This document shows, piece by piece, positions 1 through 35,412 of a stretch of DNA of 35,412 bases. The notes beneath the pieces are model-generated. The model ran no database searches and was not told where the DNA came from. It saw only the letters and a program-made list of their open reading frames with translations. Positions within the stretch are counted from its first letter, which is position 1; each line of letters opens with the position of its first letter. The translations under genes and the position numbers were made by a program. The stretch is from a virus, in the IMG/VR virus record IMGVR_UViG_3300020198_000045, positions 1 to 35,412 of that record; one strand, written 5' to 3'.

Positions 1-1875
1 GGTTCCACCACCGGTTCCACCCCCGGTTGACTTTTTACCGCCACCGGTTCCTCCGAAGTTATACGCTCCACCATGAGTTCCGCCCCCACTAAATTGACGT
101 GCAGTAGTTTTACCTTGCTTCGGCGGCGGCTTAGGTGGTGGCGGTGGATTGGGTGCTTGACCGACTCCAATGAGACCCAATCCAACTTTCCCGGCTTGTG
201 CCAATCCAGAAGCTACATTCTTAATTCTAGACATTGGTGTAACATTAGGTACTGGAGGACTACTAGGTCCCCCTGTTTTTTGACTAGGCATTTTAGTTGC
301 TCCTCTTAGGGCTGTATTACCACCCACATTTTGCATTTTTGGTTGTTTAGGCTTAGGAGATGTAGACGTTCCTCCAAACTTTGAGGTCGTTGTCTTTGGT
401 GGCGTTGTCTTTTGTGATGCGGTCTTTTGTGATGTGGTCTTTTGTGATGTGGTTCCTCCAGCTTTTGGTGCTGTGGTTCCACCAGACGTTGGTGATGTAG
501 TTGGTTTGGCAGGCTTCTGGTCGCTAGGGACAGCATGTACCGTTCCTCCCTGAGCCCAATCTGGAATAGCTTGATCACGAGATAAATTATCAGGACGCGG
601 TCCCGCTTTGTCGGAAGGAGTCCTAGTTCCTCCAGTCTTTGGTGCCGTGGTTTTCCCAGTCTTTGATGCCGCGGTTTTCCCAGTCTTTGGTGCAGTGGTT
701 TTCCCAGTCTTTGGTTCTACTGTTTCAACTGGAGTAGGTGACTCACGTTCAGCCTGAGTTCTTTCTGTTTTCGATTTCGCCCCTCCGTAGAGTTCAGAAT
801 CATATCTTTCAGGTCTAGTGTCCTGCTCCGGCAATATCTCTTGTTTTTTCGAATCCCGACCAGATGTTTGTTCACGTTGGTAAGGTCTAGTAGGATTTAT
901 AATATCGTCAGGGCTGGTTATCAACTTTTGGTTAGGTTTATTCGGATACCCTGTTTCTGGGTTAAGAACTATATGTGGCTTCCCACGAACAGTTCTAAGT
1001 ACATTTTTGTTTGCTAGCTCGTTTATAAGACTATCTGCCTTGTCGAGGGGAATCTTGAGCTGATTAGCGAGAGTTGAGATCGTCAAGTGCGACTGAGTCA
1101 AAGCAAAAGCTTTTGCTCGGTCATATAATGACTGAGGTTCTTGACTAGCTGGATCTGTAGTCTTCTCAGTCGAAGTTGAACTAAAAGTGGCCTTAGGATC
1201 AGTCAAAAACTCTGGTTTCTTAGATGGGTTTAATCTAGGTGCAGTCCCAGTGTCTGCAGTCTGTTGAGGCTGCTCTCGTTTAGGAAGATTAAGGATTTGA
1301 TATTTTTTAGACTTAGGATCTTGACCAATAGCAAAGATCCCATGCTGAGGATGATTATAAACATCCACCTTTCCATATTTAGAATCGTTCACAGACCCTC
1401 CAAAAACAGCATTAGTTTCATCTATTGCATCTTCTGCATCATCCTTATTATTGAATTTTTTACCATGAAGGTTATGACGAGCTAATTTTTTAGTCTCTGA
1501 AGTCTGTTTAGCCTCAACTGGAGGTTGCTGAGATGCTACTGGCTTCTCCTGAGGACTCGATTGTTTAGAAGCATCTTCTTTCATCTTAGCAGCATTTTCT
1601 TTTATCTTAGCACGTAATCGGTCTTCAGAAGCCTTCTGTTCCTCAGTCATTTTCTTCGACTGTGGTCTCGCTCTACTTCGGGCGATCACTTCGTCAACTT
1701 CTGAGGTCTTCTGTCTCCCCCGTAATGCAGCAAGAGCTTCCTTGGCGGCTCGCTCACGTTCCGACTGTCCGCCATCGTCCTGATCATCAGGAAGGTTTTC
1801 CTTTTGTTTGCTAAACCATATTGGAAACACCTTCGATATGGATATATATGGACGATAATCATTCTTAGAAGTCAT
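1..1875 (-). CDS. Low-complexity phage structural protein with winged-helix-like segment, C-terminus off the window
   Basis: An uninterrupted minus-strand frame of 625 codons runs from ATG at 1875 to base 1 with no stop, so the protein continues beyond the window. The start follows the previous gene's TAA directly (TAA then ATG), suggesting translational coupling. The first 110 residues are charged and helical. Around residues 245-300 a segment containing LTISTLANQLKIPLDKA resembles a winged helix-turn-helix such as the FtsK gamma fold. Beyond about residue 370 the chain is Pro/Thr/Lys/Gly rich with tandem PKTGKT-type and SQKT-type repeats, ending in Gly-rich sequence. No catalytic motif is seen. 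Its position after tail-type genes suggests a structural or virion-associated linker protein. That role is inference; the open frame is seen directly. Confidence 0.8.
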   Translation of the reverse strand, partial: MTSKNDYRPYISISKVFPIWFSKQKENLPDDQDDGGQSERERAAKEALAALRGRQKTSEVDEVIARSRARPQSKKMTEEQKASEDRLRAKIKENAAKMKEDASKQSSPQEKPVASQQPPVEAKQTSETKKLARHNLHGKKFNNKDDAEDAIDETNAVFGGSVNDSKYGKVDVYNHPQHGIFAIGQDPKSKKYQILNLPKREQPQQTADTGTAPRLNPSKKPEFLTDPKATFSSTSTEKTTDPASQEPQSLYDRAKAFALTQSHLTISTLANQLKIPLDKADSLINELANKNVLRTVRGKPHIVLNPETGYPNKPNQKLITSPDDIINPTRPYQREQTSGRDSKKQEILPEQDTRPERYDSELYGGAKSKTERTQAERESPTPVETVEPKTGKTTAPKTGKTAASKTGKTTAPKTGGTRTPSDKAGPRPDNLSRDQAIPDWAQGGTVHAVPSDQKPAKPTTSPTSGGTTAPKAGGTTSQKTTSQKTASQKTTPPKTTTSKFGGTSTSPKPKQPKMQNVGGNTALRGATKMPSQKTGGPSSPPVPNVTPMSRIKNVASGLAQAGKVGLGLIGVGQAPNPPPPPKPPPKQGKTTARQFSGGGTHGGAYNFGGTGGGKKSTGGGTGGGT

Positions 1876-2796
1876 TTAATGTACTCCCCAAATGACTCCT
1901 GTGACTACTGGAACTTCTCCGGTTACTTGATTTAAGAAAGATATTCTTTGAAAATGCAACGGATGACCAAAATGTTCCCAAGTTGTAGCAGCCGCTATTG
2001 GTATTCCTGTTGTAGATGAAGCTGTAACGTCAAATGAGAAATATGCAGCCAAAGATGTTCTTAGTCTAAAACCTCTAATAAAACTTAATGGACGCCGTCG
2101 CCTTGACTCTGAAGCATTTGCTGTCCCAATCCATTCATAATTAACTCCAAGAGAACCATCACAATATGCTGTTACATTACCATTCTTTTTAACTTCAACT
2201 TGCATATCATCTCCTCTAATAATAGAACCATTCTGTGTATTTGTAACTACATATATTCGATATGCAGCTGCAACAGCTGGAAGTACATATCGAACAGAAA
2301 TTCTTTGATAGCTTGCAGTCAAACTAACAGGAGTACCCTCCACCAATAAAGTTCCAGAAGAATCTCTAATTTGAATAACAGCATTTCCTGCAGCAACAGA
2401 ACCACGAACATAAATAGAAGCTACTAAATAAACTGTAGCTCCTCCGGCACCCATTTTTGGAGTAGACCAATAAAAACCTTCATTGGCTGCAGCATTATTG
2501 GGAGTTATTTGTATTTCGTCAGACCCAGTTCTCGGAGAATTTTGAGTAGAAGCTAAAGTTGCCCCACTAGCAACAAATCCAGTCGGAGGGGATCCAGTTT
2601 CAAATGATGGGTTTGTAACTAAATTAACTGTAGCTTCATCAGGAGTTGTTGAATTGCTTAAATCTTCTGCAGTCCCAGCAACCGCTAATGTTTTATTGAT
2701 TGGGATATATTTATTCCAAAGATGAAGACTTTCCCTGGTACTAGGATCTATTTCCCATACAGACCCATCTCCAATTTCTTCTGAAATTAATGACAT
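1876..2796 (-). CDS. Tail/appendage protein with carbohydrate-binding-like beta domain
   Basis: 306 residues. From about residue 58 it reads VNLVTNPSFETG, the usual opening of CBM-like (galactose-binding fold) domains of phage minor tail proteins. About 150 residues later comes YCDGSLGVNYEWIGTANAS followed by an Arg cluster, matching the common 'Y-x-DG...W-x-GT-x-x-AS-x-S' ending of that domain. The C-terminus is a separate beta-rich region. Such domains bind cell-surface sugars or decorate tail tips and fibres. It is 1 nt from its upstream neighbour and abuts the next start, so it belongs to the same transcript. Family assignment is by motif recognition. Confidence 0.75.
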   Translation of the reverse strand: MSLISEEIGDGSVWEIDPSTRESLHLWNKYIPINKTLAVAGTAEDLSNSTTPDEATVNLVTNPSFETGSPPTGFVASGATLASTQNSPRTGSDEIQITPNNAAANEGFYWSTPKMGAGGATVYLVASIYVRGSVAAGNAVIQIRDSSGTLLVEGTPVSLTASYQRISVRYVLPAVAAAYRIYVVTNTQNGSIIRGDDMQVEVKKNGNVTAYCDGSLGVNYEWIGTANASESRRRRPLSFIRGFRLRTSLAAYFSFDVTASSTTGIPIAAATTWEHFGHPLHFQRISFLNQVTGEVPVVTGVIWGVH

Positions 2797-2797
2797 A

Positions 2798-2995
2798 TTA
2801 GTTCTTCTCCATTTCCAAAGCTTTTATTAACTTTTCTAAAAACTCGACTCGTTTCATTATGCTATCTTTTTCGTATGCTGTAGCTTCTCCACCGACTTTT
2901 CCGGCTTTTGCTGAAGGTACAACATCGGCTTCTTTTATAAGACCTCTACTAGGACGTTGATATTTAAGAAGTTTTACTACTTTAACTGAATTCAT
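2798..2995 (-). CDS. Small hypothetical protein
   Basis: 65 residues, basic N-terminal half and a predicted helix at the C-terminus (RVEFLEKLIKALEMEKN). No recognised family. It is separated by 1 nt from each neighbour, so it is an operon member between the holin-like gene and the tail protein. Confidence 0.6.
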   Translation of the reverse strand: MNSVKVVKLLKYQRPSRGLIKEADVVPSAKAGKVGGEATAYEKDSIMKRVEFLEKLIKALEMEKN

Positions 2996-2996
2996 T

Positions 2997-3254
2997 TTAG
3001 TTAGTGAACCCCTTCACAAGACCCCAGATTACAGCAGCGTTCACAATCAAGAATATAATGCCCCCAAGAAGAATCTTCCCACCCGATATTTTGTCTCGCC
3101 ATTCTGCGAGACCTTCTACTTTTTTTGAGAGATCCTCGTTCATTGATATAAGTTGCTTATTCATTTGATTTTGAGATTCAATAAAATTATCTAGACGCTC
3201 CATGTATCTAGCTATACTTACAGATACATTCGTATAATCACCCGGATTTGACAA
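2997..3254 (-). CDS. Holin-like / XhlA-like membrane protein
   Basis: About 85 residues from a TTG start at 3254, chosen because AGAGGAG lies 8 nt upstream and the overlap with the previous gene disappears. A longer TTG start at 3275 (92 aa) is possible. The first two thirds is an amphipathic coiled coil (ARYMERLDNFIESQNQMNKQ). One C-terminal transmembrane segment follows (ILLGGIIFLIVNAAVIWGLV) after WRDKISGGK, with a short tail. Coiled coil plus a single C-terminal TM is the architecture of XhlA-type hemolysin/holin accessory proteins, so a lysis or membrane role is plausible. It could also be a virion membrane anchor. Confidence 0.6.
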   Translation of the reverse strand: MSNPGDYTNVSVSIARYMERLDNFIESQNQMNKQLISMNEDLSKKVEGLAEWRDKISGGKILLGGIIFLIVNAAVIWGLVKGFTN

Positions 3255-3259
3255 TCTAC

Positions 3260-3583
3260 TTACTCCTCTTGACAAAATCTCTCATATAAGTCTATATGTT
3301 CAATTCTTAGTTTTTTTTGTCTATTTAGACTTTCTAATTCAGATGAAATTAATTGACTCTGCTCATCTGTAATTTCTAAATCTTTCTCGTAAGGTTTCTC
3401 TTCGTTCCAAGTATATTTACCCATTTCTTTATCAAAGGTAATATCAAATTTTACTTTTTCTTCTTTCGTAAAAGCTAACTCTTCTCGAAGACTTTTAACT
3501 GCCTTTAATGTTAGAATATCTCCTTCTTTTGGAAGAATAGCAAAAATAAGAAGTCTATCTTTAATTGCAAACTTTGTTTTCAT
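3260..3583 (-). CDS. Hypothetical protein (107 aa)
   Basis: Begins MKTKFAIKDRLLIFAILPKEGDILTLKAV and is charged throughout, with an alternating beta/helix pattern and a helical C-terminus (SELESLNRQKKLRIEHIDLY). The ATG at 3583 is preceded by an AGAGAGATGAA purine tract. I recognise no family with certainty. It heads the holin-like/tail-protein run, downstream of a 178 bp gap. Confidence 0.65.
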   Translation of the reverse strand: MKTKFAIKDRLLIFAILPKEGDILTLKAVKSLREELAFTKEEKVKFDITFDKEMGKYTWNEEKPYEKDLEITDEQSQLISSELESLNRQKKLRIEHIDLYERFCQEE

Positions 3584-3761
3584 TTCATCTCTCTTTATAG
3601 AACTTCAATGTCTTTACATTTAGTTTAAGTTTTATTTTAATTTCTTACAAAAATTACTTCTCCAATTACTTAGAGCAGGAACAATAGTTTAGTTTTTGTT
3701 TTCAACATTATCTTGATTAAAAATCCAACTTTTATTCCTGCCCTAAAGAATTATTAGTTTT
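3584..3761. other. Intergenic gap with weak long-loop inverted repeat
   Basis: A GCAGGAA / TTCCTGC pair about 50 nt apart is the only dyad seen. No convincing promoter or terminator was found here. Confidence 0.3.
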
Positions 3762-4559
3762 TTATGAAGTTACTGCTTTAACAACCGCAAAAGCAATAAC
3801 AATTGCTTCTGATAAACCACCAGATGTTACGTTTCTAACGTTAATTAAAGCAGATCCAGAACCAGCTTGAGCATTTAATGTATAAGCTCCAGCTGTTCCA
3901 CCAGAAATATGGTTCAAAAGAACAATGTCAGTTGCCGCAATAGCACTACATGTCAAAGTAAACGAAATTGTAGTACTAGCAGCAAGAGCTTCCCCATTCA
4001 TAGTAATTTGCCCAGTAGCCTTGTTAAGGGTCACTCCAGTCGATTTGCCCGTTTGTTGTGTTATTGTGCCACCAGCACCTGTCGAATAACCAACACCTCT
4101 AATTGACGCAGACGACGTAAGTGATCCGTTAACCGTAACTGAAGTAGAGGTTATACTAGCAACTGTAGAGCCAGAAATTTGCATTGCAAGAGTAGTACCA
4201 CCGACCATATCAATGTATCCTGTTGTACCATCATGTCGACCAATAGCTAAATAATCAGTAGCCGGGGTCGTGTTGCTATGAATGTATAATGTCGGATTAG
4301 TTTCAGCGGAAACATCCCAGTCAGTAGACTTTGCTTCAACATCTGTTATATGCAAAGACTGATTTGTATCTCCAAGAGCTAAGACGAGGGCATTATTCGA
4401 TGCGTCTGCAGTAGACCACAATAATTGGCCATCATCTCCTGTACCAAAAATTACTACTTCATCGTCTGTAAAATAATTCCAATCATATCCATACGCAGAA
4501 CGAGCAAGAATACGGGCATCCCCCGTAACATCTTGTAATCTAAATGAATGCTTTGCCAT
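3762..4559 (-). CDS. Beta-rich virion surface/fibre protein
   Basis: 265 residues from ATG 4559 (MAKHSFRLQDV), chosen because GGAGG lies 8 nt upstream. A longer in-frame TTG start five codons earlier overlaps that RBS. The protein is Thr/Ser/Gly/Ala rich with alternating hydrophobics typical of beta-structured phage fibres. Its last about 110 residues (RGVGYSTGAGGTITQQTGKS onwards, then TLNKATGQITMN) form a module I recognise as frequent in environmental phage structural proteins. It lies just after the capsid gene, as decoration and fibre proteins often do. The exact role is unknown. Confidence 0.65.
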   Translation of the reverse strand: MAKHSFRLQDVTGDARILARSAYGYDWNYFTDDEVVIFGTGDDGQLLWSTADASNNALVLALGDTNQSLHITDVEAKSTDWDVSAETNPTLYIHSNTTPATDYLAIGRHDGTTGYIDMVGGTTLAMQISGSTVASITSTSVTVNGSLTSSASIRGVGYSTGAGGTITQQTGKSTGVTLNKATGQITMNGEALAASTTISFTLTCSAIAATDIVLLNHISGGTAGAYTLNAQAGSGSALINVRNVTSGGLSEAIVIAFAVVKAVTS

Positions 4560-4593
4560 ATAAAAATCCTCCAAGAAAGTCTATCATTTTTCT

Positions 4594-4818
4594 TTACTTT
4601 TCACCTTCATCTTCTTGTTTAACTACAACAGAATTAAACAGGGCTTGGAGGTCTTGATTTTTTCGCCATATTGCTCTTTTTATTGACGTCTTTAGTGGGG
4701 TTAGCTTTTCAGGTTGATCCACCAAAGCAGCTTCTAAATGGGTCATAACTTCACCCACTAGCTGTTTTGTATTGACGTCTAAACTCTGCAAAGCATTTGA
4801 CAAATGAATCATTAGCAT
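4594..4818 (-). CDS. Small hypothetical protein (74 aa)
   Basis: Mostly helical, with an acidic C-terminus (VVVKQEDEGEK). ATG codons at 4818 and 4812 are both possible starts. It is the first gene after the capsid terminators and lies 34 nt before the fibre-like gene. A weak promoter-like TTTACC-17-TATGGA sits just upstream near 4825-4855. No family recognised. Confidence 0.55.
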   Translation of the reverse strand: MLMIHLSNALQSLDVNTKQLVGEVMTHLEAALVDQPEKLTPLKTSIKRAIWRKNQDLQALFNSVVVKQEDEGEK

Positions 4819-4863
4819 TTCACATCATTCCATACATATTCCTATTTTGTAGGTAAATAAAAA

Positions 4864-4889
4864 ATAGATAAGACACTAGCCTTATCTAT
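4864..4889. terminator. Bidirectional rho-independent terminator
   Basis: A 9-bp stem (ATAGATAAG / CTTATCTAT) with an 8-nt loop has a T-rich tail on both strands. It is a second stop for the capsid transcript. Confidence 0.7.
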
Positions 4890-4941
4890 CTCTTTTTTAT
4901 TATATAAAATAATAAGAGCTTTTATAAAAAATTCTAAATAA

Positions 4942-4978
4942 AAACTCCTTCCATAATCAAAGAAAATGGAAGGAGTTT
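4942..4978 (-). terminator. Rho-independent terminator of the capsid gene
   Basis: A perfect 13-bp stem (AAACTCCTTCCAT and its complement) is followed on the minus strand by TTTTTATTT. It lies 20 nt after the major capsid stop. Confidence 0.85.
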
Positions 4979-4998
4979 AATTTTTCTTTTAAAGAATT

Positions 4999-6363
4999 TT
5001 ATGCGGACAAATCCTTAATTGCTGCCTGTACCCAGATATTGGTGCACCGGTGCTCACCAAGAGTAAAGAGCAAACCACGAACTACCAGCTGGTTAGCAGC
5101 GAAGTAGTCACGGTTCTCAATATATCTCGTTGGTTGCGCGATGGCAATCTCAAGGGCATCAGTGTCGAGAACGTAAACGTTTCGACCAAGAACTACATCA
5201 CCCGTCGATACACTCTGAGGAGCATCCGGTTCTGTTAGAATCGGAATACCCTGGTATGTAGCAAGAACAAGTCCTGTTCTTGTTCCAGGGAATGTCTTCT
5301 CACTTCCAATTCCTACTTGGTATTCTTCAACGCCGAGGTAACGCTGTTGAGCATTGAGCAATCTTTCCATGTGGAAATATTGATCATGTCCCATAAGAAT
5401 AAGCTTTGGATCTCCACCATTCTGACGAATGTTTTGGATGCTGTTATCGATAAGGTTAAGGGTCAATGAACGACCAACACCGGCATTATGAGAAACAATA
5501 GCGCCTGCATTCCAGGTTCCCGCTACCCTTCCACCAAAAGTGAGGTCGTATGCTCTAACTCCACCATTTGCAGCAAAGTTTGCATTTGTTGAACCACCAC
5601 TAATTCTTGCACCATCTTCATTTACAATGTCATCAAGGGAGGTAAATCCAGCCCTAGAATAGATTGTTGCCAAGTCAGTGTCGGCAAAAGCAGTACCAGT
5701 AGCAACAGTTACCACACCTGTAGACGTGTTTACCGCTGAAACAACAGAACCACTTGTTCTGATCCAATCATTGGCACTGTCATCCCATTGGGAGACTGCG
5801 TCACCAATCTTGTAGTTCTTTGCGAAGGCCGCTGGAACCGTAAAGCTTGTAGCAGCACCAGCAGAAACCACACTTCCGGCAGCTGCAAGCAACTCCTCGT
5901 TGATTTCCTTAGCATGGTCACGTTCTGCATTCTCGTGTTCCATGGCAAGCACGTCTCCAACACCACCTTCTAGGTTAGCAGTAAACACGGACTTGATTGA
6001 AACACCGAAAGTCGTACCAACAATTCTCGGAAGCGAGCTTACCGTGTTAATGTTGGAAACATCTATTGTCGGAAGTGACCCGGTTTCTGTAATTGGCCGA
6101 GATCTTCCCGAACCACGATCATCACGCACACGCCAACCAGCTACATTTCCCCAAGTTACCCGAGGTATTGCATTAAAGAAACGGGTTTGGTTGTTGAGTG
6201 CCTGCCACACTTTGCGACCGTATGTTGTATTAAAGATTCCAGTTGCCGTATCGACCGTGAAAAAGGTCTGCTTAGACAACCAGTTTTCTCCGAACACTTG
6301 CTGCAAAAGTGAGCGGCCGCGCTGACTTTCAGCAAGATATGAACTTAAATTTGTATTGGCCAT
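4999..6363 (-). CDS. Major capsid protein, HK97 fold
   Basis: 454 residues. The features fit HK97-fold phage capsid proteins: an N-terminal helical arm (SLLQQVFGENWLSKQ), a basic Arg-rich E-loop-like segment (WRVRDDRGSGRSRP), an SIKSVFTANLEG strand region followed by the acidic spine helix, and a C-terminal QLVVRGLLFTLGEHRCTNIW. LILMGHDQYFHMERLL is a typical A-domain segment. An insertion of about 70 residues rich in Ser/Thr/Ala near 170-240 may be an I-domain-like decoration. It follows the scaffold-like gene by 23 nt and precedes two strong terminators, as expected for a highly expressed capsid gene. ATG 6363 has an AGGAG-type RBS. Confidence 0.85.
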   Translation of the reverse strand: MANTNLSSYLAESQRGRSLLQQVFGENWLSKQTFFTVDTATGIFNTTYGRKVWQALNNQTRFFNAIPRVTWGNVAGWRVRDDRGSGRSRPITETGSLPTIDVSNINTVSSLPRIVGTTFGVSIKSVFTANLEGGVGDVLAMEHENAERDHAKEINEELLAAAGSVVSAGAATSFTVPAAFAKNYKIGDAVSQWDDSANDWIRTSGSVVSAVNTSTGVVTVATGTAFADTDLATIYSRAGFTSLDDIVNEDGARISGGSTNANFAANGGVRAYDLTFGGRVAGTWNAGAIVSHNAGVGRSLTLNLIDNSIQNIRQNGGDPKLILMGHDQYFHMERLLNAQQRYLGVEEYQVGIGSEKTFPGTRTGLVLATYQGIPILTEPDAPQSVSTGDVVLGRNVYVLDTDALEIAIAQPTRYIENRDYFAANQLVVRGLLFTLGEHRCTNIWVQAAIKDLSA

Positions 6364-6386
6364 TTAAAATAACTCCTCCAAAAAGA

Positions 6387-7313
6387 TTAGTTAGTTAGAT
6401 TTCCAGAGAGTGACTTAAGCAATCCCTCTTCAGGGTCAAGTGGGCGAGCTTCTAGATCAGCTTTGATCAGATCACTGTAGCTCATCTTGGATAACTGTTC
6501 TACTACATCTTCTGGTGTCTGTGCCTTCTTGATAGTAGTTCCCAAGTCTGCCCCAAGAGGCTTGTTGTCGTACTTAATCAACTTCGGTTTCTGAAGACCC
6601 GTCTTTGCTTCTCGGAATCCATACTTCGCAAGCTCAGCTCTAACAGCTTCAGATGGTTCTTCACTCTTTCGAATGTCCGTAATCATCTTCTTAAGCTCGG
6701 CGATTTCTGCTTTCATTGCAGCATAAATTCCTTTATCCATCATTCCACCACGCTCTTCCTCTGGCTCTTCCTCTCCTTCCTCTTCTCGAACTGGGTATTC
6801 ATTGGCACCAACTTCCTCTTCTTCCTCGTCCTCACCCTCACCCTCATCAGGTGCTGTGTCTTGAGCGGATATAGGAGCTGCCGGTGGAACCGCAGCCCCC
6901 ATTGTCGGGGGTGCATTCTTCCTAATAGGTGTAGTACCAGCACCACCAGCAGAGGCTTGAATTGTTCTCTGAACATTTTCAGTAGCGGTGTCAAGATCAG
7001 CATCTTCTGCTGGATCTTCTGAGTCACCCTTAATTGGCCACATAGTAGACGGTGCCTTTGCCGGACGAGGTTCCATGGAAACGTCCATTCCCTGATCAAC
7101 AGACTTAAGCATATTAAAAACTGAAAGTGCAACTTCCTTCATGAAAGCTGATTTAGCCATAGCCTCTTCTTCTTCTTCCTTTTGGCGCTGCTCTTCCTCT
7201 TCTGCTTTGGAAAGACGAGCATCCATCTTGGAAAGAACTTCGGCTTGGGCTGCAAGAGCATAATTTACTCCATCGAGAGTTTTCTTTAGTTCTGTGCTAA
7301 ATTCTTCTGCCAT
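6387..7313 (-). CDS. Capsid scaffold / assembly protein (putative)
   Basis: 308 residues with an N-terminal coiled coil (AEVLSKMDARLSKAEEEEQR), a long Pro/Ala/Glu-rich disordered acidic middle with runs of five glutamates, a second helix (YAAMKAEIAELKKMITDIRK) and a C-terminal helical region. Composition and position immediately upstream of the capsid gene fit a scaffold protein, normally removed by the prohead protease; two candidate proteases lie a few genes upstream. The start at 7313 has GGAGG at good spacing. Function is inferred from order and composition. Confidence 0.65.
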   Translation of the reverse strand: MAEEFSTELKKTLDGVNYALAAQAEVLSKMDARLSKAEEEEQRQKEEEEEAMAKSAFMKEVALSVFNMLKSVDQGMDVSMEPRPAKAPSTMWPIKGDSEDPAEDADLDTATENVQRTIQASAGGAGTTPIRKNAPPTMGAAVPPAAPISAQDTAPDEGEGEDEEEEEVGANEYPVREEEGEEEPEEERGGMMDKGIYAAMKAEIAELKKMITDIRKSEEPSEAVRAELAKYGFREAKTGLQKPKLIKYDNKPLGADLGTTIKKAQTPEDVVEQLSKMSYSDLIKADLEARPLDPEEGLLKSLSGNLTN

Positions 7314-7404
7314 TCTTCATTTCCTCCAATCTAAATAAAAATCGTAGTTCTCTCGAGGGTGGTCTTTGCCATATCCGTCCACGAATTTTTTTGACAAATT
7401 AAAA

Positions 7405-7424
7405 ATGGACCATTTCTGGTCCAT
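7405..7424 (-). terminator. Rho-independent terminator ahead of the scaffold-capsid unit
   Basis: An 8-bp stem ATGGACCA / TGGTCCAT with a 4-nt loop is followed on the minus strand by TTTTTAATTT. It separates the upstream head genes from the scaffold-capsid unit. Confidence 0.8.
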
Positions 7425-7469
7425 CTTCTTTTATCTTGTCTATTTTATTATATATTAAAAACTTAAAAA

Positions 7470-7616
7470 TTATTCATCTTCAAGCTTTTCAATTATCCGT
7501 AGATTTTTCTTCTTTCTTTTTTTCTGAATTCTTTCAATATCTTCATATTTATGATTTAAATTTGAAATCTTTTTGCGGCTATTAATTTTTCTGTCACGAT
7601 TCATCCAGTTTCCCAT
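7470..7616 (-). CDS. Small basic protein (48 aa)
   Basis: MGNWMNRDRKINSRKK start and a Lys/Arg-rich helical body, preceded by AAAGGA. High net positive charge suggests nucleic-acid contact or a short structural peptide. No homologue recognised. It ends 45 nt before the terminator at 7405-7424. Confidence 0.5.
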   Translation of the reverse strand: MGNWMNRDRKINSRKKISNLNHKYEDIERIQKKRKKKNLRIIEKLEDE

Positions 7617-7657
7617 TATTTTTTCTATCCTTTATAGAAAATTTCAAAAAACAACAA

Positions 7658-7831
7658 TTATGAAATGCTGTCTAACTTTTCAAGTTCTTCTTCGAGATGG
7701 CTAATATGGGCAACTTTATTACCATTATCATAATAATACACGCCTTCAGTTAGTTTAATTGGCTTATCGCAACCTTGAATTGAACATGAGATATTATCTG
7801 GCCGATCATCATAACTCTTTATTAACTTCAT
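7658..7831 (-). CDS. Small protein with Cys/His pairs (57 aa)
   Basis: Starts inside the 3' end of the 172-aa gene (23-nt overlap, different frame) and contains C-x4-C near residue 16 and H-x2-H near residue 42, a possible metal site. It ends in an acidic helix. The overlap implies translational coupling. Function unknown. Confidence 0.55.
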   Translation of the reverse strand: MKLIKSYDDRPDNISCSIQGCDKPIKLTEGVYYYDNGNKVAHISHLEEELEKLDSIS

Positions 7832-8327
7832 TTTTAACTACCTCAACATCCCAATCGTTAATCGAAACACTTTTACCATCTTCAAGCTTTACGTCTATAT
7901 GACCCCAAGATTTATTATGATTAAATGCTACTCCAATCTTTCCAATTAAAACTTTTTGTCCTCTAATTATTCTAACTGATTGTCTATTTTCAAGATTAAG
8001 TTCTCTCTTAACTGGTTCTCCGTACACAATAGGATATATATTGCTATGAATAGCCTGCTCACTAGGAGCTCTTTTCATAGCCTTATTAAAATCAAAGAAT
8101 TCAAATGATGGCTCTTTGTATTCATCGTCGTCTTCAAACTCACTTAGTTGAATTTCAGTTTCAGTTATTTCTTCAAGTTTACTAGCTGTATGATTTCTAA
8201 GCTTTCCATTAAACTTAATAGAAACACCCTTTTTGCATTTTGGACATTCAACTTGTTTTGAGCCAACAAATTTAAGTTGATCAGCAAACATCATAGAACC
8301 TTCGCAATATTCTTTTGTATCAGACAT
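7809..8327 (-). CDS. Zinc-knuckle protein with SH3/KOW-like C-terminus
   Basis: 172 residues. CPKCKK near residues 28-33, with an earlier Cys at residue 8, suggests a partial zinc ribbon. After an acidic linker, the last about 60 residues (SVRIIRGQKVLIGKIGVAF onward, then HIDVKLEDGKSV) look like a small beta barrel of SH3/KOW type. Preceded by its own promoter (8348-8376) and AAAGGGAG. Not assigned to a known family. Confidence 0.6.
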   Translation of the reverse strand: MSDTKEYCEGSMMFADQLKFVGSKQVECPKCKKGVSIKFNGKLRNHTASKLEEITETEIQLSEFEDDDEYKEPSFEFFDFNKAMKRAPSEQAIHSNIYPIVYGEPVKRELNLENRQSVRIIRGQKVLIGKIGVAFNHNKSWGHIDVKLEDGKSVSINDWDVEVVKNEVNKEL

Positions 8328-8347
8328 ATGTTTCTCCCTTTGGAAGA

Positions 8348-8376
8348 ATTATATCATACTTTTCATCTAATTGACA
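8348..8376 (-). promoter_or_regulatory. Sigma70-like promoter for the 172-aa gene unit
   Basis: On the minus strand: TGTCAA, 17 bp, TATAAT, with the start codon 21 nt downstream of the -10. It has the same spacing as the right-arm promoters. Confidence 0.6.
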
Positions 8377-8403
8377 TATACAGTCAATCTACTTATGTTG
8401 ACC

Positions 8404-9798
8404 TCAAGAACTTGATTTCTGGGTTGAAAGTTGCCCGCCAGTAGAAACTTTTCCTGGCTCGCAATACCTCTTATCAGAATCTAATTTAGTTTCTTCAATG
8501 AGTTTCTTGTCGTTTTTTGGCATTCCAATACGCTTTAATTGATCTTCATTAAATTTTTGTCGCTTTTTATAGCCACCCTCAAGAACATCTTCTAAAAGAA
8601 ATCCATTACCCTTAAGATTTTTCTGTACCCAATATTCTAGCTTAGATACTGCTGACCCCTTCAAAATTTCATTGCCACTCATAGCAACCTCCCCAGATGG
8701 ACGAAAACCTTCTCCACCAAAATCTTCATTTTTAGTTTGTTCGGCAACTTCCATTACTTCTGCTACGAATGGTTGCCCATCTTTTTCTCCAGTAATTTTT
8801 ACTCCAACAGTCGTTAAACAACTTCCGTCTACACAAGAAGTTTCAGGATGATAATGACTTTTTAAGATATCAAAATGAGCACCAGGATTGACTCCTTTTT
8901 CACAAGCCGTAATTTCAGCTAATGCTAATTTTTTAACTCTCATGACCGTTTTACCATCTTCAGTATTTATTTCGTCAACTTTCAAAGCTGAGCCAGCAAT
9001 CGAATAACTTCTAATTTTTCCTTTTTCAATTTGTTCTTTAACTTTATTGGAAACTGGAAAATCATCACTTCTTAATTCTGCAATAAAATATAACCCTTTT
9101 TCGTCAACTCCAGACTTAAATACTTGACCAGAACGGTTAATATAGGCTGGTAGACCCCATCCAATTTGAACATCAGAATGAAGCACATTTAAATTATTTG
9201 TCCGTGGATTTTTCATAAAATTAGTAAAGGCTTCATCAAGAGCTTCAGTAGTTATCAAATGACCTTCTTTATCTACAATTGCAACAGAAGCCGGCCCACC
9301 AATAACCATTGGTTCCATAGGTATTTCTGTTGCGGCCTTTTGAAATTCTGGTCTATCAGGATAAAATCTATACAACGTTAAAATTTCAGCCGGAGAAGCA
9401 AAACCAGCATTAAAACGTCTTTCATATTCACTTACTGAATTAAAAATATCTTGTTTAGTTGTTTTACCAACTTGTGCTTTTTCCAAAAAAATAATATCAG
9501 AATCAAAATCTTTTGCAAAAATATCTATATTATCATATTTCTTATAAAGTCTTCCAATCTCCGATTTGAAAAACTTATAATTTCCATCTGGAAAAACTAA
9601 TCTGAAAGACGGTTCATCGTCTATCATTTTGTCAATAGACTCAGTAACGACTGAAGCGTTAGACGAAAATGAACCGTCTTTAGATTTCATAATTGGTAAA
9701 AGGTTTTGTGAGGCTAATTGAAGATCTGCTGATCTTATTTCGTCTGTTTTTAAATCCTCGAACATCCGAAGAAGTGTAAACTCCGTTATTTTAGACAC
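8404..9798 (-). CDS. XkdF-like prohead protease (serine protease)
   Basis: 464 residues from a GTG start. The region 200-310 carries the hallmarks of XkdF-type phage proteases: NVLHSDVQIGW with probable catalytic His207, then FIAELRSDDFPVS, then KIRSYSIAG with candidate catalytic Ser264 or Ser266, then LAEITACEKGVNPGA. The about 150-residue N-terminal part and C-terminal tail are extra. The role is cleavage of scaffold and capsid delta regions during head maturation. It lies between the ClpP-like gene and the scaffold/capsid unit. Family by motif, about 0.8 sure; the exact catalytic serine is not settled by eye. Confidence 0.8.
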   Translation of the reverse strand: MSKITEFTLLRMFEDLKTDEIRSADLQLASQNLLPIMKSKDGSFSSNASVVTESIDKMIDDEPSFRLVFPDGNYKFFKSEIGRLYKKYDNIDIFAKDFDSDIIFLEKAQVGKTTKQDIFNSVSEYERRFNAGFASPAEILTLYRFYPDRPEFQKAATEIPMEPMVIGGPASVAIVDKEGHLITTEALDEAFTNFMKNPRTNNLNVLHSDVQIGWGLPAYINRSGQVFKSGVDEKGLYFIAELRSDDFPVSNKVKEQIEKGKIRSYSIAGSALKVDEINTEDGKTVMRVKKLALAEITACEKGVNPGAHFDILKSHYHPETSCVDGSCLTTVGVKITGEKDGQPFVAEVMEVAEQTKNEDFGGEGFRPSGEVAMSGNEILKGSAVSKLEYWVQKNLKGNGFLLEDVLEGGYKKRQKFNEDQLKRIGMPKNDKKLIEETKLDSDKRYCEPGKVSTGGQLSTQKSSS

Positions 9799-9823
9799 CT
9801 AATCTATTATCCTTGAGCCCCTT

Positions 9824-10432
9824 TTAATAAAGCTCATTTTGACTAGCAATCTTATCGGCTATTCCATAGTCTATAGCTTGGTTAGCAGTCATAAAATATT
9901 CTCGATTGATATCACGCATAATTTTTGCTTTCTTATGTCTAACTCCATTTTCTATTAATCGATCAACGAGAACATCTTTTGTCTTCTTAAGTTCATCTGT
10001 ATATATCTTAACAGATTCAACATCCCCTTGAGTCGAACCAGAAGGAAGATGAAGCATAATATGGGAATTTGGATATACATATCTTCTACCCTTGGTGCCA
10101 GCAGAAAGAAGTACGGCAGCCATGGAGTAACACATTCTTCCAAATGTCCAGACTTCACATGGACTCATCTTAATTGCATCATAGAGAACCAATCCATCAC
10201 GAACTGATCCACCTTCAGAATCTAATACTAATTTGATTGGTCTTGACGAATCAAATTTTCCCATAGCCAAAATGGTATCGGCTAGAGAGCTTGCATTAAA
10301 AGCATCCATTCGTTGAGGTAAGCCAAAAACTGGCCCATAAAGGAACAAAGTTCTATGAACTGAAGCTAAATATTCATAAGTTCCTTGAACTTGATCGCTT
10401 TTTAAACTACTATTTCTCTCAATCATCCACAT
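9824..10432 (-). CDS. ClpP-like protease (S14 family), Asp of triad replaced by Glu
   Basis: 202 residues resembling the Clp proteolytic subunit: LVLDSEGGSVRDGLVLYDAI, then CYSMAAVLLSAG with nucleophile Ser103, then SHIMLHLPSGS with His128 (25 residues after Ser, as in ClpP S97/H122), then INREYFMTANQAIDYGIADK. In ClpP the last motif is ERDRFLSAPEAVEYG, so the catalytic Asp position is Glu178 here. In phages, ClpP-like proteins often serve as head maturation protease. No Clp ATPase is nearby. RBS AAGGAG lies within the end of the upstream gene. Confidence 0.85.
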   Translation of the reverse strand: MWMIERNSSLKSDQVQGTYEYLASVHRTLFLYGPVFGLPQRMDAFNASSLADTILAMGKFDSSRPIKLVLDSEGGSVRDGLVLYDAIKMSPCEVWTFGRMCYSMAAVLLSAGTKGRRYVYPNSHIMLHLPSGSTQGDVESVKIYTDELKKTKDVLVDRLIENGVRHKKAKIMRDINREYFMTANQAIDYGIADKIASQNELY

Positions 10433-10434
10433 AA

Positions 10435-10680
10435 TTAAGATGTCTCCTTTTGACCAGCTGGTTTTGTAATTGTAAACTTCTTTAGCATGTCATCTCGAAA
10501 TGCATAAATTGAATTTTCCATTAGTTGCTTTAATTTTTCTCTCTGTGGAGTTTCAGGAGCATATACTTCGACAAGATCAAGAATTTCACGTACAACTCTT
10601 GCTGCCCTTTCCATAATGTATCTTTGATTATCTGTCACTGTTATAGTATATCTTTGATTTTCTGTTAATCGTTCTGACAT
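10435..10680 (-). CDS. Hypothetical helical protein (81 aa)
   Basis: Start ATG 10680 is preferred over 10683 by spacing from GAGG. The N-terminus holds a short internal repeat (ENQRYTITV / DNQRYIMER). The rest is one long helix (AARVVREILDLVEVYAPETP...). No family recognised. It is 2 nt from the ClpP-like gene and probably coupled. Confidence 0.6.
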   Translation of the reverse strand: MSERLTENQRYTITVTDNQRYIMERAARVVREILDLVEVYAPETPQREKLKQLMENSIYAFRDDMLKKFTITKPAGQKETS

Positions 10681-10694
10681 CATTTTTCCTCTTT

Positions 10695-11201
10695 CTATAG
10701 TTTAATTTCCTCTATTCTTTTCTTTATATCATCTGGTAATTCATTTTTTAGTTCTTCATTAATAGCACTACTTAAGAAGAATTTACCTTGTTTTTCTTTA
10801 ATTTCTGAAATTGTTCTAAATTCCTTCTTGCCTCTATCTATAAAAGAAATTATTTTTTTATCTTCTAAAGTTACAGAATAACCCTTAACAGTATGAGGTG
10901 GTACAATCGCTCCATTACTTCTTACATAACCTTGTCGAGTATAACTAGCTACTTCATATGTTTGAGATCCCCTAATTTGCTGCTTCGGAGTACCAAATTC
11001 TTTATCTAAAGCAAGTGGATCTGAATATTCAATTTTCCACCCATCTTCTTTTAAATCAATACTTCCGGTAGACTTCAAATACTCATCATCTGAAATATTA
11101 GATTGAGACTTATCGAAAATCTTTTTTCCTGTATCTTGAAGGGCTTTTAGTAATGCTTCTCTCATTTTTTCGGAAATGAGATTCCATCGACGTTTATCCA
11201 T
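10695..11201 (-). CDS. Putative head-tail connector / neck protein
   Basis: 168 residues: N-terminal helix (KMREALLKALQDTGKKIFDKS), a beta section with DPLALDKEFGTPKQQIRG, then RQGYVRSNGAIVPPHTVKGY and a C-terminal helix. An amphipathic N-helix, a central 'EFGT' motif and a C-terminal helix are reminiscent of HK97 gp10-type neck/tail-completion proteins, which fits the position among head genes. Similarity is weak, so treat as tentative. No strong RBS; probably coupled to the phosphoesterase gene. Confidence 0.5.
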   Translation of the reverse strand: MDKRRWNLISEKMREALLKALQDTGKKIFDKSQSNISDDEYLKSTGSIDLKEDGWKIEYSDPLALDKEFGTPKQQIRGSQTYEVASYTRQGYVRSNGAIVPPHTVKGYSVTLEDKKIISFIDRGKKEFRTISEIKEKQGKFFLSSAINEELKNELPDDIKKRIEEIKL

Positions 11202-11217
11202 ATTCTATTATATAACT

Positions 11218-12039
11218 CTATTTACCTCCAGTATCAATATAAACTTTACCATTAACAATCGTTTTACCACGATGTATTACCCAAGGAGAAACTGAAAATA
11301 GAGGTCTTTCATTTGAAAAAATGATTGTTGTTAATCCCTGTTGCCAATTTCTCATACCAGTCCCAGACATATATCCAGGTGGACAATTCTGACCTTCTAT
11401 ATTACAAAGACATCCATTACTCCACCAACCATGCAAAGAACTATATGTTTGTTGCATCATCATTTGTATTCGGTGCAAATGACCAGAAATACCATTAGTA
11501 TGAAGATCACTTAATTCACTCGATGAAGCAAATTTATTATGTCTGTCTCCATGTTTAAAAAGAAATTCTGCTCCTTGCCATCGATATGCCCAAGCTTCTC
11601 CATATGGTTGAACATATGTAACCTTGTCTTCAATTCCAACCAACTTTGGTAAAGTTAGCGGTCCATCATCATTAAGAAGTTCCCATAATGCTTCTGCTTT
11701 AACGGAAACGTATTTCTCAAGACGCTGTTCATGATTTCCAGCAATCCAAATTCTTTTTGCTGTTGGACAAGCTTCAATTTCTTTTTCTGTTTGCTCTCTA
11801 TAAATTCTTAATGCAGATTTAAACTGCATTTTGTGTTCTGGCTTTGGAGCATATTTTGTAGAAAGATCTGGAAGATCAAGGGCGTCTCCCAAATCAACTA
11901 CATAATCTGGTTGAAAATCTTCAATAACCCTACGAGCAAGCCTAATTGCTCTTGTGTCATGAAAGGGAATCTGTCTATCTCCAAGTACCACAAATTTTGT
12001 GGTACTTTCCCCCTTTTCAACTTTACTTGTTATCTGCAT
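11218..12039 (-). CDS. Calcineurin-like metallophosphoesterase
   Basis: 273 residues with the metal-binding motifs in order: VVLGDRQIPFHD (residues 17-28), DLGDALD (49-55), AGNHEQR (100-106), LFKHGD, and GHLHR near residue 187. The usual D-x-H of motif I is D21-x-Q23, a variant that also occurs in phage and archaeal members. The family hydrolyses phosphodiesters or monoesters with two metal ions; the substrate cannot be told. Start ATG 12039 follows GGAGAGAG. It overlaps the upstream zinc-ribbon gene by 17 nt. Confidence 0.85.
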   Translation of the reverse strand: MQITSKVEKGESTTKFVVLGDRQIPFHDTRAIRLARRVIEDFQPDYVVDLGDALDLPDLSTKYAPKPEHKMQFKSALRIYREQTEKEIEACPTAKRIWIAGNHEQRLEKYVSVKAEALWELLNDDGPLTLPKLVGIEDKVTYVQPYGEAWAYRWQGAEFLFKHGDRHNKFASSSELSDLHTNGISGHLHRIQMMMQQTYSSLHGWWSNGCLCNIEGQNCPPGYMSGTGMRNWQQGLTTIIFSNERPLFSVSPWVIHRGKTIVNGKVYIDTGGK

Positions 12040-12205
12040 TTCTCTCTCCTATTCTAGATCTGTTCGGCAAAGATTCAAAAAATCCTTGTTCGTATGAACG
12101 ACAACACATTAAGCACACCCAAACATTATATTCATTTTTAGTAAAATTACCGTTGCACCTCTTACACTTATCTTTTAATATTTGAATCTGTCTATATGAA
12201 AACAT
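12023..12205 (-). CDS. Small zinc-ribbon protein (60 aa)
   Basis: CKRCNGNF and CLMCC about 17 residues apart make a four-Cys zinc ribbon, with an extra adjacent Cys. Basic overall, suggesting nucleic-acid or protein binding. Its start overlaps the stop of the 73-aa gene (TAATG) and its end overlaps the phosphoesterase start. Confidence 0.6.
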   Translation of the reverse strand: MFSYRQIQILKDKCKRCNGNFTKNEYNVWVCLMCCRSYEQGFFESLPNRSRIGERNADNK

Positions 12206-12426
12206 TAAACCTCCACGTCGTCATAAAATCTGGGATCAATTTCAAGATTTCTTTTTGCTTCTTGCATTGCTAAGTCCGGATCTTTTTGACGACCCATTTC
12301 AATTTGAAATGCCTTATCTAACTTTTCTTGATCATACTCCTCTTGGAGCTTTTGATATTCTTTCTGAAATTCTTCTTCAAATTTTAAATTATTTATAGTT
12401 TCTTCATGCATCCAATCGTTTTTCAT
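12205..12426 (-). CDS. Small protein sharing the N-terminal motif of the 611-aa head protein
   Basis: 73 residues, acidic and helical. Its N-terminus (DWMHEETINNLKFEEEFQKE) lines up with that of its upstream neighbour (DWLHKDVVNNPSFLNAYIKE), and both continue Y-x-KL. It follows that gene's stop directly (TAA then ATG). The shared motif suggests duplication or a common docking/packaging tag. Confidence 0.6.
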   Translation of the reverse strand: MKNDWMHEETINNLKFEEEFQKEYQKLQEEYDQEKLDKAFQIEMGRQKDPDLAMQEAKRNLEIDPRFYDDVEV

Positions 12427-14262
12427 TTATCCACCCATAATTCTTAGCTTATTCTTAGCTAGGAAATAAGCTTTTCCAACTTTGAAAGATTTAGAAGTCG
12501 GGTCTAAGTCTTTCACTGCTGAATAATAAACTCCGCGTAGTGCTGCTTTCCCAAAATGCTTTCCGTAATCGTTATTAAAAGGATTATATCTAGCAAACTC
12601 CCAAGAATGCTTCATTTTATTAACTTCTTCAATCATTCGGTTTGCTTCATCGACTTTTATAGCTGGAAATTCTTTTTGGAGGTGTTCAAACTGTGGTAGC
12701 CTTTCTCGAATAGCAAGAGATTTTATAGCCTTGTGAAATCTAGATAATACTAAAGACTTATCATTAAATTCTGGATCAAAATCGTAGCCCTGAACAGCCC
12801 AAGCATATCCACCGTGAACATCTCCTGCAAGAAGCTTAATTTTTCGAATTCCTGCTTTTCGATATGCTTCTTCGGTATTCTGTGATATAGAAGAAGCAAT
12901 ACCTTTCCCTCTATGACTTTCATCTAATTTAAATTCTCTATGGTTTACTTCAAGATCTTTGTTGGTTTTATTAAATTCTCGTAACATAGAACCAACTTTT
13001 TTATGATCATCACCATAAATATTTATCATTACATATAAAAAGTTAGCTGCCTCGTCGCTCGACCAGCTTGGTTTTATTGGATCTCTGTGTCCCGCATAAG
13101 TAATTTTAGTAGAATAGCCTGGAATGTCTACGGCGTAAGCATCTGCTAGAAAATCTGAACCACCTTCACCAAAAAATGAGTCTGCTTCTTTTTTTGAAGT
13201 TTCTAAAGTAAATTTTGCCCCTCTTTGGTCTTCAACAGACTTCTTTTTTGGCGGAATAAAATAATGACCGCCTCTTGGACCTCTAAAAACAACAACCCCT
13301 GGAGGTGGAGCTTCCCCTGGTTTTATATATTCTTTGGAAGATATTTTTGAGCTAAATGGAAAACTAGAAAATTGTTTTTCAACAAATGGTTTGATTTTAT
13401 TGGGAGGAGCATCAAAGGCCTCTTCTTTTTCCAAGAATGGAAATTCTTCTTTAATATTAGAAACTTCTACATCCTCTGGAATTGGTATATTAAACTCCTC
13501 TTGTTTCTTTTGTTTATCATATCTTCTTTCTCTTTCAAAATTTGGTATTTTAATTAAATCATAGTTAATCATAAAAATTTGCCCGGGAAAGTCTGTTTCA
13601 ACAGATCCACCACCAAGCACCATAAAACCTTCATTTCTTATCTCACTATAAGGTTTTCCTTCTTCATAAGAAAAGTGGCCCTGCAGAAGAAACTGTGATT
13701 CATCTAGAATAACTTTGGGTGGGTCTTCTAAGTTCTTTTTCTTAAGATATATTTTTCTAGCTTCAATGAGATCTGGGCCATAGACGGAAACATAAAGATC
13801 GTGGTCTTCTCCACGCCATTTCTGATTGAAATCTGAAGAAGCTTTTTGTTTACGTTTTTCAAATGTATTAAACCAATGATCTATCAAAGTTGTTTCAAAA
13901 CGAGAAGTTAATTCAAGTGCTCGACCAAGAATACTACCCTTAATTATTTCATTCTTAATAATTATTTCAGCTTCGTCTTTAAGTTCTCCACCATCAATTA
14001 GCATTTTAATGAGACTATTAATATCTTTCTTAATATCTGGATCTGTTAAATGATGATTTTCAAGAAAGATATTCCAGTAAGATTTATCAAAAAAATAAGG
14101 ATGTAATTCTTTCTCTACAGCTTCTAAAGAAGTTGGAGGTATAGATACGTGATGATCTCTTGGAATTGGTTTAGATTCATTTAACTTAGAATATTCTTTA
14201 ATATATGCATTTAAAAAAGATGGATTGTTCACGACATCTTTATGTAGCCAATCAAAAGACAC
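12427..14262 (-). CDS. Large head-associated protein with GNAT-like domain
   Basis: 611 residues from a GTG start (RBS GAGGAGGG; a palindrome CGTTAA-TAT-TTAACG precedes it, and a weak TATAAT lies at 14302-14307). Residues 1-315 are helical and charged. Residues 319-337 (PPPGVVVFRGPRGGHYFIP) form a motif I know from phage minor head proteins. Residues 440-500 carry a GNAT acetyltransferase-like signature: EFKLDESHRGKGIASSISQ (acetyl-CoA loop R-G-K-G-I-A at 451-456), then AGIRKIKLLAGDVHGGYAWA. The C-terminus is helical. It may be an injected or minor capsid protein with an enzymatic domain. No portal gene is seen nearby. Confidence 0.6.
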   Translation of the reverse strand: MSFDWLHKDVVNNPSFLNAYIKEYSKLNESKPIPRDHHVSIPPTSLEAVEKELHPYFFDKSYWNIFLENHHLTDPDIKKDINSLIKMLIDGGELKDEAEIIIKNEIIKGSILGRALELTSRFETTLIDHWFNTFEKRKQKASSDFNQKWRGEDHDLYVSVYGPDLIEARKIYLKKKNLEDPPKVILDESQFLLQGHFSYEEGKPYSEIRNEGFMVLGGGSVETDFPGQIFMINYDLIKIPNFERERRYDKQKKQEEFNIPIPEDVEVSNIKEEFPFLEKEEAFDAPPNKIKPFVEKQFSSFPFSSKISSKEYIKPGEAPPPGVVVFRGPRGGHYFIPPKKKSVEDQRGAKFTLETSKKEADSFFGEGGSDFLADAYAVDIPGYSTKITYAGHRDPIKPSWSSDEAANFLYVMINIYGDDHKKVGSMLREFNKTNKDLEVNHREFKLDESHRGKGIASSISQNTEEAYRKAGIRKIKLLAGDVHGGYAWAVQGYDFDPEFNDKSLVLSRFHKAIKSLAIRERLPQFEHLQKEFPAIKVDEANRMIEEVNKMKHSWEFARYNPFNNDYGKHFGKAALRGVYYSAVKDLDPTSKSFKVGKAYFLAKNKLRIMGG

Positions 14263-14323
14263 AATAAACCCTCCTCGTTAATATTTAACGATAATCTATT
14301 GATTATATTCAAATATTCATAGT

Positions 14324-14527
14324 TTAAAAAACTATTGGTCTATTTTGAGTCTCTACTGAAGGAATAGCTTTCATAAAATCTTCAAATTGAAGATCATTAA
14401 AGCAACAAAAACAAAGAACAACGTCTTTCTTGGAACCAGAACCAAATTCAATAGATATCTTGATAGAATCAAATACATAGATTGCGGTGCATGTTTTTGG
14501 GCATCTATCGCATTTAATTTGATTCAT
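14324..14527 (-). CDS. Small Cys-rich protein (67 aa)
   Basis: CDRCPKTC at the N-terminus and CFCC about 27 residues later give a likely zinc ribbon with a beta hairpin between. It follows the VWA gene by 3 nt, so it is probably translated with the AAA+/VWA pair and could be an accessory of it. Confidence 0.6.
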   Translation of the reverse strand: MNQIKCDRCPKTCTAIYVFDSIKISIEFGSGSKKDVVLCFCCFNDLQFEDFMKAIPSVETQNRPIVF

Positions 14528-14530
14528 GTC

Positions 14531-15850
14531 TTATTCAAAATCTGAAAGAAGATAAATATTGGATTCTTTTGGAGTAAATGTACGATAATTCTCTGACAAA
14601 AACCAATACCAATTCTTCGGCTTTTCAGGATTAACTGGAGTTCCATAACCATCTGTCAAAACAAATACAGCTAAAGGATAGTTTCCATTACACTTAGCTT
14701 GAATATACTGCTCAATGATGGAAAAATCAGTACCACCTCCTCCACGAAGTCGTGGGCGTTTTATATCTAGGTCATATATTTTTGTATCAAATGACATTAG
14801 TTTAACTTGAAACCTGTCAGGTGGCAAAGATTGAGCGGCATGAAAGAATCGATCAGTCATGCCAAGACAGCTACCAGATGAGTCAATAAAGAACCAAACT
14901 GAAATCTTTGATTTATCCAAAGGTACATCAGTTGGCATATTAGTTGGTAGCATCATTGAATCTGGTAGGCTAGCAAGACGCCTTGGAATACGGGCCCATT
15001 GTTCTACTTCTCGCTCAACAGTTTTTAAAGACCAAATGGCCCACTTCTTAATGACGGTTTCCCACTTCTTCTTTCGAACAATTGGCTTATTTCGAATAAA
15101 AATCCATTGACCAAGAGAATTTGAACCGGCTTCCTTTGAAGAAGAATCATGCTGATCAATCAATGGCTCAATTGATTCAATTTCATCTTGAGGCATTTCT
15201 TCTCCGAGTTTTTTGATAGTCTTTTGATTCTTTGGAGAATTTTCTCCGTCAAAAGAATGTTTATGAGAATCTACAATAATAAGGTTGTCTAGTTCTTTAC
15301 CGCCAGCTCCGTTTTCTTCAGCTTTTTTAAGAAGTCTGTCGTAGTAATATTCAAAAGTTTGCCCAATCTGAACATCTTTGTCTCCAACAAAAACTGTGTC
15401 TATCCAACATAAGTTTTTCCAGTTTTTGACTTTCTCCCTGTTAAAACCAAAGCCAGAAACAAGAGTTTCATTGACAACAATGTCAAGGGCAACGTTGGCT
15501 ACGCTTTTGTTTGGAAGAAATGAACTACGATACCCATGATGAAGAACAATATGAAGCATTTCATGGGCTAGAATAAATGTTCTTGTATATTCGTCATTTT
15601 TTCTCCAGAAATCTGGGTTAAAGACGAAGTTAATAACTTCTCCGCTTTCGTCGTATAAAACAGCTGCAGTTTCTAGTCTAAAGTCTGGTAATGGAATTCC
15701 CATTTCCCAAAGACGATAGAAAATTGAATGATGTAATTCCAACTCCCGAGAGTACTTTCTAAATTCGTCTTTCGAAATTAGCCACTCCTTCGGTGGAATC
15801 CAATCTTTAACTACAAGATCTTTATCTTTTTTAGAGAGAGTTTCAGCCAT
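14531..15850 (-). CDS. VWA / putative metallopeptidase-like protein (DUF2201 type), partner of the MoxR ATPase
   Basis: 439 residues. The N-terminal half has HEMLH at 96-100 with a further His pair (LHH at 103-105), the zinc-type motif of the DUF2201 metallopeptidase-like domain. The C-terminal half is a VWA fold with MIDAS elements DSSGS (323-327), GGGTD (371-375) and LTDG (398-401). This domain pair is normally encoded next to a MoxR-type AAA+ ATPase, as here (overlapping TAATG with the upstream ATPase). Such pairs act as metal-dependent chaperones that remodel or activate protein complexes. Its phage target is unknown; virion maturation or host takeover are both possible. Confidence 0.8.
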   Translation of the reverse strand: MAETLSKKDKDLVVKDWIPPKEWLISKDEFRKYSRELELHHSIFYRLWEMGIPLPDFRLETAAVLYDESGEVINFVFNPDFWRKNDEYTRTFILAHEMLHIVLHHGYRSSFLPNKSVANVALDIVVNETLVSGFGFNREKVKNWKNLCWIDTVFVGDKDVQIGQTFEYYYDRLLKKAEENGAGGKELDNLIIVDSHKHSFDGENSPKNQKTIKKLGEEMPQDEIESIEPLIDQHDSSSKEAGSNSLGQWIFIRNKPIVRKKKWETVIKKWAIWSLKTVEREVEQWARIPRRLASLPDSMMLPTNMPTDVPLDKSKISVWFFIDSSGSCLGMTDRFFHAAQSLPPDRFQVKLMSFDTKIYDLDIKRPRLRGGGGTDFSIIEQYIQAKCNGNYPLAVFVLTDGYGTPVNPEKPKNWYWFLSENYRTFTPKESNIYLLSDFE

Positions 15851-17265
15851 TATATTGCCTTCTGTACTTCTGGAAGAAGTGCGTCGAAAATCTCCTTGTG
15901 CTCCTTAAGTTTTTCTAGAGCCGGTGTAAATGCAATATCAGCCTTTATGATCGAAGAAATTGGATTTCCAACTGCTTCAAAGTTCTTTAAAATCAAGTTT
16001 ATAGTCTCTGCCAAACCATCAAAAGACTTGATAGTAACGGGAGAAGAGAACTTAATCAATGTAAGAACAAACATTAATCCATGTGCTGTTACATCAAATG
16101 AATTACCTGCGACTATCGTTTTCTTGAAATCATTGAATAATTGCACACGCTCAGTAGCATTTTTGGTTGACTGAAGCTCATCAATCCAACCCTTTGGATT
16201 AATATGGGTTCCCTTTAAGAGTCGAATAACTAAATTCTTATCAACTCCGTGGTAGTGATCAACCAAATTAATAATCTTTTCTTCTAACTTTTGATTTCCC
16301 ATCTTAAACTTTTGAACAAGAATTTCCTTGAAATCTGGAACCGCTCTAACCTTTTCCACCATCTTGGCTAATGCCAAGTCTTCTGTCGAAGCAAGCGAAG
16401 AAAGCTTCTCAAGTGGGAAGAATGGAAGAAATGCTTCCCTCCATAGATCATTCTTAATAACATAAGAAGATGCAGAAGCATAATTATTTTCATTCAAGAA
16501 AAACTTTTTAGCTTCTTTGGCATCCAAGTTTTCATACATGGTTTCAAGTCGTTTCCTCATCGGTCCTTCTGTAAAAGCAGTTAGAAGCTTGGAGATATTG
16601 CAAGAATGAGGAATTATATCTCGAAGATCTCCACCAATCTTATAAAGATCGAGGGCATAATCCAATCTTCTCGGAGAGATCAGTTCCTTGGCTTCTTCTG
16701 GAAGTTCACCCCACCAATCAATTGCTGCAGCTGCAACTTCCGGGTGCTTTATAGAAAAATAAACTGGACATGGTTTGTAGGGTACAACGATATGAATGTG
16801 AAAACGATCTTTTTGTGCTGGGTCAATGCTTTCAACATCATACTTTTCTTCATCATCAGGGTTGATCGCCGCCCATACAACTCGAAGTTTTTTGAAAGGC
16901 CTTCCATTAATAGTCTTAAACTGCATGAGTTCCATGAGAGCATTACGAACCTTCTTTGGAGTTCTGTTAAACTCATCAACAAAGATTGCTTCAATTTCAT
17001 CGTTTTGAAATTCAACTGGACGAATTAGATCAAGAACTGTCTGCCCAGTTGAAGTATCAATAACTGGTCTTGGCACACCGATAAAATCAACCCAAGGATC
17101 AAGGGTAGCCCCAGAAAAATACTTTGCCTTAAGCTTAGCCCTATCAAATACCTGCTTAACAACGGCGGTCTTTCCAACTCCATGACCACCTTCTATAAGA
17201 ACATTCTGATTGTTTTGAAGAAAGAAGTCTAATTTATCCTGATTAATAAGAGCTTTCAATTTCAT
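15850..17265 (-). CDS. MoxR-type AAA+ ATPase
   Basis: 471 residues. Walker A GGHGVGKT at 26-33, Walker B IFVDE at 94-98 followed by FNRTPKKVRNALME, sensor-1 VVWAAINPDD and an Arg-finger region DPAQKDRF. This is the MoxR/CobS-like AAA+ pattern, with a long helical C-terminal extension. It would use ATP hydrolysis to remodel targets together with the VWA protein encoded immediately downstream. The unit has its own promoter at 17300-17328. The ATG at 17265 sits very close to GAGGA, so the exact start is slightly uncertain. Confidence 0.85.
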   Translation of the reverse strand: MKLKALINQDKLDFFLQNNQNVLIEGGHGVGKTAVVKQVFDRAKLKAKYFSGATLDPWVDFIGVPRPVIDTSTGQTVLDLIRPVEFQNDEIEAIFVDEFNRTPKKVRNALMELMQFKTINGRPFKKLRVVWAAINPDDEEKYDVESIDPAQKDRFHIHIVVPYKPCPVYFSIKHPEVAAAAIDWWGELPEEAKELISPRRLDYALDLYKIGGDLRDIIPHSCNISKLLTAFTEGPMRKRLETMYENLDAKEAKKFFLNENNYASASSYVIKNDLWREAFLPFFPLEKLSSLASTEDLALAKMVEKVRAVPDFKEILVQKFKMGNQKLEEKIINLVDHYHGVDKNLVIRLLKGTHINPKGWIDELQSTKNATERVQLFNDFKKTIVAGNSFDVTAHGLMFVLTLIKFSSPVTIKSFDGLAETINLILKNFEAVGNPISSIIKADIAFTPALEKLKEHKEIFDALLPEVQKAI

Positions 17266-17299
17266 TCCTCTTTATAGTTAAAGTATTGACTATAAATAC

Positions 17300-17328
17300 A
17301 TTATACTATATCTCTAATTACTTGTAAA
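17300..17328 (-). promoter_or_regulatory. Promoter of the MoxR-VWA unit
   Basis: Minus strand: TTTACA, 17 bp, TATAAT. The -35 overlaps the last codons of the deoxyribosyltransferase gene. Confidence 0.7.
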
Positions 17329-17737
17329 TAGCCTGTTTGATCTTCTTTGCAAGAGAAGCTGGATCAGTATTGTAATCAGAATCAATTCGTTCTCCGGCCA
17401 TTTCAAGCATAAGATTTACTTCGCCCCCCACAAATTCTGCCATTTTTCTAAAATCTGTTCTATAATAGAAGATTGGAATACCTTTTGAAAAGGCATATCC
17501 AACTTCAAAGCAAGTACCAGAATCTGGATCAGGTTGATCTAGATTGGCAACAAGAATTTGACAAAGATTAAGGCTATCTATATTCATTAAGAATATAGAT
17601 TTTGCGTTTGCTTCTCTTTCTTCATGTTCTTGTGGAAGATAAACAAATTCTCCAAGTTTTTCAAGACTTCGCGCTAAATCTCTATTCCAACGTCTTTCAT
17701 ATGAAGTAAATAATGGCCCAGCCAAATAAATTCTCAT
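17318..17737 (-). CDS. Nucleoside 2-deoxyribosyltransferase-like protein
   Basis: 139 residues, the usual length. It carries the family motifs YLAGPLF (4-10), DQPDPDSGT (67-75) and FEVGYAFSKGIP with the catalytic Glu78. The family cleaves or transfers deoxyribose between nucleobases or hydrolyses (d)NMPs, so in a phage it suits nucleotide salvage or pool editing. ATGA overlap with the SWIM gene upstream indicates coupled translation. Confidence 0.85.
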   Translation of the reverse strand: MRIYLAGPLFTSYERRWNRDLARSLEKLGEFVYLPQEHEEREANAKSIFLMNIDSLNLCQILVANLDQPDPDSGTCFEVGYAFSKGIPIFYYRTDFRKMAEFVGGEVNLMLEMAGERIDSDYNTDPASLAKKIKQAIYK

Positions 17738-17925
17738 TTAATTAGATTCTTATTCGTCTTAAACCAATTTAGACGCCCTTCAATAATATGTTTGCAATCA
17801 GACTGCTGCTTTAGCTTAATCTTCCATGATTGGCATGTACAAGAATATCTGCCGGAGTCGAAAGTAACAGTATGAACTGTTTTTCCATTTGATGATAAAA
17901 GTCTAGCTTCAAGTCTCATTTTCAC
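17734..17925 (-). CDS. SWIM-type zinc finger miniprotein
   Basis: 63 residues from GTG 17925 (ATG 17919 is an alternative). YSCTCQSWK followed by DCKHI gives the CxC...CxH signature of SWIM zinc fingers, which bind DNA or proteins. Here the domain stands alone. It overlaps both neighbours by 4 nt. Confidence 0.75.
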   Translation of the reverse strand: MKMRLEARLLSSNGKTVHTVTFDSGRYSCTCQSWKIKLKQQSDCKHIIEGRLNWFKTNKNLIK

Positions 17926-18182
17926 ATAACCTCAATGTTAACTTCCTTGTCTTTAAGAAATTGTATCACATCTTCTTCTGAAAGAAGACGTATCCACCTC
18001 GCGTCATGTTTTTTAAAATAGAATGTTCGGCATTTTTCTGGAATATCCTGATCATCAGGCATAATAATAAACTGGCCATCAATTTTAACATGCAGAATAT
18101 CTCCGGATGCGCCGAGGATTTTGAGATTTTGATGGCAATTACAGCCAACAAAGGATCCTTGTATAATTTGAATTAATGCCAT
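17922..18182 (-). CDS. Hypothetical protein (86 aa)
   Basis: Has a CNCHQN motif near the N-terminus and then a beta-rich body ending in a helix (SEEDVIQFLKDKEVNIEVM). No family recognised. It starts 4 nt after the HAD gene without its own RBS, so coupled translation is likely. Confidence 0.6.
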   Translation of the reverse strand: MALIQIIQGSFVGCNCHQNLKILGASGDILHVKIDGQFIIMPDDQDIPEKCRTFYFKKHDARWIRLLSEEDVIQFLKDKEVNIEVM

Positions 18183-18186
18183 TTAA

Positions 18187-18510
18187 TTAATAACACACTC
18201 TTTTTCCAGTATTTTTTTCGACTCGCACCGCTTTATCATCCCACAATTCAATCATTGACATGGTTTTAACATTTGTTACTGGCAACTCCTGGCCTATATG
18301 TTTTAGACACCACTCTTGGATAATTCTTACTGCAAATTCTCTATTTCCATCATCGAGCCTCGCCGTAAAAACTTTAACTTCAATTCCACTTGAAATCCAA
18401 TCTTTAACTCTTTCTACCATAAGAGGAATTGGTTCACCAGTATGATGAATTCCCCTCCAATAATCATACATTGCCAATGTTCCATCAAAATCAACTCCAA
18501 TCCAACCCAT
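18187..18510 (-). CDS. Small HAD-family phosphatase
   Basis: 107 residues. Motif I VDFDGTL (nucleophile Asp7, general acid Asp9), motif II-like VFTAR near residue 50, and WDDKAV at the C-terminus as motif IV. No large cap domain, as in small phage HAD hydrolases that act on nucleotides or polynucleotide ends. It is the first gene of the left-arm transcript, with GAGGAGG before the ATG. Confidence 0.75.
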   Translation of the reverse strand: MGWIGVDFDGTLAMYDYWRGIHHTGEPIPLMVERVKDWISSGIEVKVFTARLDDGNREFAVRIIQEWCLKHIGQELPVTNVKTMSMIELWDDKAVRVEKNTGKRVCY

Positions 18511-18583
18511 ACATCCTCCTCATATCTGCACATTTCCTTTCGAGCATATAGCCCAATTCTAGTTTCACTACAATTTTATAATC

Positions 18584-18674
18584 CAGACTTTTTTTAAAAA
18601 AATTGTTTTCCAAAAAAAGACCTAGGGATCAGACTTTTTTTTAAAAAAATTGTTTTCCAAAAAAAGACCTAGGG
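18584..18674. repeat. Two tandem copies of a 45-bp A/T-tract repeat
   Basis: Each unit is CAGAC, T7 or T8, A7, TTGTTTTCC, A7 and GACCTAGGGA. The copies differ by one T. Phased A/T tracts usually bend DNA. The repeat sits directly upstream of the left-arm operon. Confidence 0.85.
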
Positions 18675-19060
18675 AGCTCATAAAGAATACCTAAATTGCC
18701 TATGCGAAAACATCGTCCCTACACTTCTCCATGTTCTCCATATCAGAAAGTTGATGACTCAATCTCCAAGCCGTGGCCCAGAGTCTAAGTCTAAAATCAA
18801 AGCGAATTCGACGATAAAAAATCCTCAGATAATCCTGGGCTGCCAATACTGCAATAATAACACTAGCAGGTAGTAGAACGGATATAGACTATAAGGTACA
18901 ATAGAATCCATATAGATATATATATTATAACATATAAAACTTATTTAGGGCCTATTACAATTCTACTGGTGGTCCTGCCCTCCTAACAGCCTCTTTTCAC
19001 TATATAAGGTATTAAAGAGCTGATTATACTCCATTAATGGGATTTAGTATAGTTAATTCC

Positions 19061-19079
19061 TGTCCAGACATACTGGACA
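19061..19079. promoter_or_regulatory. Inverted repeat, possible operator
   Basis: TGTCCAG-ACATA-CTGGACA, a 7-bp perfect dyad in the divergent region. It could be a repressor site or a small hairpin; no gene context decides. Confidence 0.4.
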
Positions 19080-19191
19080 CTAACAATTAGGCTAAATTTT
19101 AGAGCCGCCGGAAACAAATTCAAAATCGGATATTATTAGAAATAGAACTCGGACAAAGAAACTAAAAGAGGATAATGGATAACGTTAATAC

Positions 19192-19269
19192 TGGGAATTT
19201 TCATTCCCATGTATCATGTGACCGGTAGAATTTTCATCATCCTCCTCCCAGAGGGAGGAGGAGTTCTAC
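19192..19269. terminator. Twin hairpins at the left border of the array
   Basis: First hairpin 19192-19209 (TGGGAAT stem, loop TTTC, so the GAAA-type loop of the other copies is on the minus strand here). The second, 19225-19269, has the GTAGAA/TTCTAC base and a CCTCCTCCC arm. It borders the first cassette promoter. Confidence 0.6.
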
Positions 19270-19298
19270 TACCATACTTTTGCTACTTTGTAAACTGT

Positions 19299-19356
19299 TT
19301 TACTTTCCTTATAAACGTGATATAATGGTTTTACCAATAAATCGGTTATTGGTAAA
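19299..19356 (+). promoter_or_regulatory. Cassette promoter 1 with leader hairpin
   Basis: TTTACT at 19299, 16-bp spacer (others 17), TATAAT at 19321. The leader hairpin 19330-19356 has an 11-bp stem (TTTACCAATAA) and loop ATCGG. Confidence 0.8.
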
Positions 19357-19389
19357 CGGGCCACACGAAAAGCCCACAGGAGGTTCTCG

Positions 19390-19647
19390 ATGGTCTCCAT
19401 TATGTCTACTCGCTGCTACACTTGTTCAAAATCTCGTAGCCACATGTCTGCTGATCCAAGGGTCGTGTATTGTGGACAGTGTCGACAGCACTCTCTACAA
19501 AGGCTTTATCTGCAATGGAATGCTCTCAAGTCTATTGGTGCAAGCCCCGAAATTCTCAAAGACTGGCGTATTATGATCAAAGACCTTGAAACATGGTGTG
19601 ATGCTTTAGGCTACGGAGTACCACAATTTTCAATCAATAAAAGTTAG
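19390..19647 (+). CDS. Cassette 1: zinc-ribbon protein (85 aa)
   Basis: AGGAGG lies 6 nt before ATG 19390. CYTC and CGQC about 16 residues apart form a zinc ribbon in the first third. The rest is helical (LYLQWNALKSIGASPEILKD) and may be an interaction domain. It has its own promoter upstream and twin hairpins 9 nt after the stop. Family unknown. Confidence 0.7.
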   Translation: MVSIMSTRCYTCSKSRSHMSADPRVVYCGQCRQHSLQRLYLQWNALKSIGASPEILKDWRIMIKDLETWCDALGYGVPQFSINKS

Positions 19648-19655
19648 TTAGAGTG

Positions 19656-19739
19656 CACGGGGGGAATGAAAATTCCCCCCGTGTCTCAACCCGTAGAACC
19701 CGAACAGAACCCCCTCCCGAAGGGAGGGGGAAGTTCTAC
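19656..19739 (+). terminator. Twin hairpins after cassette 1
   Basis: H1 19656-19683: 12-bp stem from CACG6AAT closed by GAAA. H2 19693-19739: GTAGAAC/GTTCTAC base, internal loop, then a CCCCCTCCC/GGGAGGGGG arm with a GAA loop. No U tract follows, so termination may rely on the strong stems or on processing. Confidence 0.65.
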
Positions 19740-19768
19740 TATCATACTTTCTCTCTTTTGTACACTGG

Positions 19769-19826
19769 TTTACTTTTCCATTCCGACCATATATAATGAT
19801 TTCACCAATAAAAAACGAGTATTGGT
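19769..19826 (+). promoter_or_regulatory. Cassette promoter 2 with leader hairpin
   Basis: TTTACT-17-TATAAT (19769, 19792). Leader hairpin ACCAATA / loop AAAAACGAG / TATTGGT at 19804-19826. Confidence 0.85.
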
Positions 19827-19862
19827 AAACCGAGCTACCTGTCTTACGAAGGAGTTAGGTCT

Positions 19863-20138
19863 ATGACATTACGACATATCGTCACGAAGTTTCGTGGAAC
19901 GTGCTCAGGCATCTGTAAGAATAAGATCTCTGTTGGAGAGTATGTCATATGGGATCCTGACTCTAGAGAGATCTGGCATTCAGGATGCAGAACAGCTGGT
20001 GTTAATCCCGCTCTCGATCAGGAATCTGCAGAGGGAGTTCGGGAAGTCGAGCGCTACCAAGCAAATCTAAAGTTTTTCGGTGAAGAGTATGCAGCAGCCG
20101 AGGAAAGAATATGGGAGGGGCGTCTCGGATACGACTAG
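19863..20138 (+). CDS. Cassette 2: treble-clef-like zinc finger protein (91 aa)
   Basis: Start ATG 19863 after AAGGAG. C-x3-C at CSGIC, then ISVGEYVIWDPDSREIWHSGC, fits a small C..C...G...W-x-H-x2-C zinc finger known in many phage and actinobacterial miniproteins. The same W-x-H-x2-C ending recurs in cassette 3. The C-terminal half is an acidic helix (FFGEEYAAAEERIWEGRL). Likely DNA- or protein-binding; target unknown. Confidence 0.7.
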   Translation: MTLRHIVTKFRGTCSGICKNKISVGEYVIWDPDSREIWHSGCRTAGVNPALDQESAEGVREVERYQANLKFFGEEYAAAEERIWEGRLGYD

Positions 20139-20155
20139 TCCAAAATGATGAAATC

Positions 20156-20237
20156 CACGGGGGAATGAAAATTCCCCCGTGTCTCAACCCGTAGAACCTG
20201 AACAGAACCCCCTCCCGAAGGGAGGGGGAAGTTCTAC
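20156..20237 (+). terminator. Twin hairpins after cassette 2
   Basis: H1 20156-20181 has only five G paired with five C (six in cassette 1), so run length changes on both arms together. H2 20191-20237. Confidence 0.65.
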
Positions 20238-20266
20238 TATCACACTTTCTCTCCTTTGTACACTTG

Positions 20267-20325
20267 TTTACTTTTCCATTCCGACCATATATAATGGTCT
20301 TACCAATAAAAAACGAGTATTGGTA
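20267..20325 (+). promoter_or_regulatory. Cassette promoter 3 with leader hairpin
   Basis: TTTACT-17-TATAAT (20267, 20290). Hairpin TACCAATA / AAAAACGAG / TATTGGTA at 20301-20325. Confidence 0.85.
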
Positions 20326-20352
20326 AACCAATCCATTAAGGAAAGGAAACAA

Positions 20353-20508
20353 ATGACTGATACTGTCATATGCATCGTATGTGGCCAACCGCCCATCATT
20401 GGACGCTTCATGATCAAGATTGATAGGGGTTGGATTCATGTGGATACCTGCATCGCTAGCTGGCCTCAATACCCCTTCATAATGCGTTCTTCAGGCTGGA
20501 AGCCGTAA
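20353..20508 (+). CDS. Cassette 3: zinc finger miniprotein (51 aa)
   Basis: Start ATG 20353 follows AAGGAAAGG; the longer in-frame opening overlaps promoter and leader and is rejected. CIVC, then IIGRFMIKIDRGWIHVDTC, gives C-x2-C...W-x-H-x2-C. It is a paralogue of the 37-aa protein at 23435 and of the 31-aa minus-strand protein at 34452 (shared C-x2-C-x5-I-x-G-x-FMIK...GW-x-H). Confidence 0.7.
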   Translation: MTDTVICIVCGQPPIIGRFMIKIDRGWIHVDTCIASWPQYPFIMRSSGWKP

Positions 20509-20520
20509 CACACAAACAAG

Positions 20521-20611
20521 TCGGGAGGGTAGGAACAAACCTATCCTCCCGAAGTGGAAGAAGGGGTAGAACCCGAACAGAACCCCCTCCCGAAGGGAGG
20601 GGAAATTCTAC
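20521..20611 (+). terminator. Twin hairpins after cassette 3 (variant H1)
   Basis: H1 20521-20552 is a different sequence (TCGGGAGGGTAGG arm, loop AACAAA, one G-U pair). H2 20566-20611 keeps the GTAGAA/TTCTAC base. Confidence 0.65.
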
Positions 20612-20640
20612 TACCACACTTTTGCTCTCCTGTACACTGG

Positions 20641-20700
20641 TTTACTTCTCTTTCTAAACCGTATATAATGATCTCATCAATAAAAACGGTTATTGGTAAA
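20641..20700 (+). promoter_or_regulatory. Cassette promoter 4 with leader hairpin
   Basis: TTTACT-17-TATAAT (20641, 20664). The leader left arm is ATCAATAA against TTATTGGT, a C-to-T change kept as a U-G wobble. Confidence 0.85.
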
Positions 20701-20724
20701 ACAACCACAAGGAAAGGAATTGTC

Positions 20725-21069
20725 ATGAAGCAATCGTATTACAACCTTTGGGAAAACACTTGGAAGGAGTGGGACCCCGACAAGGGTGGTACATTCATTG
20801 CAGTTCATTCCGTATCAAATGCTTCGAGCAGACCACAGCACGATTTACAGAAAATAGTTGCAGAACTCGCGTGGGAGGTCTCTCGAGATCCCAGCTGGAT
20901 GAACGCGAAGATCTATAAGGTACCATGCATCTTCTCTCGTCATGACTCTTGGATCGAGCAAACGTACGAACTGCCACTCGATCTTGTGGAAGAGGCGAAA
21001 AGTATGTCATGGGAATGGCAGAAGGAAGTTTTTGAACGTAGCCACGGTTTAGTTGGGTTCTGGAGGTAG
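20725..21069 (+). CDS. Cassette 4: Trp-rich hypothetical protein (114 aa)
   Basis: Start ATG 20725 after GGAAAGGA. The sequence is rich in Trp (MKQSYYNLWENTWKEWDPDK) with a central helical part (LQKIVAELAWEVSRD) and a SWEWQKEVFERSHGLVGFWR ending. No family recognised. A deleted relic of this same cassette lies at 22019-22145. Confidence 0.65.
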   Translation: MKQSYYNLWENTWKEWDPDKGGTFIAVHSVSNASSRPQHDLQKIVAELAWEVSRDPSWMNAKIYKVPCIFSRHDSWIEQTYELPLDLVEEAKSMSWEWQKEVFERSHGLVGFWR

Positions 21070-21087
21070 GCGCTTCATAGGACATCA

Positions 21088-21171
21088 CATGGGGGGAATG
21101 AAAATTCCCCCCGTGTTCAACCCCGTAGAACCCGAACAGAACCCCCTCCCGAAGGGAGGGGGAAGTTCTAC
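21088..21171 (+). terminator. Twin hairpins after cassette 4
   Basis: H1 21088-21115 begins CATG and ends CGTG (U-G pair). H2 21125-21171 standard. Confidence 0.65.
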
Positions 21172-21200
21172 TATCACACTTTTGTCCCTTTGTACACTGG

Positions 21201-21258
21201 TTTACTTTTCCATTCCGACCATATATAATGGTCCTACCAATAAAAATGGTTATTGGAA
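21201..21258 (+). promoter_or_regulatory. Cassette promoter 5 with leader hairpin
   Basis: TTTACT-17-TATAAT (21201, 21224). Leader loop AAATGG. The right arm runs straight into GGAAGGGGG, which serves as RBS. Confidence 0.8.
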
Positions 21259-21271
21259 GGGGGTACAGACG

Positions 21272-21475
21272 ATGGATTTGGGAATGCACAGGCACGGATG
21301 GGCCAGAAACATCCAAGAGAGCCACCCCAAGTGGGAGTGGAAAAACTACACGGTAACCGTTTCGTGGGAGTGCCGCTGTGGAGCGCGCGTCATCCAGGCC
21401 CAAACCTTCCGCGAGCCGAGTAAAGAGTCAGAGCAGCCCGAAGTCGAAGTGATTTACGCAGACGAGACGGCCTGA
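21272..21475 (+). CDS. Cassette 5a: HRH/WECxCG protein (67 aa)
   Basis: MDLGMHRHGWARNIQES, then YTVTVSWECRCGARV, with an acidic tail. His and Cys pairs suggest a metal site. It is a clear paralogue of the protein at 27897-28214 (HRH-x-W...YTV-x-V-x-WEC-x-CGA). GC content is higher than in neighbouring cassettes, hinting at separate acquisition. Confidence 0.65.
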   Translation: MDLGMHRHGWARNIQESHPKWEWKNYTVTVSWECRCGARVIQAQTFREPSKESEQPEVEVIYADETA

Positions 21476-21515
21476 AGAACGAGCTCGCGGCGAGCGAGCC
21501 ATAGAGAGTAGCGGG

Positions 21516-21537
21516 GCGTCTTGACCGACGCCCCAGG
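21516..21537 (+). promoter_or_regulatory. Intercistronic hairpin
   Basis: GGGGCGTC-TTGACC-GACGCCCC, 8-bp stem, directly before AGGAGG. The segment TGACCGACGCCC plus AGGAGG recurs before the paralogous gene at 27897. Confidence 0.5.
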
Positions 21538-21581
21538 AGGGCGAAGTGATCACCGACACAAGAATGGAAGGAGTTAAGCCC

Positions 21582-21746
21582 ATGCGGAAGTCTAGCGGCA
21601 CTGTTCATTGCCTTCGTTGTAGAGTCCTGTACGATCTGGTCTCGTATCCCGCAGGCACTACGACCACCGCCTGTTACAAGTGCAGGAATCGCCAGGATAT
21701 CAAGGGGACATCGATCCTGAAGTTTCCTGATGGTCGGATTGGATAG
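21582..21746 (+). CDS. Cassette 5b: zinc-ribbon miniprotein (54 aa)
   Basis: ATG 21582 is chosen because AAGGAG lies 8 nt before it; upstream in-frame starts lack an RBS. CLRC and CYKC about 20 residues apart form a zinc ribbon, with a basic C-terminus. It is GC-rich like 5a and probably co-transcribed with it. Confidence 0.6.
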   Translation: MRKSSGTVHCLRCRVLYDLVSYPAGTTTTACYKCRNRQDIKGTSILKFPDGRIG

Positions 21747-21753
21747 CCGACAT

Positions 21754-21780
21754 CTCACCAATAAAAACGTTTATTGACAC
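21754..21780 (+). repeat. Orphan leader hairpin without promoter
   Basis: TCACCAATAAAAACG then TTTATTGACA: a degraded copy of the cassette leader, lacking -35/-10 boxes and twin hairpins upstream. It probably marks an old cassette fusion between 5b and the next gene. Confidence 0.55.
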
Positions 21781-21808
21781 AACAACAGCAAGGAAAGGAG
21801 GAATGATC

Positions 21809-22018
21809 ATGAAGCTAGAAATAAATATAGACAATGACCAGATTAAGGTCCTTGTTGATTGCGCAGTAGCAATTGATGCAATTGCATTGGCATTCGCAGA
21901 TCTAGGTATCAAAGCTCCAGAAGAAATTGAGGCTATGAGAGCGACATCTAAGGAGCTGAGACGACTACATCTCGTGCACTACGTGTGGGCGGCTCTTAGG
22001 AATCCCGGCGTGGTCTAA
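21809..22018 (+). CDS. Cassette 5c: small acidic helical protein (69 aa)
   Basis: ATG 21809 is preferred over 21803 because AAGGAGG needs 7 nt of spacing. Starts MKLEINIDNDQIKVLVD. Helical, ending VHYVWAALRNPGVV. That ending resembles the IWKAL-x-(N/D)P segment of the 22372 and 24297 proteins. Its stop codon lies inside the relic leader that follows. Confidence 0.55.
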   Translation: MKLEINIDNDQIKVLVDCAVAIDAIALAFADLGIKAPEEIEAMRATSKELRRLHLVHYVWAALRNPGVV

Positions 22019-22110
22019 ACGGTTATTGGTAAAACAACCACAAGGAAAGGAAGGGAGTTTTTGAACGTAGCCACGGTTTAGTTGGGTTCTGGCGGTAGGC
22101 GCTTCATAGG
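22019..22110 (+). pseudogene. Deletion scar of cassette 4
   Basis: The right half of a leader hairpin and the RBS (matching 20687-20719) are joined directly to the last 13 or so codons of the cassette 4 gene and its 3' flank (matching 21029-21087). About 300 bp of coding sequence is missing. The junction falls at an AAGGAA/GGAAG stretch present in both parents. No ORF remains. Confidence 0.8.
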
Positions 22111-22116
22111 ACATCA

Positions 22117-22198
22117 CATGGTGGGAATGAAAATTTCCCCCATGTTCAACCCGTAGAACCCGAACAGAACCCCCTCCCGAAGGGAGGGGGGGTTCTAC
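22117..22198 (+). terminator. Twin hairpins of the scar cassette
   Basis: H1 22117-22144 is decayed (CATGGTGGG against CCCCCATG, one mismatch). H2 22153-22198 is intact. Confidence 0.6.
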
Positions 22199-22237
22199 TG
22201 TTCTACTACCACACTTTTGCTCCGTTGTACACCCCTA

Positions 22238-22335
22238 TTTACGAACGTAATTTTTTAATATATAATTAATTCGTTAATTAAATTAATTAATTAATTAATT
22301 TAATTAATTTATTCGAATAAACGGTATTCGAATAA
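22238..22335 (+). promoter_or_regulatory. Divergent cassette promoter 6, AT-rich leader and leader hairpin with a new stem
   Basis: TTTACG-17-TATAAT (22238, 22261). The leader contains an unusual TTAATTAA-rich tract (22262-22310) and then hairpin 22309-22335 with an 11-bp stem TTATTCGAATA/TATTCGAATAA and loop AACGG. The stem is unrelated to other cassettes but the loop and position match. Confidence 0.75.
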
Positions 22336-22340
22336 AAATA

Positions 22341-22358
22341 TTAGGGGGTGACCCCTAA
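22341..22358 (+). promoter_or_regulatory. Second leader hairpin beside the RBS
   Basis: TTAGGGG-GTGA-CCCCTAA: 7-bp stem closed by a GNRA tetraloop, ending 2-3 nt before AAGGAG. It could tune translation of the next gene. Confidence 0.5.
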
Positions 22359-22371
22359 AAGGAGTACGGCC

Positions 22372-22641
22372 ATGCAACCTGAACTCTTTAAGGCCTTGGA
22401 TGCAGCCATATGGCTTGCAGCTACAAAGCTCAATCGACAGGACGTCATTGAGTGGCTCCAAGATCTCCAGATGAAGGAAGACAATGACTTCGCCGTTATG
22501 AACGGCAGACCACATGAGCACACCTTTCATCTGCAGAAGGATCTCGGTCTTATCTGGAAAGCTCTCATGAACCCACAGATGGTAATCTGTGATGGAACAG
22601 AGACATGCCCAGTAGGTGACTTCCACCTGATCGAATCCTAA
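22372..22641 (+). CDS. Cassette 6: helical protein of the IWKAL family (89 aa)
   Basis: ATG 22372 after AAAAGGAG. Helices at LFKALDAAIWLAATKLNRQD and VIEWLQDLQM, then LIWKALMNPQMVICDGTETC. It is a paralogue of the 83-aa protein at 24297 (IWKALRDPSLTVCNG). Function unknown; the conserved C-x4-C and final His may bind metal. Confidence 0.65.
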   Translation: MQPELFKALDAAIWLAATKLNRQDVIEWLQDLQMKEDNDFAVMNGRPHEHTFHLQKDLGLIWKALMNPQMVICDGTETCPVGDFHLIES

Positions 22642-22647
22642 TCGATC

Positions 22648-22773
22648 GCACGGGGGGGACTCCATCCCCCCCGTGCCCCCTCCCCGTAGAACTTCTCTTC
22701 TTACTCTCTTCTTATTCTCTTCTTATTCTCTTCTTACTCTTACCCCCCTCCCGAAGGGAGGGGGGGGTTCTAC
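22648..22773 (+). terminator. Twin hairpins after cassette 6, expanded H2
   Basis: H1 22648-22676 has seven G / seven C and loop ACTCCAT. H2 22686-22773 carries an about 48-nt pyrimidine tandem repeat (unit TCTCTTCTTAT) inside its left arm before the usual CCCCTCCC stem. Confidence 0.6.
22693..22740. repeat. Pyrimidine tandem repeat
   Basis: Four copies of an 11-12-bp TCTCTTCTTA(C/T) unit within H2. Single copies occur after H2 at 27416-27428 and 28319-28332, so this is a local expansion. Confidence 0.7.
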
Positions 22774-22810
22774 TGTTCTACTACCACACTTTCTCTCCTT
22801 TGTACACTGG

Positions 22811-22869
22811 TTTACTTCTCCATTCCAACCGTATATAATGGTCTTACCAATAAAAACGAGTATTGGTAA
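22811..22869 (+). promoter_or_regulatory. Cassette promoter 7 with leader hairpin
   Basis: TTTACT-17-TATAAT (22811, 22834). Leader TACCAATA / AAAACGAG / TATTGGTA. Confidence 0.85.
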
Positions 22870-22891
22870 AACGACCCCTAAGGAGACAAGT

Positions 22892-23218
22892 ATGAAGAAC
22901 CGGCTAGACACAGCGACAGAGATCAAATGGCTTGGGGAAGCGAAACTGCTTATAATCGACCTCTCCCATCGCAACGATGGACAGATCATGAGCCTGATCA
23001 GGCACTGCGACATCATGGGTACCCAACGTGAGTACTCTGGCCTCCCATCCAGCGACGTTCGATTCTTCCGAGAGTTGGCCATGAAGCTCCGCATGATGAT
23101 CGGGGCCGAGGATTACCCAGAGTATCCCCTGGCCACCGACAACCCCACCAAATTCACCCAGAAGTGGAAGGACCGATGGGGAACTAAGTACCCAATCAAT
23201 CTCGAAGAGGCACAGTAG
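22892..23218 (+). CDS. Cassette 7: hypothetical protein (108 aa)
   Basis: ATG 22892 after AAGGAG; upstream frame extension crosses the promoter and is rejected. Predominantly helical (TEIKWLGEAKLLIIDLSHRN; FFRELAMKLRMMIGAED) with a Pro/Trp-rich end. No recognised family. Confidence 0.65.
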   Translation: MKNRLDTATEIKWLGEAKLLIIDLSHRNDGQIMSLIRHCDIMGTQREYSGLPSSDVRFFRELAMKLRMMIGAEDYPEYPLATDNPTKFTQKWKDRWGTKYPINLEEAQ

Positions 23219-23225
23219 GCCTCCA

Positions 23226-23309
23226 CACGGGGGGAATGAAAATTCCCCCCGTGTCTCAACCCGTAGAACCTGAACAGAACCCCCTCCCGAAGGGAGGGGG
23301 GGGTTCTAC
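23226..23309 (+). terminator. Twin hairpins after cassette 7
   Basis: H1 23226-23253 and H2 23263-23309. The segment is nearly identical to that after cassette 1. Confidence 0.65.
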
Positions 23310-23346
23310 TGTTCTACTACCACACTTTTGTTCCTTTGTAAACTGG

Positions 23347-23409
23347 TTTACTTCTCCCCTCAAACCATATATAATGGTCTTACCAATAAAAAACGGTTAT
23401 TGGTAAAAC
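23347..23409 (+). promoter_or_regulatory. Cassette promoter 8 with leader hairpin
   Basis: TTTACT-17-TATAAT (23347, 23370). The -35 sits in GTAAAC-TG-GTTTAC (23338-23351). Leader loop AAAACGG. Confidence 0.85.
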
Positions 23410-23434
23410 GACCCCCTCAGAAAGGGAAACCGAT

Positions 23435-23548
23435 ATGGTTTGCGTAAAGTGCAATCGCCCCTACATCATGGGGCACTTCATGATTAAGACCGCCGAGGGT
23501 TGGAAGCATCTGGCGTGGTCAGTGCTTGGTGGTGGTTGCCCACGTTAG
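23435..23548 (+). CDS. Cassette 8a: zinc finger miniprotein (37 aa)
   Basis: MVCVKCNRPYIMGHFMIK, then GWKH and a final GGGCPR, after GAAAGGGAAACCGAT. It is almost identical to the 31-aa minus-strand protein at 34452-34547, from which it differs mainly by a six-residue insertion between GWKH and GGC. C-x2-C plus H and C form a compact zinc site. Confidence 0.7.
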   Translation: MVCVKCNRPYIMGHFMIKTAEGWKHLAWSVLGGGCPR

Positions 23549-23558
23549 CTCAAATTAG

Positions 23559-23576
23559 TTGAGGATTAATCCTCAA
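23559..23576. promoter_or_regulatory. Perfect 18-bp palindrome before an RBS
   Basis: TTGAGGATTAATCCTCAA immediately followed by GGAG. The same palindrome recurs at 23800-23817. Operator or translation-control hairpin. Confidence 0.55.
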
Positions 23577-23588
23577 GGAGCGTGAATC

Positions 23589-23786
23589 ATGGCACGGGTC
23601 GAGGTTGACCAGTGCGTGAGCTGTGGTCGCAAGCGTGGCGAGCGTCACGTTGCGACGATGGCCATGCCGGATATTGAGGAATTGTGGGACTCGGTGGTTC
23701 CCGCCACGGATGGTTGCGAAGTGGAACCCGACGGTGTGTGTGAGCATGGCCACAATTCTTGGCTGAAAGTGTTAGGCGTTATGTAA
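23589..23786 (+). CDS. Cassette 8b: small zinc-binding protein (65 aa)
   Basis: ATG 23589 with AAGGAG 8 nt upstream. CVSC near the N-terminus and later Cys residues with CEHGH suggest metal binding. GC-rich. It sits between two copies of the 18-bp palindrome. No known family. Confidence 0.6.
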   Translation: MARVEVDQCVSCGRKRGERHVATMAMPDIEELWDSVVPATDGCEVEPDGVCEHGHNSWLKVLGVM

Positions 23787-23799
23787 GGCGGCGAAGTAG

Positions 23800-23817
23800 T
23801 TGAGGATTAATCCTCAA
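23800..23817. promoter_or_regulatory. Second copy of the 18-bp palindrome
   Basis: Identical TTGAGGATTAATCCTCAA, overlapping the AAAGGAG of the next gene. A shortened relative (TGAGGATTAATCCTTA) occurs at the end of the 130-aa gene near 33972. Confidence 0.55.
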
Positions 23818-23829
23818 AGGAGATGTGTT

Positions 23830-24078
23830 ATGCCACGTCGCAAGCGCAACATGTGGGCCAGGTTTACGCAAGCTGTAACCGACTTCTGGTTCAAGGTCAA
23901 GTTTACCCGCGTCACGTTCCGTGTGTACCTGAGGGAAGACGACTACCTGGACCACAAGTACGAACGCGGCGTCGCCCGGCGCGCTCGCTACTACGCCCGG
24001 CGTGCCGAAGCATATCGACGCTCCGTGTCCGAGCAGGACATGGCGGAGCGAGCGTCGGAAGTGGCAGAGCAGCAGTGA
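23830..24078 (+). CDS. Cassette 8c: Arg-rich basic protein (82 aa)
   Basis: ATG 23830 follows AAAGGAG. MPRRKRNMWARFTQAVTDFW start, a beta-like middle and an Arg/Ala helix (YERGVARRARYYARRAEAYR). GC-rich and very basic, likely nucleic-acid or membrane associated. A long overlapping frame (23823-24134) is a shadow. Confidence 0.55.
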   Translation: MPRRKRNMWARFTQAVTDFWFKVKFTRVTFRVYLREDDYLDHKYERGVARRARYYARRAEAYRRSVSEQDMAERASEVAEQQ

Positions 24079-24086
24079 ACACAGAG

Positions 24087-24170
24087 CACGGGGGGAATGA
24101 AAATTCCCCCCGTGTCTCAACCCGTAGAACCTGAACAGAACCCCCTCCCGAAGGGAGGGGGAAGTTCTAC
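24087..24170 (+). terminator. Twin hairpins after cassette 8
   Basis: H1 24087-24114, H2 24124-24170, standard sequence. Confidence 0.65.
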
Positions 24171-24207
24171 TGTTCTACTATCACACTTTCTCTCCTTTGT
24201 AAACCGG

Positions 24208-24267
24208 TTTACTTTTCCCTTCCGACCATATATAATGGTCCTACCAATAAAAAACGGTTATTGGTAA
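24208..24267 (+). promoter_or_regulatory. Cassette promoter 9 with leader hairpin
   Basis: TTTACT-17-TATAAT (24208, 24231). The -35 lies in the perfect palindrome GTAAACCGGTTTAC (24199-24212). Leader loop AAAACGG. Confidence 0.85.
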
Positions 24268-24296
24268 ATCAACCCCCTCAGAAAGGGAAACCGATT

Positions 24297-24548
24297 ATGA
24301 AGAACGGGTTTTTAGAGGTATTTTATTCTGGCCTAGAGTCTATGGCGGAGGAGCTCAAGCGTAATGATCTCCTCGATTGGATCTACGAAATCAAGATGAT
24401 GACTGACGACGGCCTGAAAGATAAACACTTCACTAATCCAACGGAGGAAATAGACAAAATTTGGAAAGCTCTCAGGGATCCCAGCTTGACAGTCTGCAAT
24501 GGATCATCATGCGGCGGTAGTTGGCACCTGGTAAACTGGCTTTCCTAG
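24297..24548 (+). CDS. Cassette 9: helical protein of the IWKAL family (83 aa)
   Basis: ATG 24297 (MKNGFLEVFYSGLESMAEEL). IDKIWKALRDPSLTVCNGSS aligns with LGLIWKALMNPQMVICDGTE of cassette 6. It shares leader and first codons with cassette 10, so 5' ends have been exchanged or duplicated. Confidence 0.65.
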   Translation: MKNGFLEVFYSGLESMAEELKRNDLLDWIYEIKMMTDDGLKDKHFTNPTEEIDKIWKALRDPSLTVCNGSSCGGSWHLVNWLS

Positions 24549-24555
24549 ATCCTCA

Positions 24556-24628
24556 CACGGGGGGGAATGAAAATTCCCCCCGTGACATAATCCGTAGAAC
24601 TTCCCATCCCATGGGAAGTTCTACGGAT
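24556..24628 (+). terminator. Twin hairpins after cassette 9, new H2 arm
   Basis: H1 24556-24584. H2 24590-24628 has an about 17-bp perfect stem (ATCCGTAGAACTTCCCAT) and a 3-nt loop. The GTAGAAC base is kept but the arm is different from the CCCTCCC type. Confidence 0.7.
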
Positions 24629-24665
24629 CTTCATTATACCACACTTTCTCTCCTTTGTACACCTG

Positions 24666-24724
24666 TTTATTTTTCCCTTCTGACCGTATATAATGATTTC
24701 ACCAATAAAAACGGTTATTGGTAA
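24666..24724 (+). promoter_or_regulatory. Cassette promoter 10 with leader hairpin
   Basis: TTTATT-17-TATAAT (24666, 24689). Leader ACCAATAA / AAACGG / TTATTGGT. Confidence 0.8.
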
Positions 24725-24753
24725 ATCACCCTCATCAGAAAGGGAAACCGATT

Positions 24754-25044
24754 ATGAAGAACGGGTCTAATGTTGATGATCAGATTAAAATGATATATTT
24801 AACAATGAATAGCATCGATGCCATCGTCAACTACGTATGGAAGAACGAAACGAACGAAGATTCCTACATGAAGGACCTTGGCCAGAAAATCGGGATAGCT
24901 CTAAAGGTCTGGAATAACTCTCTGGAGAAGCCACACGATCTTGGGTGGGTGCTCAAGAAGGCCAAGGACTCGATAGTAATGAGAGATCAGATAATCCCAG
25001 CAATGAACATAGAGTGTGGTTTCCCGGCCGACTACAGGCCTTAA
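24754..25044 (+). CDS. Cassette 10: hypothetical protein (96 aa)
   Basis: ATG 24754 (MKNGSNVDDQIKMIYLTMNS). Helical, with IALKVWNNSLEKPHD that loosely recalls the IWKAL motif, ending CGFPADYRP. Function unknown. Confidence 0.6.
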   Translation: MKNGSNVDDQIKMIYLTMNSIDAIVNYVWKNETNEDSYMKDLGQKIGIALKVWNNSLEKPHDLGWVLKKAKDSIVMRDQIIPAMNIECGFPADYRP

Positions 25045-25051
25045 TTCACCG

Positions 25052-25124
25052 CACGGGGGGGGAATGAAAATTCCCCCCCGTGACATAATCCGTAGAACTT
25101 CCCATCCCATGGGAAGTTCTAGGA
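25052..25124 (+). terminator. Twin hairpins after cassette 10
   Basis: H1 25052-25082 has eight G against seven C. H2 25089-25124 lacks the CG after TTCTA, a small deletion compared with cassette 9. Confidence 0.65.
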
Positions 25125-25162
25125 TCTTCATTATACCATACTTTTGCTCCTTTGTACACTGG

Positions 25163-25221
25163 TTTACTTTTCCTCCTAAACCGTATATAATGGTCCTACC
25201 AATAAAAACGATTATTGGTAA
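25163..25221 (+). promoter_or_regulatory. Cassette promoter 11 with leader hairpin
   Basis: TTTACT-17-TATAAT (25163, 25186). Leader loop AAACGA. Confidence 0.85.
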
Positions 25222-25237
25222 ACCAAGGAGTACGTCT

Positions 25238-25654
25238 ATGGGTAACTATCCCCCCGGTTCTTTTTACGATCCAAGGGCTCCATGGAATCAAGAAGATCAT
25301 CACCCCAGATGCCTGGCCAGCGATAACGCACCAGAATTCATTCCCAATCCTGATGACTTGCTTGACTCTGTCAATAACGTTATATACGATTGGAGACGGC
25401 AATCCTATCTCAAGCAGGAAATCCCTGGTAACAACGTGAACGACTTAGTAAGTCGGTCTTTGCTGATAAAACTTGAGCAAGTCGCAAAGCCACAGTGTAC
25501 TTGCGACGAGAATGCAAGAGAAGACTACTACAGTCAAGACGATTACGACCCCGACCCATTCCGTGGCAGAGACGCAGAAGCCGATTCCGATGTACTCCGC
25601 AGTGCTGGTCTCGGAACTGACGAAGACTATGGGCTTTACCAAGAAGTAGTATAA
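25238..25654 (+). CDS. Cassette 11: acidic protein (138 aa)
   Basis: ATG 25238 after AAGGAG. Starts MGNYPPGSFYDPRAPWNQED, has a CTCDENARED segment and a very acidic Asp/Tyr-rich C-terminus (YYSQDDYDPDPFRGRD). The acidity could suit a DNA mimic or inhibitor, which is speculation. No family recognised. Confidence 0.6.
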   Translation: MGNYPPGSFYDPRAPWNQEDHHPRCLASDNAPEFIPNPDDLLDSVNNVIYDWRRQSYLKQEIPGNNVNDLVSRSLLIKLEQVAKPQCTCDENAREDYYSQDDYDPDPFRGRDAEADSDVLRSAGLGTDEDYGLYQEVV

Positions 25655-25666
25655 AGGAGTGCTTCA

Positions 25667-25738
25667 CACGAGGGGGATAAAAATCCCCCTCGTGACATAA
25701 TCCGTAGAACTTCCCATCCCATGGGAAGTTCTACGGAT
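25667..25738 (+). terminator. Twin hairpins after cassette 11 (AGGGGG variant)
   Basis: H1 25667-25694: CACGAGGGGGAT with complementary CCCCCTCGTG, so the G-to-A change is matched by C-to-T. H2 25700-25738 long TTCCCAT arm. Confidence 0.7.
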
Positions 25739-25775
25739 CTTCATTATATCATACTTTTACTCTCCTGTACACTGG

Positions 25776-25833
25776 TTTACTTCTCCCCTTTGACAGTATA
25801 TAATGGTCTTACCAATAAAAACGGTTATTGGTA
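25776..25833 (+). promoter_or_regulatory. Cassette promoter 12 with leader hairpin
   Basis: TTTACT-17-TATAAT (25776, 25799). Leader ACCAATAA / AAACGG / TTATTGGT. Confidence 0.85.
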
Positions 25834-25855
25834 AAACAAATAACGGAGGTCCGAC

Positions 25856-26065
25856 ATGATAGGCTACACGCCTAAGTACCCGGAAATCACGGTCCAACTA
25901 GTAGGCGAAGATGGCAACGCGTTCTCTATTCTTGGTCGGGTAACTCGAGCCTTGCGACGTGGTGGTGCAACTATAGACGACATCAATGAATTCCAACGCG
26001 AGGCAACTAGCGGTGACTACGATAACCTTCTCCGAACCGTCTGTAAATATGTAGACGCTAGCTAA
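25856..26065 (+). CDS. Cassette 12a: conserved small phage protein (69 aa)
   Basis: ATG 25856 after ACGGAGG. VQLVGEDGNAFSILGRVTRA, then INEFQREATSGDYDNLLRTV, match a widespread small hypothetical family of phages and actinobacteria (QL-x-GEDGNAF ... EATSGDYD-x-LL). Function unknown, but the strong conservation elsewhere supports a real gene. Confidence 0.8.
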   Translation: MIGYTPKYPEITVQLVGEDGNAFSILGRVTRALRRGGATIDDINEFQREATSGDYDNLLRTVCKYVDAS

Positions 26066-26087
26066 AACAAGACGAGGTTGAACCAAA

Positions 26088-26115
26088 TCCTCCCCTCTCG
26101 AAAGAGAGGGGAGGA
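26088..26115 (+). promoter_or_regulatory. Intercistronic hairpin with GAAA loop
   Basis: 12-bp perfect stem TCCTCCCCTCTC closed by GAAA, before AAAGGAAA and the next ATG. It resembles the array hairpins but lies inside a polycistronic unit. Confidence 0.6.
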
Positions 26116-26132
26116 GGAAAAAGGAAACAACA

Positions 26133-26327
26133 ATGTCACAAGTAAAAACCATCGAAGCTTCAGAACTCAGATTACCTCCTGGGATCTGGCCAAAAAAATT
26201 GCTTGCTGGGCGTTATGGCATAGTTTTCCGCACAAATATAGTTCGTAACTCCTTCACTAATGAGATTGAGCATGTAGACTACTTTGTAGATAGTACCGGA
26301 GACACTATCCGAGTATTCAATGACTAG
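26133..26327 (+). CDS. Cassette 12b: hypothetical protein (64 aa)
   Basis: Beta-rich small protein (MSQVKTIEASELRLPPGIWP; GIVFRTNIVRNSF; YFVDSTGDTIRVFND). AAAGGAAACAACA precedes ATG. Possibly an SH3-like fold; no family assigned. Confidence 0.6.
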   Translation: MSQVKTIEASELRLPPGIWPKKLLAGRYGIVFRTNIVRNSFTNEIEHVDYFVDSTGDTIRVFND

Positions 26328-26342
26328 CCACAATTTAGAATA

Positions 26343-26358
26343 AGCGGTCTCCACCGCT
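26343..26358 (+). promoter_or_regulatory. Small hairpin abutting an RBS
   Basis: AGCGGT-CTCC-ACCGCT directly before GGAGG of the next gene. Confidence 0.4.
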
Positions 26359-26369
26359 GGAGGTTTCTG

Positions 26370-26756
26370 ATGGCAAATAAGGAAAGAATTCAAAAGTGGG
26401 TCGATGCTTTGCTATCTGGAAAGTTTTCTCAAGGAAAGAATGCACTTAGAACAAAAGAAGGAAATAAAGATCTATATTGTTGCTTGGGCGTTTTATGTGA
26501 AGTTGCTATAGAAGATGGAGTTCCCCTAGAAATAGAAGATAATCTCCATAATTCTGAGCTTTATCCTAAAGGTTGGAATATTAGTTATGACGCCGAATAT
26601 ATTTTCCCTCCTGATCTAGTATACGAATGGATTGAAATAGAACGGTTTCCCGAGGATGATGATGACAATGATTTTATGGAGTATGCTAGACTGAACGATA
26701 ATGGACGTTCATTTTCATACATAGCAGAAAGAATTAGGGAAAAGTACTTGGCTTAG
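26370..26756 (+). CDS. Cassette 12c: conserved phage protein, IQKWV family (128 aa)
   Basis: IQKWVDALLSGKFSQGKNAL, then LYCCLGVLCEVAIEDGVPLE, then a LNDNGRSFSYIAERIREKY ending. It is a paralogue of the 130-aa minus-strand protein at 33978-34370. The family (W-x-x-ALRSG...YCCLGVLCE...ND-x-G-x-SF-x-x-IA) is frequent in phages with no known activity. The Cys pair is invariant in both copies. AT-rich compared with 5a/8c. Confidence 0.75.
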   Translation: MANKERIQKWVDALLSGKFSQGKNALRTKEGNKDLYCCLGVLCEVAIEDGVPLEIEDNLHNSELYPKGWNISYDAEYIFPPDLVYEWIEIERFPEDDDDNDFMEYARLNDNGRSFSYIAERIREKYLA

Positions 26757-26765
26757 AAGTAAATT

Positions 26766-26839
26766 CACGAGGGGGATTTTTATCCCCCTCGTGACATAAT
26801 CCGTAGAACTGAACCCTCCAGAAGAGGGTTCAGTTCTAC
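26766..26839 (+). terminator. Twin hairpins after cassette 12
   Basis: H1 26766-26793, CACGAGGGGGAT stem with TTTT loop. H2 26803-26839 has a third arm type, GTAGAACTGAACCCTC, 16 bp. Confidence 0.7.
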
Positions 26840-26869
26840 TGCCATACTTTTTCTCCTTTGTAAACCACC

Positions 26870-26929
26870 TTTACATATGGATCCCAATATGATATAATGA
26901 TCCTACCAATAAAAACGGTTATTGGTAAA
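26870..26929 (+). promoter_or_regulatory. Cassette promoter 13 with leader hairpin
   Basis: TTTACA-17-TATAAT (26870, 26893). The spacer differs from other copies; the leader hairpin is identical to cassette 12. Confidence 0.8.
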
Positions 26930-26947
26930 ACAAATAACGGAGTAACA

Positions 26948-27322
26948 ATGAGTACTAAAGAAGAGAAACTCACAGCCATTGATCGACTAGAAAACGATAT
27001 TGGTAGCCACAGAATTATCAAAACTGAAGAGGCAAACAAAATCGGAGAACCATTCGGCCTTACCTTTGGAGGAACAAGTTTCAAGCATGACCCAAATAAT
27101 CCAAAGGGTCCACTCTGGGACTTTGAAGATGGTGTTAGTTCATTCACATTAGCATCTAGAATTGCAGATGTGACTGCTGGTATGGAAAGAGAGTCGTATA
27201 TGGGGCGGGGATTCCAATTCCGATCAGATTGCAAGGCCGCTAGATTAGCAATTATGAACGAAGGAATTAAGCCCTCTGAAAACGACACTGACGGTCCTGG
27301 TAAATTCTCCACTGTGTCATAA
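26948..27322 (+). CDS. Cassette 13: hypothetical protein (124 aa)
   Basis: ATG 26948 after CGGAG. MSTKEEKLTAIDRLENDIGS start, a Gly-rich middle (FGLTFGGTSFKHDPNNPKGP) and helices at SSFTLASRIADVTAGMERES. No known family; cytoplasmic soluble protein by composition. Confidence 0.6.
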   Translation: MSTKEEKLTAIDRLENDIGSHRIIKTEEANKIGEPFGLTFGGTSFKHDPNNPKGPLWDFEDGVSSFTLASRIADVTAGMERESYMGRGFQFRSDCKAARLAIMNEGIKPSENDTDGPGKFSTVS

Positions 27323-27334
27323 GTGAGTGCTTCA

Positions 27335-27415
27335 CACGAGGGGGATTTTAAAAATCCCCCTCGTGGCATAATCCGTAGAACTGAACCCTCTTCTGGAGGG
27401 TTCAGTTCTACGGAT
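27335..27415 (+). terminator. Twin hairpins after cassette 13
   Basis: H1 27335-27365 has a longer AT top. H2 27371-27415 has the CTGAACCCTC arm with loop TTCTG. Confidence 0.65.
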
Positions 27416-27469
27416 CCTCTTCTTACTCATTTCTTTATTATACCATACTTTTGTGCCCCTGTAAACTGG

Positions 27470-27528
27470 TTTACTTCTCCCCTCAGACCATATATAATAA
27501 TCCTACCAATAAAAACGGTTATTGGTAC
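27470..27528 (+). promoter_or_regulatory. Cassette promoter 14 with leader hairpin
   Basis: TTTACT-17-TATAAT (27470, 27493). The -35 lies in GTAAAC-TG-GTTTAC. After the leader hairpin the usual AAAC...GGAG spacer is missing. Confidence 0.8.
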
Positions 27529-27554
27529 CTGACTGGCAACGGTGGGGGTTCAAA

Positions 27555-27803
27555 GTGAAGGTTTCCGAAGCGAAAAAATGCTCCGTTGATATTGTGAGGC
27601 GCGATCCATACATAAAACCACCTAACATACATCGATATCCATGCCCGACTCCGGTCGTGTATCTCGGCATGTGCCAACGTCACGCGATCAAAGCCCTTGA
27701 AGAATCGCTAAGGGGGATGTATAAGCGCCCTTCTCCGGAAAACAAGGAAGCCATTGAGAAATTGCGGCAGACGATTGAGCGGCTTCGCCAGGATCCCAAA
27801 TAA
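27555..27803 (+). CDS. Cassette 14a: hypothetical protein (82 aa)
   Basis: GTG 27555 after GGTGGGGG is favoured; an in-frame TTG at 27522 lies inside the leader hairpin and would give 93 aa. Cys and His residues (KCSVDI; YPCPTPVVYLGMCQRHAIKA) suggest a zinc site. A basic helical tail (RQTIERLRQDPK) follows. GC-rich. Confidence 0.5.
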   Translation: MKVSEAKKCSVDIVRRDPYIKPPNIHRYPCPTPVVYLGMCQRHAIKALEESLRGMYKRPSPENKEAIEKLRQTIERLRQDPK

Positions 27804-27896
27804 TGGCCCTGAATGTACCTGCCAGTTCTGCATCGGCTCGACCAAAGAGGGCAATGATTAGAGGGACGCCTGACCGACGCCCAGGAGGTAATGGAA

Positions 27897-28214
27897 ATGG
27901 CAACGCACAGGCACGCATGGTCAAGACAGATCGAACAGAACAACATCGACAATGGCGGCTTGTGGCCCGACTACACCGTCTTGGTCTATTGGGAGTGCTA
28001 CTGTGGAGCGCACGCCACCCACACGCACACCTTCAGCCCGCCGGTCGAGTCGGTGCAGCTCGAAGCCGACTCCGAACAGGAACCCGACGACGCTTGCATC
28101 TGTGCCACGTGCAGGACGCACGTCAACGACGACGGTACTCGCCCCGAAGAAACGTCGGTTATATGGCCCACTTGGTGGGAGCTAAAGTTGCCATCAGACG
28201 CGCCGGGGTCCTAA
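27897..28214 (+). CDS. Cassette 14b: HRH/WECxCG protein (105 aa)
   Basis: ATG 27897 has AGGAGG 8 nt upstream (27891 is the alternative). MATHRHAWSRQIEQNN, then YTVLVYWECYCGAHATHTHT, is a paralogue of the 21272 protein, with an added C-terminal CICATCRTH zinc-ribbon half. GC-rich; the long frame 27803-28282 is its shadow. Confidence 0.65.
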   Translation: MATHRHAWSRQIEQNNIDNGGLWPDYTVLVYWECYCGAHATHTHTFSPPVESVQLEADSEQEPDDACICATCRTHVNDDGTRPEETSVIWPTWWELKLPSDAPGS

Positions 28215-28246
28215 CGCGTACACCCGTAAACAGCGAAGCGACGAAT

Positions 28247-28320
28247 GAGAGGGGGATTTTAAAAATCCCCCTCGTGGCATAATCCGTAGAACTTCCCATC
28301 CCATGGGAAGTTCTACGGAT
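28247..28320 (+). terminator. Twin hairpins after cassette 14
   Basis: H1 about 28247-28275 (GAGGGGGATTTT stem; its outer base pairs differ). H2 28282-28320 TTCCCAT arm. Confidence 0.65.
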
Positions 28321-28374
28321 TCTCTTCTTACTCATTTCTTCATTATACCATACTTTCTCTCCTTTGTAAACTGG

Positions 28375-28434
28375 TTTACTTCTCCTCTTCAACTATATAT
28401 AATGGCCTTATCAATAAAAACGGTTATTGATAAA
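28375..28434 (+). promoter_or_regulatory. Cassette promoter 15 with compensated leader hairpin
   Basis: TTTACT-17-TATAAT (28375, 28398). The leader is TATCAATAA / AAACGG / TTATTGATA: both arms changed together relative to TACCAATAA/TTATTGGTA. Confidence 0.85.
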
Positions 28435-28448
28435 CCACGGAGTACAAC

Positions 28449-28583
28449 ATGAATGGTAATTGGGTCAAGACAACTAGTGTTTGCAAGTTGTGCAAAAAGC
28501 CATCATGGTTTTATTATCGGTATAAGGAACGGTGGGGATTTTGTGGTTCATGCATGAATAAGCTTCGACGAGGAATTCGCTAA
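28449..28583 (+). CDS. Zinc-ribbon miniprotein (44 aa), first gene of the last plus-strand operon
   Basis: ATG 28449 after ACGGAG. CKLC and CGSC 18 residues apart form a zinc ribbon, with a basic tail (MNKLRRGIR). The following structured intercistronic element starts at its stop codon. Confidence 0.65.
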   Translation: MNGNWVKTTSVCKLCKKPSWFYYRYKERWGFCGSCMNKLRRGIR

Positions 28584-28653
28584 TCGCGGCCATGCACTGA
28601 AGCAAACCGTTTCAGTGCATCCCGCGGCAAGTGAACCGCATATGAGATCTAAG
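28583..28653 (+). ncRNA. Structured intercistronic element, copy 1
   Basis: ATCGCGGC, a 10-bp hairpin (ATGCACTGAA), CCCGCGG-CAAGT, then GATCTAAG before the RBS. CGCGG pairs with CCGCG. Copy 2 at 28893-28962 keeps the flanks and changes the hairpin. Regulatory RNA, processing site or ribosome-coupling element; class not recognised. Confidence 0.5.
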
Positions 28654-28667
28654 CTATGGAGGAAATT

Positions 28668-28883
28668 ATGGGCGGTGGTGTCCGGCAATACATAGTCAAG
28701 CAGGTTGTTGAATTTGAGTGGTTAGTCCCCGCACATAGTGCATACGAGGCTGCACAAATTGCCCTAGGAAAAGGCTGGAACGATGCGACAACTGGATTCC
28801 CAAATCATCTGAAGAACGATCTCGACGTTCGACCGATTGACGGTGCTGCGTCTCATCGATTCAACTCCAGTGATATTGACTAG
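28668..28883 (+). CDS. Hypothetical protein (71 aa)
   Basis: ATG 28668 after GGAGG at 6 nt; ATG 28656 overlaps that RBS. RQYIVKQVVEFEWLVPAHSA, then YEAAQIALGKGWN, looks like a beta strand-helix domain, as in small phage proteins with an 'AxxAAQIA' helix. Function unknown. Confidence 0.6.
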   Translation: MGGGVRQYIVKQVVEFEWLVPAHSAYEAAQIALGKGWNDATTGFPNHLKNDLDVRPIDGAASHRFNSSDID

Positions 28884-28892
28884 AGTTCACTG

Positions 28893-28962
28893 ATCGCGGC
28901 ATAGGCAGAAGCTAGATCCTCATCCTAGTTTCTGCCTATCCCGGGGTAAGTTGGGATCTAAG
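28893..28962 (+). ncRNA. Structured intercistronic element, copy 2
   Basis: Same flanks (ATCGCGGC ... CCCGGGG-TAAGT ... GGATCTAAG) around a different hairpin (ATAGGCAGAA and CTAG arms). Confidence 0.5.
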
Positions 28963-28973
28963 GGGGCTATAAC

Positions 28974-29189
28974 ATGGTCGAGACAACTGAACAAAACGAC
29001 ATTCAAGAAATGATACAAGCATGGGATTGGATACAGACTGTCATACGTTATAGGTTTCCGGGAGCTACAGATAATCAAGTCTACAAATACACTATTGACG
29101 CATTTGACAATGCCCTTGGGTTGGGGGGTGGACTTTATATGGCATCATTTCAATTGTTAAAGAACCAAACTAGCAGCCTGGAGATTTAG
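28974..29189 (+). CDS. Hypothetical helical protein (71 aa)
   Basis: ATG 28974 after AAGGGGG. Helical (IQEMIQAWDWIQTVIRYRF; DAFDNALGLGGG). No family. The next gene starts 2 nt after its stop. Confidence 0.6.
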   Translation: MVETTEQNDIQEMIQAWDWIQTVIRYRFPGATDNQVYKYTIDAFDNALGLGGGLYMASFQLLKNQTSSLEI

Positions 29190-29191
29190 AA

Positions 29192-29395
29192 ATGCATTTA
29201 GTTTTTTATCCTACAAAAACATTGTCTACTTCAGAGAATCAAATTAACATTCAGTTAAGTGATGTTTCGGTCGAATTGTGGTCAGGCACAGTTGATAAAG
29301 GAATAATGCTAACATTATACAATTTGACGCCCGAGCACTTGGTAACACTTCAGAAAACTATACAATATATGATTGATTATCAGGAGGTAGTATAA
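29192..29395 (+). CDS. Hypothetical protein (67 aa)
   Basis: Beta-rich N-terminus and a C-terminal helix (PEHLVTLQKTIQYMIDYQEV). The stop overlaps the next start (TAATG), so translation is coupled. Family unknown. Confidence 0.6.
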   Translation: MHLVFYPTKTLSTSENQINIQLSDVSVELWSGTVDKGIMLTLYNLTPEHLVTLQKTIQYMIDYQEVV

Positions 29396-29757
29396 TGAAA
29401 ATGACATTAACAACCAGTCAAGCCGTTGATATGCTTCTAGCAGATAGTTACGCCAATTGGTCTTATAGAGGAGCTCGAGCAATCATCGACCATATTGAAC
29501 AGATGGAAGAAAACGAAAATGTAGACATAGAGCTAGAGGTTGAAGTAATTCGAGATCAGTATACTGAATATGAGTCGGCACTAGAGGCTGCAGAAGAACA
29601 TGGGTATGAACCGGATGAACCTGATCCGGACGAGGAAGGTGAGCTATCCGAAGTCGATGAGAACGAAAAAGAAATCGCTGCTATGGAATGGCTAGAACGA
29701 GAATCGTTAACAATTATCCTTCCGTTTAATGGTGGTGTAATTGTAAAAGAGTACTAA
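29395..29757 (+). CDS. Conserved acidic phage protein (120 aa)
   Basis: AGGAGG before ATG 29395. TTSQAVDMLLADSYANWSYR, then GARAIIDHIEQMEEN, then EVIRDQYTEYESA and a strongly acidic middle. This pattern (D-x-YANWS...A..-(I/L)-x-(E/H)-x-(I/L)-E...EY-x-S) is a widespread small phage family of unknown function. Last plus-strand gene before the convergent terminator. Confidence 0.7.
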   Translation: MKMTLTTSQAVDMLLADSYANWSYRGARAIIDHIEQMEENENVDIELEVEVIRDQYTEYESALEAAEEHGYEPDEPDPDEEGELSEVDENEKEIAAMEWLERESLTIILPFNGGVIVKEY

Positions 29758-29766
29758 ATACAACCA

Positions 29767-29805
29767 GTAGAACAGAACACCCCTCTGAGGGGTGTTCTGT
29801 TCTAC
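29767..29805. terminator. Convergent bidirectional hairpin
   Basis: 18-bp perfect stem (GTAGAACAGAACACCCCT) with a CTG loop separates the plus array from the minus right arm. It has the same GTAGAAC base as the array H2 hairpins. Confidence 0.75.
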
Positions 29806-29832
29806 GGCCTCACCCCCCTTCTGGTTTAAGAG

Positions 29833-29994
29833 TTACTCTTCTTCCTCCAAGGTTTCAAGCTCTTCTAGTTTCTGAATAATCTCTTGTGCTTCAGCTTTTG
29901 TAGGCCCACCCATTACACCTGCTATCGCATCTGGCATTCGAAGTGTACGTTTGGCAATAGCAAGTTGATGTTGCTTTGGAGTAATCGGTTTCAT
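29833..29994 (-). CDS. Small helical acidic protein (53 aa)
   Basis: MKPITPKQHQLAIAKRTLRM, then an acidic coiled end (IIQKLEELETLEEEE), after AAGGA. No family recognised. Shares the promoter at 30166-30194 with the gene upstream. Confidence 0.55.
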   Translation of the reverse strand: MKPITPKQHQLAIAKRTLRMPDAIAGVMGGPTKAEAQEIIQKLEELETLEEEE

Positions 29995-30014
29995 ATATTT
30001 TTCCTTAGTCAGTC

Positions 30015-30134
30015 TTATTGTCGAACTCTATCTGATTTTTCGATAATAATCTTCCAAAGAAGCTTAGTTGAAGTCCCATCCACCTTCATTTTCTTTTTGC
30101 GCTTGTTGTCCCGGCGATCCCATTTGTTTACCAT
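30015..30134 (-). CDS. Small basic phage protein (39 aa)
   Basis: MVNKWDRRDNKRKKKMKVDG begins a Lys/Arg-rich peptide of a type common in phage genomes (KWDRR-x-NKR-x-K-x-MKVDG). RBS AGGAGGG. Function unknown. Confidence 0.65.
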   Translation of the reverse strand: MVNKWDRRDNKRKKKMKVDGTSTKLLWKIIIEKSDRVRQ

Positions 30135-30165
30135 TGGTAAACCCTCCTGTTTAGTTAATGAGATT

Positions 30166-30194
30166 ATTATATCACTTGGGTGGACAATTGTAAA
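30166..30194 (-). promoter_or_regulatory. Right-arm promoter
   Basis: TTTACA-17-TATAAT on the minus strand, 32 nt before the 39-aa gene. Confidence 0.75.
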
Positions 30195-30196
30195 TC

Positions 30197-30325
30197 CTAT
30201 TTTTTAGTGGTGTCTTCGTTTTTAGGAACCCGCAAAACATTCCATACTAGGAAGACTAGACATATCATAGCTATGATACTTACCCCAACTTTTTTTAAAG
30301 AAGAGTTACCATCATAGTGATGCAC
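30197..30325 (-). CDS. Small membrane protein or UGA read-through extension (42 aa)
   Basis: GTG 30325 opens a frame with one TM helix (VGVSIIAMICLVFLVWNVL) and a charged tail. It lies in the same frame as, and 6 nt after, the UGA of the 141-aa gene. It could be a separate GTG-started gene or a C-terminal membrane extension made by read-through. Confidence 0.45.
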   Translation of the reverse strand: MHHYDGNSSLKKVGVSIIAMICLVFLVWNVLRVPKNEDTTKK

Positions 30326-30331
30326 TAAACA

Positions 30332-30757
30332 TCATACTTTCATAGTTTCATCAAGATCAAGATCTTGATTAATAGGAGACGATGAAATCAAATGTTTAGC
30401 TTCATTAGGAGAAAGTTCTTCGGCGACTTTTTTCTTAGTTGAGTAGAGTTCATCAAAAAGCTCATCAAGCTTTTTTCGCCCAGCTTCATAATTTTTAGGC
30501 TGATTACGAAGCATATCAGTTAACACATTAACCTGATTAATCTGACTACGAATAGATTGCACTCGCGGATCCTGCTCAACAGTATTACCCCAGAATTCCT
30601 CCCACTGATCTTGACGCTGCTGAGCCTTAAGCAATGGTGGAAATGCCTTGTAAATCTTTTGCCGCAACGCTTCTGTTGTTTCGGACTTGTCAGCTTCCAT
30701 TTCGTGGGTCGAAATACACATCAGAATTGTGGACGCTTCGGACTTCGTAATTTGCAT
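30332..30757 (-). CDS. Hypothetical helical protein (141 aa)
   Basis: Helical, charged, with one Cys and the segment QWEEFWGNTVEQDPRVQSIR, then RKKLDELFDELYSTKKKV. RBS GGAG before ATG 30757, promoter at 30787-30815. No family recognised. Confidence 0.65.
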   Translation of the reverse strand: MQITKSEASTILMCISTHEMEADKSETTEALRQKIYKAFPPLLKAQQRQDQWEEFWGNTVEQDPRVQSIRSQINQVNVLTDMLRNQPKNYEAGRKKLDELFDELYSTKKKVAEELSPNEAKHLISSSPINQDLDLDETMKV

Positions 30758-30786
30758 TTGATGTCTCCATTTAGATTAACAAGATT

Positions 30787-30815
30787 ATTATATCAGGACC
30801 AGAAAAAAATGTACA
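30787..30815 (-). promoter_or_regulatory. Right-arm promoter
   Basis: TGTACA-17-TATAAT for the 141-aa gene. Confidence 0.7.
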
Positions 30816-30822
30816 TACTAAA

Positions 30823-30860
30823 ATTCTACGGGCCCACCACCAACTGTGGGCCCGTAGAAT
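30823..30860. terminator. Right-arm hairpin
   Basis: 15-bp stem ATTCTACGGGCCCAC, GTAGAAT base; it closes the 92-aa gene unit. Confidence 0.65.
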
Positions 30861-30870
30861 TGTCCTCCCT

Positions 30871-30901
30871 TTATGATAAAGTATGCTTTACTTTATCATA
30901 A
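30871..30901. terminator. AT-rich hairpin after the 92-aa gene
   Basis: 13-bp stem TTATGATAAAGTA with a 5-nt loop, followed on the minus strand by AAGGGAGGAC and the next hairpin. Confidence 0.5.
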
Positions 30902-30923
30902 TTAAATAATTTTGTACATCTCT

Positions 30924-31202
30924 TTAAGGAATGATTTCATATTCTATTCCCCCAATGCTAAGCCTCCGAAGACCCGAAACGTTGATCATGCGAAATCCAT
31001 TATTCATATCAAACACACCAATTAAGTTGTAATCAGCCGGAGTATACGAAAGGCCAATACCCTTAACCCCCTTACGAACCCCTAGCCGAGCAGACATTGT
31101 CCTCTCAGTACCATCCTTCTTAATAAAAGTCACGCCAAAGATGGTGCCTGCATCTCGAGTGTCGTGGATAAGGGAAACTGCAGTTTTGCGGGAGATTTTC
31201 AT
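30924..31202 (-). CDS. Conserved small phage protein, SH3-like (92 aa)
   Basis: DAGTIFGVTFIKKDGTERTM, then SARLGVRKGVKGIGLSYTPA, then LIGVFDMNNGFRMINVSGLR and a final EYEII. This is a common family of small beta proteins in phages (F-x-V-x-FIKKDG-x-x-R-x-M-x-x-R-x-GV-x-K ... VFD...YR-x-IN). Activity unknown. RBS AAAGGA; promoter 31237-31265. Confidence 0.75.
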   Translation of the reverse strand: MKISRKTAVSLIHDTRDAGTIFGVTFIKKDGTERTMSARLGVRKGVKGIGLSYTPADYNLIGVFDMNNGFRMINVSGLRRLSIGGIEYEIIP

Positions 31203-31236
31203 ATAAGATTCCTTTCATTTAGTTGGTGTGAGAATC

Positions 31237-31265
31237 ATTATATCATGTTAGTTTTATATTGTACA
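31237..31265 (-). promoter_or_regulatory. Right-arm promoter
   Basis: TGTACA-17-TATAAT for the 92-aa gene. Confidence 0.7.
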
Positions 31266-31282
31266 CCATTCCAATAAAGCTA

Positions 31283-31453
31283 TTAAGATCGAAGGTAGTG
31301 AGCACAACAGATTACCTTGCCATTACGGATTACGTAAGTTCCAGTAATGATATGTCCACGCACGACACAAGTTAATTGGGGATTAAAGGCTGCAACAGTA
31401 ACAATATCATTTGATTTTTTAGTCAGAATTAAATCTTGAGGATGGATAATCAT
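31283..31453 (-). CDS. Small beta-rich protein (56 aa)
   Basis: Its ATG overlaps the TGA of the upstream gene (ATGA), a classic coupled start. MIIHPQDLILTKKSNDIVTV start and CC near the C-terminus. No family recognised. Confidence 0.6.
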   Translation of the reverse strand: MIIHPQDLILTKKSNDIVTVAAFNPQLTCVVRGHIITGTYVIRNGKVICCAHYLRS

Positions 31454-31698
31454 TCGAGCCTCTTTTCAAACCATAGTCTCATTTTGGCGTCGTAAACAGC
31501 ATCGACTGGATCGCGAGTTGGCCGAAATACTTTACAGGATGGATTATGAGCACCCCAGCGAATAATATACCGAAATTGCGGAGATTCCCGTTTAACCCAA
31601 CAGCTACACGCATTATTTATCCAATTAGAATCATCGGTAACAACGGGATCCGAACTGTCTACCTTTTGGATAACCCCTTCTTGTTTTGACTCTAACAT
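31450..31698 (-). CDS. Hypothetical Cys-containing protein (82 aa)
   Basis: ACSCWVKRESPQFRYIIRWG then NPSCKVFRPTRDPVDAVYDA: three Cys and a small alpha/beta pattern. RBS GGAGG at 7 nt. Function unknown. Confidence 0.6.
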   Translation of the reverse strand: MLESKQEGVIQKVDSSDPVVTDDSNWINNACSCWVKRESPQFRYIIRWGAHNPSCKVFRPTRDPVDAVYDAKMRLWFEKRLE

Positions 31699-31731
31699 CT
31701 CATTTCCTCCAAGTTTTTTGTTGATGCTTAC

Positions 31732-31760
31732 ATTATATCACATAACTTTATAAAAGGAAA
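31732..31760 (-). promoter_or_regulatory. Right-arm promoter (weak -35)
   Basis: TTTCCT-17-TATAAT. Confidence 0.45.
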
Positions 31761-31765
31761 TATAG

Positions 31766-32230
31766 TTAATACAAGGAATTAAGAGCATTAACAATGTTTT
31801 TCTTGGCGCGATTAAGAACTTGAAGATCACGATCTCGAGATATTTGATTAGGAGACAGTGAAATCAAATATTTAGCTTCATCCCATGAAGCCCAACGAAG
31901 ACTTAGAGTTTCAAAGTTCAATAAGGAACCCAGAACAGGGACTTTCCAAAGAGAAGTATTGGGAGTCGCTGATTCTGTAGACACGCCAATAAAGTATCTC
32001 GAAACAGTTGTAGTTCCATAATACTTTCCACTTAAACGTATCATACTTAACGGAACCATATGAGTTTCTTCCCATAATTCACGAAGAGCTGTTTGGCGCG
32101 GAGTTTCCTTATCTTCTTGATGGCCTTTAGGAAAAGTCCACAGAACACCCCCAAAATTATGGCGTTGCCTTTTAAGAAGAACCTTAGTTCCAAATTGATT
32201 GATTAATATTATTCCGTATGACTTTCTCAT
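31766..32230 (-). CDS. NUDIX hydrolase
   Basis: 154 residues from ATG 32230; the longer frame crosses the promoter and hairpin and is rejected. The Nudix box is GHQEDKETPRQTALRELWEET followed by HMV, i.e. G-x5-E-x7-REL-x-EE-x-G-U with His in place of the usual Gly. The preceding WTFPKG is typical. Such enzymes hydrolyse nucleoside diphosphate-linked compounds (dNTPs, Ap4A, RNA caps). Phage examples clean nucleotide pools or act on host RNA; substrate cannot be told. Confidence 0.8.
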   Translation of the reverse strand: MRKSYGIILINQFGTKVLLKRQRHNFGGVLWTFPKGHQEDKETPRQTALRELWEETHMVPLSMIRLSGKYYGTTTVSRYFIGVSTESATPNTSLWKVPVLGSLLNFETLSLRWASWDEAKYLISLSPNQISRDRDLQVLNRAKKNIVNALNSLY

Positions 32231-32247
32231 AATGATATTTGAAGTAT

Positions 32248-32276
32248 ATTGTACCATATTGAAAATCAAATGTACA
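32248..32276 (-). promoter_or_regulatory. NUDIX gene promoter
   Basis: TGTACA-17-TACAAT, 18 nt before the ATG. Confidence 0.65.
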
Positions 32277-32280
32277 CCCT

Positions 32281-32317
32281 GTTCTACGGGTCCACACCAA
32301 CCGTGGACCCGTAGAAC
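32281..32317. terminator. Right-arm hairpin
   Basis: 15-bp stem GTTCTACGGGTCCAC. A TATAAT at 32319-32324 abuts it, with no convincing -35. Confidence 0.65.
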
Positions 32318-32620
32318 AATTATATCACCTTTTTGGACAGAGGTTTTTGGTTTCACCTGTATTTTAAAGCCGGTATCCGGCCTGCTTCTCGCGCCTAAAG
32401 AAGCTAACAAGTCCGAAGGTTTGTATTCTCTCTCACCAAAAACCTCTGATGCTGGAGTAGGCGTGGAACGTGACGCCTCGTGTTAGTTTTCCTATATTTC
32501 AGTTAACGGGGGCTGAAATATATTCCCTCTAGTACACAATCCTGCTAGAGCTCTCCAGTTTTTAACAATGGAAGTTCAGTTTTAACGGGCCTACAGAGCT
32601 TCCAACTCTCGGCAGGAAGT
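32318..32620. other. Structured region without a clear gene
   Basis: Several dyads: AGAGGTTTTTGG at 32339 with its complement at 32438; AGGCGT/ACGCCT near 32458-32478; TATTTCAG/CTGAAATA near 32504-32521; CTCTAG/CTAGAG near 32527-32550; GCCGG-TAT-CCGGC near 32371. A minus frame reading EREYKPSDLLASLGARSRPD is open but has no start. It could be a small RNA or a decayed gene. Confidence 0.4.
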
Positions 32621-32899
32621 TTACGTACTGTAAACCTTTCGTCCTACTGCTTGCTCGACTGCTTCGACTGAGATCTCCCCATTCGTAACAAACTGATTGA
32701 ATTGGACGTTAGAAGTCTTTCCGGTCACGATCAACTCGAAGTCATTGGCCCACGGGATGTACCGATGGGATTCCCTCAAGTCATCCGTAAACTTCTCGAC
32801 ACCCTGAACTGCCTTGTACCCGTTCTCGAACTCACCAATCGCCCGGTACCGGAGAGATCCCCGGCCGTGAGGCCTAATAGCTACAACCTTTGAACCCAT
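32621..32899 (-). CDS. Hypothetical protein (92 aa)
   Basis: ATG 32899 follows AAGGAACGAG; the longer frame starts inside the leader. MGSKVVAIRPHGRGSLRYRA, a beta-rich middle and a helical end (EISVEAVEQAVGRKVYST). Family unknown. Confidence 0.6.
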   Translation of the reverse strand: MGSKVVAIRPHGRGSLRYRAIGEFENGYKAVQGVEKFTDDLRESHRYIPWANDFELIVTGKTSNVQFNQFVTNGEISVEAVEQAVGRKVYST

Positions 32900-32940
32900 T
32901 TGTCTCGTTCCTTTCACTAGTTTGTTTAACCACATGGTTA

Positions 32941-32968
32941 ATTATATATGGTTCTCTATAAAAGTAAA
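32941..32968 (-). promoter_or_regulatory. Right-arm promoter resembling array promoters
   Basis: TTTACT-16-TATAAT with the CCATATATAAT context seen in the array. Confidence 0.65.
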
Positions 32969-32972
32969 TAGG

Positions 32973-33155
32973 CTATGTCAACTCAATTTGTCGCGACCGA
33001 GTCGCCAACGCGCCAATTGCCCTGAGTTGTCTAGTTGGTCTTTCACAATGACCAACAGGACCACATTCCTCACATGACCTGTGATTGAAGATGTCAGTCT
33101 TCAAGTTGCAGAAGCACCGACCATGAGCCCGATTGTATGTCACGACGTATTTCAT
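32973..33155 (-). CDS. Cys/His-rich miniprotein (60 aa)
   Basis: CFC, then HRSCEEC and HC: candidate zinc ligands in the first 37 residues, then a basic tail (RQLRAIGALATRSRQ). GGGGG precedes ATG 33155. Unknown function. Confidence 0.55.
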   Translation of the reverse strand: MKYVVTYNRAHGRCFCNLKTDIFNHRSCEECGPVGHCERPTRQLRAIGALATRSRQIELT

Positions 33156-33189
33156 TCGAATTCCCCCAGAGGAACTGATGCTAGAATAT

Positions 33190-33218
33190 ATTGTATCATA
33201 TTAGAAGTCGAATGTACA
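33190..33218 (-). promoter_or_regulatory. Right-arm promoter
   Basis: TGTACA-17-TACAAT for the 60-aa gene. Confidence 0.65.
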
Positions 33219-33224
33219 TAACCA

Positions 33225-33261
33225 GTTCTACTGGTCCACAGTTGTGGTGGACCAGTAGAAC
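33225..33261. terminator. Right-arm hairpin
   Basis: 15-bp stem GTTCTACTGGTCCAC with a 7-nt loop. Confidence 0.65.
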
Positions 33262-33278
33262 GGCCCGCAGTCCTCCCC

Positions 33279-33307
33279 ATTATATCATGTAAAAATGGAT
33301 TTGTAAA
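33279..33307 (-). promoter_or_regulatory. Orphan promoter facing a hairpin
   Basis: TTTACA-17-TATAAT. The hairpin at 33225-33261 begins about 18 nt after the -10 and no ORF lies between: an empty cassette or a very short RNA. Confidence 0.65.
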
Positions 33308-33312
33308 TAGGA

Positions 33313-33393
33313 TTGCTCCTCCTCCTTCAGGCTGCTCCTCCCTCAGGCCGCTCCTCCTTTAGGTTGCTCCTCCTTCAGGTTGCTCCTCCTCCG
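33313..33393 (-). repeat. Five tandem 16-bp repeats carrying Shine-Dalgarno-like cores
   Basis: Minus-strand unit CCTGAAGGAGGAGCAA (the outer copies are 19 and 14 bp). Every copy contains GGAGG, and none is followed by a start codon. It lies in the 3' region of the 49-aa gene. The first copy is preceded by CAATAAAAACGG, identical to the array leader. Confidence 0.8.
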
Positions 33394-33402
33394 TTTTTAT
33401 TG

Positions 33403-33552
33403 TTAGTTACCAGTGTTTGGGTCGCGAGGCTCAGTAATAATCCTCCACCAGATAAGTACTGTACATACGATACACGTTAACTGCAATAAGGTTACCCACC
33501 AGGGTTTCGGATTATATGAATCTCGATCGTGCCAATCTTCAAAGTCAGACAT
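33403..33552 (-). CDS. Small single-TM membrane protein (49 aa)
   Basis: MSDFEDWHDRDSYNPKPWWV, then a TM helix (TLLQLTCIVCTVLIWW), then a short tail. RBS AGGAGGGGG at 7 nt. Likely N-in/C-out by charge is not clear. Function unknown. Confidence 0.65.
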   Translation of the reverse strand: MSDFEDWHDRDSYNPKPWWVTLLQLTCIVCTVLIWWRIITEPRDPNTGN

Positions 33553-33585
33553 CAAATAACCCCCTCCTGTTGTTTGTTTAAAATC

Positions 33586-33614
33586 ATTATATCACATAGA
33601 AAAATGATTGTAAA
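33586..33614 (-). promoter_or_regulatory. Right-arm promoter
   Basis: TTTACA-17-TATAAT for the 49-aa gene. Confidence 0.7.
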
Positions 33615-33618
33615 CAAT

Positions 33619-33876
33619 CTATGGATTATCAGAATCTCCGCAAGCCGTACAATTCGGCCCGGAGCAACACGAGCTCATATCGCTGGGGTCTCCCTCGATG
33701 AGAACCACGGGAATCTCTTGGGTTGTATCAAGGTCTATCTGCATAATCCCGCGGTCTCCCGACATCCCATCCACAAAGACTTCCAGATCTTGGTCGAATA
33801 GTTCAAGGGCTGCAATCAAATCCTTTACCTTTACTGGCTCCATATCGAACTTGACTAGTTTTGTGCCTGTTGACAT
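33619..33876 (-). CDS. Conserved small phage protein (85 aa)
   Basis: VKVKDLIAALELFDQDLEVF, then VDGMSGDRGIMQIDL, a frequent small phage fold (V-x-(D/E)-LI-x-x-L...FD-x-(D/E)-x-x-V). The C-terminus is Cys-rich (MSSCCSGPNCTACGDSD), possibly metal-binding. RBS AAAGGA. Confidence 0.65.
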   Translation of the reverse strand: MSTGTKLVKFDMEPVKVKDLIAALELFDQDLEVFVDGMSGDRGIMQIDLDTTQEIPVVLIEGDPSDMSSCCSGPNCTACGDSDNP

Positions 33877-33886
33877 TTGTTGTTTC

Positions 33887-33944
33887 CTTTCGTTTTGTGT
33901 TTTAACGTGAAATCATTATATAACATGGAAAGTAGATTGTAAAC
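33887..33944 (-). promoter_or_regulatory. Promoter plus leader, duplicated block copy 1
   Basis: TTTACA-17-TATAAT (33915-33943) followed by a leader. The whole block is about 95 percent identical to 34386-34443. Confidence 0.75.
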
Positions 33945-33977
33945 TCGACCCGAGCTATGATTCATGCTCCCTGAGGA

Positions 33978-34370
33978 TTAATCCTTAATCAAAAACGTCC
34001 TCTCTATCAGCCCCGCTATATCCACGAACGACAAGTATTCCCCATCGTTGGCAACCGTAAGGGGACAGCCATTGGGAAACTTGTCGTAATCGACAAAAGG
34101 GTTGCGGGACTTCAAGCCCAACCACTTCACCACAGATGGCGGGAGAAAATTGCCCTCGCCATCGTAAGTCCAACTTTCAACATCACTGACACGAGTCGCC
34201 ATCTTCCGCTTCACATCCACACCATTTTCAATCGCCACCTCACACGCGACACCCAAGCAACAGTATTCCGACCGATGCGGAACATCGATCCTAAGCGCCC
34301 CCCTTCTCTGAATAAACCGCCCCGAACGCAACGCGTTGACCCACTTCTGAATAGCTTCCCGATTCTCCAT
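33978..34370 (-). CDS. Conserved phage protein, IQKWV family (130 aa), paralogue of 26370-26756
   Basis: ATG 34370 (a GTG precedes it). IQKWVNALRSGRFIQRRGAL, then EYCCLGVACEVAIENGVDVK, then PPSVVKWLG, then TVANDGEYLSFVDIAGLIER. Compared with the array copy, the Cys pair, the W-x-ALxSG opening and the IA ending are retained, while GC content is clearly higher. Two diverged members in one phage suggest separate acquisition. Confidence 0.75.
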   Translation of the reverse strand: MENREAIQKWVNALRSGRFIQRRGALRIDVPHRSEYCCLGVACEVAIENGVDVKRKMATRVSDVESWTYDGEGNFLPPSVVKWLGLKSRNPFVDYDKFPNGCPLTVANDGEYLSFVDIAGLIERTFLIKD

Positions 34371-34385
34371 CACCCCACACCTTTC

Positions 34386-34443
34386 CTTCCGTTTTGTGTT
34401 TTAACGTGAAATCATTATATCACATGGAAAGTAGATTGTAAAC
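34386..34443 (-). promoter_or_regulatory. Promoter plus leader, duplicated block copy 2
   Basis: TTTACA-17-TATAAT (34414-34442) driving the 130-aa gene. Confidence 0.75.
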
Positions 34444-34451
34444 TTTGAAAG

Positions 34452-34547
34452 CTAACGTGGGCAACCACCCATATGCTTCCAACCGTCGACAGTCTTGATC
34501 ATGAAGTTCCCCATGATGTAAGGGCGATTACACTTGACGCAAACCAT
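34452..34547 (-). CDS. Zinc finger miniprotein (31 aa), third copy
   Basis: MVCVKCNRPYIMGNFMIK, then DGWKHMGGCPR, after AAGGAG at 6 nt. Near-identical to the plus-strand gene at 23435 but without the six-residue insertion, which gives a compact C-x2-C...H...C site. No promoter was seen between it and the hairpin just upstream. Confidence 0.7.
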   Translation of the reverse strand: MVCVKCNRPYIMGNFMIKTVDGWKHMGGCPR

Positions 34548-34568
34548 ACACATCTCCTTCTTGTTCCT

Positions 34569-34607
34569 ATTCTACGGGTCCCCTCCTCAGACAGGGACCC
34601 GTAGAAT
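34569..34607. terminator. Right-arm hairpin
   Basis: 14-bp stem ATTCTACGGGTCCC with an 11-nt loop. Confidence 0.65.
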
Positions 34608-34633
34608 TATCGTAAGTCCCCTTCTCCTTTTAG

Positions 34634-35131
34634 TTAATTTGCTACCTCATTCAAGTGCTTCTTCACAGACTGGTAGGATTCGAAGAGCTTTTGACTTCCC
34701 CGCCGAATAATGATTCCGAGCAATACATCCAATGCTTCCTCTGTCTTCTCAATCATGTTGGAAGCCATCTTCATGTGCCCCTTGGCCAAGTGCTCCGAAA
34801 TCTTTGGAACCCGCTCCCCTACCTTTTCAATCCACTCAAGAACCTGCTTGTCGTATACCGTGGTCAACTGTTGAGCCAGGCTTTCAGATGCCGCCTGGGT
34901 ATACCAAACGAAGACCGCTCCTCCAGACCCCTCAGAAAGCTTGGTGATTGCCTCAACGGCTACCTGAGTCATGGGCATGTAGTATACACTCTCAGAGTGT
35001 TGTACCGCCCCTGCATACTTTCCCGCCCGGAGAAAGTCATGCCTCCGAGCCAATCCTTCTTTAGTAGAAGGCAAGTCATAGGTCACCAAAATCCAGTCTG
35101 CTACAATTTCCTTAACTGCTTCTAGAGTCAT
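34634..35131 (-). CDS. Cas2/ChrB-N-like ferredoxin-fold protein (165 aa)
   Basis: Residues 11-55 (ADWILVTYDLPSTKEGLARR, then LRAGKYAGAVQHSESVYYMP) recall the start of Cas2 and of the ChrB/PaaX-C fold: hydrophobic strand ending in YD, helix with Arg pair, then VQ-x-S-x-Y strand. A second strand (GGAVFVWY) fits beta-alpha-beta-beta. The last 80 residues are helical. Cas2-like folds include nucleases and toxins (VapD). There are no CRISPR repeats, so a stand-alone role is likely. RBS AAAGG; promoter 35177-35205. Confidence 0.5.
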   Translation of the reverse strand: MTLEAVKEIVADWILVTYDLPSTKEGLARRHDFLRAGKYAGAVQHSESVYYMPMTQVAVEAITKLSEGSGGAVFVWYTQAASESLAQQLTTVYDKQVLEWIEKVGERVPKISEHLAKGHMKMASNMIEKTEEALDVLLGIIIRRGSQKLFESYQSVKKHLNEVAN

Positions 35132-35176
35132 ATCCCTTTCCTTTCCTTTACTCCACTTGTGTTGGTCGATAAAACT

Positions 35177-35205
35177 ATAATATCACAAGAAAATCATGTT
35201 GTAAA
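35177..35205 (-). promoter_or_regulatory. Right-arm promoter
   Basis: TTTACA-17-TATTAT for the Cas2-like gene. Confidence 0.65.
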
Positions 35206-35237
35206 TAGGCTCAGCCCCAATTGACCTCGGCCCCCAT

Positions 35238-35412
35238 TCAGCTACCTCCATAGATAACTACAGGTATTCCAGCTTTTCTAGCCTGTCGTACCATATTTGC
35301 CGTTCCTTTTGATTTATTCAAATCTTCGTGGAAAGCCAATACAAGATCTGGTTTTCCAATTGAAATCATGCTTGTATTACGAATTGCGCCAGCAGCCCGA
35401 CCATACTTTTTC
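35238..35412 (-). CDS. SLOG (YspA/DUF2493-like) protein, C-terminal fragment
   Basis: The N-terminus is beyond the window. 57 residues remain: KKYGRAAGAIRNTSMISIGK, then PDLVLAFHEDLNKSKGTANM, then ARKAGIPVVIYGGS. GRAAG-x-IRN-x-x-M...AF...GT-x-x-M...A-x-x-(G/A)-IPV is the signature of YspA-type SLOG domains that bind nucleotide-derived ligands. Such proteins occur in phages and in defence or signalling contexts. Confidence 0.75.
   Translation of the reverse strand, partial: KKYGRAAGAIRNTSMISIGKPDLVLAFHEDLNKSKGTANMVRQARKAGIPVVIYGGS

Follow-up and report, generated by a model that had tools for sequence, protein, structure and literature searches.

The 35,412-nt contig of a tailed virus (IMG/VR; the whole of this stretch is called the window below) contains a 9-kb row of small plus-strand genes separated by similar blocks of predicted promoters and hairpins. 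What kind of locus is this, and how did such varied genes come to lie behind such similar signals? How phages take up small accessory genes and express them while keeping their own transcription programme intact has so far been argued mostly from a few cultured groups. The reading we favor, to which we give a probability of about two in three, is that the row is moron/PeSL-like, a recombining array whose units are autonomous expression cassettes and which would serve as the phage's accessory-gene locus. The window was compared with sister contigs from Lake Tanganyika; all contigs compared are assemblies of short-read metagenomes.

Promoter and hairpin blocks of the array

The array has 15 plus-strand sigma-70-type promoters of the form TTTAC(T/A/G)/TTTATT...TATAAT, and as a first-pass annotation of this DNA had it, 14 of them have a 17-bp spacer (the one at 19299 has 16 bp). 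Promoter-like sites are enriched from 19.0 to 35.4 kb (59, versus 25.0 +/- 5.4 in shuffled sequences). Each of the 15 is preceded by a pair of strong hairpins, H1 and H2, and followed by one leader hairpin, which begins 3-7 nt past the -10 box in every case; none of the ten minus-strand promoters at 30-35 kb has such a hairpin after its -10 box. The mRNAs should therefore open with a stem-loop. The AT-rich leader hairpin of the promoter at 22238 is unrelated in sequence to the others and its position is unchanged, and the leader stem of block 15 carries a compensatory C-G to T-A change. Five right-hand blocks (10, 11, 12, 14 and 15) also have a divergent minus-strand TATAAT at 17 bp, and the "dyad -35" pointed out previously, a feature that is indeed present, is best explained by a pair of divergent -35 boxes that overlap. 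Block 1 is the leftmost block, and there is no plus-strand gene upstream of it.

Alignment recovers the blocks at the roughly 15 sites where they had been placed, with a 77-nt promoter-leader core present in 13 copies that match a reference copy at 71-86%. Their description as nearly identical fits certain longer pairs (blocks 2 and 3 are 92% identical over 171 nt, and blocks 8 and 9 are 93% identical over 209 nt) and does not fit the set as a whole: averaged over pairs, identity comes to about 0.73 in the promoter-plus-leader part and 0.53 in H2. In the H1 stems 95.4% of the cells are paired, double-sided changes number 14 versus 3.6 in shuffles, and the covariation score was reached by none of 500 shuffles; the folding of one whole block has a z of -4.9. 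H2 keeps constant GTAGAA/TTCTAC arms around very different stems, and H2-type hairpins also occur at promoters beyond the array. The search for known RNA families gave no match above the gathering score. U-tracts of H1 and H2 are poor on the plus strand (H1 has none, and the tails at 24590, 25700, 27371 and 28281 are moderately T-rich at most), so termination at these hairpins is uncertain.

Table 1. Blocks, genes and related features of the array in the window
Feature	Position	Strand	Details
Segment replaced in G001	18623-24769	+	4.74 kb in G001 (L092 17004-12264): 12 cargo genes, type-B promoterless hairpin blocks
Block 1	19192-19356	+	H1-like 19192-19210; H2 19225-19271; promoter 19299-19326 (16-bp spacer); leader 19330-19356
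Cargo, 85 aa, Cys-rich, zinc-ribbon-like	19390-19647	+	Pfam Zn_ribbon_NOB1, E=0.0026 (weak, below cut-off)
Block 2	19655-19826	+	H1 19655-19684; H2 19693-19740; promoter 19769-19797; leader 19804-19826
Cargo, 91 aa	19863-20138	+	
Block 3	20156-20326	+	H1 20156-20181; H2 20191-20238; promoter 20267-20295; leader 20300-20326
Cargo, family B (CxxC), 51 aa	20353-20508	+	Paralogue of 23435
Block 4	20521-20697	+	Divergent H1 20521-20552; H2 20566-20612; promoter 20641-20669; leader 20676-20697
Cargo, 114 aa	20725-21069	+	
Block 5	21087-21256	+	H1 21087-21116; H2 21125-21172; promoter 21201-21229; leader 21237-21256
Cargo, 67 aa	21272-21475	+	Paralogue of 27897
Two promoterless cargo genes	21582-22018	+	21582-21746; 21809-22018
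Orphan leader-hairpin remnant	21752-21776		Between promoterless genes 21582 and 21809
Wreck of duplicated cassette 20725	22017-22152	+	20684-20719 (leader end, RBS) joined to 21024-21123 (gene end, H1)
Block 6	22115-22308	+	H1; H2 22153-22200; promoter 22238-22266 (TTTACG, 17 bp); AT-rich leader, 16-bp stem 22273-22308; then second hairpin and type-B RBS hairpin (to 22358)
Cargo, family D, 89 aa	22372-22641	+	Three copies in G001, 78-94% aa
Block 7	22648-22869	+	H1 22648-22676; H2 22686-22780 with pyrimidine-rich insert; promoter 22811-22839; leader 22844-22869
Cargo, family F, 108 aa	22892-23218	+	G001 homologue 79% aa, dN/dS 0.22
Block 8	23225-23406	+	H1 23225-23254; H2 23263-23317; promoter 23347-23375; leader 23380-23406
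Cargo, family B, 37 aa	23435-23548	+	Minus-strand copy 34464-34548, 88% nt
Two genes	23589-24078	+	23589-23786; 23830-24078; common AGGATTAATCCTC leader, no sigma-70 block
Block 9	24086-24266	+	H1 24086-24115; H2 24124-24178; promoter 24208-24236; leader 24242-24266
Cargo, family A, 83 aa	24297-24548	+	G001 homologue 69% aa
Block 10	24556-24722	+	H1 24556-24584; H2 24590-24628; promoter 24666-24694; leader 24701-24722; divergent minus promoter 24661-24633
Cargo, family H	24754-25044	+	Right breakpoint of swap in first codons; near-identical to G001 from about 24769
Block 11	25052-25220	+	H1 25052-25082 (loop inverted in G001); H2 25088-25125; promoter 25163-25191; leader 25197-25220; minus promoter 25158-25130
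Cargo, 138 aa	25238-25654	+	
Block 12	25667-25834	+	H1 25667-25694; H2 25700-25738; promoter 25776-25804; leader 25809-25834; minus promoter 25771-25743
Three cargo genes	25856-26756	+	25856-26065 (phrog_1933); 26133-26327; 26370-26756 (phrog_18067)
Block 13	26765-26927	+	H1 26765-26794; H2 26803-26839 (loop inverted in G001); promoter 26870-26898; leader 26904-26927
Cargo, 124 aa	26948-27322	+	
Block 14	27335-27527	+	H1 27335-27365; H2 27371-27415; promoter 27470-27498; leader 27504-27527; minus promoter 27465-27437
Two cargo genes	27555-28214	+	27555-27803; promoterless 27897-28214 (paralogue of 21272)
Block 15	28249-28433	+	H1 28249-28273; H2 28281-28321; promoter 28375-28403; leader 28408-28433; minus promoter 28370-28342
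Cargo, family E-like, 44 aa	28449-28583	+	Two CxxC pairs
H2-type hairpin GTAGAAC...GTTCTAC	29767-29805		Convergent end of plus-strand genes

Genes carried by the array

There are about 22 genes for the 15 predicted promoters, and seven genes lack a promoter block of their own (21582, 21809, 23589, 23830, 26133, 26370 and 27897). Most cargo genes have no detectable relative elsewhere in the array, in keeping with the earlier view that the cargo is unrelated; there are, however, three paralogous pairs (20353/23435, 21272/27897 and 22372/24297), and since cassettes have been duplicated as well, the contrast drawn with gene duplication goes too far. One such duplicate has decayed to the wreck at 22017-22152, with loss of the cassette body at a junction of AAGGAA-type microhomology. 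Members of the same cargo family stand behind regulatory blocks of two or three different kinds and on either strand, and dN/dS is 0.11-0.30 in five pairs from the families shared with the sister. With regard to function, Pfam gave a single cargo match, below the cut-off, and the predicted structure of family D (pLDDT 71) had no fold match; outside the window, family D was found only in the sister contig G001. A family F match in an Opitutus MAG was taken as chance, being 15 residues long and in GC-rich DNA.

Replacement of part of the array in a sister virus

G001 shares positions 2,210-18,623 and 24,769-35,412 with the window in near-identical form (99.93-99.97% identity in the left flank and 99.77% in the right), and between these flanks 6.1 kb of the window, about ten cassettes, has been exchanged at once. 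The cargo families of the two versions are partly the same, their order and copy number differ, and a B-C-D triplet is duplicated in G001. Since a near-identical sister holds different genes across much of the array, the locus gives the impression of a plug-in site whose accessory genes change fast. The plug-in platform with exchangeable cargo that had been proposed from the window is thereby strongly supported, and its counterpart, the same cargo in the same order in all relatives, is not what G001 has.

On the right the swap breaks within the opening codons of a cargo gene; on the left it breaks beyond the array, in a repeat that is non-coding. The exchange of cargo is as proposed, whereas homologous recombination between blocks is a possible route that this swap does not display: what was exchanged is a multi-cassette segment and no breakpoint falls within a block. 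For recombination inside blocks the evidence is indirect: in G001 the hairpin modules are reassorted, with all four H1xH2 and all four H2xH3 combinations present, and in the window the promoter half of the block appears not to track the H2 half. H1 and H2 similarity follows array order (for H2, r=0.58, p=0.0002) and that of the promoter half does not. When outliers are removed the two promoter sub-halves are themselves no longer correlated (r=0.18), so the mismatch may reflect lack of signal, and with so weak an internal control the incongruence is only suggestive.

No sigma-70 promoters above background were found in the G001 array, and a promoter for each cassette is therefore not essential to the locus; H1 and H2 are common to both array types and the promoters are not. 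The G001 array has candidate T7-type promoters, ATATAGGGGG, before the RBS hairpin; a PF00940 search gave no match, nor did its control. Two hairpin loops, the H1 loop of block 11 at 25066-25069 and the H2 loop of block 13 at 26819-26823, are inverted between the window and G001. Searches for the block DNA in other viruses gave matches in the Tanganyika sister contigs only.

Possible origins of the array

These sequence comparisons demonstrate the anatomy of the predicted blocks, compensatory conservation of their hairpins, replacement of a segment, varied cargo contexts, and duplication with decay, but what process underlies them? In the cassette model each unit would run from sigma-70 promoter through 5'-terminal mRNA hairpin, RBS and small gene to the 3' hairpins H1 and H2. 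Each promoter would fire early via the host RNA polymerase, the 5' hairpin would protect the mRNA, and the most likely role of H1/H2 would be to terminate or process the transcript and to insulate the cassette that follows. Since start and stop signals come with every unit, cassettes could be gained, lost, duplicated, moved to the opposite strand or replaced as multi-cassette segments with their neighbors undisturbed. The repeated blocks and repeated cargo would supply the homology for exchange, and recombination within blocks would be its usual route. Two interchangeable regulatory formats would then serve one gene pool, caught here between viruses with 99.8-99.97% identical flanks. If this is correct, the block is a landmark by which fast-changing accessory genes (for example anti-defence or takeover genes) could be located by sequence alone, and one 5'-terminal hairpin per cassette would be a simple design rule for mRNA protection.

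A history in which gene-plus-promoter units were duplicated in tandem and their genes then diverged, with little recombination between viruses, would account for the paralogous cargo, the greatest likeness between neighboring H2 elements, the duplicated triplet of G001 and the decayed duplicate. It does not account for the cargo genes, most of those in the window, that have no detectable array relative, and a 6.1-kb replacement whose flanks are still 99.8-99.97% identical cannot be explained by divergence in place; the G001 comparison largely refutes this explanation, which we consider unlikely. Could the difference between the sisters instead be a repeat-driven assembly chimera, the array being real and its variability not? 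The contigs come from short reads, the repeats reach about 200 nt, and from 20,944 to 24,769 the window is the sole sequence support for its version. On the other hand, the G001 segment forms a cassette array that is coherent in itself, has related cargo and is tied to unique sequence at either end, G002, a related contig from another sample, independently agrees with the window up to 20,944, and related non-identical copies (family D, 94% aa) are unlike the products of misjoining, so that a chimera seems very improbable.

It is also rather improbable, though less so than a chimera, that H1 and H2 act as DNA, as single-stranded or cruciform sites of exchange or inversion comparable to attC. 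They would then be the moving parts, inverting and recombining fast, and cassettes would shuffle through them independently of promoters and with no need of an integron integrase. The constant H2 arms around dissimilar stems, the sharing of H1/H2 but not promoters by both array types, the two loop inversions between near-identical sisters and the H2-type hairpins at promoters beyond the array are all in its favor. Against it, no tyrosine recombinase (PF00589) was found in the partial genomes represented by the window, G001 and G002, the arms GTTCTAC/GTAGAAC differ at two positions from the integron core GTTRRRY/RYYYAAC, the breakpoint that is known falls outside the hairpins, and loops can flip by template switching.

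Host and relationship to known systems

The virus almost certainly infects bacteria. An archaeal host, with TATATAA read as a TATA box, was considered because the capsid is halovirus-like: the only matches of its capsid and prohead protease, at 27-36%, are to haloarchaeal viruses of the HCTV/HVTV type and to one archaeal-virus record. It was judged less likely since the -35 and -10 boxes hold their 17-bp spacing on either strand in unrelated contexts, a protease of the ClpP family is encoded by the virus, and in the relative G005 there are U-tract terminators and promoters of the form TTGACA-17-TATAAT. A provirus search for the host found no capsid relative in the genome collection.

The morons of lambdoid phages, which are usually inserted singly, are small accessory genes that each bring a promoter and a terminator. 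In the window the small genes come with predicted promoters, 15 for about 22 genes, and with strong conserved hairpins as candidate terminators, and 15 consecutive blocks are built to one template. Integron cassette arrays are also rows of small genes, with a structured repeat after each and variable content and order; cassettes of the window array differ in carrying promoters.

In T4-type phages, PeSLs (promoter-early stem-loops) combine an early promoter of host type with a stem-loop, recur between small genes that vary, and are linked to cargo shuffling (PMC4503421). The naming of PeSLs as the closest precedent is apt in both respects, since the 15 blocks pair host-type promoter with stem-loop between variable genes and cargo is shuffled between relatives, but not as to genome type: this virus is not T4-type (Straboviridae-like), its capsid and protease being distantly HCTV/HVTV-related. 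Relative to the PeSLs, two hairpins precede the promoter here and one 5'-terminal hairpin follows it, the array is dense and regular, and the sister array has no promoter at all.

In cluster K mycobacteriophages the SAS/ESAS elements, of which Adephagia has seven copies, put a SigA-type promoter (17-18 bp) and an inverted repeat before many small genes of different families (PMC3203893; PMC11373665), an arrangement like that upstream of several small genes in the window. The SAS motif GGGATAGGAGCCC sits at the start codon (PMC3203893) and is absent there from the window 5'UTRs read. As those accounts present it, the SAS inverted repeat belongs to the promoter motif itself, whereas the window has separate 3' and 5' hairpins; array-wide replacement is seen here and, in the portions of PMC3203893 and PMC11373665 available, none is described for cluster K. 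For Staphylococcus Kayvirus 515A1, with 58 early promoters and 42 terminators, the available portion of the report does not place the promoters in repeated blocks with hairpins and has another theme than cargo exchange (PMC7698491); what that phage and the window have in common is many strong, 17-bp-spaced host-type promoters, which in Kayvirus control early genes.

Replacement of one cassette array by another

The near-identical sister contig G001 is colinear with the window at 99.93-99.97% identity over positions 2,210-18,623 and at 99.77% from 24,769 to the end; between these flanks window positions 18,623-24,769 are missing, and in their place is 4.74 kb of different sequence that is another cassette array of 12 small genes. 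The idea in the first-pass annotation that the cargo (the small gene behind each regulatory block) is exchangeable is thus supported by comparison of related contigs. With cargo families lettered A to H, the G001 order is A B C D D E F B C D G H, and the right part of the replaced window segment reads D F B (two others) A H. Where the two arrays have clear homologues, these share 54-99% protein identity. Their dN/dS values are 0.11-0.30 in pairs of families D, F, B and H and 0.55 in a further D pair (window gene 22372 and G001 gene 15085), and values of 1.06 for A and 0.69 for C indicate no clear constraint. A second sister from a different sample, G002, matches the window version as far as its own end at 20,944, and window 20,944-24,769 represents one contig's assembly.

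The same annotation had recombination between blocks swapping the cargo. A segment has indeed been replaced, but the mapped breakpoints are not within blocks: the right one (a single mapped case) falls within the opening codons of gene 24754, immediately after a block, and the left one is inside a 40-nt repeat. Given these positions, cargo exchange by crossing between blocks is plausible from the sequences rather than directly seen.

Anatomy of the blocks

The predicted array of 15 promoter and hairpin blocks is borne out by the promoter count (14 of 15 have 17-bp spacers) and by the block repeats. Each block consists, in order, of hairpin H1 after the upstream stop codon, hairpin H2 (arms GTAGAAC/GTTCTAC), a pyrimidine-rich stretch, the promoter, a leader hairpin and a ribosome binding site (RBS). 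Measured against one reference over 77 nt, the promoter-leader core copies show 71-86% identity, and some block pairs reach 92-93% across 171-209 nt. H1 is evidently under structural constraint, because both sides have changed at four of its pairs and its covariation score was reached by 0 of 500 shuffles. Several array genes lack their own block, one duplicated cassette has lost its body between short repeats, and paralogues are present among cargo that had been thought to be all unrelated.

What had been described as a dyad -35 is best understood as a pair of divergent -35 boxes that overlap; in five of the blocks on the right, a TATAAT lies 17 bp away on the minus strand (TTTACA/TGTACA-17-TATAAT), directed towards H2. 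Transcription from these promoters would give a short RNA spanning H2 and H1; for the three leftmost, H2 would fall at its 5' end or close to it. H2-type hairpins (TTCTAC/GTAGAA arms) also occur directly upstream of three minus-strand promoters and at the convergent end of the array, so this element is a feature of the entire accessory half of the contig and is not confined to the array.

Features of the window and of related contigs
Sequence	Position	Strand	Feature
Window	9824-10432	-	ClpP-family protease gene, near structural genes
Window	14531-17265	-	AAA ATPase beside DUF2201 metallopeptidase/VWA-like protein, further along from ClpP-family gene
Window	18589-18675		40-nt repeat, left breakpoint
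Window	19299-28375	+	15 predicted promoters
Window	22017-22152		Duplicated cassette
Window	22273-22308		Leader stem of unrelated sequence
Window	22686-22745		TTCTTACTC-type pyrimidine microsatellite within 5' arm of one H2
Window	24661, 25158, 25771, 27465, 28370	-	Divergent promoters
Window	25066-25069		Inverted H1 loop, GAAA (TTTC in G001)
Window	26819-26823		Inverted H2 loop, CAGAA (TTCTG in G001)
Window	29767-29805		H2-type hairpin, convergent end of array
Window	30161-35206	-	Second small-gene set, several with own TTTACA/TGTACA-17-TATAAT promoter
Window	30815, 32276, 33218	-	Promoters directly downstream of H2-type hairpins
Window	33883, 34382	-	Promoter regions, 97% identical over 63 nt
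Window	34464-34548		88% copy of one cargo gene, opposite strand
G001 (L092)	12271-16560		ATATAGGGGG-type sequence directly before RBS hairpin in most promoterless cassettes; resembles single-subunit RNA polymerase promoter start region
G005 (L102)	4216-11980	one only	17 copies of AAA(A)TTTAGAAAA in 8-kb small-gene region
G006	76242-76520		Weak Phage_integrase (PF00589) match within ~1,100-aa open frame
G007	66390-66659		As for G006

Two regulatory formats

In G001 the same gene families stand behind H1, H2, a third hairpin (H3) and an RBS hairpin (AGGGGGTAACCCCTAAGGAG), and a promoter scan of that array gave none above background. For the sequence before most G001 RBS hairpins that resembles a single-subunit RNA polymerase start region, a search gave no such polymerase, though its control was negative as well. 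Window block 6 is a hybrid, with a sigma-70 promoter and the G001-type RBS hairpin. G001 modules come in two types each, GGGGGGAATGAAAATTCCCCCC or CAGGGGGGCTCCTCCCCCCTG for H1, CCCCCCGAAGGGGGG or TTTACCGAAGGGAAAG for H2, and GCAGGG or ACCGAG for H3. All four combinations are present for H1 with H2 and for H2 with H3, so by the four-gamete argument recombination or repeated conversion is needed. Among the window blocks, H2 similarity tracks array position (r=0.58, p=0.0002) and that of the promoter half does not; this mismatch is only suggestive of recombination, since the two promoter sub-halves correlate poorly with one another after outlier removal. The AAA(A)TTTAGAAAA sequence of the 88-kb relative G005, sometimes directly 5' of TTGACA-17-TATAAT promoters, is possibly another modular regulatory element.

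Leader hairpins and loop inversions

The leader hairpin starts 3-7 nt past the -10 box, the expected +1, at all 15 promoters. One stem unrelated in sequence to the other leaders keeps the same position, and no such hairpin follows any of ten minus-strand promoters at 30-35 kb. These observations point to a structured mRNA 5' end and away from an operator sequence, and covariation in the common leader is thin.

From 24,775 to 35,412, where the flanks are about 99.8% identical, the window and G001 differ at 17 clusters, two of which are exact hairpin-loop inversions. Blocks 13 and 14 of the window carry H2 sequences that are reverse complements of each other. Such flips need no special machinery, since template switching at palindromes accounts for them, and the finding of flipped loops suggests that function does not depend on loop orientation.

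Proposed expression cassettes in a virus of a probably bacterial host

We commit to reading the array, from its sequence, as a row of autonomous expression cassettes within an accessory locus that undergoes recombination. Each predicted promoter would be active, and the 5'-terminal hairpin would protect the mRNA, as is established for other bacterial mRNAs; H1 and H2 might form 3' ends, which is uncertain because their U-tracts are weak. PeSLs of T4-type phages had been named as the closest precedent and work in a similar way, but this virus is not T4-type: its major capsid protein and prohead protease have distant kin, at 27-36% identity, in haloarchaeal HCTV/HVTV-type viruses and in one archaeal-virus record. 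A further similar case is that of the ESAS promoters in cluster K mycobacteriophages, whose SAS motif the array lacks. It stands apart from these systems in its denser regularity, extra hairpins and two interchangeable formats.

The host is taken to be bacterial because 17-bp-spaced sigma-70 boxes turn up again and again on both strands in contexts that are unrelated, a ClpP-family protease is among the viral genes, and the relative G005 has TTGACA-17-TATAAT promoters of textbook form along with U-tract terminators. A search of the genome collection for capsid relatives found none, and about 200 viral-contig stretches encode them. The IMG/VR record is 35,412 bases long and was taken whole as the window; its capsid protein is 100% identical in four contigs, from metagenomes 3300020200, 3300020214, 3300020083 and 3300020074, which are Lake Tanganyika samples (PMC8245535).

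Follow-up and report, generated by a model that had tools for sequence, protein, structure and literature searches.

The window analysed here, a 35,412-base stretch of DNA from an uncultured phage, carries small ORFs in a row, arranged as cassettes that each have their own promoter. Downstream of 14 + strand cassette promoters lies a hairpin, H1 (19333 to 28431; Table 1). These promoters have a TTTACT-like hexamer, a spacer of 16-17 nt and TATAAT, and H1 follows at a constant distance in all 14 leaders with the form ACCAATAA-loop-TTATTGGT. Counts for these window leaders (type A) exclude cassette 6. Duplication clearly links the 14 copies, which therefore do not count as 14 independent observations. 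No H1 copies were found away from the cassette array. Within it, near 22018, there is also a remnant consisting of the 3' arm alone.

Table 1. Hairpins, promoter and exchanged island in the window
Feature	Position	Strand	Remarks
Sigma-70-like promoter, cassette 1 (example)	19299..19326	+	TTTACT-N16-TATAAT; other type A promoters N17
H1, cassette 1	19333..19353	+	loop ATCGG; promoter -10 at 19321
H1, cassette 2	19804..19826	+	7 pairs, loop AAAAACGAG
H1, cassette 3	20302..20324	+	7 pairs, loop AAAAACGAG
H1, cassette 4	20676..20697	+	second pair is a U-G wobble
H1, cassette 5	21237..21256	+	loop AAATGG, lacks outermost pair
H1 copy without promoter	21759..21776	+	no TATAAT upstream; partly decayed, inner stem kept, two outermost pairs lost
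AU-only hairpin, cassette 6	22273..22308	+	at predicted +1
H1, cassette 6	22309..22335	+	11 bp, loop AACGG, ~36 nt past predicted +1
H1, cassette 7	22846..22867	+	7 pairs, loop AAAACGAG
T1 (example)	23225..23254	+	first intergenic hairpin after ORF; ACACGGGGGGAAT-GAAA-ATTCCCCCCGTGT
T2 (example)	23280..23300	+	second intergenic hairpin; CCCCCTCCC-GAA-GGGAGGGGG
H1, cassette 8	23382..23404	+	
H1, cassette 9	24243..24265	+	
H1, cassette 10	24701..24722	+	
H1, cassette 11	25198..25219	+	loop AAACGA
H1, cassette 12	25811..25832	+	
H1, cassette 13	26905..26926	+	hairpin equals consensus; promoter spacer and upstream diverge
H1, cassette 14	27505..27526	+	
H1, cassette 15	28410..28431	+	compensated U-A pair
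Island with other cassette set and other leaders in sister contig 3300020200_001870	18626..24769		

The position of H1 was compared with the predicted transcription start (+1), taken as the base that follows TATAAT plus 6 nt. This base is the A of (A)YCAATAA in 14/14 leaders. The stem starts on it in 13 leaders and at +2 in cassette 5, where the outermost A faces an A and is unpaired, placing every stem within ~0-3 nt of the predicted transcript 5' end. Pairing fades upstream of the predicted +1, extending to -1 in 11/14, to -2 in 10/14 and to -3 in 4/14. At nt 2, the mean predicted pairing probability was 0.98 for the 14 leaders compared to 0.21 for 10 of the 16 exact-TATAAT promoters on the minus strand of the same contig. 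The six promoters left out of this comparison were five in cassette spacers and one belonging to a terminator. In four of them there is likewise a stem close to +1, formed by a T2 hairpin in three cases and by the terminator in one; H1 is thus not alone in showing this arrangement. Among 109 comparable promoters from five distantly related phage records, of which G005, G006 and G008 were covered incompletely, 6 have a stem of 6 bp or more at the equivalent place. Identity to the consensus was 98% at stem positions, compared to 74% in the promoter spacer and 63% in the downstream leader. These AU-rich stems have low stability (-4.3 to -7.1 kcal/mol; the mean z is -2.1). The stem is retained while loop length differs among copies, and H1 measures 21, 22 or 23 bases from +1. 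The 5' UTR is 36-59 nt long. Between the end of H1 and the start codon lie 15-36 nt, and the Shine-Dalgarno site falls outside the stem and is left free, as judged by coordinates rather than by folding of whole type A leaders. Translation control, one of the roles proposed in a sequence-only reading of this DNA, is less likely because of this distance and because the stem excludes the Shine-Dalgarno site; sequestration of that site by H1 was dropped for the same distance.

That reading had also placed this hairpin within a few nt of the start of every cassette transcript. This holds, at predicted +1 or +2, for the 14 promoter-led copies and fails for cassette 6, where H1 is not 5'-terminal. 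The cassette 6 promoter lies at 22238-22266, with a predicted +1 at ~22273, and the AU-only hairpin occupies the first bases ahead of the H1-type hairpin. Despite its quite different leader, the predicted cassette 6 RNA thus also begins with a hairpin. After its H1 comes another hairpin, GGGG-GTGA-CCCC, a feature also seen in the sister contig described below. The 11 bp and the AACGG loop reported for cassette 6 were confirmed, but its stem is not wholly different as had been stated: the inner AATA-AACGG-TATT is common to other cassettes and the outer arms alone differ. The loop had been called constant, which it is not. ACGG occurs in 8/14 leaders (cassettes 4, 8, 9, 10 and 12-15) and in cassette 6, whereas the other 6/14 carry ATCGG (cassette 1), ATGG (cassette 5), ACGA (cassette 11) or ACGAG (cassettes 2, 3 and 7). 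Two sequence changes within the stems are present as described, namely the U-G pair of cassette 4 and the change in both arms of cassette 15 (ATCAATAA/TTATTGAT). The claim of covariation is weak for the window, where there is one changed pair and 124/500 shuffles scored as high. A MAFFT alignment including cassette 6 misplaced its arms, and no pairs were counted from it.

Stronger pairing evidence came from the sister contig, 3300020200_001870, whose flanks are 99.9% and 99.6% identical to the window while the cassette set between them is different, showing that the array has been shuffled between close relatives. The sister island has 12 leaders (type B) with stems unrelated to the window H1 but at the equivalent place, beginning 0 to ~3 nt past the 6-nt gap from TACCAT (8), TATAAT (3) or TACAAT (1). 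No sigma-70-type promoter was found on the cassette strand of these leaders, and the sister H1 may therefore lie away from any 5' end. Of the 12 type B leaders, 11 were aligned (the one omitted, b9, shares its H1 with b5 and b10), and covariation in the sister leaders was matched by 0/500 shuffles. Two pairs covary, and one of them is seen as A-U, G-U and G-C. For a selection of 8 gene pairs and 11 hairpin types, the hairpins' own arms paired at 0.99 compared to 0.56 for arms re-dealt among the 11 hairpins, with 0/5000 re-dealings as high. Pairing may matter more than sequence in the sister leaders, with DNA-level inversion of hairpin loops as a confounder.

Rfam gave no matches above the gathering cut-off for the 35,412-base window, and no near-identical GenBank phages were found at megablast level. 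Exact-pattern scans returned 79 stretches in viral contigs and at least 119 in genome contigs, for the most part scattered singles that probably reflect chance. Among viral loci, repeated matches in promoter context occurred only in contigs 3300020200_001870 and 3300020214_000103. Beyond those two contigs, the promoter pattern scan found no H1-like hairpin at the 15 of 17 loci with context, the match in the remaining two (L300 and L302) lying at the locus end. The T1 pattern scan gave one extra locus, which is unrelated, and the complete promoter-hairpin pattern was present in 0/10 other virus records. Family scans found no relatives of the cassette proteins outside the sister contig, and the same was true of the type B linkers.

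Several explanations were weighed for a hairpin in this position. Operators are commonly inverted repeats at +1 beside a promoter, and H1 may be such a site just past the -10, bound by a repressor dimer of phage or host that switches all cassettes jointly. The inverted repeat does sit at +1 of every cassette promoter, its stem sequence is almost invariant within the window, and the stems are weak as RNA; an operator placed there would partly resemble what is observed. However, the spacing between the arms varies rather than being fixed, so half-sites would shift on the helix. The fading of pairing at about +1, the U-G pair in cassette 4, the several unrelated stems at the equivalent place in the sister contig, the lack of copies outside the array and the loss of the outer pairs in the promoterless copy also argue against an operator, which we consider unlikely. 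H1 with its ACGG loop could instead be recognised as RNA by a phage or host protein controlling translation, stability or antitermination across all cassettes. Retention of ACGG in cassette 6 despite other outer arms, and in 8/14 leaders, is consistent with this, as are paired cysteines in some cassette ORFs and one weak Zn-ribbon match, under the cut-off. The loop nevertheless deviates in the remaining leaders, the sister contig has loops of an unrelated kind, and examinations of 10 ORFs each, a subset of all, identified no candidate protein. We therefore regard a protein-binding site as quite improbable.

The hairpins may also be a mutational by-product, in which replication template switching makes and maintains perfect palindromes and H1 itself serves no function. 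Between two near-identical genomes, 9/16 differences in 24769-28670 are two hairpin loops that have been reverse-complemented, and paralogous T1 hairpins carry AAAA and TTTT loops. Such inversion in T1 and T2 suggests that perfect arms can form in DNA without RNA selection, and that part of the arm symmetry of H1 may be DNA-born. On the other hand, H1 is fixed at +1 and conserved above its neighbours, and inverted loops were seen in 0/14 type A leaders, a number too small to decide; a pure by-product seems very doubtful. A further reading builds on the observation that the same gene families have ACCAATAA-type leaders in the window phage, whereas their leaders in the sister are promoter-poor and carry GC-rich double hairpins. 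The leader could be a regulon tag, with one type per island, islands swapping types en bloc between sister phages while the families stay, and template switching remodelling the hairpins. Exchange of this RNA 5'-end module would then set the expression of many small genes together. We hold this to be a speculative and rather unlikely account.

The reading that fits best, and to which we give about an even chance of being correct, is that H1 is a 5'-terminal stem-loop slowing 5'-end-dependent mRNA decay in small promoter-led cassettes. An RNA element had been proposed earlier from covariation and a constant loop. Such an element remains the preferred reading, most readily as a stabiliser, but on different support: the register that H1 keeps with the predicted +1, the conservation of its stem above that of its surroundings, the fading of pairing at about +1 and the equivalent placing of unrelated, covarying stems in the sister contig, features seen directly in the DNA. 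Each cassette would be a small transcription unit read from a host-type sigma-70 promoter: H1 comes first, then a Shine-Dalgarno site and between one and a few small ORFs, and finally a pair of strong hairpins on the 3' side. If H1 folds in the cell, the first bases of the mRNA would be locked in it and no 5' nucleotides would be free. Pyrophosphohydrolase and 5'-end-dependent RNases (RNase E tethering or RNase J) would then start poorly, and the short cassette mRNAs would persist longer. PMC3997798 describes stabilisation of bla mRNA by a 5' hairpin, which also impedes RppH, and a requirement of Bacillus RppH for at least 2 unpaired 5' nucleotides. According to PMC6146998, the T7 gene 10 stem-loop increased mRNA abundance and expression. 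Most likely, then, H1 acts as a cap-like shield of the transcript against decay, a familiar device deployed unusually widely in this phage.

The T7 gene 10 leader, itself on a phage mRNA as here, and E. coli ompA and papA likewise have a hairpin at most a few nt from the 5' end and a free Shine-Dalgarno site downstream. In contrast to these stabilisers, one short AU stem here precedes 14 separate small units, at the predicted +1. If this reading is correct, an mRNA 5' shield would be a standard component of transcription units in a fast-changing phage gene island. The array would also offer a ready-made set of natural 5' hairpins, varied in both strength and loop and each aligned with a strong promoter, in which the effect of 5'-end pairing on phage mRNA life could be tested, and the sister genome pair could reveal how leader modules spread across unrelated small genes.

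The layout also resembles that of known phage gene modules. Promoter early stem-loop cassettes (PeSLs) of T4-like phages are reported (Arbiol 2010, Comeau 2014) likewise to repeat a promoter and stem-loop between small ORFs in a region with high gene turnover. This promoter and stem-loop repetition is found in the window too, but the array here has an extra hairpin beginning at +1. The carrier does not appear to be T4-like: its major head protein matches 9 phage records, eight from haloarchaeal viruses and one from a Methanofastidiosa virus, none of them T4-like. A literature search on T4-type phages found no matching paper. An integron attC-like array was dropped as a candidate, with the tyrosine integrase PF00589 found in 0/3 records, all of them fragments. 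N4-type hairpin promoters were dropped for a misfit in loop size and the presence of sigma-70 hexamers in type A. Morons are promoter-gene-terminator units in phages, and they too are autonomous small units with their own promoter and flanking hairpins. In contrast to morons, many tandem units here have one leader type in common, and most copies of T1 and T2 have no clear T-tract on the + strand. The T2 example, when the minus strand is read, shows a TTC(G) loop together with a T-rich tail.

The cassettes, with short ORFs on the + strand, lie at ~19.3 to 28.5 kb of the window, a 35,412-base virus record from IMG/VR that is classed as linear, has a G+C content of 40.8% and carries structural genes in the left half on the minus strand. 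The typical spacer opens, downstream of an ORF, with hairpin T1 (such as CACGGGGGGAAT-GAAA-ATTCCCCCCGTG) and continues through a second, T2, a sigma-70-like promoter and the leader hairpin H1 to a Shine-Dalgarno sequence and the ORF. In the type A leaders (the 14 + strand leaders of the window, cassette 6 excluded), the interval from TATAAT to the first base of (A)YCAATAA was always 6 nt. Because this interval is constant, the outermost stem base falls where transcription usually begins, 7 nt after the -10. This predicted +1 was paired in 13/14 leaders, and standard pairs were found in all 14 at +2 (one being U-G) and at +3 to +7, and in 11 at the loop end (+8). Mean pairing probability at nt 2 was 0.98 in the type A leaders compared to 0.21 in ten minus-strand promoters on the same contig, these being chosen from 16 with an exact TATAAT by excluding five in cassette spacers and one of a terminator, four of which six do have a stem near +1. 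Among 109 strong promoters of five distantly related virus records, found via the head protein and three of them covered incompletely, six had a stem of 6 bp or more that began at offset 5-8.

Identity to the type A consensus was 98% for both stem arms, 100% for the -10 and 94% for the -35, then 87% for the last five loop bases, 79% for the -10 to +1 interval, 74% for the promoter spacer and 63% for the 12 bases after the stem. Cassette 13 has the consensus hairpin despite a different spacer and upstream sequence. The H1 stem is thus held while neighbouring sequence changes; all copies are, however, related.

By analogy with the T7 gene 10 stem-loop and other 5' hairpin stabilisers, H1 would most likely act at the mRNA 5' end to increase mRNA stability; how the structure would lead to a more stable mRNA is inferred. 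A stem running from +1 to 15-36 nt before the start codon fits such a role. According to a review (PMC3997798), bla mRNA becomes more stable, and RppH is impeded, when a hairpin is added at the 5' end, and Bacillus RppH requires at least two unpaired 5' nucleotides; in PMC6146998, the T7 gene 10 stem-loop is reported to have increased mRNA abundance and expression.

The dyad could instead be a DNA operator. Standard pairs continued upstream to -1 in 11/14 type A leaders, -2 in 10/14 and -3 in 4/14. The dyad thus fades near the predicted start, a pattern to be expected for an RNA stem but not particularly for a DNA dyad. Because promoter constraint also acts on the upstream bases, it is no more than suggestive. 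A protein-binding site in the RNA is a further alternative to the stabiliser. The stem could also be a mutational by-product. Between window 24769-28670 and a sister contig, 3300020200_001870, nine of 16 differing positions reflect two hairpin loops swapped for their reverse complement, and one more is a single-base change that decides whether a T2 arm is complete (see table). Such inversions would be the expected product of template switching at palindromes, which means that symmetry of the arms can come about without any selection for RNA. Among the 14 type A leaders, no H1 loop was inverted, which is compatible with strand-specific use, the number being too small for proof. AAAA and TTTT loops in paralogous T1 hairpins (25667, 26765) seem to reflect this process too.

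Coordinates of selected features in the window
Feature	Position	Sequence or strand	Remark
Major head protein	4999-6363	minus strand	phrog_24667
Inverted loop, T1	25066-25069	GAAA/TTTC	window vs sister contig (L287)
Inverted loop, T2	26819-26823	CAGAA/TTCTG	window vs sister contig (L287)
Single-base difference, T2 arm	25122		arm complete in one genome, incomplete in the other
Tandem duplicated stretch	18585-18675	agactttttttt... to ...gacctaggga	left border of the variable island

The sequence-only reading had argued for an RNA element from a covarying stem and a constant ACGG-type loop. It saw a real hairpin feature correctly, by reasoning that was partly wrong. Across 15 aligned window hairpins (type A plus a promoterless copy), one pair changed on both sides (C-G in 12, U-G in one, U-A in one, not paired in one), and 124 of 500 shuffles equalled this covariation; the window alone therefore does not establish the argument. 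Its example of a wholly different stem, cassette 6, does have an 11-bp hairpin (loop AACGG). Its inner AATA/TATT, however, is common to type A, and it stands ~36 nt away from the predicted 5' end of the transcript, where a separate 16-bp AU-rich hairpin is predicted to fold.

Identity between the sister contig and the window was 99.9% on the side below 18626 and 99.6% on the side above 24769; between these flanks the sister contig has a different set of 12 cassettes, in which T1 is retained and the leaders differ (type B). The island 18626-24769 is wholly replaced by L287 (sister-contig coordinates) 3902-8638, with gene families in common and leader type changed. Type B leaders run T2, TACCAT (8), TATAAT (3) or TACAAT (1), TCTACT, H1, a second hairpin H2 and Shine-Dalgarno. 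The H1 region directly follows a 6-nt gap in 10/12, with two extra bases before H1 in b2 and b7. H1 stems are GC-rich (TGCAGGG/CCCTGCA, TACCGAG/CTCGGTA, CAGAGC/GCTCTG and mixtures), and H2 is often GGGG-GNRA-CCCC or GGAG-GCAA-CTCC. On the cassette strand, these leaders showed no sigma-70-type promoter, so H1 may not lie at a 5' end there. In 11 type B leaders, five pairs of each hairpin were compared; two in H1 and one in H2 changed on both sides, one H1 pair occurring as A-U, G-U and G-C. None of 500 shuffles matched the paired fraction, double-changed cell number or covariation score, whereas pairs with both-sided change (182/500) and pair types (485/500) were not unusual, and the tool cautions that related sequences may beat shuffles without structure. 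At L287 3900-8300 (minus strand), H2, often with a GNRA-type loop, lies just before the Shine-Dalgarno; it also occurs in window cassette 6. Its 3' arm CTCCT could possibly pair with the following AAGGAG as a translation switch.

Across eight gene pairs between the two genomes, ORF identity was 55 to 96% and 60-nt leader identity 44 to 72%. Cassette 6, a hybrid, was involved in the three top leader values (65, 69 and 72%). Cassette 10 and its sister copy shared 96% of ORF and 47% of leader sequence, equal to the shuffled mean (47%). Mean leader identity was 75% within type A and 68% within type B. On these comparisons, leaders and genes evolve apart, and leader type looks more like a property of the island than of the gene.

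The array resembles the promoter early stem-loop (PeSL) cassettes of T4-like phages, as described in PMC4503421, but the head protein here is not T4-like. In a limited search of open-licence papers, none was seen to describe an array whose units each start with a hairpin at +1, and pattern and family scans found these leaders, cassette proteins or linkers in no further viral contigs.

Minus-strand promoters (TTTACA or TGTACA, 17, TATAAT) stand back to back with + promoters from 24638, 25135, 25748, 27442 and 28347, directed antisense into T2/T1 and the upstream cassette. The near-palindrome TGTAAA-CTGG-TTTACT comprises the two -35 regions, and left cassettes have TAGTAG at the minus-strand -10 position. 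Two near-identical minus-strand leaders (TGATTTCACGTTAAAACACAAAACG), at 33890-33960 and 34390-34440, share TATAATGATTTCAC with some + leaders and have no H1-like hairpin.
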